The notes under the pieces were generated by a model. That model did not search any database and was not told the DNA's origin. It was given only the letters and a program-made list of their open reading frames with translations. Below, piece after piece: positions 1-45,463 of a stretch of 45,463 nt of DNA; positions within the stretch are counted from its first letter, which is position 1, and the number at the start of each line of letters is the position of its first letter. The translations under genes and the position numbers were made by a program. This stretch comes from a virus: positions 1 to 45,463 of the IMG/VR virus record IMGVR_UViG_3300048686_000173; one strand, 5' to 3'.

Positions 1-41
1 GCAACTTGCATGAAGAACTAATTTCTCCTGTCGCAAACTTT

Positions 42-64
42 GGGGACTTCGGTCCCCTTTTTTT
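42..64 (+). terminator. Rho-independent terminator with UUCG tetraloop
   Basis: A perfect six-base-pair stem, GGGGAC paired with GTCCCC, closes a TTCG tetraloop and is followed by a run of seven T. It would end a plus-strand transcript entering from the left edge and so separates the upstream genes from the promoter at 75-104. Confidence 0.9.
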
Positions 65-74
65 GCCTTTGTAT

Positions 75-104
75 TTGCAAATTGTAAACTAATTATAGTA
101 TAAT
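75..104 (+). promoter_or_regulatory. Sigma70-type (early) promoter
   Basis: TTGCAA at 75-80 and a consensus TATAAT at 99-104 are separated by 18 bases. The expected transcription start, about seven bases after the -10 box, falls on the ATG of the next gene at 111. No Shine-Dalgarno sequence lies between. The transcript would therefore be leaderless or nearly so. Confidence 0.7.
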
Positions 105-110
105 GAACGA

Positions 111-1139
111 ATGGCTATTATTGAATTAAAAGATAACGAAAATTTGGTATCCTATATGTTAACCGAATTAAGGTTAAGTAGGATAGACCATAAATTTCTA
201 GAAAGTCTTAGACAGTATGCTAGGACTAAAAAACAAATAACGTCAAATCAAGATACCCTTTTCAAAAAGATATTGGGAAAATATAATAGACAATTTGTAA
301 AGAAGGAATTCTTTTTAGAAAAGTTGCTATCACTAAATTGGAGTTGTACGGTTATACCTAGCAGTCCTTTATATACAGAGGCTTATTTGTTATTAGAAAA
401 TAACAAAATAATATTTAGATCGCCTTTTAATAGAGAATTTGTTAATGACTTGAAAAAAAATCCTATATACTCTATGAAATGGATTAGAGAAAGCAAGCAA
501 TATGAACTAAATTATAGTACCAATATATTGCGTGACTTGGTTACTATTACTTCAAACCATTTTCCTAAATATAATCTCTGTCCAGCGTTAGAAAATATAT
601 TGAAAGAGGTAAACAATTACTCAGATGTAAAGTATTGGGATCCGACACTAGTACAATCTAATGGAAAGTTATTTTTATATGCAATTAATAGTTTTTTAAT
701 GGACGCTATATCTAATATCAATTTAGAATTCGATATAAAAACTATATCAGACTTGACTCAATATGGAATTAATATTGATTCTTCTGTGACTGACTATATA
801 ATAAACACTAAAAATGTTTTACCTAACAAAGTAAAATTTGCAAGCCAATTTAATCCTATAGTTGAAAAAACAGACTTACCTGATATTATAGATTGGCTAA
901 AAGAATTAGAGTGTGATGCGGTGTTAGGTGTGTGGAATACTTCAGAAATACCTGATAAATTGAAACTTGCCGGCATAGCATCCTATAATATTACTGATTC
1001 AAAAGTAAATATAAAACAAGATGAACATCGTAAAATTGTTGTGTTCAACTTTAAATCGTTTGACCTAGTCTATTACAAACCTTATAGACTTTATAAACTG
1101 GTAAGGTTTGTTAATTCTCAACCAATAACTATAAAATGA
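111..1139 (+). CDS. Unknown protein upstream of UvsW (342 aa)
   Basis: This protein is not recognised with certainty. It is Lys/Asn/Ile-rich with no signal peptide or membrane segment visible. Roughly residues 95-150 (about FRSPFNREFV onward, with W and Y spaced as in F-x-V-x-L-K-x-P-x-W) resemble the short HARP-type repeat that accompanies some SNF2-family annealing helicases; this is only a by-eye impression. Its stop overlaps the UvsW start (ATG 1136, TGA 1137-1139), so the two are probably translationally coupled and may act together in recombination or fork repair. The start at 111 is the first ATG after a strong promoter whose expected +1 is that same ATG. A real gene is likely because the frame is long and tightly coupled to UvsW. 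Confidence 0.75.
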   Translation: MAIIELKDNENLVSYMLTELRLSRIDHKFLESLRQYARTKKQITSNQDTLFKKILGKYNRQFVKKEFFLEKLLSLNWSCTVIPSSPLYTEAYLLLENNKIIFRSPFNREFVNDLKKNPIYSMKWIRESKQYELNYSTNILRDLVTITSNHFPKYNLCPALENILKEVNNYSDVKYWDPTLVQSNGKLFLYAINSFLMDAISNINLEFDIKTISDLTQYGINIDSSVTDYIINTKNVLPNKVKFASQFNPIVEKTDLPDIIDWLKELECDAVLGVWNTSEIPDKLKLAGIASYNITDSKVNIKQDEHRKIVVFNFKSFDLVYYKPYRLYKLVRFVNSQPITIK

Positions 1140-2593
1140 AACAATGTAAATTAATTATCAAAGATGAAGTCAATGTAAAACTTGAAGGGCTTGAATTGGC
1201 TGAACGCAAAGCATTGATGAAGATGTTTGAGTATGAGATACCGGGCGCAAGATATTTACCCGCGGTAAGGTTAGGTCGATGGAATGGTAAGGTCAGTTAT
1301 TTTAGTTTGGGTGGTAGTACCTATATCAATCTATTGCCTGAGATTCTTCCTGTACTAGACAGAGCCGGATATGATATTGAGTTAGACGATATCAGAGAAT
1401 ACACAAATACTTTCAATTTTGCTCAAGTGTCCGAGGATCTATTTTCTAATCATGTTTGGCCCAAGAAGCATCCATTAGAAGGACAGCCTATTAAGTTGCG
1501 TGACTACCAAGTAGAAGTGATTAATCGCTTCCTTGAAAATCCACAATGTATTCAGGAAGTTGCTACAGGTGCAGGCAAGACGATCACAACTGCCGCATTG
1601 AGTTATAGCATACAAGAATATGGGCGCAGTATCGTTATCGTTCCTAATAAAAGCCTAGTCACACAAACAGAAGAAGATTACAAGAATGTAGGATTAGATG
1701 TTGGGGTATACTTTGGTGATCGTAAAGAGATAGGCAAGACTCATACTATCTGCACATGGCAAAGTCTAAACAACATGCTTAAGAAAACAAAATCAGGTGA
1801 GGCTGAAATTCCTATTGGCGAGTTTATTGAAGATGTTGTTTGTATCATAGTTGATGAGGTACATCAAGCAAAAGCCGATGCATTAAAGACATTAATGACA
1901 AGTGTGTTCAGTCAGGTACCAATTCGTTGGGGTCTAACTGGCACTATTCCTAAAGCAAAGTTTGAAGCACAGGCATTGTTCGTTAGTATAGGTCCTGTTA
2001 TCGGTAAACTAAGTGCAAGCGAACTACAAGATAAGGGTGTATTGGCAAGATGCCATGTCAACATTATACAGTTAAAAGATGACGTTGAATTCAGTAACTA
2101 TCAAAGCGAACTAAAACACTTATTAGAAGATAAAAATAGGTTAGATACTATCGCTGAATTAGTCCTTAAAATTAAGGATAGTGGCAACACACTTATTCTA
2201 GTAGACCGTGTAAATGCAGGAAAAGAATTAATTGACAGATTACCGAATGCGGTATTTGTGTCCGGAGAAACTAAACTAACAGAAAGAAAAGAAGAATATG
2301 ATGAAGTTGCGACTTCTAATGATAAGATTATTGTGGCGACTTATGGTGTGGCCAGTGTGGGTATTAATATTCCTAGGATTTTTAATCTGGTTCTTTTGGA
2401 GCCCGGAAAAAGCTTTGTTAGGGTTATACAAAGCATTGGGCGAGGTATTAGAAAGGCTGAGGACAAAGACTTCGTACAAATCTGGGACATAACAAGTAGT
2501 TGCAAGTTTGCCAAACGACATTTGACTCAAAGAAAAACCTTTTACAATGAAGCAAACTATCCATTTTCTATTGAAAAACTTACTTACAGGTAA
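1136..2593 (+). CDS. uvsW: UvsW-like ATP-dependent DNA helicase (superfamily 2)
   Basis: T4 UvsW unwinds and anneals branched DNA, helps rescue stalled forks, and clears R-loops in the switch from origin- to recombination-dependent replication. The 485-residue protein carries the SF2 set in order: a Q-motif-like LRDYQVEV near 121, Walker A ATGAGKT at 143-149, Walker B DEVH at 240-243, motif III TGT at 268-270, and motif VI QSIGRGIRK at 432-440 with its arginine fingers. The N-terminal 100 residues (IPGARYLPAVRLGRWNGK region) match the small substrate-binding domain of UvsW. Length is close to T4 UvsW. It shares a 4-base overlap with the preceding gene and is followed by a new promoter that begins inside its last codons. 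Confidence 0.95.
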   Translation: MKQCKLIIKDEVNVKLEGLELAERKALMKMFEYEIPGARYLPAVRLGRWNGKVSYFSLGGSTYINLLPEILPVLDRAGYDIELDDIREYTNTFNFAQVSEDLFSNHVWPKKHPLEGQPIKLRDYQVEVINRFLENPQCIQEVATGAGKTITTAALSYSIQEYGRSIVIVPNKSLVTQTEEDYKNVGLDVGVYFGDRKEIGKTHTICTWQSLNNMLKKTKSGEAEIPIGEFIEDVVCIIVDEVHQAKADALKTLMTSVFSQVPIRWGLTGTIPKAKFEAQALFVSIGPVIGKLSASELQDKGVLARCHVNIIQLKDDVEFSNYQSELKHLLEDKNRLDTIAELVLKIKDSGNTLILVDRVNAGKELIDRLPNAVFVSGETKLTERKEEYDEVATSNDKIIVATYGVASVGINIPRIFNLVLLEPGKSFVRVIQSIGRGIRKAEDKDFVQIWDITSSCKFAKRHLTQRKTFYNEANYPFSIEKLTYR

Positions 2594-2599
2594 TATAAT
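2571..2599 (+). promoter_or_regulatory. Sigma70-type (early) promoter
   Basis: TTGAAA at 2571-2576 and TATAAT at 2594-2599 are separated by exactly 17 bases. The -35 lies inside the end of uvsW. Only six bases separate the -10 from the ATG at 2606, so the expected +1 coincides with the start codon and no ribosome-binding site can be present in the message. Confidence 0.75.
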
Positions 2600-2605
2600 A
2601 ATAAC

Positions 2606-3106
2606 ATGAGAATTCTAACATTAGAAAATACATTCTACAATCTTGAAACATTGCCGGAAGAAATAGATGATCTGCGCTTTGCTATATTAGATAATAGCAA
2701 TCCGCAAAATGTAGATTACCATTACATTCCATTAATCTTTTTAGAAAGTTTTAACAGTCCTGCATTAGTATTGCGTATAGGCAATCAAACAATCAAGATG
2801 CCAGTGGATTGGCAAATATTGATTGGTGAGCAAGAACATGGTGATTTAGAAACACTGCCATTAACTAGTATTAACGACCGCGGATTTAATGCCTTTGAAT
2901 TTAATCCATTGAGTTCATTCAGCCCTAGTTTCTTGCCAATCGAAATCGTAGACATATACCATGATGTAACTTGGTATGCCCCTCGATTAAAGAACGGACA
3001 ATTTTTATGTGTCCCCATTGACGATAGCCCTCAACCCAGATGCATTTATTTTGTAAAAGAGATTAGTAGAAATTGTGAGATAGTAGATTATAGTCAGGCG
3101 TTTTGA
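2606..3106 (+). CDS. Unknown conserved-looking phage protein (166 aa)
   Basis: No named family is recognised. The protein is soluble, mixed alpha/beta in character and moderately acidic, with many aromatic and proline residues (for example MPVDWQ and TWYAPRL). It stands between uvsW and the gp62-like clamp-loader gene, starts seven bases after a consensus -10 box, and ends with TGATG, overlapping the next start by one base. This places it in a replication or late-transcription gene set. It could be an accessory factor, but no motif supports a specific role. Confidence 0.7.
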   Translation: MRILTLENTFYNLETLPEEIDDLRFAILDNSNPQNVDYHYIPLIFLESFNSPALVLRIGNQTIKMPVDWQILIGEQEHGDLETLPLTSINDRGFNAFEFNPLSSFSPSFLPIEIVDIYHDVTWYAPRLKNGQFLCVPIDDSPQPRCIYFVKEISRNCEIVDYSQAF

Positions 3107-3696
3107 TGGCAACGAAAAAAAATATACCAGTTGAAGAAAAGTTTGAAAAACAGGATCTCGACTTGTTCGAGGTCCTTGCCGCACTTGATAGAAAAGATTA
3201 TAACTATTACGATAAACTAACTGAAGAACAACAGAAGAAGTTTGTCCCTTATATGCTTACATTATGGATGAGTTGTATTAAGGGAAACAGCACATTGCAG
3301 GGATATTATGTAATGAATACTGAATATACTGCAAACAAGTATCTATTCAATGAGAATGTGCAGAAGCATCCTAAACTACAATGGTTGATGTTATGTGCCG
3401 CAAGTCCCGGTATAGGAAAACAATTCCATCAGTGGATCCCACACATCAGAGATAAGGTAGCAAAATTAAAAGAATCAGCAAAAGTAAAAGAGGTTAAAGA
3501 ATTCTACAAGAAGATTTATCCTAAAACAGATGAAAAATCATTAGACGAATTCGTGGATGCATTTGTTGAAGACCATAAAAGAAAAACATATCTTGCAGAA
3601 ACTTTTCCCAATCTAAAATTAGACGATATTGAAACATTAAACGCACTGGTAACAGATGAAGATATTAAACACTACGAAAGAGAAAGAGGCAATTAA
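3106..3696 (+). CDS. Clamp-loader small subunit, gp62-like
   Basis: T4 gp62 joins gp44 to load the sliding clamp gp45 for the replicative polymerase. The 196-residue product resembles gp62 (187 aa) in length and pattern: a segment KFVPYML...M at about 45-60 parallels KFMVENAL of T4, followed by a YYVMNTEYTANKYLF helix, then LMLCAASPGIGKQFHQWIP parallel to T4 LMAAVPRGKRYGKWAK, and a basic C-terminal half. There is no P-loop, as expected for the small subunit. I place the start at ATG 3106, overlapping the previous TGA, rather than the TTG three bases earlier. The gp44 and gp45 genes are not in this window. The assignment is by pattern and could be wrong. Confidence 0.7.
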   Translation: MATKKNIPVEEKFEKQDLDLFEVLAALDRKDYNYYDKLTEEQQKKFVPYMLTLWMSCIKGNSTLQGYYVMNTEYTANKYLFNENVQKHPKLQWLMLCAASPGIGKQFHQWIPHIRDKVAKLKESAKVKEVKEFYKKIYPKTDEKSLDEFVDAFVEDHKRKTYLAETFPNLKLDDIETLNALVTDEDIKHYERERGN

Positions 3697-4225
3697 GCAA
3701 CCTAAACATAGTTGTGAATTTTGCAAGCGTGAGTTCCTGCGTGAGTCTACTATACTTAAACATATATGTGAGTATAAGCAACGATGGCTCAACAAAGATA
3801 TGCAAGGAAATCGTATAGGATTTCAAGCATGGTTACAATTTTATAAAAAGAACAGTACAGGAAAAAAGAATAAGACTTTTGAAGAATTTATAAGGTCTGC
3901 TTACTATACGGCTTTTATAAAATTTGGCAATTACTGCGTACAAATCAATTGTATTAACGTATCTAGGTTTGCAGATTGGTTAGTAAAGAACCAAATTAAA
4001 ATAGATTCATGGTGTACTGATACTAACTATACTAAGTTTTTGATAGAATATTTGCGACTAGAAGATCCATTGGATGCTATAGCCCGTAGTATAGAGGCAG
4101 CAATAGAACTATCAGAAATCGAAACTATACAATCTAAAGATGTACTAAGATATGCAAACAAGAATCGTGTTTGTTATGCAGTCACTACAGGTAAAATTAG
4201 TCCATGGATGCTTTATCTAGTTTAG
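3656..4225 (+). CDS. Zinc-finger protein of unknown function (189 aa)
   Basis: Residues about 19-37 form a zinc finger, C-x2-C with a later H-x3-C (CEFCKREFLRESTILKHIC), close to a C2H2/C2HC finger and suggesting DNA or protein binding. The rest is a helical domain with no recognised signature. The gene begins inside the gp62-like gene in another frame, with a 41-base overlap, which is long for this genome, so the true start may be somewhat later. Its end overlaps a 47-codon gene. The context suggests a replication or transcription accessory role. Confidence 0.65.
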   Translation: MKILNTTKEKEAIKQPKHSCEFCKREFLRESTILKHICEYKQRWLNKDMQGNRIGFQAWLQFYKKNSTGKKNKTFEEFIRSAYYTAFIKFGNYCVQINCINVSRFADWLVKNQIKIDSWCTDTNYTKFLIEYLRLEDPLDAIARSIEAAIELSEIETIQSKDVLRYANKNRVCYAVTTGKISPWMLYLV

Positions 4226-4347
4226 ATTCAACACAAGAAAAACTTATTATGGATTATATTAATCCTGAACAATGGGCTATCAAATTCAAAAGAATTCCTG
4301 ATAAAGTGATTGAAGTGAAGGAGTTATTGAGTGCCGCGGGATACTGA
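4204..4347 (+). CDS. Small unknown protein (47 aa)
   Basis: An ATG at 4204 opens 47 codons ending with TGA at 4345-4347, bridging an otherwise unassigned gap. The product begins MDALSSLDSTQEK and has the helical, charged core NPEQWAIKFKRIPDKVIEVK. It overlaps the end of the preceding gene by 22 bases and the GTG start of the next by 17, in keeping with the packed arrangement here. Function is unknown. Short length lowers confidence, but continuous coupling supports it. Confidence 0.55.
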   Translation: MDALSSLDSTQEKLIMDYINPEQWAIKFKRIPDKVIEVKELLSAAGY

Positions 4348-4540
4348 ATTTAAACATTGTGTAAATCTGTATTGGATGAATGGTGATACTGTTTCTGATT
4401 GGAATGAAAAGTGTGCCCATGCCATAGAATTGTTTGGGTTGCCGGGCGATAAATTTGTCACACACCCCACTGAAACTTATATGGAGTTTTATTTCAAAAA
4501 CGAAACTGACGCAATACATTTTAGTTTGGCATGCTTGTAA
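4331..4540 (+). CDS. Small array protein 1 (69 aa)
   Basis: First member of a run of short genes. The GTG start at 4331 overlaps the preceding 47-codon frame, and an upstream GAG/GGAG-like stretch (4318-4323) could serve as a ribosome-binding site. The C-terminus reads FYFKNETDAIHFSL, matching the array signature F-x(4)-D-x(3)-F-x-L. It looks like a short alpha/beta fold, a strand followed by an amphipathic helix. No known function. Confidence 0.65.
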   Translation: MPRDTEFKHCVNLYWMNGDTVSDWNEKCAHAIELFGLPGDKFVTHPTETYMEFYFKNETDAIHFSLACL

Positions 4541-4797
4541 AGTTACTTGAGTTTGAATTACCCACTGGTGCTGGCGGAATGTCCGCGCAAATGTCTAGAT
4601 CCCTAATACTACGTAGATTTGAGCAGTTTAGAAAAGAACATGGGGTTGAATTTAAGTACCTAACTGTGGGATATACTCTTGAAGTTTGGTTTACAAAAGA
4701 CAGCGACTATACACTATTCTTTTTAATGCACGACACCAATGACGGTTGGCGTAAATATAAATTAAAAGAAAAAGAAATAAATGGCGACACCGACTGA
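4531..4797 (+). CDS. Small array protein 2 (88 aa), divergent
   Basis: The ATG at 4531 overlaps the previous gene by ten bases. The body VWFTKDSDYTLFFLMHD (about residues 52-68) aligns with the array signature, but here it is internal and followed by a basic tail with GWRKYKLKEKE. The N-terminal part is unrelated to its neighbours apart from size. The end overlaps the next start by 17 bases. Function unknown. Confidence 0.65.
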   Translation: MLVKLLEFELPTGAGGMSAQMSRSLILRRFEQFRKEHGVEFKYLTVGYTLEVWFTKDSDYTLFFLMHDTNDGWRKYKLKEKEINGDTD

Positions 4798-5038
4798 CAT
4801 TGAATATGTTTACAATTATTATGATCCTGTTCGTGGCTGGGATCATACAAATCAAAACTGGTATACTTATAACATATACAATATAGGTCCGTTCAAACAT
4901 CTGGAAATTGTTAAGTGGTTATATGATATGATTGATAATCCTGAGAGACATGCAAGATGGGTCAGATTTCAAAATGATTCAGCATTTAGATTTCGTTACG
5001 AGCGTGATTATATAATGTTTACATTGCGCTGGTCATGA
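4781..5038 (+). CDS. Small array protein 3 (85 aa)
   Basis: A short aromatic-rich protein (many Y and W in the first half) ending FRYERDYIMFTLRWS, a clear copy of the array C-terminal signature with D, F, L and W in register. Its TGA at 5036-5038 overlaps the following ATG at 5035, so translation is probably coupled. No catalytic motif. Function unknown. Confidence 0.7.
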   Translation: MATPTDIEYVYNYYDPVRGWDHTNQNWYTYNIYNIGPFKHLEIVKWLYDMIDNPERHARWVRFQNDSAFRFRYERDYIMFTLRWS

Positions 5039-5238
5039 CTTTAATAAAATTAAATGGTGATCTTACACCTGAACAAGAACAATGGATATTGCACAATGTG
5101 GGACCAAGGATGTTTTACTTGCACAATAGTTTAGGCGGAGAAGGTTGGATTCTTAAAAGAAACTATAAAAATCATAGTTGGGAACTGGCTTTTAAAGATG
5201 AAAAAGATGCAATAATGTTTAATTTACGCTGGCTATGA
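5035..5238 (+). CDS. Small array protein 4 (67 aa)
   Basis: This is the best single example of the signature: the protein ends FKDEKDAIMFNLRWL. It starts at an ATGA overlap with the previous gene and ends at an ATGA overlap with the next. Composition is soluble, with no membrane segment. Duplicated from the same ancestor as its neighbours, by inference from the shared C-terminus and length. Confidence 0.7.
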   Translation: MTLIKLNGDLTPEQEQWILHNVGPRMFYLHNSLGGEGWILKRNYKNHSWELAFKDEKDAIMFNLRWL

Positions 5239-5450
5239 CTGAAGTTAAAATATATGATTGGAGTCCTATAAAAATCATAGACACTGTATCAGATATGCGT
5301 AAGAACGGATTTGTACAGCATGTTGATTTTGATTTTGAATATCATCCTCCTGTATACGATTCTTTTACAGGAAATACCGTTGACAAGTTTGTGATTTTTA
5401 GATTTTATACTGATAAATTAGCCAGCTGGTTTACTCTTAAATGGGGTTAA
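5235..5450 (+). CDS. Small array protein 5 (71 aa)
   Basis: The product ends FRFYTDKLASWFTLKWG, the array signature with a changed spacing around the D. It is the last plus-strand gene of the left block. Its TAA (5448-5450) overlaps the stop of the opposite-strand PP-loop gene, so the two operons converge tail to tail with no room for a terminator. Confidence 0.65.
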   Translation: MTEVKIYDWSPIKIIDTVSDMRKNGFVQHVDFDFEYHPPVYDSFTGNTVDKFVIFRFYTDKLASWFTLKWG

Positions 5451-6544
5451 ACAAAACTATTGTTAGGTACATAAAATTCATTTAAATCTATCTTATCTAG
5501 AAATGTATAGTCATCAGTTATTGCTTTGGCAACAATTTTCTTAATCATCAAATTAAACAAACTACCCATTTTAATTTTTTCATTATAATAAATTTCATCT
5601 TTGTTGTAGTCAAAAATAAACTTTTTAGATTCTAGTTTGTATGACTTCCAATCTTTCAATAGTTTTTTGTCGTGGTTTAACATACTCCATTTTTGAAAAT
5701 CAGTGCTTGCAAAGAAATGATGATAGTATGTATCCATAAACGTTTGATTTACTAATTGTCTAGCGTTTGGATCCATAAAAGCAAGCATTCTAAAATAAAC
5801 AAATTGCCATTTGAAGCAAAAGTTATACCACCAAAAGAAATGAAAATTTGAGTGCACTTCGCAAGGTGCAGCATGTCTGATTTGGTCATCAAGAACATCA
5901 AACCATTTGTTAGCGTGTCCTATCTCCATAGATTTACTTAACCAATCGACAATAAATTCACGGCTATACTTGTCATGTAACTTATCGCTATCAGCATACT
6001 TATAGACTTTGGCTAAAATATCACTGCCAAATAATTGATCATTGCATTCCCCGCCCACAATTAAACTAGTGCCATCCATCATTGAACTATATCTTTCACT
6101 AGAGATAATGGTAAACTTTGTTCTTATGTGATCGTAGAAAAAATTAATATTTTCATTAATGCTATCTGTGCTCATTGCAACACGAACTCTATTTTTCAGT
6201 TCATGTGCATCAAGCACTTTCATAAAACTTATTAATACCGCAGTACTATCTATTCCACCACTATAAAATAAAGTAATAGGGATATTAAGTTTTTTACTTA
6301 GTTCTACTAGTTCAACTGCTCTTTTTAAACAGCAATCTTCATATGATAAATCAAATCCCGTCAAATCTGTAGGTATTTTAAATGGTTCATACACTTTATA
6401 TCTATATGGCATTACAACATGATTAGTTCTATCGACTAATCCAATTGGAACTTTTACTAATTTATAAATTGCAGACCACTGAGCGACATCAGTACTTGGA
6501 TATGAACTAAAGTCATGCGATTTTGTAAAATAAAAATTTTTCAT
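5447..6544 (-). CDS. Asparagine-synthase-like PP-loop ATPase (365 aa)
   Basis: Enzymes of the asparagine-synthase C-terminal family activate a carboxylate with ATP and pass it to ammonia or another amine. The pyrophosphate-binding loop SGGIDS lies at residues 95-100, and GGECNDQLFGSD at 164-175 matches the family's second signature (GEGADELFGG in AsnB). The N-terminal glutaminase domain with its Cys2 nucleophile is absent: the first 85 residues do not resemble it. It therefore probably uses free ammonia, a partner amidotransferase, or makes an amide bond with a different amine. It is the last gene of a minus-strand operon with an unknown gene and a cupin. Substrate cannot be read; modification of a surface sugar, peptide or metabolite are all possible. 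Confidence 0.8.
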   Translation of the reverse strand: MKNFYFTKSHDFSSYPSTDVAQWSAIYKLVKVPIGLVDRTNHVVMPYRYKVYEPFKIPTDLTGFDLSYEDCCLKRAVELVELSKKLNIPITLFYSGGIDSTAVLISFMKVLDAHELKNRVRVAMSTDSINENINFFYDHIRTKFTIISSERYSSMMDGTSLIVGGECNDQLFGSDILAKVYKYADSDKLHDKYSREFIVDWLSKSMEIGHANKWFDVLDDQIRHAAPCEVHSNFHFFWWYNFCFKWQFVYFRMLAFMDPNARQLVNQTFMDTYYHHFFASTDFQKWSMLNHDKKLLKDWKSYKLESKKFIFDYNKDEIYYNEKIKMGSLFNLMIKKIVAKAITDDYTFLDKIDLNEFYVPNNSFV

Positions 6545-6553
6545 TAACTACCT

Positions 6554-7198
6554 TTAACTTATGTTAGTGTAAATAGTCGCAACAGCCTCATTATAGTTTT
6601 TAACAACATCATCCATAGTTTTAGACATAGATATTTTTCTTGCGAATTTAGTGTATAAAGCATGGCTTCGTAAGTAAACTAATCCATATCCTTCTTGACG
6701 TAATTTTAATTCTTGGTAAGCAGCCTGAGGAGGAATTTCTTGTATATTAGCCCAATCTTGTATAGCAGTAGTATACTCATTTTTTTCCGGATCGCATTTG
6801 TTTAGTTGATCTATTAAAAAAGGCATCATATGTGAAGTGGCATAAAAATCCACCATTTTCCTACAACTTCTTCTGATTTGAAATTCCCATTGATTTAAGA
6901 AAAATTTCTTGTGAATAAATATTCTTCTTTTTTCAATCCATTCATTTGTTATGAATTTAGGAGGTAATTCAGTAATATTAAAATTAAAATCAACCTGGTA
7001 ATGACGTTCTATATCATTAAAATTATATTTCCAATCATCTCGTTCAGCAACTAATAATTTAGGAAATACCATTGATAAACCATTTGTTATTCCTAACAAC
7101 AAACTAGAAGCATGACTATCACATGTAGCAGTACCATATATAGAATTGGTACTGTCATCTACTATTAAAATAAAATTGTTATAAATTTGATCGTTCAT
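6554..7198 (-). CDS. Unknown protein in PP-loop/cupin cassette (214 aa)
   Basis: Not recognised. The N-terminal stretch FILIVDDSTNSIYGTATCD resembles a beta hairpin. The middle has an aromatic and basic segment with paired Arg (IRRSCRKM), and the C-terminal third (IPPQAAYQELKLR onward) is predicted helical. There is no signal peptide. It lies nine bases upstream of the PP-loop gene and directly abuts the cupin gene, so it is co-transcribed with both and presumably serves the same pathway, as a carrier, substrate or partner. Confidence 0.65.
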   Translation of the reverse strand: MNDQIYNNFILIVDDSTNSIYGTATCDSHASSLLLGITNGLSMVFPKLLVAERDDWKYNFNDIERHYQVDFNFNITELPPKFITNEWIEKRRIFIHKKFFLNQWEFQIRRSCRKMVDFYATSHMMPFLIDQLNKCDPEKNEYTTAIQDWANIQEIPPQAAYQELKLRQEGYGLVYLRSHALYTKFARKISMSKTMDDVVKNYNEAVATIYTNIS

Positions 7199-7810
7199 TT
7201 AGGTTCTATGAGTTCCATTGAACATGGGATGATTAAATTCTTGGTCTACACTACTAAAAATATGTAATGGAAGTACAACTAAACCATCGCCTTGAGTACT
7301 AAAATGGTGTGGTATCATCTTATCTAATATTAATACGTCACCTGGATTTAGTGGTACAATGGTGTAATTATCGTTTTGACCTATGTAACTTGTACCTTTG
7401 CCACTAAGAACATATACTACTCTTGCAGTTGAATGAATGTGATGAGCCTGTTCACTAGTAAAAGGTGGAATATATAACATTTGCCATGTGGGGTCTCCTA
7501 ACCGATTAGGATTTATAAGTTGCTTTGTACTACATCCATTAATGTATGGCAGGTCTGTTAGTCTGTTAAATGAACTTGACCTTTTTTCAGGGGTGTACCC
7601 AAATATTTCAACGCATAAAATCTTACTATTAATGTTACTTCCGTCACCAGATACACTAATCACTTCATTATTGTCTATAAACCAATAACTAGATTTTTTG
7701 TCTGTAGGTACAATATGACTACCTATATAAGCCTTGTACTGATATAGGTCGTATTCTGATGACTCAATTATGGTTGATTTATGTTTGTTTGCGTGTTGGT
7801 AGTTTGTCAT
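7199..7810 (-). CDS. Cupin-domain protein (203 aa)
   Basis: Residues about 114-182 form a single cupin barrel. Motif 1 is QAHHIHSTARVVYVLSGKG (metal-ligand candidates H124 and H126), and motif 2 is NPGDVLILDKMIPHHF with H168/H169. The usual glutamate after the HxH pair is not seen, so the metal site may be altered or the fold may only bind a ligand. Cupins include sugar epimerases, isomerases and dioxygenases, and the reaction here is unknown. I use the ATG at 7810, three bases after the expected +1 of a late-type promoter, rather than the TTG at 7831, which lies upstream of that start. It is the first gene of the minus-strand cassette. Confidence 0.75.
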   Translation of the reverse strand: MTNYQHANKHKSTIIESSEYDLYQYKAYIGSHIVPTDKKSSYWFIDNNEVISVSGDGSNINSKILCVEIFGYTPEKRSSSFNRLTDLPYINGCSTKQLINPNRLGDPTWQMLYIPPFTSEQAHHIHSTARVVYVLSGKGTSYIGQNDNYTIVPLNPGDVLILDKMIPHHFSTQGDGLVVLPLHIFSSVDQEFNHPMFNGTHRT

Positions 7811-7818
7811 GATGCGTA

Positions 7819-7826
7819 TATTTAGT
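7819..7826 (-). promoter_or_regulatory. T4-late-type promoter octamer (ACTAAATA)
   Basis: Read on the minus strand this is ACTAAATA, one step from the octamer used elsewhere. The expected start is about three bases before the cupin ATG, giving an extremely short leader for the whole cassette. Confidence 0.5.
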
Positions 7827-7837
7827 GCCAAATCATA

Positions 7838-7865
7838 TTGCGCCTTTTAATTTTTATGTTATAAT
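7838..7865 (+). promoter_or_regulatory. Sigma70-type (early) promoter
   Basis: TTGCGC at 7838-7843 and consensus TATAAT at 7860-7865 with a 16-base spacer. The following ATG is at 7871, five bases after the -10, again placing the expected start within a base or two of the initiator codon. It restarts expression of the right half of the small-gene array and lies back to back with the cassette promoter. Confidence 0.65.
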
Positions 7866-7870
7866 ACGTT

Positions 7871-8230
7871 ATGGATAAACCCTTTCAATTAATACCATTA
7901 AACAGCCAGAAAAGCCATTGGCAAGTTATTTGGGACAGAACCAAATATGACGATATACGCAGAGTTTTGGAGAAGAATTTGTTGTTGGATGTTTTGTTTC
8001 GTGACGCAAAATGCATTGAAGTGGGATTAAGAATTGCATTGAATGGTGGAGAAAAAGAAATTATGTGGATTGACAATAAGACATATTGGCAAGATACATC
8101 TAAGCAATACAGCGAATACTTACAGGATATGTATGTAATCACTGGTGTCGTTTTTAAAAACGAAACTGAAGCGACATTCTTTAGAGATTATTTAGAGAAA
8201 AAGGTTATTTGGAAATTATTGACTACTTGA
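7871..8230 (+). CDS. Small array protein 6 (119 aa), longer member
   Basis: First gene of the right block. Residues about 90-103 (VVFKNETEATFFRD) match the array signature, with E in place of D, and are nearly the same as FKNETDAIHF of the first array gene; this is the main evidence that both blocks belong together. A C-terminal extension (about 14 residues) and a longer N-terminal half distinguish it. Its start directly follows a consensus -10 box. Function unknown. Confidence 0.7.
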   Translation: MDKPFQLIPLNSQKSHWQVIWDRTKYDDIRRVLEKNLLLDVLFRDAKCIEVGLRIALNGGEKEIMWIDNKTYWQDTSKQYSEYLQDMYVITGVVFKNETEATFFRDYLEKKVIWKLLTT

Positions 8231-8231
8231 T

Positions 8232-8474
8232 ATGGATATCATACAGGAATTATCACCTATCATTGAGATGATTGACGAAATAAAGGTCAACCCCTCTGAT
8301 AGTAACAAAGTAACATTCAAAGTTAAAGATGACCCCATGACTGTAATTAAATGGTGTCGTAGAAACTTTGGTAATAGGGGTGATGGTTGGGATTTCTCCG
8401 GTGGGACTAAAAATATAGAAGTAACGATTTGGTCAAGTAAACTAAAGGTTATGTGGGAATTATGGCAGAATTAA
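8232..8474 (+). CDS. Small array protein 7 (80 aa), divergent
   Basis: Starts one base after the preceding TGA. The C-terminus VTIWSSKLKVMWELWQN keeps the hydrophobic register of the array signature but lacks the Asp. The middle (WCRRNFGNRGDGWDF) is similar in feel to the WCEIYIGEFDKQWY of the next gene, which supports duplication. Function unknown. Confidence 0.65.
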   Translation: MDIIQELSPIIEMIDEIKVNPSDSNKVTFKVKDDPMTVIKWCRRNFGNRGDGWDFSGGTKNIEVTIWSSKLKVMWELWQN

Positions 8475-8683
8475 ATTCAGAATGGAAGTATAAAATAACA
8501 ATCAACGAAAAAGACTGGGAACAAGTTCAAAAATGGTGTGAAATTTATATTGGTGAGTTTGACAAGCAATGGTATAAATTGGGCATGGATATTGCACAGA
8601 ATATATTTGATGCGGACTATAGAACCACGTGGTTGTTTAAAGAAGAAAAAGATGTTATAATGTTTAAATTGAGATGGGCATAA
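8462..8683 (+). CDS. Small array protein 8 (73 aa)
   Basis: Ends WLFKEEKDVIMFKLRWA, almost the same as the fourth array gene, and closes the array. I choose ATG 8462 rather than the GTG nine bases upstream because it gives a compact protein and a 13-base overlap typical of this block. Its TAA shares one base with the ATG of the exonuclease (TAATG). Function unknown. Confidence 0.7.
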   Translation: MAELNSEWKYKITINEKDWEQVQKWCEIYIGEFDKQWYKLGMDIAQNIFDADYRTTWLFKEEKDVIMFKLRWA

Positions 8684-9240
8684 TGGCTAATGATATAATG
8701 ATAGATTTGGAAACGCTTGATACAACTCCATATTGTGTTATACTAACTATTGGGGCTGTTCGTTTTGATCCTAAGGGGCAAGGTGTTGTTGAAAGATTGG
8801 AATTACGTCCTACTATTGAAGATCAGACAGAGATACATAATAGAGTGATTAACGAAGATACATTACGTTGGTGGAGTACACAAAGTCCTGAGGCACAAGA
8901 AGAAGCATTGGGTGATCGGGATAGAATTTCATTTAGAGAATGCATGGAGACCCTTTATAAGTTTTGTTGGAACCGTCGTGCTGTTTGGAGTAATGGCGCG
9001 GGCTTTGATATCGTAGCATGTGAAACAGGAATGCGTCAAACATTGACTGAGTATCCTAATCCTATACCTTGGCCCTTCTATACTGCTAGAGATACTAGAA
9101 CATTGTATGAGATTGCTGGTGTAAAACTAAAAGATGGCGGGCATGTAACAAGTCATAAGGCTGTAGAAGATGCCGAACGACAGGCTATTGTCGTGCAACA
9201 AGCGTATATGAAATTAATAAAAGCAGGATTTATGGCATGA
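8683..9240 (+). CDS. DEDD-family 3'-5' exonuclease (Rv2179c/DexA-like)
   Basis: A single-domain DnaQ-superfamily nuclease. ExoI contains DIMIDLET with the catalytic D and E, followed by the P-x(2)-VILTIGAVRFD strand. NEDTLRWWSTQSPEA is the WW segment typical of the Rv2179c and T4 DexA branch. ExoII is VWSNGAGFDI, and ExoIII is SHKAVEDAERQA with H and D, making it a DEDDh enzyme. It could trim RNA or single-stranded DNA during replication or host DNA breakdown. I start at ATG 8683, sharing a base with the preceding TAA, instead of ATG 8674 inside the previous gene; this leaves 185 residues. It overlaps the next gene by four bases. Confidence 0.85.
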   Translation: MANDIMIDLETLDTTPYCVILTIGAVRFDPKGQGVVERLELRPTIEDQTEIHNRVINEDTLRWWSTQSPEAQEEALGDRDRISFRECMETLYKFCWNRRAVWSNGAGFDIVACETGMRQTLTEYPNPIPWPFYTARDTRTLYEIAGVKLKDGGHVTSHKAVEDAERQAIVVQQAYMKLIKAGFMA

Positions 9241-9821
9241 AGTTCAATAGTGATATTGATATTGATTTTGGTGATAGGGACAAAGTATTGTCATTAATTA
9301 AACATATCCCTGCCGCTATGCGTAAAGTTGATCCTAAACGCAAACATGCGACTGGTATATATGTTACTGACATTCCATATGATCCTGTATCTGATATGGC
9401 ATCTATAGACTATTCTGATGCTGAAATGCGAGGTTACCTCAAATTAGATTTTCTTAATGTTCATGTATATAATAAGGTACGTGATGAGAAGCATCTAAAT
9501 GAATTAATGAACTCTGAACCTGATTGGAATATGTTAAAAGACTATAATAAGATGAAAAGTCTTATACATTTACAAAATCACTATCAGACAATCAAAAAAA
9601 TGCCAGAGCCTATTGATAGTATTCCTAGACTTGCTATGTTTTTAGCAGTTATTCGACCTAGTAAAAAGCATCTAATAGGACTTCCTTGGTCAGAAGTCTC
9701 TAAAACTATATGGGATCGTGATAGTACTGGATATAGTTTTAAGAAAAGTCACGCTATAGCCTATGCACATTTAGTAGTTGTGCATATGAATTTACTTAGG
9801 GAATCCTTTTTACTAGAGTAA
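9237..9821 (+). CDS. Free-standing DnaE-like polymerase fragment (194 aa)
   Basis: The N-terminus DIDIDFGDRDKVL (about residues 6-18) looks like the DnaE/PolC palm motif PDIDIDF-x-D, and the C-terminal segment FKKSHAIAYAHLVVVHM (about 169-185) looks like the DnaE FNKSHAxAYA motif that lies far downstream in a full polymerase. A complete C-family polymerase is over 1,000 residues, so the catalytic module cannot be whole. The conserved middle (GIYVTDIPYDP, LKLDFLNVHVY) also recalls DnaE text. T4-like phages use a B-family polymerase, so this is an accessory or repurposed fragment of unknown role. It is coupled to the exonuclease by an ATGA overlap. Confidence 0.65.
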   Translation: MKFNSDIDIDFGDRDKVLSLIKHIPAAMRKVDPKRKHATGIYVTDIPYDPVSDMASIDYSDAEMRGYLKLDFLNVHVYNKVRDEKHLNELMNSEPDWNMLKDYNKMKSLIHLQNHYQTIKKMPEPIDSIPRLAMFLAVIRPSKKHLIGLPWSEVSKTIWDRDSTGYSFKKSHAIAYAHLVVVHMNLLRESFLLE

Positions 9822-10173
9822 TGCTTCTGCGTTTGGTCCTGCGTTTGTGTAAATCACTAATACTACAAGCAGGACCGTGTAATATCGTAAGGCTCTTGTT
9901 ATTAAAAGTACGCAAATAGGGTCTGAAAATACTCCACTCATCCTTTAAAAACAGGTTTATGGGGATAAGTCTATTACTCTCCCACCACCAAACATCTCCT
10001 AATTCTAGGAACTTTTCCTTAATTATTGGGTCTACAATAGAGCCATAATCGTATATAGTAGTGACAATATCATCCCTATTTTGTACTATGCCAACATAAT
10101 CTTGGTTAGCATAGGAGCATATTGTTATGAAGGGGTGATTTTCACTTAATTTTTTAAAGAAATCTTGTTGCAT
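9796..10173 (-). CDS. Unknown minus-strand protein (125 aa)
   Basis: No family named with confidence. It has a beta-rich N-terminal half (FITICSYANQDYVGIVQN, then a DIVTTIYDYG segment), a WWWESNRLIPINLF block and a very basic tail (KRRTKRRSITLVKR) that could bind nucleic acid. Its 3' end overlaps the DnaE-like gene on the other strand by 26 bases. A TATAAATA late-type box precedes it with about a 15-base leader. A real gene is supported by the promoter and composition. Confidence 0.65.
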   Translation of the reverse strand: MQQDFFKKLSENHPFITICSYANQDYVGIVQNRDDIVTTIYDYGSIVDPIIKEKFLELGDVWWWESNRLIPINLFLKDEWSIFRPYLRTFNNKSLTILHGPACSISDLHKRRTKRRSITLVKRIP

Positions 10174-10194
10174 TAAAATTAATAGTCTCGGAAA

Positions 10195-10202
10195 TATTTA
10201 TA
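10195..10202 (-). promoter_or_regulatory. T4-late-type promoter (TATAAATA)
   Basis: Exact T4 late consensus TATAAATA on the minus strand, upstream of the ATG at 10173. The expected start gives a leader of about 15 bases with no Shine-Dalgarno sequence. Confidence 0.7.
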
Positions 10203-10238
10203 CCCGCAAAATTACCATTTATATTTTGATAATTAGGG

Positions 10239-10246
10239 AATAAATA
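10239..10246 (+). promoter_or_regulatory. T4-late-type promoter (AATAAATA)
   Basis: AATAAATA on the plus strand, divergent from the TATAAATA box at 10195-10202. Five bases separate it from an in-frame ATG at 10252. The SD-supported start of the gene is at 10330, so the leader is about 78 bases. Confidence 0.6.
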
Positions 10247-10329
10247 TAAGCATGTACTCAACTCAAGTTTTCGTTTATACTCAACGACAAATCGTTATAC
10301 TACTAACAGGCCTTAGCCCAAGGAGTTAT

Positions 10330-11022
10330 ATGCCACAGTATGCAAAGCCACTGACCCTACACAAAGGGGTAGATAATCAATTACAATTTCAGTTCTTAAA
10401 TCAGGAACAAAAACCTGTCGATATTACCGGAAAAGAAATTACCTGTAGAATTATTAATTACATGGGTAATCAAATACTTATTCAAAAGGCATTAACTGTT
10501 CAATTAGGTGCTACGGGCATAGCATCTTTATTCTTAAATGCAGCAGATATCGAAAATATCGATATGCAAAAGTGTTTCTATACACTAGAAATTCCAGTAG
10601 GTGAATTCGATTTTCCTGTATTTGTGGATCAAAACGCCGGGGCAAGGGGCGACATTAATATTGTGAATTCCGTATTACCTAGTTTTGTTCCTAGCCAACC
10701 TGTCAGTATCCCTTCAGGACAGCCTTTCCCCAATCTCGCAAATTTAGGAAACGGGAACTCAAATACAGTAACATACTATAGTAGTACGATTAACACCGAA
10801 GATAATCCTATATTAACCTTGCAAGTTCATTATGATGAATTTTATGGTAATGTAGCAATTTTGGGTTCTACAATTGTAGACGGTGATTGGTATCCCATAC
10901 AATTACATGAATACTCTAACGTCACAGAAACAAAAGGCTATGTAGTTAGAGGATTCCATCCATATATTCGTATGGAATTTGAAAGTAATGCCGGCGCGGC
11001 AATGAACATATTGGCTAGATAA
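10330..11022 (+). CDS. Baseplate/virion structural protein, BppU-like N-terminus (230 aa)
   Basis: The first 95 residues (MPQYAKPLTLHKGVDNQLQF, then DITGKEITCRI and a TGIASLFL strand) resemble the N-terminal beta domain of phage upper-baseplate proteins (BppU type), which anchor receptor-binding parts. The rest is a Ser/Asn linker (PSQPVSIPSGQPFPN) and a C-terminal beta domain with ILTLQVHYDEFYGN. I choose ATG 10330 because AAGGAG lies four to five bases upstream and the homologous-looking fold begins here. An in-frame ATG at 10252 would add 26 residues and sits where the late promoter should start transcription, so a longer form is possible. It probably forms a virion decoration or baseplate part. 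Confidence 0.65.
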   Translation: MPQYAKPLTLHKGVDNQLQFQFLNQEQKPVDITGKEITCRIINYMGNQILIQKALTVQLGATGIASLFLNAADIENIDMQKCFYTLEIPVGEFDFPVFVDQNAGARGDINIVNSVLPSFVPSQPVSIPSGQPFPNLANLGNGNSNTVTYYSSTINTEDNPILTLQVHYDEFYGNVAILGSTIVDGDWYPIQLHEYSNVTETKGYVVRGFHPYIRMEFESNAGAAMNILAR

Positions 11023-11026
11023 GTTC

Positions 11027-11055
11027 TTGCATAATCACATAGATTATGCTAAACT
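11027..11055 (+). promoter_or_regulatory. Possible sigma70-type promoter for primase
   Basis: TTGCAT at 11027-11032 and TAAACT at 11050-11055 with a 17-base spacer. The -10 is imperfect. The primase ATG lies eight bases further, giving a leader of about two bases at most. It would separate early replication genes from the late gene upstream. Confidence 0.4.
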
Positions 11056-11063
11056 AGCAGTTG

Positions 11064-12041
11064 ATGTTTGATATACTAACTTTAATTCCGGGCAAGAAAA
11101 AAGTAACACATGGCGGTTGGCATAGTTTCAACGCCATTTGTTGCCACCATAACGGACATAAACCCGATCAGCGAGGACGCGGCGGAATAAAGTTTGATGG
11201 TCAAACAAATTGGTCTTATCATTGTTTTAACTGTGGGTTTAAGTGTGGTTTTAAACTAGGAAGAATGATAACACACAATACAAAAATGCTATTAACTTGG
11301 TGTGGAGTTGACGATACACAAATTGGAAAGTGGAATCTTGAAAGTCTAAAGAAAAAAGATATTTTAGATTTTACGCAACCGAAACAAAAAGAAAAGAAAA
11401 TTAAATTTAAAGACCATGAATTGCCTGATGATGCAGAATTATTAGATGAAACTAATCCTGCACACAAAGTGTATGTAGACTATCTGAAAGACAGGGGTAT
11501 AAGTAGTACAGAATATCCTTTTATGATAACACCAAATGCGTTTGGCAGAATGGCAAATCGTGTTATCATACCTTATACATATAAAAACAAAATTGTAGGG
11601 CACACAAGTAGATTTTTAGATAATAAAACTCCGAAGTATATCAATGAACAACAAGCAGGATATGTATTCGGATATGATTTTCAAAAGCCTGAATGGCAAG
11701 TTTGTATATTGGTAGAAGGAATTTTTGATGCACTAAGCATAAGTGGTTGTGCATTAACACACAACACAATCAATGACGATCAGGTATCAATGTTAGCACA
11801 ATTAAATAGGCGTATTATATTTGTACCAGATCATGATAAAACTGGTCTTGAAACATGTGATAGGGCGTTAGAATTAGGTTATAGTGTAAGTATACCCAAT
11901 TGGGGGTTTGATGTAAAAGACGTAAACGATGCGGTAGTAAAATATGGGAAACTGCCTACACTACTAAGTATTCTACAGAACGCAACAAATAGTAAAATTA
12001 AAATAGAAATGCAAAGGAAAAAACTTGGTAAAGGATTATAA
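11064..12041 (+). CDS. 61: DNA primase, gp61-like
   Basis: T4 gp61 makes pentaribonucleotide primers for Okazaki fragments within the gp41-gp61 primosome. An N-terminal zinc-binding domain is visible (C26/C27 and H28/H29, then HCFNCGF with C54 and C57). A TOPRIM domain follows, with LVEGIFDA (E218, G219) and the metal-binding VPDHDKTG (D256, D258). Length, 325 residues, is near T4 gp61 (342). I use ATG 11064 rather than the TTG one codon earlier. The gene overlaps the gp41 gene by 17 bases, the same gene order as in T4. Confidence 0.92.
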   Translation: MFDILTLIPGKKKVTHGGWHSFNAICCHHNGHKPDQRGRGGIKFDGQTNWSYHCFNCGFKCGFKLGRMITHNTKMLLTWCGVDDTQIGKWNLESLKKKDILDFTQPKQKEKKIKFKDHELPDDAELLDETNPAHKVYVDYLKDRGISSTEYPFMITPNAFGRMANRVIIPYTYKNKIVGHTSRFLDNKTPKYINEQQAGYVFGYDFQKPEWQVCILVEGIFDALSISGCALTHNTINDDQVSMLAQLNRRIIFVPDHDKTGLETCDRALELGYSVSIPNWGFDVKDVNDAVVKYGKLPTLLSILQNATNSKIKIEMQRKKLGKGL

Positions 12042-13449
12042 CACAGATATTCAAAAACTCTTTTTGCGTATGATGGTTACAAACGCAGAGTTATATACTA
12101 GGGTTATGAATATTATGAACCCTTCTAACTTTGATAAAACATTAAAGCCTGTGGCTGAGTTCATCAAAGAGCATAGTGACAAATATAAAGTTTTGCCGGA
12201 TGTTAATCAAATTAAAGCAACATGCGGTGTTGAGGTTGAACCCATAGAAAATATGGATGAGGGACACAACGAATGGTTCTTAGATGAATTTGAAAAATTT
12301 ACTAAAAGACAAGAACTAGAAAGAGCAATCTTAAAGAGTGCTGACTTACTTGAAAAGGGTGAGTATGACCCCGTTGAAAAACTAATTAAAGATGCAGTAC
12401 AAATCAGTCTACAAAAAGACATGGGTACAGATTACTTTGCTGATCCTAAGGCTCGACTATTAGCATTGAAATCTAACAACGGTCAGGTAAGCACAGGCTG
12501 GCCTAGTATGGATAGAAAACTCTATGGAGGTTTCAATAGGGGTGAACTACAAATCTTTGCTGGTGGTAGCGGATCAGGTAAGAGTTTGTTCATGCAGAAC
12601 CTGAGTGTTAACTGGGCACAACAAGGACTAAGCGGAGTGTATGTTACACTTGAACTTAGCGAAGGGTTGTGTAGTATGCGTATTGATAGTATGATGACTG
12701 ATACAAGCAGTCGTGAAATTTTCAAAGACATTGATAATGTCGAAATGAAAGTTAAAATGTTAGCCAAGAAGGCTGGTAAGTTACGTGTGAAGTACATGCC
12801 AGCACAGAGTACAGTAAATGACTTACGGGCATATTGTAAAGAACTTCAAATACAGACAGGTATGAAACTTGATTTCTTATGTGTTGATTATTTGGATTTG
12901 CTTATGCCTGTCAGCGCAAAGGTCAGCCCTAGTGATTTGTTTGTTAAAGATAAGTATGTGTCGGAAGAATTGCGTAACTTGGCTAAAGAATTGAATGTGT
13001 TGTTTGTAACAGCAAGTCAATTGAATCGTTCAGCAGTTGAGGAGATTGAATTTGATCACAGTCACATTAGCGGTGGTATTAGTAAAATCAATACAGCGGA
13101 TAATGTATTTGGAATCTTTACATCTAGGTCTATGCGTGAGCGCGGCCAATATCAATTACAATTGATGAAAACCCGTAGTAGTTCAGGTGTAGGTCAAAAG
13201 ATTGAACTAGAATTCAACGTAGAAACACTTAGAATTACAGATCCTGATCCAGATGGATACGGAGAACAACAAAAAAACAATAATCCACAGCCTAGTCCTA
13301 ATGACATTATGAGTAGACTTAAGGCTCAATCTACTGTTACTGAAACTATAAATCCATCAACAGGGGAGATTGAACCACTACAAAAGAAGGTTGTAGCCGA
13401 CGTACAAGGGGCAAAACTCAAGTCTTTACTTAATTCCTTAAAGAAATAA
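12025..13449 (+). CDS. 41: Replicative DNA helicase, gp41-like (DnaB family)
   Basis: Hexameric 5'-3' helicase of the replication fork. The N-terminal helical domain (1-140) is followed by a RecA-like core with Walker A GGSGSGKS at 180-187, a TLELSE motif near 208-213, Walker B LCVDYLDLL with D288, and the SQLNRSA sensor region. Length, 474, matches T4 gp41 (475). I keep the TTG start at 12025: AAGGAA lies six bases upstream and the resulting N-terminus aligns in length with T4; the next in-frame ATG (12070) would remove 15 residues. The last 60 residues are a polar, Gln/Asn/Pro-rich tail that may contact the primase. Confidence 0.93.
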   Translation: MVKDYNTDIQKLFLRMMVTNAELYTRVMNIMNPSNFDKTLKPVAEFIKEHSDKYKVLPDVNQIKATCGVEVEPIENMDEGHNEWFLDEFEKFTKRQELERAILKSADLLEKGEYDPVEKLIKDAVQISLQKDMGTDYFADPKARLLALKSNNGQVSTGWPSMDRKLYGGFNRGELQIFAGGSGSGKSLFMQNLSVNWAQQGLSGVYVTLELSEGLCSMRIDSMMTDTSSREIFKDIDNVEMKVKMLAKKAGKLRVKYMPAQSTVNDLRAYCKELQIQTGMKLDFLCVDYLDLLMPVSAKVSPSDLFVKDKYVSEELRNLAKELNVLFVTASQLNRSAVEEIEFDHSHISGGISKINTADNVFGIFTSRSMRERGQYQLQLMKTRSSSGVGQKIELEFNVETLRITDPDPDGYGEQQKNNNPQPSPNDIMSRLKAQSTVTETINPSTGEIEPLQKKVVADVQGAKLKSLLNSLKK

Positions 13450-13463
13450 TTATCTGGTAATCG

Positions 13464-13471
13464 AATAAATA
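13464..13471 (+). promoter_or_regulatory. T4-late-type promoter (AATAAATA)
   Basis: AATAAATA 16 bases before the ATG at 13488, marking the switch from replication genes to a late operon running through 13488-16128. Confidence 0.6.
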
Positions 13472-13487
13472 CAAGTAGGATAATTAT

Positions 13488-13739
13488 ATGCAGAAACAAA
13501 CTCGCTCCCTGTTACAGGAATTAGAGGCTATTGGAAATAATCGTGACACGGCACATATCATTGAGAGCCGTGGCCACAATATAATAACCAGTGCGATTAA
13601 TTTACTTGAATTAATTAATCGTCATTATACACCAGAGCAAGCCTTAATTTTGGAGAAAAAGTTGCTAAATGCTATTAGAGCACGTGACCAGGGCAAGTTT
13701 TCTAAAACTTTAAGGAAAAAACAAAGTGAAACTGAATGA
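13488..13739 (+). CDS. Small helical protein of unknown function (83 aa)
   Basis: Charged and almost entirely helical (LLQELEAIGNN, then SAINLLELINRHYTPEQAL). It ends in a very basic segment (KFSKTLRKKQSETE). First gene after a late-type promoter, with GGATAA just upstream of the ATG. It overlaps the following gene by 14 bases. It could be a small nucleic-acid-binding or internal head protein. No family recognised. Confidence 0.7.
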   Translation: MQKQTRSLLQELEAIGNNRDTAHIIESRGHNIITSAINLLELINRHYTPEQALILEKKLLNAIRARDQGKFSKTLRKKQSETE

Positions 13740-14976
13740 ATTTAAAGTCAAAAAGCAAGTCAACGAATTAGACATGAGTGACTTAATTGGTGACTTAGGT
13801 GCTGCAAAACTTAAGTCAGGGTTTGGTAAACTAGCAGGCGGCGCATCTGGCCAAATGAAGTCATCTGATATTGCTGCCCGTGATAGATTCATTAAAGATT
13901 TCGTAGGTAATACTGCTAGCGAATTAGCAAATGCAATAAGTTCAGGAATCGTAACAGTAGGTGCACCAGCCGGCACTCCACCTAGTGGACCAACCCAAGC
14001 AGGAGGAACTCCCACAACTCCACCGACCGGTGGCGCACAGGGTGCGGCACCCCCAACAAAACCAGGGCAACCAGCGCCCCCAACACAGCCTAGTGCTACC
14101 CCTGCCCCACCAACACAAGCAACAACGCCTACCCAGCCTACCCAGCCCACACAACCAACGCAGCCTGCAACCACTACCCCTAAATTAGATCCCAGAGCAG
14201 CCGGCGCGAAGGCAAGACAAAAACTTCAAACAAGAGCATTTAACAGAGCAGTCAAAGAAAATACATATGATAAACTAAACGCTATTTTTGAAGGCATCAT
14301 GCGTTTAGATGAGGCAATGTCTGTAACTGACTTTATTAAAAATAAAGTTACAAACTATATGAAGGGTACGCCTAACTTGGATAAGTATGCACCTGATATA
14401 GAGAGACTTGCTGCCGAAGTTGGTAAAGCATATGGTCAAGGAGGCAAAGCAGGTAATGCTGCTATTATGGCACCATTGCAAAAAATTGGCGGTATGATGC
14501 ATACTATTATTAATACTGAAATAGGATCAGACAAGCAAGTAACTGGTGCTGAACAAGGAGCCACCGCAGATTCTGCTGCAGGTGCCGAACAAGGTGCTAT
14601 AGCAGCCACAACAACTGTTAATACAGGTAAGATGAAAGCATTGAAACAAGCAATCTCTAAAATGAGAAAGCGTGACCGTGATAATCTATTAAATTATCTA
14701 ACACAGATTACTCCTGCACAAGCGATGGCTCCGGCAACTACTCCCGCAACAGAGCCATCTAGTGCAATGGGTGCAATGGCTAATCAATTAGCAGCGATTC
14801 CCACAGCATCAAGTACTGGTGGAAAAACAACAGGTGTATCTGGTGTAGGAAAGGGAGTTGTACGTCATACCTCTTCGCCTACTAATCCAAATCAAAGCGA
14901 TAAGATAAAAGCAATGAAAGACATCGCAGCCAAAACACCAAGAACAAAAACCGTTAAAGCAAAAGCACCTGTTTAA
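13726..14976 (+). CDS. Late protein with Pro/Thr-rich linker (416 aa), possible internal head protein
   Basis: Three parts are visible. Residues 1-80 are a helical Gly/Ala/Lys-rich head (MKLNEFKVKKQVNELDMSD). Residues about 81-155 are an extreme Pro/Thr/Gln/Gly linker with repeated TQP triplets. The remainder is an Ala-rich helical domain with further Ala/Thr/Pro tracts and a basic C-terminus (KTPRTKTVKAKAPV). The GTG start at 13726 has AAGGA nine bases upstream. Residues IMRLDE before AMSVTDF fit the (L/I)-x-E site cut by T4 prohead protease gp21, and the N-terminus recalls capsid-targeting sequences, so it may be packaged in the head; that is inference. The high-proline DNA also produces long false frames on the other strand. 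Confidence 0.7.
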   Translation: MKLNEFKVKKQVNELDMSDLIGDLGAAKLKSGFGKLAGGASGQMKSSDIAARDRFIKDFVGNTASELANAISSGIVTVGAPAGTPPSGPTQAGGTPTTPPTGGAQGAAPPTKPGQPAPPTQPSATPAPPTQATTPTQPTQPTQPTQPATTTPKLDPRAAGAKARQKLQTRAFNRAVKENTYDKLNAIFEGIMRLDEAMSVTDFIKNKVTNYMKGTPNLDKYAPDIERLAAEVGKAYGQGGKAGNAAIMAPLQKIGGMMHTIINTEIGSDKQVTGAEQGATADSAAGAEQGAIAATTTVNTGKMKALKQAISKMRKRDRDNLLNYLTQITPAQAMAPATTPATEPSSAMGAMANQLAAIPTASSTGGKTTGVSGVGKGVVRHTSSPTNPNQSDKIKAMKDIAAKTPRTKTVKAKAPV

Positions 14977-14982
14977 TATATT

Positions 14983-16128
14983 ATGAGTTTATCTGAATCA
15001 CTATCAGAATTATCAAAATTAATTGATAAGTTGTCACTATTTGAAGATAAGGGACACTTAGACCATCCTGAGGATTTAATCTTTTTAGGTGGAACTCAGG
15101 GTGCATTACGAGCAATTCAAGCAACACAAGATACAGTTAAGAACCCAAACAAAGTAACTATCAAGTGGGACGGATATCCTGCGCTAATATTTGGTCGTGA
15201 CAGTCAGGGCAAGTTTAGTATTATGGACAAGCATATGTTCAATAAGAAAGACGGTACAGGAAGACAAGTTTATAGCCCTGATGATTTTGTAAAATATGAT
15301 CAAGCCAGAGGTGTAAATCGTGCAGGATTATATGATGTGATATCTACTATATGGCCTGGATTATCAAAAGCAGATAATGGTAAAGGTTATTACTGGGGTG
15401 ATTTATTGTTTAGTCAACCACTTGAAGAAAAGAACGGGGTATATACTTTTAGGGCTAACCCTAACGGTATCACATATACAATAGATCCAGATAGTGAGAT
15501 AGGTAGAGAATTAACTGGTAAAACAGCAGGTATTGTAGTACATCAATACATCGATCCAAATGCGCTTACTACAGACGATGCTGTCCCATTAGACGGTACG
15601 ATAGGCAAATTAAAGAATAATAGTGACGTAGCAATTGTTCCTGCTAAGATGCCGATCACTCCTAAACTAAAACTAGATAATAATTTAGTAAAGAACGCTA
15701 ATAGCAAGATTAGAGAATATGGTCCTGCAGTAGACCAATTGTTTAATACAGCACCGCAAGCAAGAAATACATTTAATCAACTGTTCACCACATACATCAA
15801 TAAACGAATTGTTGCAGGCAACTTAGAAGATTTACTGCCCGGATTCATGGAATATGTACAGACAAGACCCATGACTGACACAATGCGTGGTAAAATAAAT
15901 GCACACCTAGAACAAAATCAAGCAGGCCTTAAGGGTGCATTTGAGATTTGGGCTGCAATTTACGCACTTAAAATGTCAGTTGTAGCGCAACTAAACAAGG
16001 CAGCAGAATCTGCCCCCGTGCAGGGCTATCTACAAGACGGAACAAAAACCCAAGAAGGGTTCGTGAGTCACGGTATAAAATTCGTAGACCGTATGGGATT
16101 TAGCCGTCAAAATCTAGCCGGCCGTTAA
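14983..16128 (+). CDS. KxDG-motif nucleotidyltransferase-like protein (381 aa)
   Basis: Residues 61-64 read KWDG in a context (KVTIKWDGYPALIFGRD) that matches motif I of ATP-dependent DNA/RNA ligases and capping enzymes, where the Lys is adenylated. GYYWGDLLFS at about 135-144 could be motif III with Asp replacing Glu, AGIVVHQY (182-189) resembles motif IV lacking its usual Glu, and VAIVPAKMP with K222 could be motif V. No OB-fold domain is evident; the C-terminal 150 residues are helical. It may be an unusual ligase, a nucleotidylating enzyme, or a degenerate relative used in the virion. I have seen such proteins only as uncharacterised phage families. It sits six bases after the linker protein in the same late operon. 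Confidence 0.65.
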   Translation: MSLSESLSELSKLIDKLSLFEDKGHLDHPEDLIFLGGTQGALRAIQATQDTVKNPNKVTIKWDGYPALIFGRDSQGKFSIMDKHMFNKKDGTGRQVYSPDDFVKYDQARGVNRAGLYDVISTIWPGLSKADNGKGYYWGDLLFSQPLEEKNGVYTFRANPNGITYTIDPDSEIGRELTGKTAGIVVHQYIDPNALTTDDAVPLDGTIGKLKNNSDVAIVPAKMPITPKLKLDNNLVKNANSKIREYGPAVDQLFNTAPQARNTFNQLFTTYINKRIVAGNLEDLLPGFMEYVQTRPMTDTMRGKINAHLEQNQAGLKGAFEIWAAIYALKMSVVAQLNKAAESAPVQGYLQDGTKTQEGFVSHGIKFVDRMGFSRQNLAGR

Positions 16129-16156
16129 CCCAAAACCAACATTTTTTTGTGCCAGG

Positions 16157-16187
16157 AATAAATAATAGTATGAGACAGTAGGTCTCA
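16157..16187 (+). promoter_or_regulatory. Late-type promoter plus 5' hairpin of the 16210 gene
   Basis: AATAAATA at 16157-16164. The expected start is near 16170, and a hairpin TGAGAC/GTCTCA (16171-16176 with 16182-16187, five-base loop) would sit at the extreme 5' end of the mRNA, where such structures protect against decay. An AAGGA site (16196-16200) then precedes the ATG at 16210. Confidence 0.6.
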
Positions 16188-16209
16188 ACAAACATAAGGA
16201 ATTTGAAAA

Positions 16210-16599
16210 ATGGCACAATTTACAAGAGTTAATGGTGACTTTAAACCAGTATTTCACCTAGATACAGATGCATACACCAACACAGGTGTTAACGCAGTTA
16301 CATCCGCAGCAACAGTTCAGCCACAAGGCCCAAAACTAGAGTTCTGCACAATCACTTTCACTGGTACAGGCACAACAGGTGCACAGATCCTAGCAACAAT
16401 GAACGCAATTCAGCAACTTGCTACTGTGTATATCTATGAATTCACAACTGACACTAATGACACATTAGCAGTTGCATTCTACCCAGTTGGTGCATGGGGT
16501 GATGTTACAGCAACTGGCGCTGGTACACTAGACCAGGCTATTACTGATAACGCAGGCGAAGCAGTTTCTATCGCTGCAACAGCAACTTTCACTAACTAA
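16210..16599 (+). CDS. Small abundant-type virion protein (129 aa)
   Basis: Thr/Ala/Gly-rich beta protein (for example FCTITFTGTGTTGAQILATM and VAFYPVGAWGDVTATGAG) without Cys clusters, membrane segment or enzyme motif. It has its own late promoter, a protected 5' leader with a good ribosome-binding site, and a strong terminator directly after, so it is a single-gene, high-output transcription unit. That layout suits a capsid decoration or tail surface protein. No named family recognised. Confidence 0.7.
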   Translation: MAQFTRVNGDFKPVFHLDTDAYTNTGVNAVTSAATVQPQGPKLEFCTITFTGTGTTGAQILATMNAIQQLATVYIYEFTTDTNDTLAVAFYPVGAWGDVTATGAGTLDQAITDNAGEAVSIAATATFTN

Positions 16600-16619
16600 T
16601 TTTAGTTTAAGTTACAAAG

Positions 16620-16644
16620 GCCCGAGAAATTCTCGGGCTTTTTT
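16620..16644 (+). terminator. Rho-independent terminator
   Basis: Perfect eight-base-pair stem GCCCGAGA/TCTCGGGC with a three-base AAT loop and six T after it. It closes the 16210 transcription unit. Confidence 0.92.
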
Positions 16645-16650
16645 GTGGCT

Positions 16651-16658
16651 GTTAAATA
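16651..16658 (+). promoter_or_regulatory. Late-type promoter variant (GTTAAATA)
   Basis: GTTAAATA immediately after a terminator, followed by exactly five bases and the ATG at 16664. The gene needs a new promoter here because of the terminator, and the spacing implies a leaderless transcript. Confidence 0.55.
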
Positions 16659-16663
16659 TGTAA

Positions 16664-17116
16664 ATGAGTTTCATTGTTACATGCTACACGCTTTTTGACA
16701 TAACTTATACTGGAGTTTTAAATAGACATAAACCTAATGTTGATGAAGATTTGAATAATTGGACATATAAAAGAAATACTCAATGTAATTTAGATACAAT
16801 AGTTCAGAGTATATCATTACGCTCTCAGCCAGAAAACATTACAAAGCCCGTGAAAACGACAGTTAAGTTTGATAAAAGTTCTGAATTTGGATTTCTCTTT
16901 CCTGAGGATGAGGAGCACAACTGCTGGAGTTTTAGTTTTGAAATTATGCACCCTAGAGTTTTTGATGATGGCAAGCATGAACTAGGAGCACTATACAATG
17001 ATTGTGACGGTGTGCCTATGATTAAGTGTGGTACTGAGTGGGTCAAATTACCCGAATTTTTAGATACAAGTTCGGAACTTAGAAATATCTATTTTAAGGT
17101 AGTTAATAATGAATAA
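16664..17116 (+). CDS. Unknown late protein (150 aa)
   Basis: A soluble beta-rich protein beginning FIVTCYTLFDITYTGVLNR, with an acidic centre (FLFPEDEEHNCWSFSFEIMHP) and no known motif. The first gene after a terminator, expressed from a late-type box whose expected +1 is its ATG. It overlaps the next gene by eight bases, so they form a pair. Function unknown. Confidence 0.7.
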   Translation: MSFIVTCYTLFDITYTGVLNRHKPNVDEDLNNWTYKRNTQCNLDTIVQSISLRSQPENITKPVKTTVKFDKSSEFGFLFPEDEEHNCWSFSFEIMHPRVFDDGKHELGALYNDCDGVPMIKCGTEWVKLPEFLDTSSELRNIYFKVVNNE

Positions 17117-17603
17117 CAGACTAGATGTAGAATCAAAATTTGAAAAAGTTTTGGGTATTAAACTTTTAAAAGATTTAGAAAATTTAACTATTTTTAAAAA
17201 TCAACATGGTAATTATGAGTTGTTTAATTACTATATTATTACAAAGATTGCCGATAAGCAATATCAAGTCACAACCAAAACTTCATTTACCACACACATT
17301 TTTCACTCATTAAAAAATGCGGCTATTTGGTGTACATATGATAAACGCAATCATTTTCATGGTAGTACGAGAATAATAGAATTAGATAGAAAATTAGCAA
17401 GTCTAGAGGCTAAACTTATATTGCATAAAAAACTATATAAAAACGCAAAAGACAATGAATCTAAACTTATCTATATTGCTAAATTTAACGAAGAAAGATT
17501 GCAAAAAGCATCAATACAACGTGAACTCAATAGATACGAAGATGAGTCCAAAAGATGGCAATTAAAAAGGTTGGCTACGAAACCAACAATTTACCATAAT
17601 TAA
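17109..17603 (+). CDS. Unknown protein with C-terminal coiled coil (164 aa)
   Basis: The N-terminal half is a compact alpha/beta region (YYIITKIADKQYQVTTK). The C-terminal 75 residues are strongly helical and charged (IIELDRKLASLEAKLILHKK, later FNEERLQKASIQRELNRYED), a likely coiled coil. Coupled to the preceding gene by overlap. It could be an assembly or scaffold-associated factor; no family is recognised. Confidence 0.7.
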   Translation: MNNRLDVESKFEKVLGIKLLKDLENLTIFKNQHGNYELFNYYIITKIADKQYQVTTKTSFTTHIFHSLKNAAIWCTYDKRNHFHGSTRIIELDRKLASLEAKLILHKKLYKNAKDNESKLIYIAKFNEERLQKASIQRELNRYEDESKRWQLKRLATKPTIYHN

Positions 17604-17611
17604 GATAAATA
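17604..17611 (+). promoter_or_regulatory. T4-late-type promoter (GATAAATA)
   Basis: GATAAATA begins one base after the preceding stop codon. The gene downstream starts at 17638, giving a leader of about 20 bases. Confidence 0.65.
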
Positions 17612-17637
17612 ATATAACAAGTACGGAATATAAAACT

Positions 17638-18342
17638 ATGAAACTTACCGACCTAGACAATAAAAGTAACTCTGCTTCAGCAAAAGCATTAGAACAAACT
17701 TATTCTTTTTCTTTCCCTACAGAAAGAATGGGAGTTCAACAAGTTCAAACAATGTTGCGTAAAGTAACAGGGCTTATGGCTGAGTCAAAGCAGCAAGTAG
17801 ATTTTTATCAAAAGCAAACTAGCCCGGCCTACATGAAACTAGTATTCATGGAACAGGCACTACAGGATCGTTATCAACAACTATTAAGCGTTAAACCAAG
17901 AATAGTTTTTGAAAACGAAGAAGTTGAAAAGTCACAAGTTGTTCTTGCCGCGCAAGACATGGTTGACTCTGTTCAAAAAATGCTAGAAGATGTTGGTCAA
18001 ATGCAAGTTAAAGAATTGCCTGCATTAGTATCTAGCATTGAATCTGAAATTGGCGTTAATGAAAGCCAAACATATAATGAACAAGTTACTGCACAGTTAG
18101 ATACATTAAGTGCCGCACTCAAAGAAGCATTCAATGGCTTGAAGGCTGCATTAGGTACTGTAACTGGTCAAGGTGGTGGATTTGAAGCAAGTGGTGATAT
18201 GGCTGCAGCCCCAGTGGGAGGTGAAGAAGTTGATATATCTGCTGATGAAGAAACACCAGCAGGTGATGAACAAGCAGATGTTTCTGTAGAAGAACCACCC
18301 GAAGAAGCACCTGTCGCAGGCGCTGGCAGAACACTTCGTTAA
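17638..18342 (+). CDS. Unknown helical late protein with acidic tail (234 aa)
   Basis: Mostly helical, with long heptad-like stretches (residues about 30-175, including ERMGVQQVQTMLRKVTGLM and MVDSVQKMLEDVGQMQVKEL). The last 50 residues are almost all Glu/Asp/Ala/Gly/Pro. Helical core plus acidic tail is a common shape of prohead core or scaffold components, and a late promoter stands before it, but no sequence match is claimed. It ends two bases before the next gene. Confidence 0.7.
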   Translation: MKLTDLDNKSNSASAKALEQTYSFSFPTERMGVQQVQTMLRKVTGLMAESKQQVDFYQKQTSPAYMKLVFMEQALQDRYQQLLSVKPRIVFENEEVEKSQVVLAAQDMVDSVQKMLEDVGQMQVKELPALVSSIESEIGVNESQTYNEQVTAQLDTLSAALKEAFNGLKAALGTVTGQGGGFEASGDMAAAPVGGEEVDISADEETPAGDEQADVSVEEPPEEAPVAGAGRTLR

Positions 18343-18344
18343 TC

Positions 18345-18689
18345 ATGTTGTTATTTGAGTTGGCTGAACCTGATCCTCTGTTGATAAAAATTGCAGCGAT
18401 CACCAGCCAACTTAAAAGTGATTTAGAAAAAAGTCCACCTGAAAATCCATGGTCTACTGAAGATTTGTTAAATCTTTACAATGATCATGGTATCGTATTA
18501 GACAAATCTGATTTGTACAATATGATTAAGAAACCTCCTTTGAATAAAGTTATCACCAATATTGAAGGTGATACTATTGTGTTTAAGGGTCAAAATACTG
18601 ATGCACCAACTGACCAAGAACAAAGTCAAAAGGTCGTATCTCAAATGGCACAAGATGCCGCACAAAACTTACAAACTAATCAAGTATAA
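18345..18689 (+). CDS. Unknown protein (114 aa)
   Basis: Acidic N-terminal half with PWSTEDLLNLYNDHGIVLDK, then LYNMIKKPPLNKVITNIEGD and a Gln-rich tail. The order of short helix and extended strand, ending IEGDTIVFKG, is reminiscent of a small adaptor, but nothing is recognised. It is co-transcribed with the gene two bases upstream. Confidence 0.65.
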   Translation: MLLFELAEPDPLLIKIAAITSQLKSDLEKSPPENPWSTEDLLNLYNDHGIVLDKSDLYNMIKKPPLNKVITNIEGDTIVFKGQNTDAPTDQEQSQKVVSQMAQDAAQNLQTNQV

Positions 18690-18697
18690 AACCATGC

Positions 18698-18705
18698 TAT
18701 AAATA
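18698..18705 (+). promoter_or_regulatory. T4-late-type promoter (TATAAATA)
   Basis: Exact T4 late consensus, followed by five bases and the ATG at 18711, which is therefore the expected first base of the transcript. It drives the accessory operon 18711-22347. Confidence 0.75.
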
Positions 18706-18710
18706 TATGC

Positions 18711-19517
18711 ATGACAACAAAAACATTGATGGTTTGTGGTTGTAGTTTTTCAGCCCCTAGTACCAAACTAAAATATACAGGAACACATTTTAGTCAAGTT
18801 TTGGCTAAAAAATTGAATTATAAATTAATAAATCTTGCGTATCAAGGTTGTAGTAATGGCGGCATTAGAATTCAAATAGATGAAGTTATCAGACAAAAAC
18901 CCGATTTTGCAATTATTATACCTACCTTTTCTGATAGAATAGAAATTCCTGCCTCAGGATTACAAGTAGATTATAATAACTTATCTTGGTTTGAATTTGA
19001 TAAACTAGTAAAAAATGACAGTGGCTACGATGAAAGTAAAGGTATAAACAATATCAATTGTACCAATAATCTTAGCCCCAGTTTGATTTGTGAGAATTTT
19101 GTTAGCGTTGTCAATAACTGGAAACATGATTATAGGAACAAACAACAATTCAAACCTGAAATCGCAGAAGCATTAAAAAATTATGTATCATACTTGTATG
19201 ATCAAAATTGGAAAACACAACAAGACAGATGGATTATTGAGCATGGTGCACTAGAATTGGTTAAAAATAATATACCATTTATAATAATACCTACAATTTG
19301 GTTATGGAAGCATCAAATAAGTGAACCGAAAATATTAGATAAAAAATATTATACTGTTGATTATGAATACTGCCCACTAACAACATCAAGACAACAAGAA
19401 TATTCTATAGATGATAATTGGAACGCTGACCCCGGTTATCACACTAATGTTGAGGGGCAAATCTATCTAGCCAATATGTATGAAAAATTAATGAAGGAGC
19501 GTTGGAATATATGTTAA
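18711..19517 (+). CDS. SGNH/GDSL-like hydrolase (268 aa)
   Basis: The N-terminal LMVCGCSFSAPS places a candidate nucleophile Ser in the GCSxS block I variant seen in phage SGNH-like proteins. LINLAYQGCSNGGIRIQI gives the Gly and Asn of the following blocks. ADPGYHTNVEGQIYLANMY near the C-terminus carries the D-x(3)-H pair expected of the last block. Such enzymes de-acylate or acylate glycans and lipids. It starts an operon with an Fe-S protein, two glycosyltransferase-like proteins and a nuclease, overlapping the next gene by seven bases. A second, shorter relative is at 34419. Substrate unknown. Confidence 0.7.
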   Translation: MTTKTLMVCGCSFSAPSTKLKYTGTHFSQVLAKKLNYKLINLAYQGCSNGGIRIQIDEVIRQKPDFAIIIPTFSDRIEIPASGLQVDYNNLSWFEFDKLVKNDSGYDESKGINNINCTNNLSPSLICENFVSVVNNWKHDYRNKQQFKPEIAEALKNYVSYLYDQNWKTQQDRWIIEHGALELVKNNIPFIIIPTIWLWKHQISEPKILDKKYYTVDYEYCPLTTSRQQEYSIDDNWNADPGYHTNVEGQIYLANMYEKLMKERWNIC

Positions 19518-19831
19518 GCGTAACTGATGCCGCTAAAAAGAAAATTCAACAAACATTAACCAAAAGAGGTAAAGGTTTAGGAATACGAGTAGGTGTTAGA
19601 ACAACTGGGTGTTCCGGTTTAGCGTATGTGCTTGAATTTGTTGACAATGCTAGTGAATATGATATACAATACGATTGCAATGGCTGTAGTCTATTTGTTG
19701 ACCCAAAAAGTTGTCCATATCTAGAGGGTATGACAATAGATTATGAACGAGTGGGGTTGAATGAGGGTTTTAAATTTATTAATCCTAATGAGAAAGACAG
19801 ATGTGGGTGCGGGGAAAGTTTTAGAGTATGA
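19511..19831 (+). CDS. A-type iron-sulfur carrier (IscA/ErpA/HesB family)
   Basis: A-type carriers bind Fe-S clusters through three cysteines and hand them to apo-proteins. The three ligands are in place: C34 in RTTGCSGLAY, and C98 and C100 in CGCGESF; the overall length of 106 residues is standard. The N-terminal LSVTDAAKKKIQQ also matches the family. I use ATG 19511 instead of the TTG three codons earlier. It overlaps both neighbours by a few bases, in one operon. It may supply clusters to a phage or host Fe-S enzyme in late infection; no obvious phage client is in the window. Confidence 0.93.
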   Translation: MLSVTDAAKKKIQQTLTKRGKGLGIRVGVRTTGCSGLAYVLEFVDNASEYDIQYDCNGCSLFVDPKSCPYLEGMTIDYERVGLNEGFKFINPNEKDRCGCGESFRV

Positions 19832-20760
19832 ATGATTTGGTTACAGTCACCTGTAATAAAGATAAGAGATATATGCAATTACAGGCAGAAAGTATACAAA
19901 AATTTTTATATCCATGTGCTCATTGGGTCATTATAAATGAAGATGATGTTGATATAGATGCATGGGAAAAGTTTTTAAGTCCATTCTATGATAAGCATAA
20001 ACTAATTTTATTATCTAGAGAACAACTTATACCCAATAGACATGATCATACTAGTTGGTGTTTACACGAAGTATTAAATCACCCACTAAGTGGATATCTA
20101 TTACAAAATGTACTTAAATTAGAAATTGCAAAAATTATACAAACTGATTATCTTGTAGTAGATACGAAGAATTTTTTTATAAAACCGTCCCATTTAGATG
20201 AGTGGGACAACTATATAGGATCAGAGTTTGTAGAATTCATAGATGATGTTCCTGAATCTTTTTTAAAACTTTTCCCCTTTGCCACAGGAAATAAATCTAT
20301 TTTTGGAGAAGCAATCGTATCTTATGCAGAACAACTAAACAAAGAAATTCCTAAGTATTACTTTTCTCCTAAGACGCCATTTAAAATTTGTCATGATGTT
20401 TTACTTCCTTATCTTATTGATGACCAATTATTACAATTAATATTGTTTAATAAGGATATGCAAATACTAGCGTCCCCTAGTGAGTTTGCTTTCTATTCTT
20501 TACTAATACAGGATCGTATAAGGTTTGGTAAAAACACGATTGCTAGTAGAACGGAATCAAAAGTTGAAATAAAGTTTGTATTCATGAATTCTGATTTTGA
20601 AAAAGATTTAAAATCAGAGGGCGAGTGCTTTAGATTTTTTGATGCACCTAACTTTAAACTTTTAGGATTTCACAGAGATTTTTTAGCAAAATGTGATCCA
20701 GGTCATATTCATGCATTAAACATTTATCTCAAAAACAAAGGTTTTGAATTTCAATATTAA
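19828..20760 (+). CDS. Glycosyltransferase-like protein A (DUF6492-like, 310 aa)
   Basis: The N-terminus LVTVTCNKDKRYMQLQAESI followed by HWVIINEDD has the start of a GT-A-like nucleotide-diphospho-sugar fold, and QTDYLVVDTKNFFIKP (about 108-123) could be the D-x-D-like metal site. It resembles proteins annotated as DUF6492 by my recollection. It is a paralogue of the next gene, with the same motifs in the same order. Likely role: adding sugars to virion proteins or host surface polymers. It overlaps the IscA-like gene by four bases. Confidence 0.65.
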   Translation: MNDLVTVTCNKDKRYMQLQAESIQKFLYPCAHWVIINEDDVDIDAWEKFLSPFYDKHKLILLSREQLIPNRHDHTSWCLHEVLNHPLSGYLLQNVLKLEIAKIIQTDYLVVDTKNFFIKPSHLDEWDNYIGSEFVEFIDDVPESFLKLFPFATGNKSIFGEAIVSYAEQLNKEIPKYYFSPKTPFKICHDVLLPYLIDDQLLQLILFNKDMQILASPSEFAFYSLLIQDRIRFGKNTIASRTESKVEIKFVFMNSDFEKDLKSEGECFRFFDAPNFKLLGFHRDFLAKCDPGHIHALNIYLKNKGFEFQY

Positions 20761-20761
20761 A

Positions 20762-21667
20762 ATGCATCTAGTAACTGTTACATGTAACCGTGATTTCTCA
20801 CAAATGCTGTTGCAAGCGGAAAGCATATCAAAATTTTTAGAGTCATGCACTCATTATATTATTATAAATGAGAAGGACACTGATTTGGCATTTTGGTGGA
20901 GATGGTTATCACCATATTACACAAATCATAAATTAGTTTTATTGAAAAGAATTAGTTATGAGTATAATAAACTGCCGTATCCTGACGTTAACACATCTGT
21001 AGCAACGGGCTGGGCTATACAACAGTTACAAAAATTATTAATTGCCTATCATTTGAATGATGATTATTTGTTACTTGATAGTAAAAATTTCTTTATAAAA
21101 CATACATCATTAAATGAATGGGACAATTGTATAGGAGAAAATTTTCTTTTAAAGCATGATCCGCAGCATATCTATTGTAAAGTATCTGAGATTTACGCTA
21201 AAACTCTAGGCATGCCTATTAAAGAACAAGTATTTTATCCACGTACACCATTTAAAATAAAAAAGAACTTAATTACTGAATCCAAATTATTTGATTTTTA
21301 TAGTATAGGTAAAACTATATGTGAACCAATGAGTGCTTTAAGGCTACCTATATCAGAATTTGTATTCTATTCATATCTTATTGACCAGCAAGAATGGGAA
21401 AAAATACCAAACAGTATATACCCTGAAGATGTAATTTATTGGAATTTTAAAGAGGATGAATTAAACAAAATAGCCGAGTCTTTTGATAAGAATAATAATG
21501 TAAAAATAGTAGCGTTTCATCGTGGATTCCTGTCAGAGGTTGATGAAAAAGCCTTAAATTTAATAAATGCTTTACTAAAAACACTAGGATTTACAAACAA
21601 AATTTCGCCATTGCCACCTGATTGGGAAATGACACCAGGATTAAACTCAGAATCGAACTTTAAATGA
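20762..21667 (+). CDS. Glycosyltransferase-like protein B (paralogue of A)
   Basis: Same layout as the preceding gene: LVTVTCNRDFSQMLLQAESI, HYIIINEKDTD, DYLLLDSKNFFIKH, then a shared FYPRTPFKI segment and the C-terminal AFHRGFL (FHRDFL in A). I choose ATG 20762, one base after the previous stop, because MHLVTVTCNRD then aligns exactly with MNDLVTVTCNKD of gene A; the ATG at 20744 would lie inside gene A. The two arose by tandem duplication and have diverged strongly. It ends in an ATGA overlap with the nuclease gene. Confidence 0.68.
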   Translation: MHLVTVTCNRDFSQMLLQAESISKFLESCTHYIIINEKDTDLAFWWRWLSPYYTNHKLVLLKRISYEYNKLPYPDVNTSVATGWAIQQLQKLLIAYHLNDDYLLLDSKNFFIKHTSLNEWDNCIGENFLLKHDPQHIYCKVSEIYAKTLGMPIKEQVFYPRTPFKIKKNLITESKLFDFYSIGKTICEPMSALRLPISEFVFYSYLIDQQEWEKIPNSIYPEDVIYWNFKEDELNKIAESFDKNNNVKIVAFHRGFLSEVDEKALNLINALLKTLGFTNKISPLPPDWEMTPGLNSESNFK

Positions 21668-22347
21668 TAATACAAAAATTCAATTACATAAACATAAACC
21701 GTGAAACAATTAATGGTGAACGTAGATATGCGACTCCTGACGGAGAAAAACTCCCAAGTGTGACTACTATACTTGACGCAACTAAACCCGAAGAAAAGAA
21801 GAAAGCACTACAAGAATGGCGCAAAAGAGTAGGGGAAAAGCAAGCACAGCAAATAACTACTGAGGCTGCAGGTCGTGGAACACGAATGCACAAGTGGTTA
21901 GAAAATTACGTTAAGACAGGAGAAACCGGTGAACCCGGCAGCAATCCATATAGTATACAAAGCCATCAGATGGCACATAGTATCATTACTCAAGGGCTTA
22001 GTAAATGTAATGAATTTTGGGGTACTGAAGTTCCGTTGTATTATCCTAAGGTATATGCGGGAACTACAGACTTGGTAGGTGTTCATGATGGATCAGAGGC
22101 TATCATGGATCATAAGCAAACAAATAAGCCTAAAAAACGTGAATGGATTGAAGATTATTTCATACAGTTGGCAGCATATGCGGCCGCACACAATGAAGTT
22201 CATGGGACAAATATACGCAAGGGCGTAATTTTTATGTGTTCCGCAGATAATCAATACCAAGAATTTATTGTTGAGGGTGACGATTTTGATGTTTGGACCG
22301 ATCGTTGGTTCAAGCGTGTAGAAGAATATTATACAAAATTCCTGTAA
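21664..22347 (+). CDS. PD-(D/E)XK exonuclease, RecB/Cas4-like (227 aa)
   Basis: Catalytic elements are visible in order: a helix-1 motif GRGTRMHKWLE (about 70-80), D136 in AGTTDLVGVH, the DxK core in IMDHKQ (D149, K151), and the Q-x(3)-Y helix QLAAYAAAH (168 and 172). This is the usual RecB-type arrangement for a magnesium-dependent DNA nuclease. No four-Cys Fe-S cluster of the Cas4/AddB type is seen. Likely roles are host-DNA degradation or recombination. It is the last gene of the operon that begins at 18711. Confidence 0.82.
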   Translation: MIIQKFNYININRETINGERRYATPDGEKLPSVTTILDATKPEEKKKALQEWRKRVGEKQAQQITTEAAGRGTRMHKWLENYVKTGETGEPGSNPYSIQSHQMAHSIITQGLSKCNEFWGTEVPLYYPKVYAGTTDLVGVHDGSEAIMDHKQTNKPKKREWIEDYFIQLAAYAAAHNEVHGTNIRKGVIFMCSADNQYQEFIVEGDDFDVWTDRWFKRVEEYYTKFL

Positions 22348-22365
22348 CGTTCCGGGCGGGATTAA

Positions 22366-22400
22366 GATAAATAAGTGTAATCTTCTAAAAGAATTACACT
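22366..22400 (+). promoter_or_regulatory. Late-type promoter with inverted repeat upstream of fibre gene
   Basis: GATAAATA at 22366-22373 is followed directly by an eight-base inverted repeat, AGTGTAAT (22374-22381) and ATTACACT (22393-22400), ending one base before the fibre ATG region at 22402. If transcription starts near 22379, only part of the left arm is transcribed, so the repeat might act as DNA rather than RNA. No ribosome-binding site is evident. Confidence 0.6.
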
Positions 22401-22401
22401 T

Positions 22402-25400
22402 ATGGCTATAGTACAAATTTCAAAAATACAGCAGCGTTCCGGAAATCTTGTAGATTTACCTCAACTTGACAACGCAGAATTTGGCTGGGCTTCCGATCAA
22501 AATAGACTTTATATCGGCAGAACTGATCCTGGCCCTAATGAAAATATCGAAGTTTTAACTAGTTACTCTAATATAAGTTTTAGTCAAATAGACGGGGCTG
22601 AGGGTAACTTAGATATTAATAATGCGGAAAACGGTCAAGTATTAGCATTTGATGGTGACAATTGGGTCAACAAAGGCGGAAATGCTGGTGGATTACTTAC
22701 ATTTGGTAATATTGCTAATGTAAAAATAGACGGTGGTGCTGACGGTTATGTTGTAACCACTGACGGTACTGGTAACCTATCATTCACACCTAAAACGACC
22801 ATCATAGCATATATTCAGAATGCCGAATCTACATTATTAGATGCAGGTTTAAATTATGCAACAAGTACTGATGGTGCTACAGAAATCATTACTCTTGCTT
22901 CAAACTTTGTTTATACTCCCAATACCGCAGTTGTTTTTACAGGTACAGGGTTTGGTAACATAACTTCCGGTAATACTTATTATATTCGTAATGTAATTAG
23001 TAATACTTCAATTACTATTTCTGACACATTAGGTGGTGCTAACTTTGACTTAAGTACTGATACCGGTAACTTGACAATGCAATTGTTGGGTACTGAAATT
23101 ACAACTGAAGAAAATAATTTTTTTGTAAATGGATCAATTGTTACCATCACCGATACACCAGGAATGGTGCAACTTAATGGTAACACCTATTATACTGACA
23201 TTCTTACAAGTAATACATTATCATTATATACTGATGTTGCTTTAACTATTCCATTAGTATCAAGCAACTTTAATGCGTTCCCTTATACTTCCGTAACTCA
23301 GACTTATGATTTAACAACAGCAAACAATATAGTAAGCATCGGTAATACAAGTTTGTTTACTGTAAATCAACCTATTGAATTTGTTGGAACGACATTTGGT
23401 AACATAGAAGCCAATGTTCAGTATTATGTTAAGAGTATTGTAAATGCAGGCGCACCTGGTAATATTCAGATATCAGCAGAATTACTACCTAATGGTTCAG
23501 CCGGAAATGTAGTACAACTGTCAAATGCTACAGGTACATGTAATGTATTTGGTACTGGCGGCAGAATGATTTGTTCAACTGGCGGCGGTGGAACTTCAAC
23601 TGCAGGTGGGTCAAATACACAAATTCAGTTTAATAATGTTAACTTATTAGACGGTGATCCTAAGTTTACATATGATTATATTTCTAGCGTGGTTACACTC
23701 ACAGGTAATGCTAATGTTAGTAACTTAAACGCAACAGGAACAGTTACTGCATCAAGATTAGTTTCAAATATTGCAAATGGTACTGCACCGTTAACAGTAA
23801 CTTCTGTAACGAGAGTTGCAAACTTAAATGTAAGTTATTCTAATGTTAGTGATTTTGAAGTAGTGACCACACAAACTACTGGTACATTTTATCCTGTATT
23901 TGTAAATGCTAATACAACTGCAAATTATGCACTAGGATCAAATGCAAATATAGCATTTAACGCAGCCACTGGTAATTTGTCTGCTACACTACTAAACGCA
24001 AATGGTAATTTAACTGCCGGTAATATTATTACATCAGGTAATGCTAATTTAGCAAAGATAAATTTATCTGGTCATATTATTCCTACTGCAAATATTACAT
24101 ATGATTTAGGTAATTCAACCAATGCATTTAGAGATTTATATCTGTCAGGTACAAGTATCAAAATTGGTAGCCAATCAGTAACATCTAACTCATTAGGTAT
24201 CACATTATCAAATGCAGTTTACTCTACGACCTTAAGTGTTACGGGTAATGCTAACGTTGGTAATTTGGGTGTATCAGGTTTAATTACAACTAGTGGAAAT
24301 GTAAGTGGTTCTAACCTAACAACAACAGGTGTTGTCACGGCAACGGGTAATGTAAGCGGTGGCAATCTAACAACAACAGGTGTTGTCACGGCTACTGGAA
24401 ACGTCACAGGTGGAAATTTAGTAACATCCGGTGCTGCAAATGTGGGATCATTGAAAGTAAACGGTGTAAGTAATTTAGGTCCAATTAGTAATTTAGTAAT
24501 ATCAGGTGGTACTGCTAACCAAATTATTAAAACAGATGGCTCAGGTAACTTGACATTTACTAATCCCACAGGTGGATATTATTTACATACTCAATCTAGT
24601 GCAAGTACGACTTGGACGATTGTGCATAATCTTAACAATCAGTATGTTAGTGTTGATCCTATTGATAATACAGGTAATTCATATGTGGGTCGTTACGATT
24701 TCCCCGTTGTGAATTACACAAATGCTAATGCTGTTATACTAACATTTAGTTCTGCCGTAACAGGATACTGTGCAATTGTTGGAGGCGGATTTACATATGC
24801 CAATGGTGGAGGAAATAGTACACCCGGCGGTCTTGACACATACGTTCAATTCAATGACGGTGGAATACTAGGTGGTCAACCATCATTAACTTTCAACAAA
24901 ACAACAGGAACATTAAGTGCTACACTATTTGCTGGCAGTGGTGCAAACTTAACTAACTTAAATGCAAGTAATATTTCTACTGGAACTTTACCAAGTGCTA
25001 GATTAACTGGTTCATATAATATAAGTATTACTGGTAGTGCCGCAACAGCCACAACTGCAACATCTGCAACGACGGCTACATCTGCCACTACAGCGGGCAC
25101 AGTAACTACAGCCGCTCAACCTAATATTACAAGTGTTGGTACATTGACTACTTTAACCGTGTCGGGCAACACAACAACCGGCGGTATTAAAACTGACAAT
25201 TATTATTACGCAAATGGTGTAGCAATCAGTTTTGCAGGATCATATAGCAATAGTAATGTTGCTTCCTACTTACCTACTTATACAGGTAATATTGCTGCTG
25301 GAAATGTTACTGCTAGTGGTAATGTTACAGCGGCTAACTTTGTAGGTTCTGGTGCAGGATCTCCAGTAATTAGTAGTTCAAGTACATTGGCAATATCTGC

Positions 25401-25884
25401 AACTTCGGGTGTTTCAATTACTAATTTGACTTCATTGTCCACTGGTGGAAATACAACAGCAGGGACTATTACAGGTAACTGGTCATTGACTGCAGGATCT
25501 AGACTACAAGCAACATATGCTGACTTAGCAGAATATTATGAAGGTGATAAATTTTATGAGCCTGGTCTAGTCTTAGAATTTGGTGGAGAAAAAGAAGTTA
25601 CACTTGCATCAGATTCAACCACAAAAGTAGCAGGTGTTGTTTCAACTAATCCGGCTTATGCTATGAATGCAAATTGTAGAGGTATCGCTGTACCTATAGC
25701 ACTTCAAGGCAGAGTACCTGTTAAGGTGAGAGGTAAAATTTCTAAAGGTGATTTAATGATATCTGGTGGAAACGGATATGCACGTCCTGCATCTAGTCCT
25801 ATGATGGGTTCTGTTATAGGAAAAGCACTTCAAAACTTTGATGGTGTTGAAGGTGTAATAGAAATTGCAGTTGGAAGGTTATAA
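22402..25884 (+). CDS. Long tail-fibre-like protein (1160 aa)
   Basis: The N-terminal 60 residues (MAIVQISKIQQRSGNLVDLP, then LYIGRTDPGPN) match the attachment domain common to fibres of aquatic T4-like phages and recall the N-terminus of the Bordetella phage tropism protein. Residues about 150-400 are beta-rich repeats with ITSGNTYYIRNV type units. Residues about 440-900 are fibre repeats of the ANVGNL / TATGNVSGGNLTTTG kind. The last 120 residues (from about ADLAEYYEGDKFYEPGLVL) form a compact conserved domain ending in GRL. A trimeric fibre or tail spike is expected. It shares one base (TAATG) with the protease gene that follows. Confidence 0.85.
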   Translation: MAIVQISKIQQRSGNLVDLPQLDNAEFGWASDQNRLYIGRTDPGPNENIEVLTSYSNISFSQIDGAEGNLDINNAENGQVLAFDGDNWVNKGGNAGGLLTFGNIANVKIDGGADGYVVTTDGTGNLSFTPKTTIIAYIQNAESTLLDAGLNYATSTDGATEIITLASNFVYTPNTAVVFTGTGFGNITSGNTYYIRNVISNTSITISDTLGGANFDLSTDTGNLTMQLLGTEITTEENNFFVNGSIVTITDTPGMVQLNGNTYYTDILTSNTLSLYTDVALTIPLVSSNFNAFPYTSVTQTYDLTTANNIVSIGNTSLFTVNQPIEFVGTTFGNIEANVQYYVKSIVNAGAPGNIQISAELLPNGSAGNVVQLSNATGTCNVFGTGGRMICSTGGGGTSTAGGSNTQIQFNNVNLLDGDPKFTYDYISSVVTLTGNANVSNLNATGTVTASRLVSNIANGTAPLTVTSVTRVANLNVSYSNVSDFEVVTTQTTGTFYPVFVNANTTANYALGSNANIAFNAATGNLSATLLNANGNLTAGNIITSGNANLAKINLSGHIIPTANITYDLGNSTNAFRDLYLSGTSIKIGSQSVTSNSLGITLSNAVYSTTLSVTGNANVGNLGVSGLITTSGNVSGSNLTTTGVVTATGNVSGGNLTTTGVVTATGNVTGGNLVTSGAANVGSLKVNGVSNLGPISNLVISGGTANQIIKTDGSGNLTFTNPTGGYYLHTQSSASTTWTIVHNLNNQYVSVDPIDNTGNSYVGRYDFPVVNYTNANAVILTFSSAVTGYCAIVGGGFTYANGGGNSTPGGLDTYVQFNDGGILGGQPSLTFNKTTGTLSATLFAGSGANLTNLNASNISTGTLPSARLTGSYNISITGSAATATTATSATTATSATTAGTVTTAAQPNITSVGTLTTLTVSGNTTTGGIKTDNYYYANGVAISFAGSYSNSNVASYLPTYTGNIAAGNVTASGNVTAANFVGSGAGSPVISSSSTLAISATSGVSITNLTSLSTGGNTTAGTITGNWSLTAGSRLQATYADLAEYYEGDKFYEPGLVLEFGGEKEVTLASDSTTKVAGVVSTNPAYAMNANCRGIAVPIALQGRVPVKVRGKISKGDLMISGGNGYARPASSPMMGSVIGKALQNFDGVEGVIEIAVGRL
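24316..24392 (+). repeat. Direct repeat, 26 bases at 51-base spacing
   Basis: The same 26-base stretch beginning CTAACAACAACAGGTG occurs at 24316-24341 and 24367-24392. It encodes a 17-codon fibre repeat (NLTTTGVVTATGNVSGG). The exact identity at the DNA level shows recent duplication or gene conversion within the fibre. Confidence 0.8.
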
Positions 25885-27869
25885 TGAGTGAACAAAAATA
25901 TTATGTAGTGGGAACTACAACAGCAGAGGCTTGGGAATATGTACATCAAGTTCTTACGCAAGATGGTAGTTTAGATAATAATATCCCATCAAGACCAGTA
26001 GTGTGTGCTGATTTAAAAGAACAAAGTCCAACAAGAGCCATTTATTTGATGACAGACGAAGAGGCAGCACAACTAAGCAGTCATCCTAATATTCAATTTA
26101 TTCATTTAGATCCAGCAAAGAATCCTGAAATGTTTCCTACGCAAGTTAAGGATGACTTGCATTGTGCTACAAGATATACCTCTACAGTAAAAAATTATAG
26201 AAATTTTTCTGGATTGTTACCGGCTACACCAAACAGCACTGATGCTAATCGTGCAGGTTATCAACTATATAGAACATCTCAATATGCTAATCCATGGCAA
26301 GGTCAAAGTGTTAGTACAGTTTTAAATAATGCAATCACAAATACAAATACAGGCAGACATGTTGATGTTGTTGTGGGTGATGAAGGGTGTTGGATAGGTC
26401 ATGTTGAATTTCAAAGAAATCCTACAGGTGGGGTAGAACTTCCCAGAGGATATATAGGCGGTAATGTGTTACCGGGTAATGGTACATGTGATGTATTAGA
26501 TATGGTTCTTGACGGTCCCTACTACATTGATCCTGCATGGTTCAATGCTAGTCCGGGTACAAGACTTATAACACGATGGGACGGCACTATTGTTCCGACC
26601 GAACAAGCAGCCCGTGATTGGTGGGGAAACCCCTCACAGCGTTCTTCTCAGTTTGCATCTGCCGGTACCGTAACTGTTCCTTCTTATTATACAAGAGCAA
26701 ATTGCAATGGATCAAATACTGCCAAGACACCGAGTAATGAAGGTCAACACGGTACTGCTTGTGCAGGATTAACCTTTGGAAGAACATATGGATGGGCATA
26801 TAACGCTAACAAGTGGGTTATAGACGCATATGGTAATTATGGTTTTTGGCCTGCTATAGATAGTTATTTTGATGTGATGGCAATTTTTCACGCTAATAAA
26901 CCTATCAATCCAATATATGGTACAAGAGATCCTACAATTAGTAGTAATAGTTGGGGTTTTAGAGCAACACAGGCCACTAGTGGTGGGTTTTATTATTTTA
27001 GACAAGGTACATCAGGAACAGGTGGGGTTTCATTTGTAACAAAGCCTGCTTTTATGCAATATCTTGGAAGTTCTGGTGATGGTGGCAGATTCAAAGGTGA
27101 GATGGTTACCAACAGTTTTACAACAGCCGGTGATGAATTGATAGCAGCCGGGGTGATTTTTGTTGTCGCCGCCGGAAATAGCAATCAAAAGCAAGTAAGT
27201 TCTTCAAGTCCTGACTTTGATAATTATTGGTCTCCCTCTAACGCCACACCCCTAACTAGTGCTACACATAGTGAGTTTGGCGCAACATGTTATAATACGA
27301 CAAGTCGCCGTGGATTCCCGCAACAACTAGGTAAATATAGTTCAAGTGGAAACATTGTATATCCTGCGATTAATATTGGTGCATTGGATGACGATAATCA
27401 ACCCGATGGCAAAGAAAGAAAAGTTAACTACAGCGATATGGGCAATGAAATTGATATGTATTTGCCTGCTGATGGAACACTAACATCTAATCAATCTTAC
27501 TCTCCTCAATATGCTAGATATGATTCATATCCATCATCAGCAGTTCAATCCTATGATTGCAGATTTAGTGGCACTAGTGCCGCTTGCCCTGTAGCAACCG
27601 GACTAATTGCAACTGCATTGGAAACAAATAGAAGTTGGGGTTGGCAACAAGTGCGAACATGGATTCAGGGTCTTACTGAACAATCTGCTACAACTTTTTA
27701 TCAAGGACCTGATCCTTCAACCGCAACAACTAGTGAGTGGGCAGACCTAAACAGTTTAATGGGCGGTGTTAGACGAGTAGGATACAATAATATCACTTCT
27801 AGTTCTAATGTTTCTGTAGGTGGCACTGGACTTACAATCAGTGGGTCCGGCTTAAGAATTGGTTTATAA
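25884..27869 (+). CDS. Subtilisin-like serine protease (family S8, 661 aa)
   Basis: The whole S8 catalytic set is present in order: Asp166 in DVVVGDEGC, His289 in GQHGTACAG, the oxyanion Asn432 in VAAGNSNQ, and Ser565 in FSGTSAACPVATG. The substrate-binding strand SSNSWGF is also visible. The first ~95 residues (YYVVGTTTAEAWEYVHQVL to FIHLDP) look like an intramolecular inhibitor propeptide. There is no secretion signal. Its start overlaps the fibre stop by one base and a late promoter follows, so it is made with tail proteins and may be a virion protein that cuts host surface or fibre proteins. The last 30 residues (GGTGLTISGSGL) are fibre-like. Confidence 0.88.
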   Translation: MSEQKYYVVGTTTAEAWEYVHQVLTQDGSLDNNIPSRPVVCADLKEQSPTRAIYLMTDEEAAQLSSHPNIQFIHLDPAKNPEMFPTQVKDDLHCATRYTSTVKNYRNFSGLLPATPNSTDANRAGYQLYRTSQYANPWQGQSVSTVLNNAITNTNTGRHVDVVVGDEGCWIGHVEFQRNPTGGVELPRGYIGGNVLPGNGTCDVLDMVLDGPYYIDPAWFNASPGTRLITRWDGTIVPTEQAARDWWGNPSQRSSQFASAGTVTVPSYYTRANCNGSNTAKTPSNEGQHGTACAGLTFGRTYGWAYNANKWVIDAYGNYGFWPAIDSYFDVMAIFHANKPINPIYGTRDPTISSNSWGFRATQATSGGFYYFRQGTSGTGGVSFVTKPAFMQYLGSSGDGGRFKGEMVTNSFTTAGDELIAAGVIFVVAAGNSNQKQVSSSSPDFDNYWSPSNATPLTSATHSEFGATCYNTTSRRGFPQQLGKYSSSGNIVYPAINIGALDDDNQPDGKERKVNYSDMGNEIDMYLPADGTLTSNQSYSPQYARYDSYPSSAVQSYDCRFSGTSAACPVATGLIATALETNRSWGWQQVRTWIQGLTEQSATTFYQGPDPSTATTSEWADLNSLMGGVRRVGYNNITSSSNVSVGGTGLTISGSGLRIGL

Positions 27870-27877
27870 GATAAATA
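27870..27877 (+). promoter_or_regulatory. T4-late-type promoter (GATAAATA)
   Basis: GATAAATA begins one base after the protease stop; the ATG at 27897 is 19 bases beyond it. It restarts transcription for a small virion protein. Confidence 0.65.
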
Positions 27878-27896
27878 CTATATTGGAACTAATAAT

Positions 27897-28166
27897 ATGA
27901 CATCAGCAATTTATACACCAAGCGGATCAAGCCAACAAACAGCAGCCTCAGGTACTGATAAAGTGCGTATTTCAACCACATCAAGTGCAATTGCAGTAAC
28001 TGTAGGCAGCAATCCAACTGCTAATTTAACTGCATGTGAAATTATACCTGCAAATACTGTTAATAATAGTTTTATTGTGGGCGAAGGCAATAAGATAGCA
28101 TATATTGCTGTAAGCGGTACTGGTATCTTTTCTGTTACTGAACTTGGCGCGCCAATAGGCGAATAA
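27897..28166 (+). CDS. Small beta-rich virion-like protein (89 aa)
   Basis: Ser/Thr/Ala-rich with alternating hydrophobic residues (DKVRISTTSSAIAVTV, IAYIAVSGTGIFSVTEL), the profile of a small beta sandwich. Its own late promoter, the short length and the position between fibre and structural genes suggest a minor virion or fibre-associated part. No family recognised. Confidence 0.65.
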   Translation: MTSAIYTPSGSSQQTAASGTDKVRISTTSSAIAVTVGSNPTANLTACEIIPANTVNNSFIVGEGNKIAYIAVSGTGIFSVTELGAPIGE

Positions 28167-28177
28167 TACCCAAAATT

Positions 28178-28185
28178 GATAAATA
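28178..28185 (+). promoter_or_regulatory. T4-late-type promoter (GATAAATA)
   Basis: GATAAATA 81 bases before the ATG at 28267, with an expected start near 28191, leaving an unusually long leader that carries three hairpins. Confidence 0.65.
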
Positions 28186-28193
28186 CATTAAGC

Positions 28194-28248
28194 ACTCTCA
28201 TGGGGAGAGTCTTATGCGGTCCCCGCCGCGTAGTGGATTAGAACCCAC
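28194..28248 (+). other. 5' leader with three consecutive hairpins
   Basis: Three stems follow one another in the leader: ACTCTC/GAGAGT (28194-28199 with 28205-28210), GCGG/CCGC (28216-28219 with 28226-28229) and GTGG/CCAC (28233-28236 with 28245-28248). An AGGAG site follows and the gene starts at 28267. The GC-rich middle stem stands out in this AT-rich genome. It probably stabilises the mRNA or times translation. There is no T-run, so it is not a terminator. Confidence 0.6.
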
Positions 28249-28266
28249 ATAACATAGGAGAAACAA

Positions 28267-29274
28267 ATGGGACGCCCATTAAAAATCGCAAAAGCACAAG
28301 CAGTAGTTACAATTACTGCAACAAACGGCACAACCGAAGTAGTCACAACAAATGCAAATTTTACTAACTTAGGTATTATCGCAGGTATGCCATTTGTACC
28401 AGGAACTACTGCAGGTGGTCTAACAGCAGGTACAATGTATTGGATTCTTGAAGTAATCAATGCAGGTAATAACAGTACATTTACTGTTTCAGCAACACCA
28501 TTGAATGCTAACCCAACATATACAAAGGTTAACTTATCAACTGCAGGTGGTTTAACAACTTCAGCAACAGTAGCGCCAGTTGATGCATATTTCAATAATC
28601 CAAATGGTGGTGATGGTTATCCAGCAACAAACGCAAATACATATAGCGTTGTAGGTGGTAATACAGCAATCTATGGTACACAAGTACTAGTAGGTGTTTG
28701 TATGGGTATCGCTGGTACAGGTACAATCACAACGTCAGACGGTAGTCCAAACTTAGATGGTGTTGGTACAGATTTTGCCAACACATTGACCGATGGATCA
28801 ATTGTATATACAGACGCAGGAGTATTGTTAGGTACAATTACTGACATTGCAAATGCTAACGCTGTATTCGCAACATTTGCTGCAAACGCAACTGCTAACG
28901 TTACTGATGGTGCATATGTTTACGGTAATCCAGAAGCAGGCTTTATCGTTCGTCAGAAGGGTAAGCAGAAGTATCTAGTAACAGGTACAACTTCAGGTTT
29001 AACACAGGCTGTTTATACTGCTAACGTTGCCAACACAGCATTGTTACCAAATACAATGACTATTACCGCAACATATGCTAACTCATCAACAGTTAAGGTT
29101 CAGAGTTTAAGTGATCATACTGCTGAGTTGTTTACTGCTACATCAGGTCCGGTTGCAACAGGTAATATTGTTTTACAGAACGCTAATCCAGCATTCTCTA
29201 CATTCAATACTGCTTATGCCGCAGACACATACGGTGGACAACCTTACCCAATCGTAACTATTACTGGATCATAA
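28267..29274 (+). CDS. Virion structural protein (335 aa)
   Basis: Thr/Ala/Asn-rich beta protein with units similar to the fibre gene (FTNLGIIAGMPFVPGTT, GTMYWILEVINAGNNSTF resembling TYYIRNVISNTSITIS of the fibre). It has a good AGGAG site, a structured leader and its own late promoter, all signs of high-level late expression. Probable major virion surface or tail part, exact place unknown. Codon use is biased to simple, frequent codons, as in the other abundant structural genes. Confidence 0.7.
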   Translation: MGRPLKIAKAQAVVTITATNGTTEVVTTNANFTNLGIIAGMPFVPGTTAGGLTAGTMYWILEVINAGNNSTFTVSATPLNANPTYTKVNLSTAGGLTTSATVAPVDAYFNNPNGGDGYPATNANTYSVVGGNTAIYGTQVLVGVCMGIAGTGTITTSDGSPNLDGVGTDFANTLTDGSIVYTDAGVLLGTITDIANANAVFATFAANATANVTDGAYVYGNPEAGFIVRQKGKQKYLVTGTTSGLTQAVYTANVANTALLPNTMTITATYANSSTVKVQSLSDHTAELFTATSGPVATGNIVLQNANPAFSTFNTAYAADTYGGQPYPIVTITGS

Positions 29275-29279
29275 TAATC

Positions 29280-29588
29280 ATGCCTGCTAGAGCCGTTAAA
29301 CTTCCTCAAACTCAAACTGAGATTGCTGTACTTCAAATTCAAGTTAAAAACATTGAAGAAAATGTACATGAAATCAAAGATAGTCTAAAAGAAGTTCACG
29401 ATTGTATTGATCGTAATGCAGAAGAAACACGAAAGATGTTATCTGAATTACGAGATTCCGATTTAGCGGCACATAAAGAATTATCTGTCAAGGTCAGTGC
29501 ATTAGAACGATGGAGATGGATGATGATGGGAGCAGGTATTGTAATAGGTTCGCTAGGGTTCGATACAATAGCAAAATTGTTAAAATAA
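29280..29588 (+). CDS. Coiled-coil protein with C-terminal membrane segment, holin-like (102 aa)
   Basis: Residues about 10-75 form a heptad-patterned helix (EIAVLQIQVKNIEENVHEIK onward). A single membrane segment follows (WMMMGAGIVIGSLGF, about 80-95), then a short basic end. This is the layout of XhlA-type holin accessories and some holins, so a lysis role is possible. No endolysin gene is next to it. It follows the structural gene by five bases and ends at a terminator. Confidence 0.6.
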   Translation: MPARAVKLPQTQTEIAVLQIQVKNIEENVHEIKDSLKEVHDCIDRNAEETRKMLSELRDSDLAAHKELSVKVSALERWRWMMMGAGIVIGSLGFDTIAKLLK

Positions 29589-29591
29589 AAA

Positions 29592-29613
29592 GGGGACTTA
29601 GGTCCCCTTTTTT
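29592..29613 (+). terminator. Bidirectional terminator between convergent operons
   Basis: Stem GGGGAC/GTCCCC with a TTAG loop, six T on the right and four or more A on the left, so it can end transcripts from both strands. It is the same stem as the terminator at 42-64 with a different loop. It overlaps the stop of the minus-strand Nudix gene. Confidence 0.88.
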
Positions 29614-30014
29614 ATTAGTTTCATTAATTTTTCTTGTACAACATCAAAGTTTACTGTACTGAATAATCCAGGATGTAATGGTTTAGGATATTGATTTTTA
29701 CCTACCCAAGCATATCCGCAATGTTCTTCATTGAGATTGGGTATAAATTCTTCGTCAACTGAACAAAAAAATGTATGGTATGTAAATGTATTGTTTACAA
29801 ATTTTTGTATTGGTATTAGTTTAGCATTGTTAGGAAATAAGCCAATTTCCTCTTCGCACTCTCTAGTGAGGCCTTCTAATAGAGTTTCGTTTTCTTCTAT
29901 TTTGCCACCTGGTATACCCCAATTACCCGGATTCTTGTGATCCGTTCTTAACAGATATAAAAACCGATTAGTGTTTTTTGCAAAAAAGAATACGCCTGCT
30001 GAAGTGTTACTCAT
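29598..30014 (-). CDS. Nudix hydrolase (138 aa)
   Basis: The Nudix box G-x5-E-x7-REUxEExGU is complete: G37, E43, R51, E52, E55, E56 and G58, within GKIEENETLLEGLTRECEEE and the IGL that follows. Flanking sequence (LLRTDHKNPGNWGIPGG) is also typical. These enzymes cleave nucleoside-diphosphate compounds, including oxidised nucleotides, dinucleotides or RNA caps. I use ATG 30014 because the upstream TTG start would lie inside the promoter-like GATAAATC. It follows gp15 on the minus strand after 17 bases. Confidence 0.92.
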   Translation of the reverse strand: MSNTSAGVFFFAKNTNRFLYLLRTDHKNPGNWGIPGGKIEENETLLEGLTRECEEEIGLFPNNAKLIPIQKFVNNTFTYHTFFCSVDEEFIPNLNEEHCGYAWVGKNQYPKPLHPGLFSTVNFDVVQEKLMKLIKKGT

Positions 30015-30019
30015 ATTAT

Positions 30020-30027
30020 GATTTATC
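30020..30027 (-). promoter_or_regulatory. Late-type promoter-like box (GATAAATC)
   Basis: GATAAATC on the minus strand with exactly five bases to the Nudix ATG at 30014. It differs from the common octamer only in the last base. Confidence 0.4.
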
Positions 30028-30031
30028 AAAA

Positions 30032-31402
30032 TTAAATCACAATAGAATAATCTCCCTGATCATACCAGCCCTCATATGATTTCATCCATACTGCTTCTTG
30101 TGGGGCATATCTGTATTGAATATTAGTTGTTAAGTTTGTGACATATTCAAGTTGAGTCGCATTTGCAGCATCAAAACTTACAAACCAATCTGTGCCATCA
30201 AATTCAATAATGTCATTGGCATTTGCAATTACACTACCCCATGCTGTAGTTGAATTATTTGCCGCACCGATATCTTCAACTATCAAATATCTGCGACCGG
30301 GTATAGGGCCGGGCAATCCTGCATTAGGTCCTGTTACTAATGGATTGACAACTGCATCAACAGGACTTAATGTATTTTGAGGTAGCGTAGCAGGGTCAAT
30401 ATCATATATTAACAATCTTCCATCTACTGGATCAAACGCAATAGTTCCTACGATATCTGTATCCATATATGGATTTTGCAACCATATTTGACTTATACCC
30501 GGCTTTACTGTGCCATACACATTTAATAATGCTTCCCAATACAAATTTGTGTTGGGAGCGGGAGGATAATCTAAATCTGTGTTTGAGGGATAAAAGGCTT
30601 CATCTGCTGGAAGTAACTGTAATTTATTACCAATCAACAAGACTTTGTATCCATATGGCGTAATCTTTTGTCTAGTACCTAATAATAAATCATCATCTTG
30701 CATATCTTCAAGTGCTTGTCCTTTATAGATGCTAGCAATGATTTTGTGAATAACACCCATCTTCTTGAGTTTGGCTGCTGTGCTTATCCATATTGGCATG
30801 TAAAACTTCCAACTCATTACGTCTATAGGATTACCTGTACCTTGTGGAATAGTTCTACTACTAAATGTTAAACCATCTTGATATACAACACTCAAGGAAG
30901 TCCAGTCAATAAAGTTATCAGTACTTTGAATTTCTAATGCAGGATTAAACAATGTGCCTAGTTGTTCAATAAGTTCTAATTTTTGTTGATAATTTGTAGT
31001 CCAAAAATCAACGGTCATTCTTAAATTATAAGGAACAGGCATTAGTCTTTCAACAGTAAATGCTTGACCTTGTACCTGTTCATATTGTTGGGTTTCTGGA
31101 TTGTATGCTCTTTGTCTAACTTGTAATTTATCTACGAAAGTTGGATCTTGTGTCCACTTTTGATTATATTCTAATCCACTAATATAATAAGTAATTAATG
31201 GTGCACTAGGCAAACTGCTTGCACTATTATTAGCGATAATCGTTGAGGCTTGTCTACTACTATCACCATACATGATAGGGACACGTACAAGTATTTCATT
31301 GCCGTTGGGATCTTTGCCCTTAGTAACATACCAATTGCTGAATATTTTTGCAAACTGAATTAAGAATCTGCGTATCTGGTTGTCGTAAAAAAATTGTGCC
31401 AT
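30032..31402 (-). CDS. 15: Tail sheath stabilizer/completion protein, gp15-like (456 aa)
   Basis: T4 gp15 forms the hexameric ring that caps the contractile tail and joins it to the neck. The N-terminus FFYDNQIRRFLIQFAKIFSN followed by VRVPIMYGD matches T4 gp15 (YFYNSSFRRYATLMGDLFSN ... IRVPITYAS) well. A later TVDFWTTNYQQKLELIEQL and FNPALEIQ parallel the T4 segment around IFTRYEDDMFQIVEQ. At 456 residues it is much longer than T4 gp15 (272), with the extra length in the C-terminal half. It directly follows gp14 on the minus strand. Confidence 0.82.
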   Translation of the reverse strand: MAQFFYDNQIRRFLIQFAKIFSNWYVTKGKDPNGNEILVRVPIMYGDSSRQASTIIANNSASSLPSAPLITYYISGLEYNQKWTQDPTFVDKLQVRQRAYNPETQQYEQVQGQAFTVERLMPVPYNLRMTVDFWTTNYQQKLELIEQLGTLFNPALEIQSTDNFIDWTSLSVVYQDGLTFSSRTIPQGTGNPIDVMSWKFYMPIWISTAAKLKKMGVIHKIIASIYKGQALEDMQDDDLLLGTRQKITPYGYKVLLIGNKLQLLPADEAFYPSNTDLDYPPAPNTNLYWEALLNVYGTVKPGISQIWLQNPYMDTDIVGTIAFDPVDGRLLIYDIDPATLPQNTLSPVDAVVNPLVTGPNAGLPGPIPGRRYLIVEDIGAANNSTTAWGSVIANANDIIEFDGTDWFVSFDAANATQLEYVTNLTTNIQYRYAPQEAVWMKSYEGWYDQGDYSIVI

Positions 31403-31403
31403 G

Positions 31404-33110
31404 TTATGTTACTGGTGGTAGTGTATCTGGTGCTACTGTTAAAATAGTAGACAATGCTTGTTTCTGCGGTACATATGTACCGTCTGTTAGTTTTGTCTGA
31501 GCATCGTTATTTATAAATCCTGACATTAGTGATGTGTCAGTAATTGTATATCCCGTTTCAGTTCTTACATTAGTACTAATGCGTATCCATAGTTGACCGT
31601 CCCAACGATATAATATTTGAGGGAAATAGTCTATGCGTAAGAAATATTCTCCAACTTGTGGATTCTGTGGGAATGCAATTCCAGCACCGCTTGGATATCC
31701 GTTTGGTGCTATGCCGTCACCTGTCATATAACCTGTAGTATAACCGAAACTTCGTGGGCTACTACGGGCAATATATTGATATGCAGGGTCACAGTCAGCA
31801 CGCCAGTCCATTTGCTGACTAATTGTACCTGTAAATCCTGGTGCCTCTGGATTAGCATCAGCAGTAGCATATGTATTGTCTGCGGTACCATAAGGTCCTG
31901 TCACCATGCCATATGATTCTACACTTACTACATAATCACTTTCTACTGCTCCTGACCCATTGCCAATTAGTTGTGGGGGGATTTCTATTCTTTCTAAACT
32001 TACAGTACTATGAATCTTCATCGGTTCATAGCCCATATCAGCAGTCATGTCCCAAATGTTTTGTAAAACCTTTTTACTAATCTTTATTGCAGGACTAGGA
32101 TTTTTATAGTTAGGATTGCTGACCATGGTCACGGTACCTGTCATTATAGGAGGACCATTGGCGGCACCTATAATATTAACAGGCGGAGCAGGCTGATTTA
32201 GTTGATTAGATAATACACCATTCTCACTATAAACACCGTATGTAGGAACAATATAGAGGTTAGTCTGATCATATCCTGATTTGGGCAATAAACGTTTTGC
32301 TTCTTCAAGTGCGGCGTTATTAATTGCAATGTTTGTATTGTACCTAGATAGCACATCTTTCAGGTCGTCGGCCGTACTTAATTGCCAATATTCTGCATTT
32401 GGTGGACTGATTCCTGCAGGAACAGGCTGCAAAGATATATAGTTTTTATCACCGAATGTAATAACATAACCTGCAGGATATTCTTTAGTTTTATCCCATA
32501 CTCCTAAATAATTGTCTTGATTTATAGGCTCTGTAAGTATCTGACTAAATTCTTCGCTATCTACTAATGGTTCACATTTGATACGCCATAAATGAGGATA
32601 CCATGTTTGACTAAAACCCTCACTCGCAAAATTAGAATCTGTAATTTGATAAAATCTCTTTAATGCGACTGGAATAGTTTCTTTAAGTGGATTGTAATCT
32701 AATAAGTGAGGAAGTTCTAACACATCACCGACCATTAGTTTACGACCAACAATATCAATCATATCATTATAATGAACAGTGATGAATATGATATCATTGT
32801 TCAAAAATAAACCAAACTGACTTAAATCAAAATCTAAATTTTGAACATTATAGTGTCCACGCAAACGATAAATGTTTGGATCGTATTTTCTATCACGGTT
32901 TTCTAGGAATAATAAGTCTTGAATATTCAATGGACTTTCTGTTGCATACTGTGGCTGAGTATAATCAATACTAGGACCCTGATCCTGTGGACCTAGATAT
33001 TTGTGGATATACAAGTCTGTACCACCAACAGTCAGCATTTCCGAAATAGTTCGGTCTAAAAAACGGTAATCGTTTTGTTTATTTTGTCGGTATAGTGATA
33101 AACGTGGCAT
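31404..33110 (-). CDS. 14: Neck protein, gp14-like (568 aa)
   Basis: T4 gp14 with gp13 completes the head neck that receives the tail. Similarity is weaker than for gp15: [20 protein letters not shown] parallels the T4 segment [29 protein letters not shown] matches the GDLIYFP region; [20 protein letters not shown] parallels FEINWVEPYDPFYQLGQ. The order gp14 then gp15 supports the call. At 568 residues it is about twice the T4 length (256); the extra is a long C-terminal region rich in Gly, Pro and Tyr. A late-type GATAAATA precedes it. Confidence 0.75.
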   Translation of the reverse strand: [568 protein letters not shown]

Positions 33111-33130
33111 ATTTGGAGTTACTCTATAAG

Positions 33131-33138
33131 TATTTATC
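33131..33138 (-). promoter_or_regulatory. T4-late-type promoter (GATAAATA)
   Basis: GATAAATA on the minus strand, with about a 15-base leader to the gp14 start at 33110. It drives gp14, gp15 and perhaps the Nudix gene, and lies back to back with an early promoter on the plus strand. Confidence 0.7.
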
Positions 33139-33171
33139 GCATCTACACTTTACGGGAATCATACCAAAAAT

Positions 33172-33200
33172 TTGACAAAAAACATAAATTCTGTTATACT
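33172..33200 (+). promoter_or_regulatory. Strong sigma70-type (early) promoter
   Basis: Consensus TTGACA at 33172-33177, a 17-base spacer and TATACT at 33195-33200. This is the closest match to consensus in the window. The gene starts at 33229 with a TTGGAG ribosome-binding site, so unlike other early genes here it has a leader of about 22 bases. Confidence 0.85.
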
Positions 33201-33228
33201 ATGGGTATTAACTTATATTGGAGTTTAC

Positions 33229-34419
33229 ATGGCTACTCGCAAAAAGAATTCTGAAGATTTCAGTCAGGTGAAGGCACTCAATCCACGAGATGCGGATACT
33301 AAGTATTATGGTGAGGAACCATTGTTCGTACTACAGCCCGAACCGACTCTTAGGGCTACGGCTTTTGGTGCATCGTTTAATTGGTATACTAAATTTTATG
33401 CTAAAAAGGATGCTAGAGAATTTATCGTTCAATATCTAGAGCATCACAAACGTTTGGCTGATGCTAAGATTGTTAGAAAAACGGCTGATAATCAAGTCAT
33501 CAATACGTATGGCTGGCTTGCCCGGATGACATTGCGCGGCCTAGAACTTACTGAAGAAGAAAACGTTCGGTTTCAAAATGAAATTAACAGACTGATTAAA
33601 TCAGTCAATTCTCCCGAACTAAAAGAAAGCAAAACTTCAATCCGTAAAGAAGTAGTTGAAAATGTAGTTAGTCGTCCTAATGTTCAAGACATTATGAAGG
33701 AAAAGGCTAGGGAAGCCGGTGGCGAACTTGAAGGTCTGTTTGACAATTTTATTCTTACTGGTGCGCCCTCAAAATTTGCTACAAAAGCACTAGATGAAGT
33801 TGCAAAAAAGAATGTGTTACCACAACATATCTCTTTGTTGACTGATGTTTGGAAGAAGAAACTTGACGAGTTTAATGAACTGCATGAAGGTAAATGCAAA
33901 CAACTTAACGAAGGTTATTCTTACCTCAACAAAACACAAGTTAAGAACATTATCAAATTTATTGAACAGGTTATCATCGACCTTAATAGTTATATTTCTG
34001 TTAAGAAAGCCAATAAGGCACCTAGGGTTCGTAAGGCTGTTCCTGTTGAAAAGATTGTCGGTAAACTTAAGTATCTTAAAACATTCAAGGATACTGCAAG
34101 CAAATTGGATCTTGTAAGTATCAGCCCTGTGAAACTCCATGGAGCAAGTGAGGCGTGGGTTTATGATACTGCAAAGCGCAAACTGCATCACTATCTCGCT
34201 GATGAGTATTCAAAGGCATTTACTGTCAAAGGTAATACTTTGCTAGGGTTCGATGCAGGAAAGAGCGAAGTCAAAACACTACGCAAACCTGCAGAGCAGA
34301 TTAAAGAAGTAATGGGTAGCAAGCCTGCGGCTAGAAAGTTTTTTGATAACATTAAGGCAGTGGCTACTAAACCTAACGGTCGTTTTAACGAAAACATGAT
34401 TATTCTCAAGGCGTTTTAA
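33229..34419 (+). CDS. Unknown early protein (396 aa)
   Basis: No family recognised. It is a large basic protein: N-terminal ATRKKNSEDFSQVKALNPRD, a helical middle (LTEEENVRFQNEINRLIKS), and a Lys-rich second half with VRKAVPVEKIVGKLKYLKTF and the DTAKRKLHHYLADEYSKAF segment. The mixed basic character suggests nucleic-acid or nucleoid association. Start chosen at ATG 33229 for its GGAG site; a frame opening at 33172 would begin inside the promoter. The strong promoter marks it as early and well expressed. It overlaps the next gene by one base. Confidence 0.75.
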   Translation: MATRKKNSEDFSQVKALNPRDADTKYYGEEPLFVLQPEPTLRATAFGASFNWYTKFYAKKDAREFIVQYLEHHKRLADAKIVRKTADNQVINTYGWLARMTLRGLELTEEENVRFQNEINRLIKSVNSPELKESKTSIRKEVVENVVSRPNVQDIMKEKAREAGGELEGLFDNFILTGAPSKFATKALDEVAKKNVLPQHISLLTDVWKKKLDEFNELHEGKCKQLNEGYSYLNKTQVKNIIKFIEQVIIDLNSYISVKKANKAPRVRKAVPVEKIVGKLKYLKTFKDTASKLDLVSISPVKLHGASEAWVYDTAKRKLHHYLADEYSKAFTVKGNTLLGFDAGKSEVKTLRKPAEQIKEVMGSKPAARKFFDNIKAVATKPNGRFNENMIILKAF

Positions 34420-35069
34420 TGTTGAGCAGAATAATAACTTTTGGTTGCTCATACAGTTACGGAAAAGGTCTAGAGGATTGCTATGATGCCATTTCAGGTA
34501 ACGCCGGAGTTAATCCTAGTAAATTTTGTTATTCTGCCCTGCTTGAAAAAGATTTGAATATAAGTGTAGAAAATTTATCTTTACCCGGTGCATCTAATGT
34601 ACTTATTTTAGACAAGATTTTAAATTATAAGTTTGACCACACAACTGATTTTGTTCTTGCTCAATGGAGTTCACCGTTCAGATTTACAAGATTTAAAATT
34701 GTTAATGATGAATTTAATACTGACCAAATAGGCATATGGGTAGATGCGGAGTACTCAAAATCTTATTTCCGTATGTTTGAGAAATATCATATGCTTTTAG
34801 ACTCTTATAGATGCATACAACATGCAGAATTGTACTTGAAGTCTAACAACATACCTTACTTCTTTTTTACTTTTTTCGGTCCATCTTATGCAGATATATT
34901 GCCTAATGGATTAGATATTCAATGGTTTAAAACTCCTGTAAAATCATTAGACCATTTAATTGTCGATAGAGCATTGAACAAAAAACATCCCGGAAAAGGA
35001 TCCCACAAGTTAGTATCACATTTTTTACAAACAATTATACAAAAGGAAATAGCAAATGAATCAAATTGA
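34419..35069 (+). CDS. SGNH-like hydrolase, second copy (216 aa)
   Basis: The N-terminus IITFGCSYSYGKGLED has the same GCSxS arrangement as the 18711 gene, and LSLPGASNVLILDKI and HPGKGSHKLVSHF are the likely later blocks. The sequence in between is quite different, so the two are relatives rather than recent copies. An acyl-hydrolase or acyl-transferase acting on glycans is likely, substrate unknown. Its start shares the A of the preceding TAA, and its end overlaps the MazG gene by 14 bases. Confidence 0.62.
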   Translation: MLSRIITFGCSYSYGKGLEDCYDAISGNAGVNPSKFCYSALLEKDLNISVENLSLPGASNVLILDKILNYKFDHTTDFVLAQWSSPFRFTRFKIVNDEFNTDQIGIWVDAEYSKSYFRMFEKYHMLLDSYRCIQHAELYLKSNNIPYFFFTFFGPSYADILPNGLDIQWFKTPVKSLDHLIVDRALNKKHPGKGSHKLVSHFLQTIIQKEIANESN

Positions 35070-35493
35070 TCTAAACAAATACCAAGATTTCGTAGAGGCA
35101 GTAACAAGCGAACCCAGTAATGATTTAACAACATTTATGAATCGTTGTAATCTACTAGACGGAAATTATGATTTCACAAACAATCAGCATGGACCAGATA
35201 TTAATGTTCCACTCTTGCTTACTGCGTGTTTAGGGCTTGCCGCTGAAAGTGGTGAGTTCTGTGAAATTCCTAAAAAGATTTTCTTTCAGGGTAAGCCGCT
35301 CAATGAAGAAAATGTATTTCATATGAAGCGTGAACTGGGTGACATTATGTGGTATTGGGTTAATGCTTGTCGTGCCTTGAATCTTGATCCTAATGATGTT
35401 ATTGCAGAGAACGTGAAGAAACTTGAAGCCCGATACCCGGGCGGACACTTTGACGCATTCCATAGCGAAAACCGCTTACAGGGAGATTTGTAA
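35056..35493 (+). CDS. MazG-like nucleotide pyrophosphohydrolase (145 aa)
   Basis: MazG proteins hydrolyse nucleoside triphosphates, in phages perhaps lowering (p)ppGpp or clearing host nucleotides. The metal-binding pattern ExxE...ExxD is present: LAAESGEFCE (E64, E67) and KRELGDIMWYW (E93, D96), with the helical spacing of the family. AAGGAA lies before the start at 35056. Conserved in many aquatic phages. Cut off from gp13 by a new late promoter. Confidence 0.88.
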   Translation: MNQIDLNKYQDFVEAVTSEPSNDLTTFMNRCNLLDGNYDFTNNQHGPDINVPLLLTACLGLAAESGEFCEIPKKIFFQGKPLNEENVFHMKRELGDIMWYWVNACRALNLDPNDVIAENVKKLEARYPGGHFDAFHSENRLQGDL

Positions 35494-35507
35494 TCCATAG
35501 GTTACCT

Positions 35508-35515
35508 GATAAATA
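35508..35515 (+). promoter_or_regulatory. T4-late-type promoter (GATAAATA) inside an inverted repeat
   Basis: GATAAATA lies between the arms GTTACC (35501-35506) and GGTAAC (35526-35531), six bases each. The downstream ATG is at 35536. No other late promoter in the window is flanked this way. Confidence 0.65.
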
Positions 35516-35535
35516 CATATTATTGGGTAACATAT

Positions 35536-36333
35536 ATGACTATAAATTCTAACGCTAGCATCTTATCAACACCTTCAGGGTTAACGCTAGACGAACTTAA
35601 ACAAGCATTATTTAATAATGTTAGGTTACGATTAGGTGATGGAATAATTGATTTAGAATTAGATCCGCAACATTATGATGCGGCGTATAATTACGCTATT
35701 AAAACATATCGTCAACGAGCACAAAATTCTACAGCAGAGTCATATATTCTTATGACTGTAGAAAAGAATGTTGACATCTACACACTACCAGAACAAATTA
35801 TTAATGTTCGTGCTATTTTTAGACGCACTGTGGGACTAGAAACTGGGCCCGCCGCAAGTAGTTTTGATCCCTTCAGTAGTGCTATTCTCAATACTTACCT
35901 ATTAAACTATAACTACGCAGGTGGCATGGCAACATATGATTTTTATGCAGGTTATGTAGAACTAGCAGCCAGAATGTTTGGTGGATATGTTATCTATACA
36001 TTTGATCCTGTAAGTAAAGTATTGCGTATTGTGCGTGATCCAAAAGGTACTGGAGAAAGAGTATTATTGTGGTGCGATGTTCAACGAACTGAAGAAATAT
36101 TATTACAGGATCCTGGCGCAGGTGTTTGGATAGCAGACTGGGTTTTTGCAACATTAAAAGGCATCATCGGTGAAGCCCGTGAAAAGTTTGCAAGCATAGC
36201 CGGGCCAGGTGGCGGAAGTTCATTAAATGGTACTGCTATGAAAAATGAAGCAAAAGAATTGCAAAAAGAACTAATTGACGAACTAAAGAGGTATGTTGAT
36301 CACAGTCAACCATTGACTTGGATTCAAGGTTAA
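35536..36333 (+). CDS. 13: Neck protein, gp13-like (265 aa)
   Basis: With gp14 forms the neck below the packaging portal. The N-terminal LDELKQALFNNVRLRLGDGI, then YDAAYNYAIKTYRQRAQNS, and the repeated aromatic core (GGMATYDFYAGYVELAARMFG) match what I know of gp13-type proteins of aquatic T4-like phages. The C-terminal GEAREKFASIAGPGG and YVDHSQPLTWIQG are typical as well. Close in size to T4 gp13 (309). It stands apart from gp14/gp15, which are on the other strand over 2 kb upstream. Confidence 0.78.
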   Translation: MTINSNASILSTPSGLTLDELKQALFNNVRLRLGDGIIDLELDPQHYDAAYNYAIKTYRQRAQNSTAESYILMTVEKNVDIYTLPEQIINVRAIFRRTVGLETGPAASSFDPFSSAILNTYLLNYNYAGGMATYDFYAGYVELAARMFGGYVIYTFDPVSKVLRIVRDPKGTGERVLLWCDVQRTEEILLQDPGAGVWIADWVFATLKGIIGEAREKFASIAGPGGGSSLNGTAMKNEAKELQKELIDELKRYVDHSQPLTWIQG

Positions 36334-36396
36334 CCTAAAATGTTTATTTCTAGTGACTCAGGTAGTACAATAAGTACTGTTGACAGGAGTTCACTA

Positions 36397-37062
36397 ATGA
36401 TCATAGGAATTACAGGCCTCATTGGCAGCGGAAAAGATACTGCTGCCAATTATCTTATAACCCATCATCAATTTAAAAAAGAGAGTTTTGCTAATAGTTT
36501 GAAAGACGCGGTAGCCGCAGTATTTGGATGGGATCGTGAACTATTAGAAGGACAAAGTAAATACAGCCGTGAATGGCGAGAACAAAAAGATGTATGGTGG
36601 AGTGAAAGATTAGGCCAAGACATTACCCCAAGATGGGTGTTACAATATTGGGGTACGGAAGTTCTTAGAAATAGATTCCATGATGATATTTGGGTAGCAA
36701 GTTTAGAAAACAAACTACGTAATTCACGTGATGATATCGTTATAACTGATTGTAGATTTCCGAATGAGATTGACGCAATCAAAAATGCAGGTGGTTTTAC
36801 ATTAAGAATTAATAGAGGACCTAATCCTGAATGGTATGATGATGCAGTAGCATTTACAAAAGGACCGTCACATATAGGTTGGGCTATTGGAAAGTTTAAT
36901 CTACATCAAAAAGGTGTACATGCTAGTGAATATAGTAGTGTAGGACTCGATTATGATTATCAAATTGACAACAATGGTACTATCGTAGACCTACATGAAC
37001 AACTTGCTAAAATATTAGAAGAAATTAATGGTCAACTTCAAGATCGCCACGCTTCCAAGTAA
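36397..37062 (+). CDS. 1: Deoxynucleoside monophosphate kinase, gp1-like (221 aa)
   Basis: Phosphorylates dNMPs for phage DNA synthesis. The P-loop GLIGSGKD (residues 7-14) stands at the N-terminus; YWGTEVLRNRFHDDIWV and VITDCRFPNEIDAI are the substrate and LID-like segments seen in T4 gp1. Length is close to T4 gp1 (241). Start chosen at ATG 36397 with AGGAG upstream; the frame could begin at 36340 but that adds a non-homologous Ser-rich leader. The 3' end overlaps the minus-strand HNH-like gene by 38 bases. Confidence 0.88.
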   Translation: MIIGITGLIGSGKDTAANYLITHHQFKKESFANSLKDAVAAVFGWDRELLEGQSKYSREWREQKDVWWSERLGQDITPRWVLQYWGTEVLRNRFHDDIWVASLENKLRNSRDDIVITDCRFPNEIDAIKNAGGFTLRINRGPNPEWYDDAVAFTKGPSHIGWAIGKFNLHQKGVHASEYSSVGLDYDYQIDNNGTIVDLHEQLAKILEEINGQLQDRHASK

Positions 37063-37369
37063 CATTTTTTCTTTTAACAACTTCCACACAATTCAAACAG
37101 ATACTTCTTAAATTTATTAAGTTTCCATTTTCTAAATTTCCGTCTATATGAAAAACGGTTATTTGATTTGGGAACAAACTTCTAAAGCCACATAGATCAC
37201 ATGTGGTTTTTTTATTGTACCCTTGATTCTTCCATCTAGGTTCTCTGGGTTTTAGTTTTTTCTTTTTGCGGCCGCACTCATCACATATACTTCTATAGTG
37301 GGTGACACCCTCACGCTTGTAGTTAACGGCACAAGGGTTTTTACTGCATGTTTTACATATAGGACGCAT
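37025..37369 (-). CDS. HNH/zinc-ribbon protein (114 aa), possible endonuclease
   Basis: Two CxxC knuckles at the N-terminus (PICKTCSKNPC and ICDECGRKK) are followed by a basic block, then CDLCGF. The last third, VFHIDGNLENGNLINLRSIC, has the HNH order H-x-D-G-N-x(2)-N-x(4)-NL-x(2)-C with final LNC, a treble-clef fold. It may be a homing-type or recombination nuclease, or a zinc protein that lost activity, as only one of the two catalytic His is obvious. It carries its own TATAAATA promoter, with five bases to the ATG. Confidence 0.7.
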   Translation of the reverse strand: MRPICKTCSKNPCAVNYKREGVTHYRSICDECGRKKKKLKPREPRWKNQGYNKKTTCDLCGFRSLFPNQITVFHIDGNLENGNLINLRSICLNCVEVVKRKNVTWKRGDLEVDH

Positions 37370-37374
37370 ATAGA

Positions 37375-37382
37375 TATTTATA
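37375..37382 (-). promoter_or_regulatory. T4-late-type promoter (TATAAATA)
   Basis: Exact consensus on the minus strand with five bases to the ATG at 37369, so the transcript should begin on the initiator codon. Confidence 0.72.
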
Positions 37383-37395
37383 AACCTTCGAAGGC

Positions 37396-37414
37396 ACGCT
37401 AATTGGCGTTTTTT
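37396..37414 (+). terminator. Weak terminator-like hairpin
   Basis: ACGCT and GGCGT (one U-G pair) can close an AATT loop, followed by six T. It precedes the sheath promoter and may block read-through into the sheath gene. The stem is short, so this is tentative. A ten-base palindrome CCTTCGAAGG (37385-37394) adjoins it. Confidence 0.35.
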
Positions 37415-37424
37415 ATTGCCTTTT

Positions 37425-37432
37425 GATAAATA
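37425..37432 (+). promoter_or_regulatory. T4-late-type promoter (GATAAATA)
   Basis: GATAAATA upstream of the sheath gene at 37487, with a leader of about 50 bases holding a small AGGT/ACCT hairpin closed by a GTAA tetraloop (37446-37457) and an AAGGA site. Confidence 0.72.
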
Positions 37433-37486
37433 TTATAATGCAAACAGGTGTAAACCTCATAATCTTACAATAAAGGAAAAAGTAAA

Positions 37487-40400
37487 ATGGCATTAACATC
37501 TCCAGGCGTAGAAGTAACAATCACCGACGAAAGTCAGTATCTTCCTTCCGCTACATCATCAGTTCCATTGGTAGTTATAGCAACATCACAAAATAAAGCC
37601 AATGCTTCTAGAACAGGAATAGCCCAAGGCACAACAGCGGCTAACGCAGGGAAATTATATCAAGTTACAAGTCAACGTGACCTTGTAAATTTATATGGTC
37701 AACCCTTCTTTTATACTACAGCAAACGGCACCCCACTACAGGGTTATGAACTAAACGAATATGGTCTTTTAGCAGCCTATTCACTTTTAGGCGTAACAAA
37801 TCGTTGCTATGTTTTAAGAGCAAATATTGACCTTGCTAGTTTAGTAGGAACAACATCAAGACCAGTCGGTGAGCCTGACGATAATACATGGTGGTTAGAC
37901 ACAACTACATCTACATGGGGCATTTATCAATTTAATGCTACAACAGGTAAATTTGTATTACAAACACCTATTGTAATTACTGATACTGATTTCTTGTCAT
38001 CCGGAGTTCCAATAACAAGTGTAGGTAATATCGGTGATTATGCTGTAGTTGCTATTCCAAATTATAACATTCCAAGTTCAAACCAAAAAACTTATTTTTA
38101 CAAAACTACTGCTAATCAGTGGGTAGGATTAGGCGGTTCTGCATGGCGCTTAGATGTTCCTACAGTCACAGGTGCAAATACAAATCCTACCTTAACAGCA
38201 GGTGACACGTTTACTATAGACGGTAGTGGTTTTTGGAGTACTACAATTACTGTGCCAGCAGGCCCAAATAATACAATCGCTGGCGTTGCTGCGGCAATCA
38301 ATGCACTAGGTTATGCAACATTGGCTGCAGAGGTTCGTAACGGAAGACTTTGTGTATTCTCTAATCAAAACTTAGTAGCAAGCACCACTCCTCCTTACTT
38401 AGAATTTACTACAGGTGTAGGTACAGCACTAGCCGATATCGGAATTACTGCTGGATATGAATATAATCAATCATTAGTTGAATATGGTACATCAGCGCAA
38501 ATGCCATTATGGACCAGTTCACAAACATATCCTAGACCTACTGGTTCAGTTTGGATTAAGGTAGGTGCAGCAGGCGTAGGACTAAATCCTATAGTTGCAA
38601 ACTATGATACAGTTACAAATAATTGGATTAATAAAAATGTAACTTTAGGCCTAAGCGATTGGGCAGTTAATGCTGATATCGACAGTTCAGGTGGTTTAGC
38701 GATCCCTGCTAAATCAGTATATGCACAATATCATTTCAACGGTCAGGCTACCAATGTACCAGTATATTACTGGGAAAGAGTTGCTACGGGTCCTACAGTT
38801 GTTACAGGATCTGTAACAGGATTTAATTTAACTGGACCAAGAACAGTGTATGTTCAGGTAAGCGAGCCCGGTGTTGACGTATTATCAAGTACGTATACAG
38901 TCACCTTACCAAACAACTGTGATCCTACTGACTTTGTAACAGCCTGGTCAGCCGCAAATGTTCCTTATACTACAGCCTCTGTCACTACTGATGACGCAGT
39001 ACAACTAACTCATACTGCAGGCGGCGTGATTATTATGAATGACTTTGATCCAGTAACTGGAGTTTCTAACAATGCCATAGTAGATTCAGGCTTCGTTATA
39101 GGAACAACAGACGGAGTTAAATATGGCCCTGGCGTAGTTAGAGACTTCACCGGAGCAGCATCAACTGCACTTTCAGGTCCTGGTACCGGTTGTACGATTA
39201 ATGTTAGAGCAATACTAGGTTTATATCGTCTAAACGGTGACGGCGTGCAAGCCGGCGGAAGTGGATATAGCGTAGGCAATCAGTTAAAAGTTTTAGGAAC
39301 AGCATTAGGTGGAGCCACTCCTGCTAATGACTTAACAGTTGAAGTTACAAACGTTTCTGCAGGTGCAGTCACAGCAGTTACTTTAGTGTCAGGTACACCT
39401 TCAACTGCAATGTCAGCGCAGTTAAGTAACTGGCGTGAATTTACAATGACTGCTAATGAAGGTGCACCAACTGTAGCACCTGCAAATGATACTAATTGGT
39501 TCTTTAGTGTAACCAATCAAGTAGACATTATGGTTCAAAAGAATGGTAGTTGGATAGGTTATAAAAATACTAATTATGACTTAAACGGTTTCCCATCTGC
39601 AACCGGTACAAATACAACTGATCCCAACGGTCCTATATTCAGCGCAACAGCACCTACACTACAAAGTGATGGTACAGCATTAGCATACGGTGATCTATGG
39701 ATTGATAGCAACGACCTAGAAAACTATCCAGTTATCAGTCGTTGGCAAAATGTCAATGGTTCTGATCAGTGGGTATTGATAGATAACACGGACCAAACTA
39801 CATCAAGTGGTATTTTATTCGCGGATGCACGATGGGCTCCTAGCGGAACAGTTAACCCAGCAGATGATCCTATTCCAACAATTGTAAGTTTATTAACAAG
39901 CAATTATTTGGATTTAGACGCTCCTGAACCAACATTATATCCATCTGGCACATTGTTGTTTAATACAAGACGTTCAGGATATAATGTTAAACAATATCGT
40001 GTAAATTACTTTAATAGCACTTCATATCCTCCACCAGCAGTACTACCAACTTCAACTGATGCATGGGTAACAATCAGTGGAAATCAAGCAGACGGTGCAA
40101 TGTACGCTGGTCGTAAGGCTCAACGTGCTGTTGTTGTAAATGCGTTGCGTCAAGTTGTAGCAACAAATACAGCAATTCGTGATGAAGATAATTTCTTTAA
40201 CTTGATTGCTACACCTAACTATCCAGAACTACAATCAACCATGATTGAATTGAATTCTGCTAGAGGTGAGACAGGCTACATTATCGGTGATACACCGTTA
40301 GGTCTACCTGATAGTGCTACAGACATTCAAGCATGGGCAAACAATGACGCCGGCGCACAAAGTACAGGTGAGCAAGGTCTTGTAACTCGAAACACATACA

Positions 40401-41053
40401 TGGGTCTATTCTATCCAAGTGGATTGACAACAGATCCAAGAACTGGTAATCTAGTTGCAGTTCCACCAAGTCATATGATGTTGTATACATTCTTAAAGAA
40501 TGATACTATTGCTTATCCTTGGTTTGCGGCAGCAGGTACAAAGCGTGGTCTAGTATACAATGCTGCTCAAATTGGTTATGTAAATAGAGAAACCGGCGAG
40601 TTTATAACAACAAAGACACGTTTAGGTTTACGTGACACGTTATATGTTAACTTCATCAACCCAATCACATTCTTCAGTGGTGTTGGATTGTTGAACTATG
40701 GTAATAAAACAAGTTACAACTCACAGAGTGCATTGGATCGTACAAACGTTGCACGATTGATAGCATATCTACGTAGACAACTAACAATCGCCGCAAGACC
40801 GTTTGTGTTCGAACCAAACGATGGTTTAACAAGAGCACAGATTGCAGGTGTGATTCAAACATTACTAGTAGACTTAGTTGCAAAACGCGGTATCTATGAC
40901 TACTATGTACAATGTGATGAGCAAAACAACCCACCAGCAGTTGTTGATAGAAATGAATTGTATGTAAACGTGGCAGTTGAACCTGTCAAGGCTGCTGAAT
41001 TCATTTACATCCCGGTTCGTGTGTTGAATACAGGTGAGATATCACAAGGATAA
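37487..41053 (+). CDS. 18: Tail sheath protein, gp18-like, very long (1188 aa)
   Basis: Forms the contractile outer tail. The N-terminal MALTSPGVEVTITDESQYLP and YGLLAAYSLLGVTNRCYVLRA match the sheath family, and the last ~250 residues (TLYVNFINPITFFSGVGLLNYG, the NVARLIAYLRRQLTIAARPF segment and the AEFIYIPVRVL end) match the conserved C-terminal domain. T4 gp18 has 659 residues; here roughly 500 extra residues are inserted between, as beta-rich, Thr/Asn/Gly-rich domains (about 140-800). Those likely decorate the tail surface. Expressed from a late promoter with a good AAGGA site. Confidence 0.9.
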   Translation: MALTSPGVEVTITDESQYLPSATSSVPLVVIATSQNKANASRTGIAQGTTAANAGKLYQVTSQRDLVNLYGQPFFYTTANGTPLQGYELNEYGLLAAYSLLGVTNRCYVLRANIDLASLVGTTSRPVGEPDDNTWWLDTTTSTWGIYQFNATTGKFVLQTPIVITDTDFLSSGVPITSVGNIGDYAVVAIPNYNIPSSNQKTYFYKTTANQWVGLGGSAWRLDVPTVTGANTNPTLTAGDTFTIDGSGFWSTTITVPAGPNNTIAGVAAAINALGYATLAAEVRNGRLCVFSNQNLVASTTPPYLEFTTGVGTALADIGITAGYEYNQSLVEYGTSAQMPLWTSSQTYPRPTGSVWIKVGAAGVGLNPIVANYDTVTNNWINKNVTLGLSDWAVNADIDSSGGLAIPAKSVYAQYHFNGQATNVPVYYWERVATGPTVVTGSVTGFNLTGPRTVYVQVSEPGVDVLSSTYTVTLPNNCDPTDFVTAWSAANVPYTTASVTTDDAVQLTHTAGGVIIMNDFDPVTGVSNNAIVDSGFVIGTTDGVKYGPGVVRDFTGAASTALSGPGTGCTINVRAILGLYRLNGDGVQAGGSGYSVGNQLKVLGTALGGATPANDLTVEVTNVSAGAVTAVTLVSGTPSTAMSAQLSNWREFTMTANEGAPTVAPANDTNWFFSVTNQVDIMVQKNGSWIGYKNTNYDLNGFPSATGTNTTDPNGPIFSATAPTLQSDGTALAYGDLWIDSNDLENYPVISRWQNVNGSDQWVLIDNTDQTTSSGILFADARWAPSGTVNPADDPIPTIVSLLTSNYLDLDAPEPTLYPSGTLLFNTRRSGYNVKQYRVNYFNSTSYPPPAVLPTSTDAWVTISGNQADGAMYAGRKAQRAVVVNALRQVVATNTAIRDEDNFFNLIATPNYPELQSTMIELNSARGETGYIIGDTPLGLPDSATDIQAWANNDAGAQSTGEQGLVTRNTYMGLFYPSGLTTDPRTGNLVAVPPSHMMLYTFLKNDTIAYPWFAAAGTKRGLVYNAAQIGYVNRETGEFITTKTRLGLRDTLYVNFINPITFFSGVGLLNYGNKTSYNSQSALDRTNVARLIAYLRRQLTIAARPFVFEPNDGLTRAQIAGVIQTLLVDLVAKRGIYDYYVQCDEQNNPPAVVDRNELYVNVAVEPVKAAEFIYIPVRVLNTGEISQG

Positions 41054-41056
41054 TAT

Positions 41057-41074
41057 AGTGCCCTTCGGGGCACT
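41057..41074 (+). other. UUCG hairpin between sheath and tube genes
   Basis: Seven-base-pair perfect stem AGTGCCC/GGGCACT with a TTCG tetraloop, three bases after the sheath stop. There is no T-run, so it is more likely an mRNA 3'-end stabiliser or processing site than a terminator. The tube gene promoter follows eight bases later. Confidence 0.75.
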
Positions 41075-41081
41075 TATCAGA

Positions 41082-41089
41082 GATAAATA
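41082..41089 (+). promoter_or_regulatory. T4-late-type promoter (GATAAATA)
   Basis: GATAAATA 20 bases before the tail tube start at 41110, with AGGAG (41097-41101) for translation. This gives the abundant tube protein its own transcript. Confidence 0.72.
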
Positions 41090-41109
41090 AAAGTACAGGA
41101 GATTAAAAA

Positions 41110-41736
41110 ATGGCAACAGCCTCACAATCATTGTTCAACATGACCGTAGCGTCAGACAACGCAGGTGGAAACCAAGGCTTGTTGATGCCCAAACTACAAT
41201 TCAGATTTAGAGTTACTTTCTTAAATTTTGGAACAGGACCTAATTTCGAATTAACAAAGCAAGTTGTTGATGTAACAAGACCCAACTTATCATTTGATGA
41301 AATTACTATACCAATTTACAACTCAACAATGTATTTGGCAGGTAAGGCTAAGTGGCAAACACTTACAGTTAACATTCGTGATGACGCAACTGGTCAAGTA
41401 TCTAGACTAGTAGGTCAACAATTACAAAAGCAAATGGACTTTGTTGAACAAGCATCAGCGGCAACAGGTCAGGATTACAAGTTCCAGTTGAACATTGAAG
41501 TTTTAGATGGCGGTAACGGCGCAGCAGTTCCTAACGTATTAGAAACATGGGAATTATATGGTTGCTTCGTTCAGGCAGCAAACTATAACACATTGAACTA
41601 TGGTAATAACGAACCAGTTACTATCGCATTAACAATTCGTTACGATAACGCTGTTCAGTCACCACTAGCAAGCGGTGTTGGTACAAACGTTGGTCGTGCA
41701 TTCGGTGGAGATACTGTAACCGGTATCGGCAGTTAA
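41110..41736 (+). CDS. 19: Tail tube protein, gp19-like (208 aa)
   Basis: Builds the inner tube of the contractile tail. The central FRFRVTFLNFGT, then ELTKQVVDVTRPNLSFDEITI and GKAKWQTLTVNIRDD match gp19 of T4-like phages, and LETWELYGCFVQAANYN with NNEPVTIALTIRYDNA completes the beta-barrel signature. Length is near T4 gp19 (163) with N- and C-terminal extras. It follows the sheath gene as in T4. Confidence 0.93.
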   Translation: MATASQSLFNMTVASDNAGGNQGLLMPKLQFRFRVTFLNFGTGPNFELTKQVVDVTRPNLSFDEITIPIYNSTMYLAGKAKWQTLTVNIRDDATGQVSRLVGQQLQKQMDFVEQASAATGQDYKFQLNIEVLDGGNGAAVPNVLETWELYGCFVQAANYNTLNYGNNEPVTIALTIRYDNAVQSPLASGVGTNVGRAFGGDTVTGIGS

Positions 41737-41752
41737 TAATATCTAGGGCTGT

Positions 41753-42964
41753 ATGTCAGCAAGTGGATATATTAAAGGCCAACTCAACAACCTCGTTGGG
41801 GCCTTCTTTGGAACGGAATGGTTGCGTGATTACAATCACGCAGCCAAAACCTTTAGGCCTAATGGCTACGCCAACGCTCCTAAGTTTAAGTTTTTATTTC
41901 ATACTTATTTTGATATTAATCCTGACGTATATCCTGTAGGATTAGCATCAGGCGCAAACTTTGGATTGTTAGTTAAAAATATTAAATTACCTAGTTATAC
42001 ATTTAACACTCATAACATGAATCAGTACAATCGTAAAAGAATTGTACAAACTAAAATAAATTATAATCCAGTTGATATTGAATTCCATGACGATAATGGA
42101 AACTTGATTCGTAATTTAATGTATTATTATATGCTTTACTATTATAATGATACAAATAAACCTTACTTAGATAGAGCAGGCCCTCAAATTCCACCAGCAC
42201 AATCTGGTCCTGGTGTAACTGGAACAATAGCAGTCAATAATAATGTATATCCACCTGGCTATAATTATAGGAATATATATGACGGTGATATAACTAATGA
42301 TGTTGACTATGGTTATATAGGTGAATCGGTGCAAAGCCCATCAGCGCAAAACATGGGATATTATAAGATTCCATTTTTTAGAAACATTACAATTTACGGC
42401 TTCAATCAACATAACTTTGTAGCATATGTTTTAATTAATCCTCTTATAAAAGAGATGAGTCATGACCAGTATAATTATTCTCAAAGTGCAGAAACTATGT
42501 CTAATAAAATGACACTTGAGTATGAAACTGTGAAATACTACCAAGGAGCAATTGATGGTAGATCACCAACTAATATTGTTCAAGGATTTGGATCACAACA
42601 AAACTATGATACAAGACTAAGCCCACTAGCAAAGCCAGGATCTCAAGGAAACATTTTTGGTCAAGGTGGTTTGGTGTCCGGCGCCGGTGGTGCAATACAA
42701 GATTTAGCCAATGGTAATATATTAGGTGCTATACAAAAAGCCGGTACTACATATAATACATTTAAGAATGTCAACATTAAACAAGTTGCTAAAGGTGAAT
42801 TTATCAATGGTATATCACAGGCAGTAAACCCCAACGTGCCTAATAGAAACTTAAATTTTGATTTTCCTGTATTTGGTTCTACTCCGAATAAATACGGTAC
42901 AGCAGGATCTTCAGCAGGTGGACTGACAGCACCTCCTACTATTAAAGGTCCAGGTGGAGGCTAA
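41753..42964 (+). CDS. Second tail-tube-fold protein, gp54-like or gp19 paralogue (403 aa)
   Basis: KFKFLFHTYFDI and GLLVKNIKLPSYTFNTHNM, then KINYNPVDIEFHDD, give the same strand order as the tube protein; FRNITIYGFNQHNFVAYVLI and the DQYNYSQSAETMSNKMTLEY segment are the closing strands. Tube-fold proteins of this size include gp54, which starts tube growth at the baseplate, and the C-terminal Gly/Ala/Asn-rich tail (FGQGGLVSGAGGAIQDLANG) is like the gp54 tail. It lies directly after the tube gene. I cannot separate initiator from a second tube protein by sequence alone. Confidence 0.68.
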   Translation: MSASGYIKGQLNNLVGAFFGTEWLRDYNHAAKTFRPNGYANAPKFKFLFHTYFDINPDVYPVGLASGANFGLLVKNIKLPSYTFNTHNMNQYNRKRIVQTKINYNPVDIEFHDDNGNLIRNLMYYYMLYYYNDTNKPYLDRAGPQIPPAQSGPGVTGTIAVNNNVYPPGYNYRNIYDGDITNDVDYGYIGESVQSPSAQNMGYYKIPFFRNITIYGFNQHNFVAYVLINPLIKEMSHDQYNYSQSAETMSNKMTLEYETVKYYQGAIDGRSPTNIVQGFGSQQNYDTRLSPLAKPGSQGNIFGQGGLVSGAGGAIQDLANGNILGAIQKAGTTYNTFKNVNIKQVAKGEFINGISQAVNPNVPNRNLNFDFPVFGSTPNKYGTAGSSAGGLTAPPTIKGPGGG

Positions 42965-42966
42965 AA

Positions 42967-43329
42967 ATGGCAAATGAAATTATTGATAATAGAATAAGAG
43001 GCGACCAAACTGTTAGAATTTTTAATCAGTTTTATGCCTTTAATTTAATTGTTCCTACTAATGAATATGATGTTGTTCATGGATATTTCTTAGATGTTTG
43101 TGAAACAAAACAAATTGCTGATAATTTTACAGCATTTTTGTTTAAGATAGCACAAGAAACACAAACAAGTGCATTAGAATTATTAGATGTGATTCGCGGC
43201 ACCTCTAGATTGGATATGAACAAAATCATAAGTTACTATCTAAATAGTTTCAAATCAAAAACTGCACTATATGGTGTTGCATTTATACCTACCCCTAATC
43301 AGTCAGTACAAAGAAATATACTACAGTAA
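42967..43329 (+). CDS. Unknown tail or baseplate-associated protein (120 aa)
   Basis: A small alpha/beta protein (FNQFYAFNLIVPTNEYDVVH, then helical TAFLFKIAQETQTSALELLD, and NKIISYYLNSFKSKTALYGV). It starts two bases after the tube-like gene and ends three bases before gp4, so it belongs to the tail/head-completion unit. No named family recognised. Confidence 0.65.
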   Translation: MANEIIDNRIRGDQTVRIFNQFYAFNLIVPTNEYDVVHGYFLDVCETKQIADNFTAFLFKIAQETQTSALELLDVIRGTSRLDMNKIISYYLNSFKSKTALYGVAFIPTPNQSVQRNILQ

Positions 43330-43331
43330 GT

Positions 43332-43766
43332 ATGGCAAATTGGGCGCAAGGTGTATTCAATCCTAAAAATCCACAAAAATATGTAGGCAAACATAAACCT
43401 AGATATCGTAGTGGTTGGGAACTAACCTTTATGACATTTTGTGATACAAACAAAAATGTATTACAGTGGGCTAGTGAAGCAATAGCAATTCCATATCGTA
43501 ATCCATTAACCGGCAAACCTAGTCAATATATACCTGACTTCTTTGTAGTATATCAAAATAGATTCGGCAAACAAATAGCAGAAGTTGTCGAAATCAAACC
43601 TAAAAAACAAAGTCTAATTGAAAGCAAAGTTGCAAGTGCTAAAGATAGAGCAATTGTAGCAGTTAATCATGCTAAATGGGCCGCTGCATCAGCATATTGT
43701 AAAAGTCAAGGATTAACCTTCAGAGTAATTACTGAGGATGATTTGTTTCATAATGGGCGTAAATAA
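43332..43766 (+). CDS. 4: Head completion protein, gp4-like nuclease fold (144 aa)
   Basis: T4 gp4 (also named gp50/65) is needed to finish filled heads and has an endonuclease fold. The residues here fit closely: the start FNPKNPQKYVGKHKPRYRSG, catalytic E30 in RSGWE, D69 in YIPDFF and E87-I-K89 in EVVEIKPKKQ, the E-D-ExK pattern of the restriction-enzyme fold. Length 144 against about 150 in T4. It follows the tail gene group and precedes the small terminase, a plausible head-finishing cluster. Confidence 0.87.
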   Translation: MANWAQGVFNPKNPQKYVGKHKPRYRSGWELTFMTFCDTNKNVLQWASEAIAIPYRNPLTGKPSQYIPDFFVVYQNRFGKQIAEVVEIKPKKQSLIESKVASAKDRAIVAVNHAKWAAASAYCKSQGLTFRVITEDDLFHNGRK

Positions 43767-43773
43767 CTAAATA
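43766..43773 (+). promoter_or_regulatory. Late-type promoter variant (ACTAAATA)
   Basis: ACTAAATA starts on the last base of the gp4-like gene and is followed by five bases and the ATG at 43779, so the small-terminase transcript is predicted to be leaderless. The same variant precedes the cupin cassette. Confidence 0.55.
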
Positions 43774-43778
43774 TTTAC

Positions 43779-44264
43779 ATGACCAAAAAGTTAAACGAAT
43801 TATTTGAACTTCCCGAGGAAGAAAAAGAAGCCAATCAATCTATTATTGAACGGGCAGAAATCGTTACTGCAACTGAGGAAGCCTTCAATAACCTTGAAAA
43901 AATTGAAAAAGCATTACCTGCTGTTCGTGGGCTAGAAGCAGCCGATAATGAAATGGACGGACTAGCAGAACTAGCCACTAATAGTTATAAAGACTTAATG
44001 GATTTGGGTATGCAAGTTGATAGCAGATATGCCAGTGAAATATTCAATAGCGCAGGTACAATGCTAGGTCATGCTATTACTGCAAAAACTGCCAAACTAA
44101 ACAAAAAGTTAAAGATGATTGAACTTCAATTAAAGAAGGCTCAACTAGATCAAAAAATACAGTCCAATGGTCAAGAAATTGAAAACACGCCAGTCGGTGA
44201 GGGCAAGTCTTTAGATAGAAACGAACTACTAAAAATCTTGGCATCCAAAACCGAGACCAAATGA
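43779..44264 (+). CDS. 16: Terminase small subunit, gp16-like (161 aa)
   Basis: T4 gp16 recognises and gathers DNA for the gp17 packaging motor. The protein is almost wholly helical with an acidic N-terminus. The section SYKDLMDLGMQVDSRYASEI and the following FNSAGTMLGHAITAKTAKL with a long basic helix (NKKLKMIELQLKKAQ) agree in pattern with the central coiled region of gp16, and length is near the T4 protein (164). The large terminase gene is not seen in the window and probably lies beyond its right edge. The call rests on pattern and context. Confidence 0.68.
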   Translation: MTKKLNELFELPEEEKEANQSIIERAEIVTATEEAFNNLEKIEKALPAVRGLEAADNEMDGLAELATNSYKDLMDLGMQVDSRYASEIFNSAGTMLGHAITAKTAKLNKKLKMIELQLKKAQLDQKIQSNGQEIENTPVGEGKSLDRNELLKILASKTETK

Positions 44265-44270
44265 TAAATA
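44263..44270 (+). promoter_or_regulatory. T4-late-type promoter (GATAAATA)
   Basis: GATAAATA overlaps the stop of the terminase gene. The expected start is near 44276, so the frame-opening ATG at 44261 cannot be used from this promoter; the ATG at 44291 can. Confidence 0.65.
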
Positions 44271-44290
44271 CAAGATACGGGATTTATAAA

Positions 44291-44914
44291 ATGAAAAGCC
44301 TAAAACAATATATTATGGAAAGTGTAAAGACATACAATTACACTATTAAAATCGCCGGGGATGTGGATAAGAACTTTTTAGATTTGTTTAAGATGAATTT
44401 ACAAAAGTTTGATCCTGTACGTATCAGTGATCCTAAACAGACACCAGTACAAAAAGATCCATATGGATTCCCTAATTTAACTAATCAATCTGTTACAATT
44501 ATTAAAGCAGATTTTCGTTATCCAGCAACTGAACCTATGATACAGCAAATTGCTCAATTACTTGGCTATAATGTCAATATGGTTAGAGTTGTTCAGGCAA
44601 ACTTTGATGATAGTATTAATAGCGAAGCAGAAGGCTATGCTAACGAAGGTGAACATAGTCCATTATTAAATCATACAGAATTAGAAGAACAGCCTGATGC
44701 AAAGAAGGCTGCTAAAGAATACGGTGAGTCTTATCTATCAAGCGTGAAAGAACAAATGAAGGGTAATACTATTGATATTCCTTATGCGGGTCAAAAAACA
44801 CCCGATGCATTTGATCCCTTTAAGCCTTATCTTGATGATAAATCAATGGGTGATAAAAGCCCAATGACAACTATTAAGCGTCCACCTAAGCCCGCAACAG
44901 GTGCTAGAGCATAA
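44291..44914 (+). CDS. Probable internal head protein with capsid-targeting-like N-terminus (207 aa)
   Basis: The first ten residues MKSLKQYIME, followed by S, line up with the T4 capsid-targeting sequence MKTYQEFIAE that is cut by the gp21 protease after IxE at residue 10. The middle region is an alpha/beta domain (YTIKIAGDVDKNFLDLFKMN, QLLGYNVNMVRVVQANFDD), and the last 80 residues are a flexible Pro/Lys tail. It is inferred to be packaged in the prohead and processed. Start 44291 fits both the promoter and the motif, while the 44261 ATG would add ten residues in front. Function inside the head is unknown. Confidence 0.68.
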   Translation: MKSLKQYIMESVKTYNYTIKIAGDVDKNFLDLFKMNLQKFDPVRISDPKQTPVQKDPYGFPNLTNQSVTIIKADFRYPATEPMIQQIAQLLGYNVNMVRVVQANFDDSINSEAEGYANEGEHSPLLNHTELEEQPDAKKAAKEYGESYLSSVKEQMKGNTIDIPYAGQKTPDAFDPFKPYLDDKSMGDKSPMTTIKRPPKPATGARA

Positions 44915-44928
44915 TAAAGGAAACAAAA

Positions 44929-45463
44929 ATGAACTTTAAAGAAATGTTAGAAACACTAAGCCAACTAAGTGAGGCTACAAAAGAAACTGGAAAGGGCCGT
45001 GTTCATACAGCTGAGCCAGGCGGATATGGACGCAAGTTTGATACCGATGAAGAGGGCGATGAAAAAAAAGACAAGGCACCCGCTGTGAAGCGTGGTCGTG
45101 GTCGTCCTAAGAAAGGTGCAGATGATTCAGGCGAAGTTAAGAAATATGATAACGCTAAGGCATTACAAAGTTTTATGATTGGTAATGTTCCTAAGAAATC
45201 TAAAGAATTAGAAAAGTTACCTAAGAAAAAGCATTCATTAAAAGAATATTTTGATGCGCTAGATGCCTCAATAAACGAAGCAGAACAATTAACTATCGAG
45301 CCAGCAAAACAAAATACTCAAGTTATTAAGCAAGGTTCACAGGTTATAGGTTCAGTAACTAATCCGACGTTAGCCGCAACAATAAAGTCAGCAATTGGCA
45401 AAGGTGAAATGACTTTAGCCGGTGATAAATTGGGCGAAGGCGATGATGACTATAGCGCCAAAA
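44929..45463 (+). CDS. Late protein with AT-hook motif, partial at window edge
   Basis: ATG 44929 with AAGGA 8-12 bases upstream opens a frame that runs to the last base without a stop. The N-terminus MNFKEMLETLSQLSEA fits a capsid-targeting pattern with a possible LSE cut, and INEA near 45280 is another IxE-type site. The KRGRGRPKKG stretch (about residues 54-63) is a textbook AT-hook, a minor-groove DNA-binding motif rare in phages. The rest is Lys/Glu-rich and helical. Probably a DNA-binding internal head protein; the C-terminus lies outside. Confidence 0.68.
   Translation, partial: MNFKEMLETLSQLSEATKETGKGRVHTAEPGGYGRKFDTDEEGDEKKDKAPAVKRGRGRPKKGADDSGEVKKYDNAKALQSFMIGNVPKKSKELEKLPKKKHSLKEYFDALDASINEAEQLTIEPAKQNTQVIKQGSQVIGSVTNPTLAATIKSAIGKGEMTLAGDKLGEGDDDYSAK

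Follow-up and report, generated by a model that had tools for sequence, protein, structure and literature searches.

What is a phage protein of only 194 residues doing with sequence motifs of the catalytic core of the bacterial replicase? The question is raised by an open reading frame (ORF) at positions 9237-9821 of a 45,463-nucleotide viral sequence (IMG/VR record IMGVR_UViG_3300048686_000173, positions 1 to 45,463; hereinafter, the window), in the replication cluster of a phage of the T4-like group. A reading of the window from the sequence alone had noted that the DIDIDFGDRD and FKKSHAIAYAH motifs, which lie hundreds of residues apart in bacterial DnaE, are brought together here in a DnaE-type mini-protein, and had suggested that this protein is coupled to a 3'-5' exonuclease in the manner of a polymerase and its proofreader, and that it might be a decoy of the host replisome or an ancient remnant. 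We propose instead that the ORF likely encodes the C-terminal half (C-half) of a split minimal C-family polymerase that would act with a separately encoded N-terminal half (N-half) beside a presumed B-family polymerase of the phage. The genes of the region that are relevant to the argument are the following:

1136-2593, plus strand: UvsW-type DNA helicase, at the upstream end of the conserved cluster (PHROG 16, E=5.3e-81)
8674-9240, plus strand: 3'-5' exonuclease, Rv2179c-like (PF16473, E=4.7e-30)
9237-9821, plus strand: C-terminal half of a putative split minimal DnaE-type polymerase (PHROG 11778, E=9.5e-58; fold and conservation)
9796-10173, minus strand: convergent gene of unknown function (PHROG 11637, E=3.7e-31)
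11061-12041, plus strand: DNA primase, T4 gp61-like (PHROG 47, E=2.7e-38)
12025-13449, plus strand: DnaB-type replicative helicase, T4 gp41-like (PHROG 19, E=1.9e-74)

Sequence motifs and conservation of the C-terminal half

The match to PHROG 11778, a family labeled "DNA polymerase", spans the whole protein, which comprises catalytic palm strands and shortened fingers. Four stretches of the protein can be placed on Escherichia coli DnaE:

9252-9266, plus strand: DIDID, residues 6-10; D6, D8 and D10 correspond to E. coli D401, D403 and D405
9441-9449, plus strand: K69-L-D71, corresponding to E. coli K553 and D555, the third catalytic Asp (hhalign)
9654-9665, plus strand: R140-P-S-K143, corresponding to the RPGP stretch of the DnaE fingers (hhalign)
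9738-9764, plus strand: FKKSHAIAY, residues 168-176, corresponding to E. coli FNKSHSAAY (756-764), with H172 equivalent to H760

Three of these are DnaE motifs proper and stand in the DnaE order. The first, DIDIDFGDRD (residues 6-15), has as its E. coli counterpart DFDVDF, starting at 401, and was matched by the motif itself together with its place beside the end of the N-half. The second, K69-L-D71-F-L-N, was not listed in the sequence-only reading and is equivalent to E. coli K553-F-D555-F-L-G (KFDFLGL at 553). The third, FKKSHAIAYAH (residues 168-178), carries the steric-gate position and was placed by global alignment on FNKSHSAAYA, which starts at 756. In profile-profile comparison, residues 34-143 align with residues 508-642 of E. 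coli DnaE (hhalign, E=6.6e-4). No significant match to the C-half alone was obtained in Pfam or NCBIfam, and its sequence profile gave no significant DnaE match in the PDB; the relationship to DnaE thus rests on the PHROGs, profile-profile alignment, the order of the motifs and the predicted fold. Given the silence of Pfam and NCBIfam, the initial recognition of DnaE-related motifs from the bare sequence was a good one, and it is borne out by PHROG 11778, conservation and fold. DnaE descent therefore stands, but the notion of a whole mini-polymerase does not, because the ORF accounts for only half of an active site: the GRGS dNTP-binding motif is absent from the C-half and is carried by the partner N-half, where GxGRGS is identical in all 82 sequences compared.

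All members of the C family share the catalytic triad D401/D403/D555, without exception, and D405 sets DnaE apart from PolC (PMC3919608); ribonucleotides are presumably kept out by E. coli H760, acting as the steric gate (PMC8485763). The equivalents of these residues are nearly immutable in the phage family. Conservation of the aspartates, which the sequence-only reading had put forward as a check on its idea, is complete among the distinct relatives, with D6, D8 and D10 identical in 146 of 146 and D71 in 147 of 147, as are K69, H37, R140, P141, K143, H172 and Y176. When 13 more divergent relatives were added (~160 in all), D6, D8, D71, K69 and H172 remained fixed (H172, the H760 equivalent, in 160/160 C-halves), and a single one of the 13 had D10 replaced by S. 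Strong purifying selection acts on both halves, with median dN/dS values of 0.065 over 25 C-half pairs and 0.071 over 14 N-half pairs. A pseudogene or relic is ruled out by the dN/dS of ~0.065 together with the invariance of these residues, and the combination of fixed catalytic residues and low dN/dS argues for parts of a working enzyme rather than a decoy or relic.

Predicted folds and missing domains

Structure prediction, likewise suggested at the outset, points in the same direction. The AlphaFold2 model of the 194-residue protein (pLDDT 94.8, pTM 0.85), computed like that of the partner from alignments with rows from viral contigs only, was matched in the PDB to Pol III alpha chains at all of the first ten ranks, with E values of 0.004-0.065 and probabilities of at most 0.98; the match that follows is at E=1.8. 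The TM-scores are low, 0.43 at best when normalized by query length, which is in keeping with large deletions. For the N-half (pLDDT 87.5, pTM 0.67), the best four matches are also Pol III alpha, none of them with E<0.05.

Small polymerases of the Pol X/Pol beta type resemble the phage pair in total size and in the general nucleotidyltransferase fold, but the sequence and fold matches of the phage halves are to Pol III alpha only. When the halves are mapped to E. coli DnaE, the thumb (~433-510) is missing, much of the fingers is gone and nothing corresponds to the region past ~780; we take these limits to be those of the E. coli thumb and of the start of the HhH, clamp-binding and OB regions, respectively. 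Neither half has a match to, or room for, the PHP and (HhH)2 domains, which are nearly universal among bacterial C-family members (PMC3919608). Thus, compared with bacterial DnaE/Pol III alpha, the phage pair shares the catalytic triad, the equivalents of D405, K553 and H760, the fold and, in the partner, GRGS, but it consists of two chains of ~170 and 194 residues in place of one of ~1160, and is devoid of the PHP, thumb, (HhH)2, clamp-binding and OB domains. The phage protein is a divergent catalytic-core relative of DnaE, not a standard DnaE.

The N-terminal half and the cut point

The N-half is a protein of ~170 residues (PHROG 11127) that contains the GRGS motif and is encoded by a separate gene. 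A 172-aa truncated alpha subunit, CBB_328, had been noted in phage CBB (PMC5259590), and an alpha subunit, gp316, in Atu_ph07 (PMC6102473). CBB_328 belongs to PHROG 11127 and matches the Pol III alpha NTPase domain (PF07733, E=2e-8); the N-half profile retrieves Pol III alpha from the PDB at 3e-4 and aligns with residues 209-393 of E. coli DnaE (hhalign, E=3.5e-7). The N-half ends at the sequence that matches E. coli ERFLN (393), and nearly all C-halves begin 1-7 residues ahead of the DxDxD motif (equivalent to 401), with a few starting 11-16 residues ahead, so that the two halves abut in one palm loop with neither gap nor overlap. These abutting ends are the strongest sign that the two proteins are pieces of one enzyme.

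The distribution of the halves is consistent with such a partnership. Each half was found once in all 11 full-length named phage records, including, in the case of Slicko01 (141 kb), an N-half that was missed by plain tblastn and recovered by profile search; given the size of this phage, the system extends beyond jumbo genomes. Among the 23 large contigs (68-364 kb) fetched by either half, both halves are present on 18, the remaining five being fragments; 17 of the 18 have 35-53 kb between the pair, with the partner located downstream in close relatives of the window. The window itself is a fragment in which no N-half was found; this is as expected, since the window stops at 45.5 kb and the predicted place of the partner gene is ~44-62 kb. 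The trees of the two halves agree (Mantel r 0.84, 16 genomes), a correlation that would be expected from shared inheritance alone and that we therefore do not count as evidence of contact. The gene for clamp loader gp44 neighbors that of the N-half. Both halves are also encoded by Sharanji, a phage of E. coli K-12 MG1655.

Phyletic spread and gene neighborhood

Relatives of the 194-residue protein were detected by tblastn in 63 phage records, which include RaK2, 121Q, PBECO4, GAP32, CBB and PA5oct-like phages as well as Atu_ph07, SCTP-2, XacN1 and Slicko01, and at least 460 IMG/VR stretches encode relatives, the window belonging to a large environmental clade with 56-76% identity. The C-half is thus common to phages of very different hosts. 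A search of the bacterial genome collection yielded 15 matches but no clear cellular homologue; every match is on a contig from a metagenome-assembled or uncultured genome and likely represents binned phage. The sequence-only reading had placed the protein in a phage group that uses a B-family polymerase, which agrees with the presence of a B-family gene in all 11 full-length named relatives.

From most of the named phages to the window, the order of the C-half, a convergent small gene, another gene, the primase and the helicase is retained. Among loci with enough flanking sequence, 67 of 68 have the primase downstream of the C-half, and 53 of 54 have the helicase there. The convergent PHROG 11637 gene, which overlaps the 3' end of the C-half gene, keeps this arrangement in 79 of the 81 relatives whose sequence extends far enough, as well as in the majority of named phages inspected.

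Several other ORFs of the window deserve mention in their own right. The product of 3103-3696 (PHROG 11758, unknown function) resembles by eye the small subunit of the T4 clamp loader, gp62, which is missing in phage CBB according to the description of that phage (PMC5259590). Three short ORFs (4781-5038, 5235-5450 and 8453-8683) have similar ends (FTLRWS, FTLKWG and FKLRWA), as if they formed a small family of paralogues; SGGIDS, a motif characteristic of ATP pyrophosphatases (asparagine synthetase-like enzymes, for instance), occurs in the ORF at 5447-6544 (minus strand); and CSG and CGCG motifs give the product of 19502-19831 the look of an IscA-like, A-type iron-sulfur carrier, which is unusual in a phage structural region.

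The upstream exonuclease

In the window, the ATG of the C-half (9237) overlaps the TGA of the exonuclease gene (9238-9240), and this is the part of the suggested proofreader-like coupling that holds; conserved linkage of the two genes does not. The exonuclease lies within 2.2 kb upstream of the C-half in 67 of the 68 environmental relatives with room for it, but is the immediate upstream neighbor in only ~30 of these 67-68 close relatives, and its place is taken in others by different genes whose stop overlaps the C-half start in the same way. One such replacement, a cytidylyltransferase-like gene, directly precedes the C-half with this overlap in at least 14 environmental relatives. The position directly upstream of the C-half is a variable cargo slot. 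Furthermore, the exonuclease was not detected in any of the 11 full-length phages, and its family, present in 541 phage records, occurs mostly in unrelated phages. Accordingly, with adjacency in ~30 of 68 relatives and no detection in 11 of 11 phages, we reject the exonuclease as a constant proofreading partner, that is, as a general feature of the system.

A narrower version of the same idea, which would add to the split-polymerase explanation without replacing it, is that the exonuclease is a true proofreading subunit of the split polymerase. The overlap in the window and the near-constant proximity among the environmental relatives speak for it, as does the location of epsilon-like exonucleases of another family (PHROG 192) ~4.4 kb upstream of the C-half in GAP32 and 2.3 kb downstream of it in XacN1. 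Against it stand the inconstant adjacency, the identical overlaps formed by other genes, the lack of detection in the full-length phages and the mostly unrelated distribution of the family. We regard such a subunit as doubtful; a proofreading partnership in the clade of the window is possible and would be, at best, clade-specific.

Predicted function of the proposed split polymerase

Homology, residue conservation, the fold of each half, purifying selection, co-occurrence and complementary ends are the observations behind the split-polymerase proposal, from which we infer physical association of the halves, polymerase activity and a role for the pair. The gene neighborhoods also speak for it, with primase and helicase near the C-half and clamp loader gp44 near the N-half, as does the independent publication for this phage group. 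Under this proposal, the N-half would supply the N-terminal portion of the palm, with GRGS holding the dNTP triphosphate, and the C-half would supply the metal ligands (three Asp) and shortened fingers, the helix with the steric-gate His selecting dNTPs. The two chains are predicted to associate without splicing and to complete a single active site at the junction of the two, yielding an enzyme of ~365 residues without PHP, thumb, (HhH)2 and clamp-binding domains. Such an enzyme would probably be of low processivity or rely on phage accessory proteins, given that the thumb and the clamp-binding region are lacking, and this would fit a specialized role beside the B-family replicase, such as repair, gap filling, or a part in replication limited to one strand or one stage. 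With the thumb and most of the fingers missing, templated processive synthesis is not assured. On balance, we lean towards the view that assembly in trans without splicing creates the smallest C-family polymerase, a thumbless enzyme of ~365 residues with a dedicated job in widespread large T4-like phages.

Should this be the case, a C-family core can do without both PHP and thumb, and the palm of a replicase can be severed through its catalytic sheet and still work. An active pair would define the minimal core of the bacterial replicase family, provide a natural polymerase active site split over two chains encoded tens of kilobases apart, and explain the second, bacterial-type polymerase in phages that possess a B-family replicase.

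The extent of the deletions also brings up the idea that the two halves form an active, C-family-derived nucleotidyltransferase, small and similar to Pol beta, which would add a few nucleotides without a template, for example in end processing. The absence of the thumb and much of the fingers alongside invariant metal- and dNTP-binding residues would be compatible with such an enzyme, and the loss would then mark a change of job; yet the steric gate and the surrounding fingers helix are kept in 147 of 147 relatives, and the gene stays beside the primase and helicase, which fits templated DNA synthesis, so we consider this alternative unlikely. Lower still we rank a non-catalytic replisome subunit in which the old palm would have become a scaffold or a DNA-binding element; in its favor, the role of main replicase falls to a B-family enzyme and the neighbors are replication genes, but a scaffold has no need for an invariant Asp triad, Lys, GRGS and steric-gate His across relatives, and this makes the idea quite improbable. 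The least likely alternative is the decoy or inhibitor of the host replisome, a DnaE mimic trapping the host clamp, epsilon or tau, which could be imagined where a phage that has a replicase of its own also encodes a relative of DnaE; we reject it, as very improbable, on conservation and on co-occurrence with the half that completes the palm, since a mimic of this sort would require the clamp-binding, HhH and C-terminal regions of DnaE, none of which is present, the most conserved residues are the catalytic ones, and the fixed triad and steric gate, the dN/dS of ~0.065, the constant partner and the wide range of hosts together indicate a functional subunit of an enzyme.

Precedents and other split DnaE proteins

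The split polymerase has a published precedent. A split, minimal Pol III alpha was recognized in the genomes of group 2.2 jumbo phages by Iyer et al. (2021; PMC7824862), and the features in common with the full-length phages examined here are the T4-like group with a B-family polymerase, a small Mg- and template-binding protein, and an NTP-binding part in a distant gene. Compared with this description, the window shows no difference of kind: its protein is a stand-alone C-terminal Mg/template-binding unit, and, judging by the text of that article, PHROG 11778 would correspond to the C-terminal unit of Iyer et al. Split Pol III alpha as a kind is already described there (PMC7824862). In difference from the jumbo-phage pair, the pair is found here also in a 141-kb phage, below jumbo size. 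The new elements of the present analysis are the exact cut point, conservation at the level of residues, including the steric gate, constant co-occurrence of the halves, their fixed spacing in the clade of the window, the presence of the pair in a genome smaller than jumbo size and the lower weight given to the exonuclease link. Beyond Iyer et al. (2021), our literature search found no paper testing either half at the bench.

DnaE is broken elsewhere in phages, too. In Cellulophaga phage phiST, the break between gp044 and gp045 falls in the palm loop that is also cut in the pair discussed here (PF07733 positions 98/100); unlike that pair, gp044/gp045 are adjacent genes that, apart from the break, amount to a full-length DnaE including PHP, fingers and HhH, and they bear extra non-DnaE tails at the break. 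An otherwise full-length DnaE broken at the palm loop is seen both in phiST (gp044/gp045, 3815-7415) and in Bacteroides phage BS-TP1 (gp3, 1325-3058). The extra non-DnaE sequence at the phiST/BS-TP1 break looks like split-intein remnants, and Pfam detected no intein there. The palm loop may be a recurrent fracture point. Finally, one contig with the split pair (IMGVR_UViG_3300027804_000045) also encodes, at 1890-3569, a 559-aa unsplit DnaE-like protein without PHP.

Follow-up and report, generated by a model that had tools for sequence, protein, structure and literature searches.

Late-type promoter boxes that sit against the start codons of their genes recur in the phage DNA studied here, and it is very likely, judging from this fragment and its relatives, that they are gp55-type late promoters making leaderless mRNAs. 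The window, by which we mean the whole stretch of 45,463 nt that was analyzed, is a fragment of an uncultured jumbo (giant) phage of the T4 type. Its IscA-like protein has its nearest matches among beta- and gammaproteobacterial proteins (52 to 63% identity, 80 of 138 loci kept), a weak hint of a beta- or gammaproteobacterial host. The initial annotation had proposed leaderless or near-leaderless late messages, and this proposal gains support from a bimodal distance between box and start codon, from an ATG lying at the suggested transcription start, and from a conserved class of arrangement.

In the mechanism that we propose, host RNA polymerase with a phage gp55-type sigma factor would read the boxes. 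Where the box ends 4 to 5 nt before the start codon, the RNA would begin at the A of the AUG and would be translated by ribosomes accepting a 5'-terminal AUG (70S-type initiation, as for the lambda cI mRNA). Where the box lies about 18 to 22 nt before the start codon, the RNA would carry a leader of about 13 to 17 nt, often with a Shine-Dalgarno (SD) sequence.

Box positions in the window

The gap is the number of bases between the TAAATA box and the start codon; in the tallies of family members, gaps of 4 to 6 are called short-gap and gaps of 12 to 35 leadered. Qualifying open reading frames (ORFs) in the window had at least 60 codons and an upstream stop no more than 25 codons away, with 41 TAAATA sites on both strands. 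The NNTAAATA box stands exactly five bases before the ATG of five window genes, where 0.04 would be expected among the 41 sites (binomial P of about 7e-10 for gap 5 alone; 61 gaps were looked at), and the second commonest gap is 20, with four sites of the leadered class. The octamer TATAAATA itself was rejected as over-represented (4 found versus 7.8 expected in the window), and the unusual feature is the geometry of the box, not the abundance of the octamer. All six sites of the initial annotation were found where it had placed them, each with exactly five bases and then ATG; they are listed here with their genes and with three leadered boxes for comparison.

10239-10246, plus strand: late-type box AATAAATA, 5 nt before ATG 10252
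10252-11022, plus strand: 256-aa ORF (phrog_1084), predicted leaderless in the window genome
16619-16644, plus strand: intrinsic terminator, GC-rich stem of about 8 bp and six T, directly upstream of the 16651 box
16651-16658, plus strand: late-type box GTTAAATA, 5 nt before ATG 16664
16664-17116, plus strand: 150-aa ORF (p150), predicted leaderless, no PHROG or Pfam match at E 0.001
18698-18705, plus strand: late box TATAAATA, 5 nt before ATG 18711
18711-19517, plus strand: 268-aa ORF, predicted leaderless, without Pfam or PHROG match
29598-30014, minus strand: NUDIX hydrolase ORF (Pfam PF00293)
30020-30027, minus strand: one-mismatch box GATAAATC, 5 nt before ATG 30014
33131-33138, minus strand: leadered comparison box GATAAATA, 20 nt before ATG 33110
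35508-35515, plus strand: leadered comparison box GATAAATA, 20 nt before ATG 35536 (head-tail adaptor)
37025-37369, minus strand: 114-aa Cys-rich ORF, predicted leaderless, HNH-like by eye only, no PHROG or Pfam match at E 0.001
37375-37382, minus strand: late box TATAAATA, 5 nt before ATG 37369; it faces away from the tail-sheath gene, which is divergent
41082-41089, plus strand: leadered comparison box GATAAATA, 20 nt before tail-tube ATG 41110, with the SD AGGAG between
43766-43773, plus strand: late-type box ACTAAATA, 5 nt before ATG 43779
43779-44264, plus strand: 161-aa ORF, predicted leaderless, phrog_16202 (PHROG annotation: unknown function)

In the member tallies, where start calling favored an ATG at gap 4 to 6, TAAATA lay at a short gap in 32 of 39 nonredundant members of the 150-aa family (none at gap 12 to 35, neither in 7), in 49 of 54 in the 114-aa family (none leadered, 5 neither), in 35 of 49 in the 161-aa family (8 leadered, 6 neither), and in 2 of 3 in the 268-aa family. 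The geometry was not conserved in the family of the ORF at 10252, whose 53 members comprised 2 short-gap, 12 leadered, and 39 with neither. For the site before the NUDIX gene, the described geometry of one mismatch and five bases stands, but its identity as a late promoter is ambiguous: TAAATA was found at gap 4 to 6 in 0 of 29 family members, 7 of the 29 carry a sigma70-like -10 hexamer at a distance of six nt upstream of the ATG, and the box at 30020-30027 may instead be such a -10. A second TAAATA occurs at 43760, 13 nt before ATG 43779.

Two gap classes in related phages

Relatives were taken from three viral scans (80 of 421, 80 of 241, and 80 of at least 600 kept). Contigs G001, G002, and G004 overlap scan loci, which leaves duplicates in the gene counts but not in the family counts. 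Only family counts were trusted, since in the redundant locus set some permuted hexamers peaked strongly at other gaps (one peak comprising 223 sites); the family-level gap histogram, with each gene family counted once, carries no start-calling preference for gap 4 to 6.

The gap in the relatives is bimodal, at either 4 to 5 or about 18 to 22 nt, also when each family is counted once, and both modes are visible within single contigs. TAAATA is the most frequent of all hexamers at gap 5 (50 families) and second among them at gap 4 (34 families); elsewhere, it is found in 3 to 8 families per gap at gaps 0 to 3 and in 1 to 11 at gaps 6 to 12 (11 at gap 6), and no other TAANNN hexamer exceeds 12 families at a short gap. 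The claim of exactly five bases holds for the window sites and not for the relatives, where the short gap is 4 or 5. About one-third of the late-promoter genes in the window fragment and its relatives have a box abutting the start codon. The class is conserved by gene: among related members, 24 of 36 families with at least three boxed members are pure for one class, compared to 5.5 after shuffling. Contig G007 has three ATAAATA-N5-ATG matches versus two in controls.

A gp55 homologue (phrog_12791) is encoded in 7 of 7 long relative contigs (E of 8e-71 or better) and is absent from the 45-kb window fragment. T4-derived models of gp33 and gp45 (phrog_254, phrog_223, PF16805, and PF02916) had no match in contigs G001 to G007, a weak negative because the same models miss PA5oct and the Pfam pair misses CBB, which is itself no proven positive control.

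In the window, the tail tube and neck genes are preceded by the box GATAAATA, as is the tail tube gene in G001 and G002; in the jumbo clade, both kinds of gene are leadered. The suggestion that the abundant structural genes are the leadered ones nevertheless fails as a rule: short-gap families of the clade include the terminase large subunit and virion proteins, and the short-gap genes of the phages HTVC008M and Mosig include those for the tail tube, tape-measure, baseplate, and DNA-end-protector proteins. On the short-gap side, the functional split by PHROG covered 72 proteins (all 70 family representatives plus two from the window); on the leadered side, it covered 103 of the 122 representatives. 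Among the 25 commonest families listed, the categories were mixed, with HNH/homing endonucleases in both sets and more baseplate and portal matches in the leadered one, and we claim no functional rule separating the two.

SD-like 4-mers preceded 0/5, 0/24, 1/34, and 0/14 short-gap genes in four genomes (0 to 3%), compared to 22 to 67% of leadered genes and 31 to 40% of genes with no box in the same genomes, an absence that is partly forced since the box fills most of the SD region. Of 369 short-gap genes, 80 had an SD-like 4-mer within the 12 nt preceding the box. The called starts of short-gap genes look right, because conservation within the 161-aa family begins at residue 1 (MTKKL..LFELP) and SD-preceded alternative starts are rare; downstream starts of this type within 15 codons average 2% (75 families) and were rejected. 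The N-termini of the 114- and 150-aa families differ by a few residues. ATG, GTG, and TTG start 75, 3, and 3 families at gap 4 to 5, 75, 6, and 12 at gap 18 to 22, and 14, 8, and 6 at control gaps 8 to 11; non-ATG starts are at background in both classes, and start-codon identity does not discriminate between them.

The idea that two promoter classes share one near-leaderless geometry is upheld by a sigma70-type element, which in the window is represented by two features.

7857-7865, plus strand: extended -10 TGTTATAAT, sigma70-type, 5 nt before ATG 7871
7871-8230, plus strand: 119-aa ORF under this extended -10

In 13 different families, TGnTATAAT lies 5 to 7 nt ahead of an ATG (5, 8, and 3 families at gaps 5, 6, and 7), with 0 or 1 family at each gap from 8 to 17 and a second rise at 29 to 32. 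The control GT.TATAAT reaches four families at gap 6 because TATAAT alone peaks there (19 families), and the other controls lack a gap-6 peak.

Predicted transcription start and alternative readings

In leadered promoters, box position 10 (gap index 4) is an A with a frequency of 0.59; when that position holds a pyrimidine, A at position 11 has a frequency of 0.64 versus 0.34 otherwise. These preferences suggest an A as the first transcribed base, located 4 nt beyond the box or, when base 4 holds a pyrimidine, 5 nt beyond it. Short-gap genes carry their ATG at this place. The T4 octamer is numbered -13 to -6 in a passage of PMC1524935, so gap 5 places the ATG at +1, as the initial annotation had reasoned from an octamer ending at -6. 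Position 10 is a purine in 12% of gap-5 genes versus 61% of leadered genes (family means), or in 4 of 50 versus 76 of 129 families (Fisher, 1e-10), and a purine precedes the ATG in 56% of genes without a box. A pyrimidine before the ATG is also frequent in gap-4 (69%) and leadered (65%) genes.

Wobble of the start site might make the messages near-leaderless (1 to 3 nt) rather than exactly leaderless, which we consider rather unlikely: gaps of 4, 5, and, less often, 6 occur (34, 50, and 11 families), and a shift of one or two bases may be tolerated when the start is selected, but the pyrimidine at -1 in 88% of gap-5 genes suggests a start at the A itself. Improbable is a real late box that overlaps the start codon through short intergenic space, with leaderlessness as an unselected by-product. 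Same-strand short-gap genes do have less upstream room than leadered ones; however, many short-gap genes have room, the gap is sharply 4 to 5 with no spread over 0 to 12, purines are avoided directly ahead of the ATG in gap-5 genes, and the class of a gene is kept although the flanking DNA has drifted.

The surroundings of the boxes bear on whether transcripts come from further upstream. In the 150-aa family, 34 of 36 short-gap members have a terminator within the 70 nt that precede the box, and the terminator region before the 16651 box, a 61-nt stretch, folds at -25.1 kcal/mol (z of -6.7). Terminator frequencies (family means) are 0.105 for short-gap genes, 0.060 for leadered genes, and 0.009 for genes with no box. 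One divergent ORF pair 21 bp apart has both members on a single palindromic box, TATTTATAAATA, and a second pair 41 bp apart has two boxes. A/T-rich upstream elements are known to aid SD-less initiation, and the box could in principle be such a translational element (S1 or an upstream AU enhancer) in a longer transcript and not a promoter. We find this very improbable, as the same box stands 18 to 22 nt upstream in other genes with A enriched 4 to 5 nt downstream, TAAATA is the only TAANNN hexamer so enriched, and the terminators (in one family) and the two very short divergent regions leave little room for upstream transcripts. Divergent orientation as a short-gap trait looks strong by gene count (137/366 short-gap, 86/758 leadered, and 483/2952 no-box genes), but the excess is mostly the 114-aa family (85 of the 137; remainder, 52/278), and the family means are 0.29, 0.20, and 0.20.

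Hardly credible, and rejected, is the explanation that the TAA of TAAATA is the stop codon of an abutting upstream gene, because this TAA serves as the called stop of the upstream gene in only 4 of 369 short-gap genes, even though phage genes are tightly packed (median same-strand upstream distance of 28 nt in short-gap versus 42 nt in leadered families, and a same-strand gene end within 60 nt for 164 of the 369), other TAANNN hexamers at the same gap reach at most 12 families versus 50 for TAAATA, and among short-gap families, 41% of the same-strand and 70% of the divergent ones have upstream space of more than 40 nt.

Other phages and the meaning of the arrangement

The late promoters of T4 (gp55/gp33/gp45; TATAAATA) have the same core, ATAAATA, as those found here, and a gp55 homologue is also present in the relatives. 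The T4 late box lies about one helical turn before the start, as passages of PMC2988020 and PMC1524935 describe. T4 differs in that its boxes are mostly 20 to 30 nt before the ATG, with a peak at 28, in contrast to the short-gap mode of 4 to 5; neither of its ATAAATA-N5-ATG matches is an annotated start, and a single TAAATA gap-5 site passes the ORF filter. The gap-5 geometry was not above controls in T4, PA5oct, Syn9, phiM12, or CBB, and the raw pattern showed no excess over reversed controls in Atu_ph07 (6 versus 6), SCTP-2 (14 versus 16), P-SSM2 (3 versus 5), or CBB (2 versus 4). Phosso and Vibrio 2.275 had no pattern match, Melnitz (an OM43 phage) was little above controls, and P-SSM4 was at or little above them. 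PA5oct, which by tail sheath and gp55 represents the nearest cultured group, is without the short-gap mode (two sites at gap 5, with controls at 1 to 7 over gaps 4 to 6).

The pelagimyophages HTVC008M and Mosig, which infect SAR11, have the gap-5 arrangement at annotated starts as here: the pattern sites coincide with the depositors' start codons in 9 of 9 cases for HTVC008M and 7 of 9 for Mosig, where 2 of 9 are off annotated starts. The HTVC008M start codons concerned lie at 6280, 7562, 19456, 31132, 49760, 75559, and 142360 on the plus strand and at 16007 and 18916 on the minus strand. HTVC008M, Mosig, and Melnitz differ from the jumbo lineage in belonging to the Kyanoviridae and having smaller genomes. 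Leaderless genes of Mycobacterium and Deinococcus carry a -10-like TA signal immediately ahead of the start codon and resemble the present ones in lacking an SD and in the short, fixed spacing between promoter element and ATG, but there, a host sigma factor reads the element, whereas here, it would be a phage late promoter for most genes. The lambda cI promoter is a host sigma70 promoter, and its mRNA resembles the extended -10 class found here. This phage mRNA, described as leaderless in a passage of PMC9031893, differs in being that of a single gene and not a promoter-class-wide arrangement.

The leadered or leaderless form is conserved gene by gene, from which leaderless translation could be built in. 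Our tentative suggestion is that the jumbo lineage and, independently, the pelagiphages possess a gene-specific dual translation program, in which gp55 and sigma70 promoters both come in leadered and leaderless forms and the conserved form might keep a gene set expressed when ribosome conditions differ from SD-favoring ones. Late-promoter prediction in pelagimyophages is reported as unsuccessful in a passage of PMC7029224, and the short-gap geometry may explain this. The arrangement would also offer an exact start-codon signal for gene callers in uncultured phages of such lineages and a natural comparison of leadered and leaderless messages in one infected cell under one sigma factor. If RNA data agree, entire phage lineages would have a T4-type promoter class fused to their start codons, and leaderless translation in phages would be a system-wide property and not an oddity of lambda cI.

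Box-to-start distances in the window and its relatives

Direct reading of the sequence confirmed the six sites in the window at which the initial annotation had placed a late-promoter-like box ahead of an ATG, each with a gap of five bases. ATGs that begin an ORF lie at gap 5 from 5 of the window's 41 TAAATA cores, against 0.04 expected; the full octamer showed no enrichment in the window, and the other main gap there was 20 (four sites). The short-gap genes of the window are:

16664, 150-aa protein
43779, 161-aa protein
37369 (-), 114-aa protein
10252
18711

Relatives came from three IMG/VR protein scans (80 of 421, 80 of 241 and 80 of at least 600 relatives) that gave 237 loci, and the locus set was scanned as 238 sequences including the window (3.0 Mb), with two loci that repeat window pieces skipped. 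Across these 238 sequences the distribution of gaps was bimodal, with at most 7 sites at each of gaps 0 to 3, 108 at gap 4 and 146 at gap 5, and with a second hump of 89, 169, 140, 93 and 49 sites at gaps 18, 19, 20, 21 and 22. In relatives the short gap is four or five bases and not, as had been claimed, exactly five. Among 14 permuted hexamers at gap 5, ATAAAT, which overlaps the box, had 61 sites, ATAATA had 21 and the remaining 12 had no more than 13 each. Family counts weigh more than site counts, given the redundancy of the loci and the peaks that some permuted hexamers reach elsewhere in this set (TAAAAT, 223 sites at another gap). Among 1272 families (60-aa minimum, every ATG within the first 25 codons allowed), TAAATA occurred in 50 at gap 5, where it outranked the SD hexamers, and in 34 at gap 4, where it came second among all hexamers, with 3 to 8 families at gaps 0 to 3, 1 to 11 at gaps 6 to 12 and 21 to 27 at gaps 18 to 22.

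The pattern is present within single long relative contigs, with 20, 30 and 12 sites at gaps 4 and 5 in G001, G002 and G004, and the short-gap share of boxed genes is about 36 to 38% throughout (window, 5/14; G001, 24/66; G002, 34/90; G004, 14/38). Raw counts of ATAAATA-N5-ATG exceeded reversed controls in six of seven contigs (15 versus 1, 19 versus 5, 10 versus 3, 12 versus 2, 8 versus 1 and 10 versus 1), with no clear excess in G007 (3 versus 2).

A second promoter class, the sigma70 extended -10 TGnTATAAT, precedes the ATG by 5 to 7 nt in 13 distinct families, as in window gene 7871, with none or one family at each of gaps 8 to 17 and a further rise near 29 to 32. The NUDIX gene at 30014 (-), to which a late box with one mismatch had been assigned, may be a further case of this class, 7 of 29 family members showing a -10-like hexamer at gap 6.

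Predicted start sites and probable leaderless messages

The best explanation is very probably that the late mRNAs of short-gap genes are leaderless. The leadered promoters, with the box some 18 to 22 nt before ATG, hint at where transcription would start: the frequency of A is 0.23, 0.59 and 0.46 at box positions 9, 10 and 11, and at position 11 it is 0.64 if position 10 is a pyrimidine and 0.34 otherwise. Among short-gap genes, the A of the ATG falls at position 10 in those with gap 4 and at position 11 in those with gap 5. A purine occupies position 10 in 12% of gap-5 genes versus 61% of leadered genes, and families with a purine majority there number 4/50 versus 76/129. A start-codon preference may account for part of this, as a pyrimidine just before ATG is also favoured in gap-4 (69%) and leadered genes (65%), whereas genes lacking a box do not favour it (44%). 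The T4 octamer is numbered -13 to -6 in PMC1524935, which fits a start at gap index 5.

SD-like 4-mers precede 0 to 3% of short-gap genes and 22 to 67% of leadered genes, a scarcity that is partly forced because the box occupies most of the SD region. Such a 4-mer lies in the 12 nt upstream of the box in 80 of 369 short-gap genes, too distant from the ATG. The short-gap starts look correctly placed from sequence comparison: conservation begins at residue 1 in the 161-aa family and at residues 3 to 6 in the 114-aa and 150-aa families, the flanking DNA having drifted, and alternative starts with an SD ahead of them average 2%.

No leaderless T4-type late promoter was described among the matches listed from the open-licence full-text literature (titles and abstract starts). 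The AR9 authors describe phage transcripts as often leaderless, AR9's own leaders being 26 to 491 nt (PMC5312081), and late-promoter prediction in pelagimyophages is reported as unsuccessful (PMC7029224).

Conservation of promoter class and neighbouring elements

The short-gap geometry is a real feature that several genes conserve and that is specific to certain lineages. Gaps of 4 to 6 were found in 49/54 non-redundant members of the 37369 family, 32/39 of the 16664 family and 35/49 of the 43779 family, with 0, 0 and 8 leadered members, respectively, and the tail-tube ortholog is leadered in the window, G001 and G002. Single-class families made up 24 of the 36 with at least three boxed members, versus 5.5 after shuffling, which reflects conservation and is not independent evidence, since members are related and partly duplicates. 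The 10252 gene is a counterexample, being short-gap in 2/53 members.

A terminator lies within 70 nt upstream of the box in 34/36 short-gap members of the 16664 family and in 0/88 and 0/98 in two other large families (family means: short-gap, 0.105; leadered, 0.060; no box, 0.009). Divergent orientation is only mildly enriched (family means of 0.29, 0.20 and 0.20, respectively); 137 of 366 short-gap genes are divergent, 85 of them from one family. In G002, divergent ORFs 21 bp apart, with gaps of 4 and 5, flank a perfect palindrome, TATTTATAAATA (locus L277, 1826-1846), an apparent bidirectional late promoter; G001 has another divergent pair, 41 bp apart. A different palindrome, CCTTCGAAGG, recurs in several members of the 114-aa family of 37369 (-) (e.g., loci L041, L087 and L131), about 5 to 10 nt upstream of their short-gap box.

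In the window, a late box and an ATG flank an Rfam freshwater-2 RNA (RF02980), and further copies were found in three of seven relative pieces searched:

Window 28178-28185, late box GATAAATA
Window 28194-28269 (+), RF02980, with the ATG at 28267
L253 12208-12284, RF02980
L284 19561-19639 (-), RF02980
L334 11542-11619, RF02980

The following gene begins ATGGGACG. As all four copies start 7 to 9 nt past a GATAAATA box, a late phage transcript appears to begin with this RNA at its 5' end.

Affinities and distribution among T4-type phages

The tail sheath encoded in this 45,463-bp virus record best matches those of jumbo myoviruses (PA5oct-like phages, Phosso and Atu_ph07; 43 to 47% identity over 59 to 64% of the query), and the record also has recognisable genes for tail tube, neck, DnaB-like helicase and NUDIX proteins. 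gp55 was not found within the 45,463 bp and is present in 7/7 long relative contigs; gp33 and gp45 were not found in G001 to G007 with models that may be too narrow. Other features of the window are:

4781-5450 and 8453-8683, tandem small ORFs (n = 4) with unlike bodies and a common C terminus, ..FxLRW or LKW
19502-19831, IscA-like iron-sulphur assembly protein, nearest homologues beta- and gammaproteobacterial, a possible host hint
19828-21667, two neighbouring ~310-aa ORFs with DUF6492 matches, of which the second falls below the cut-off; possibly a tandem duplication
25884-27869, subtilase domain (PF00082) in a 661-aa protein

The small ORFs were examined in the window and L250 to L252, with 12 in L252 (11403-17500); the TTGAGGTGGnnATG motif may stem from their overlap with the next start.

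Counted by ORF starts, sites at gaps 4 and 5 numbered 11 in HTVC008M, 5 in Mosig (controls, 0 to 3), 3 in Melnitz (controls, 0 to 2), 2 in PA5oct, 1 in T4, 0 in Syn9, 0 in phiM12, 0 in CBB and 2 in P-SSM4 (controls, 0 to 2). All nine ATAAATA-N5-ATG sites in HTVC008M coincide with the depositors' start codons, as do seven of nine ATAAATA-N4/5-ATG sites in Mosig; neither of the two ATAAATA-N5-ATG matches in T4 is an annotated start. Pelagiphages break the suggested rule that abundant structural genes have leaders: the tail tube gene is short-gap in Mosig, as are the tape measure and baseplate genes in HTVC008M. Taken by these site counts, the short-gap trait is lineage-specific. It is seen in two groups of T4-type phages that differ in the nearest relatives of their gp55 proteins, and the two groups may have gained it independently.
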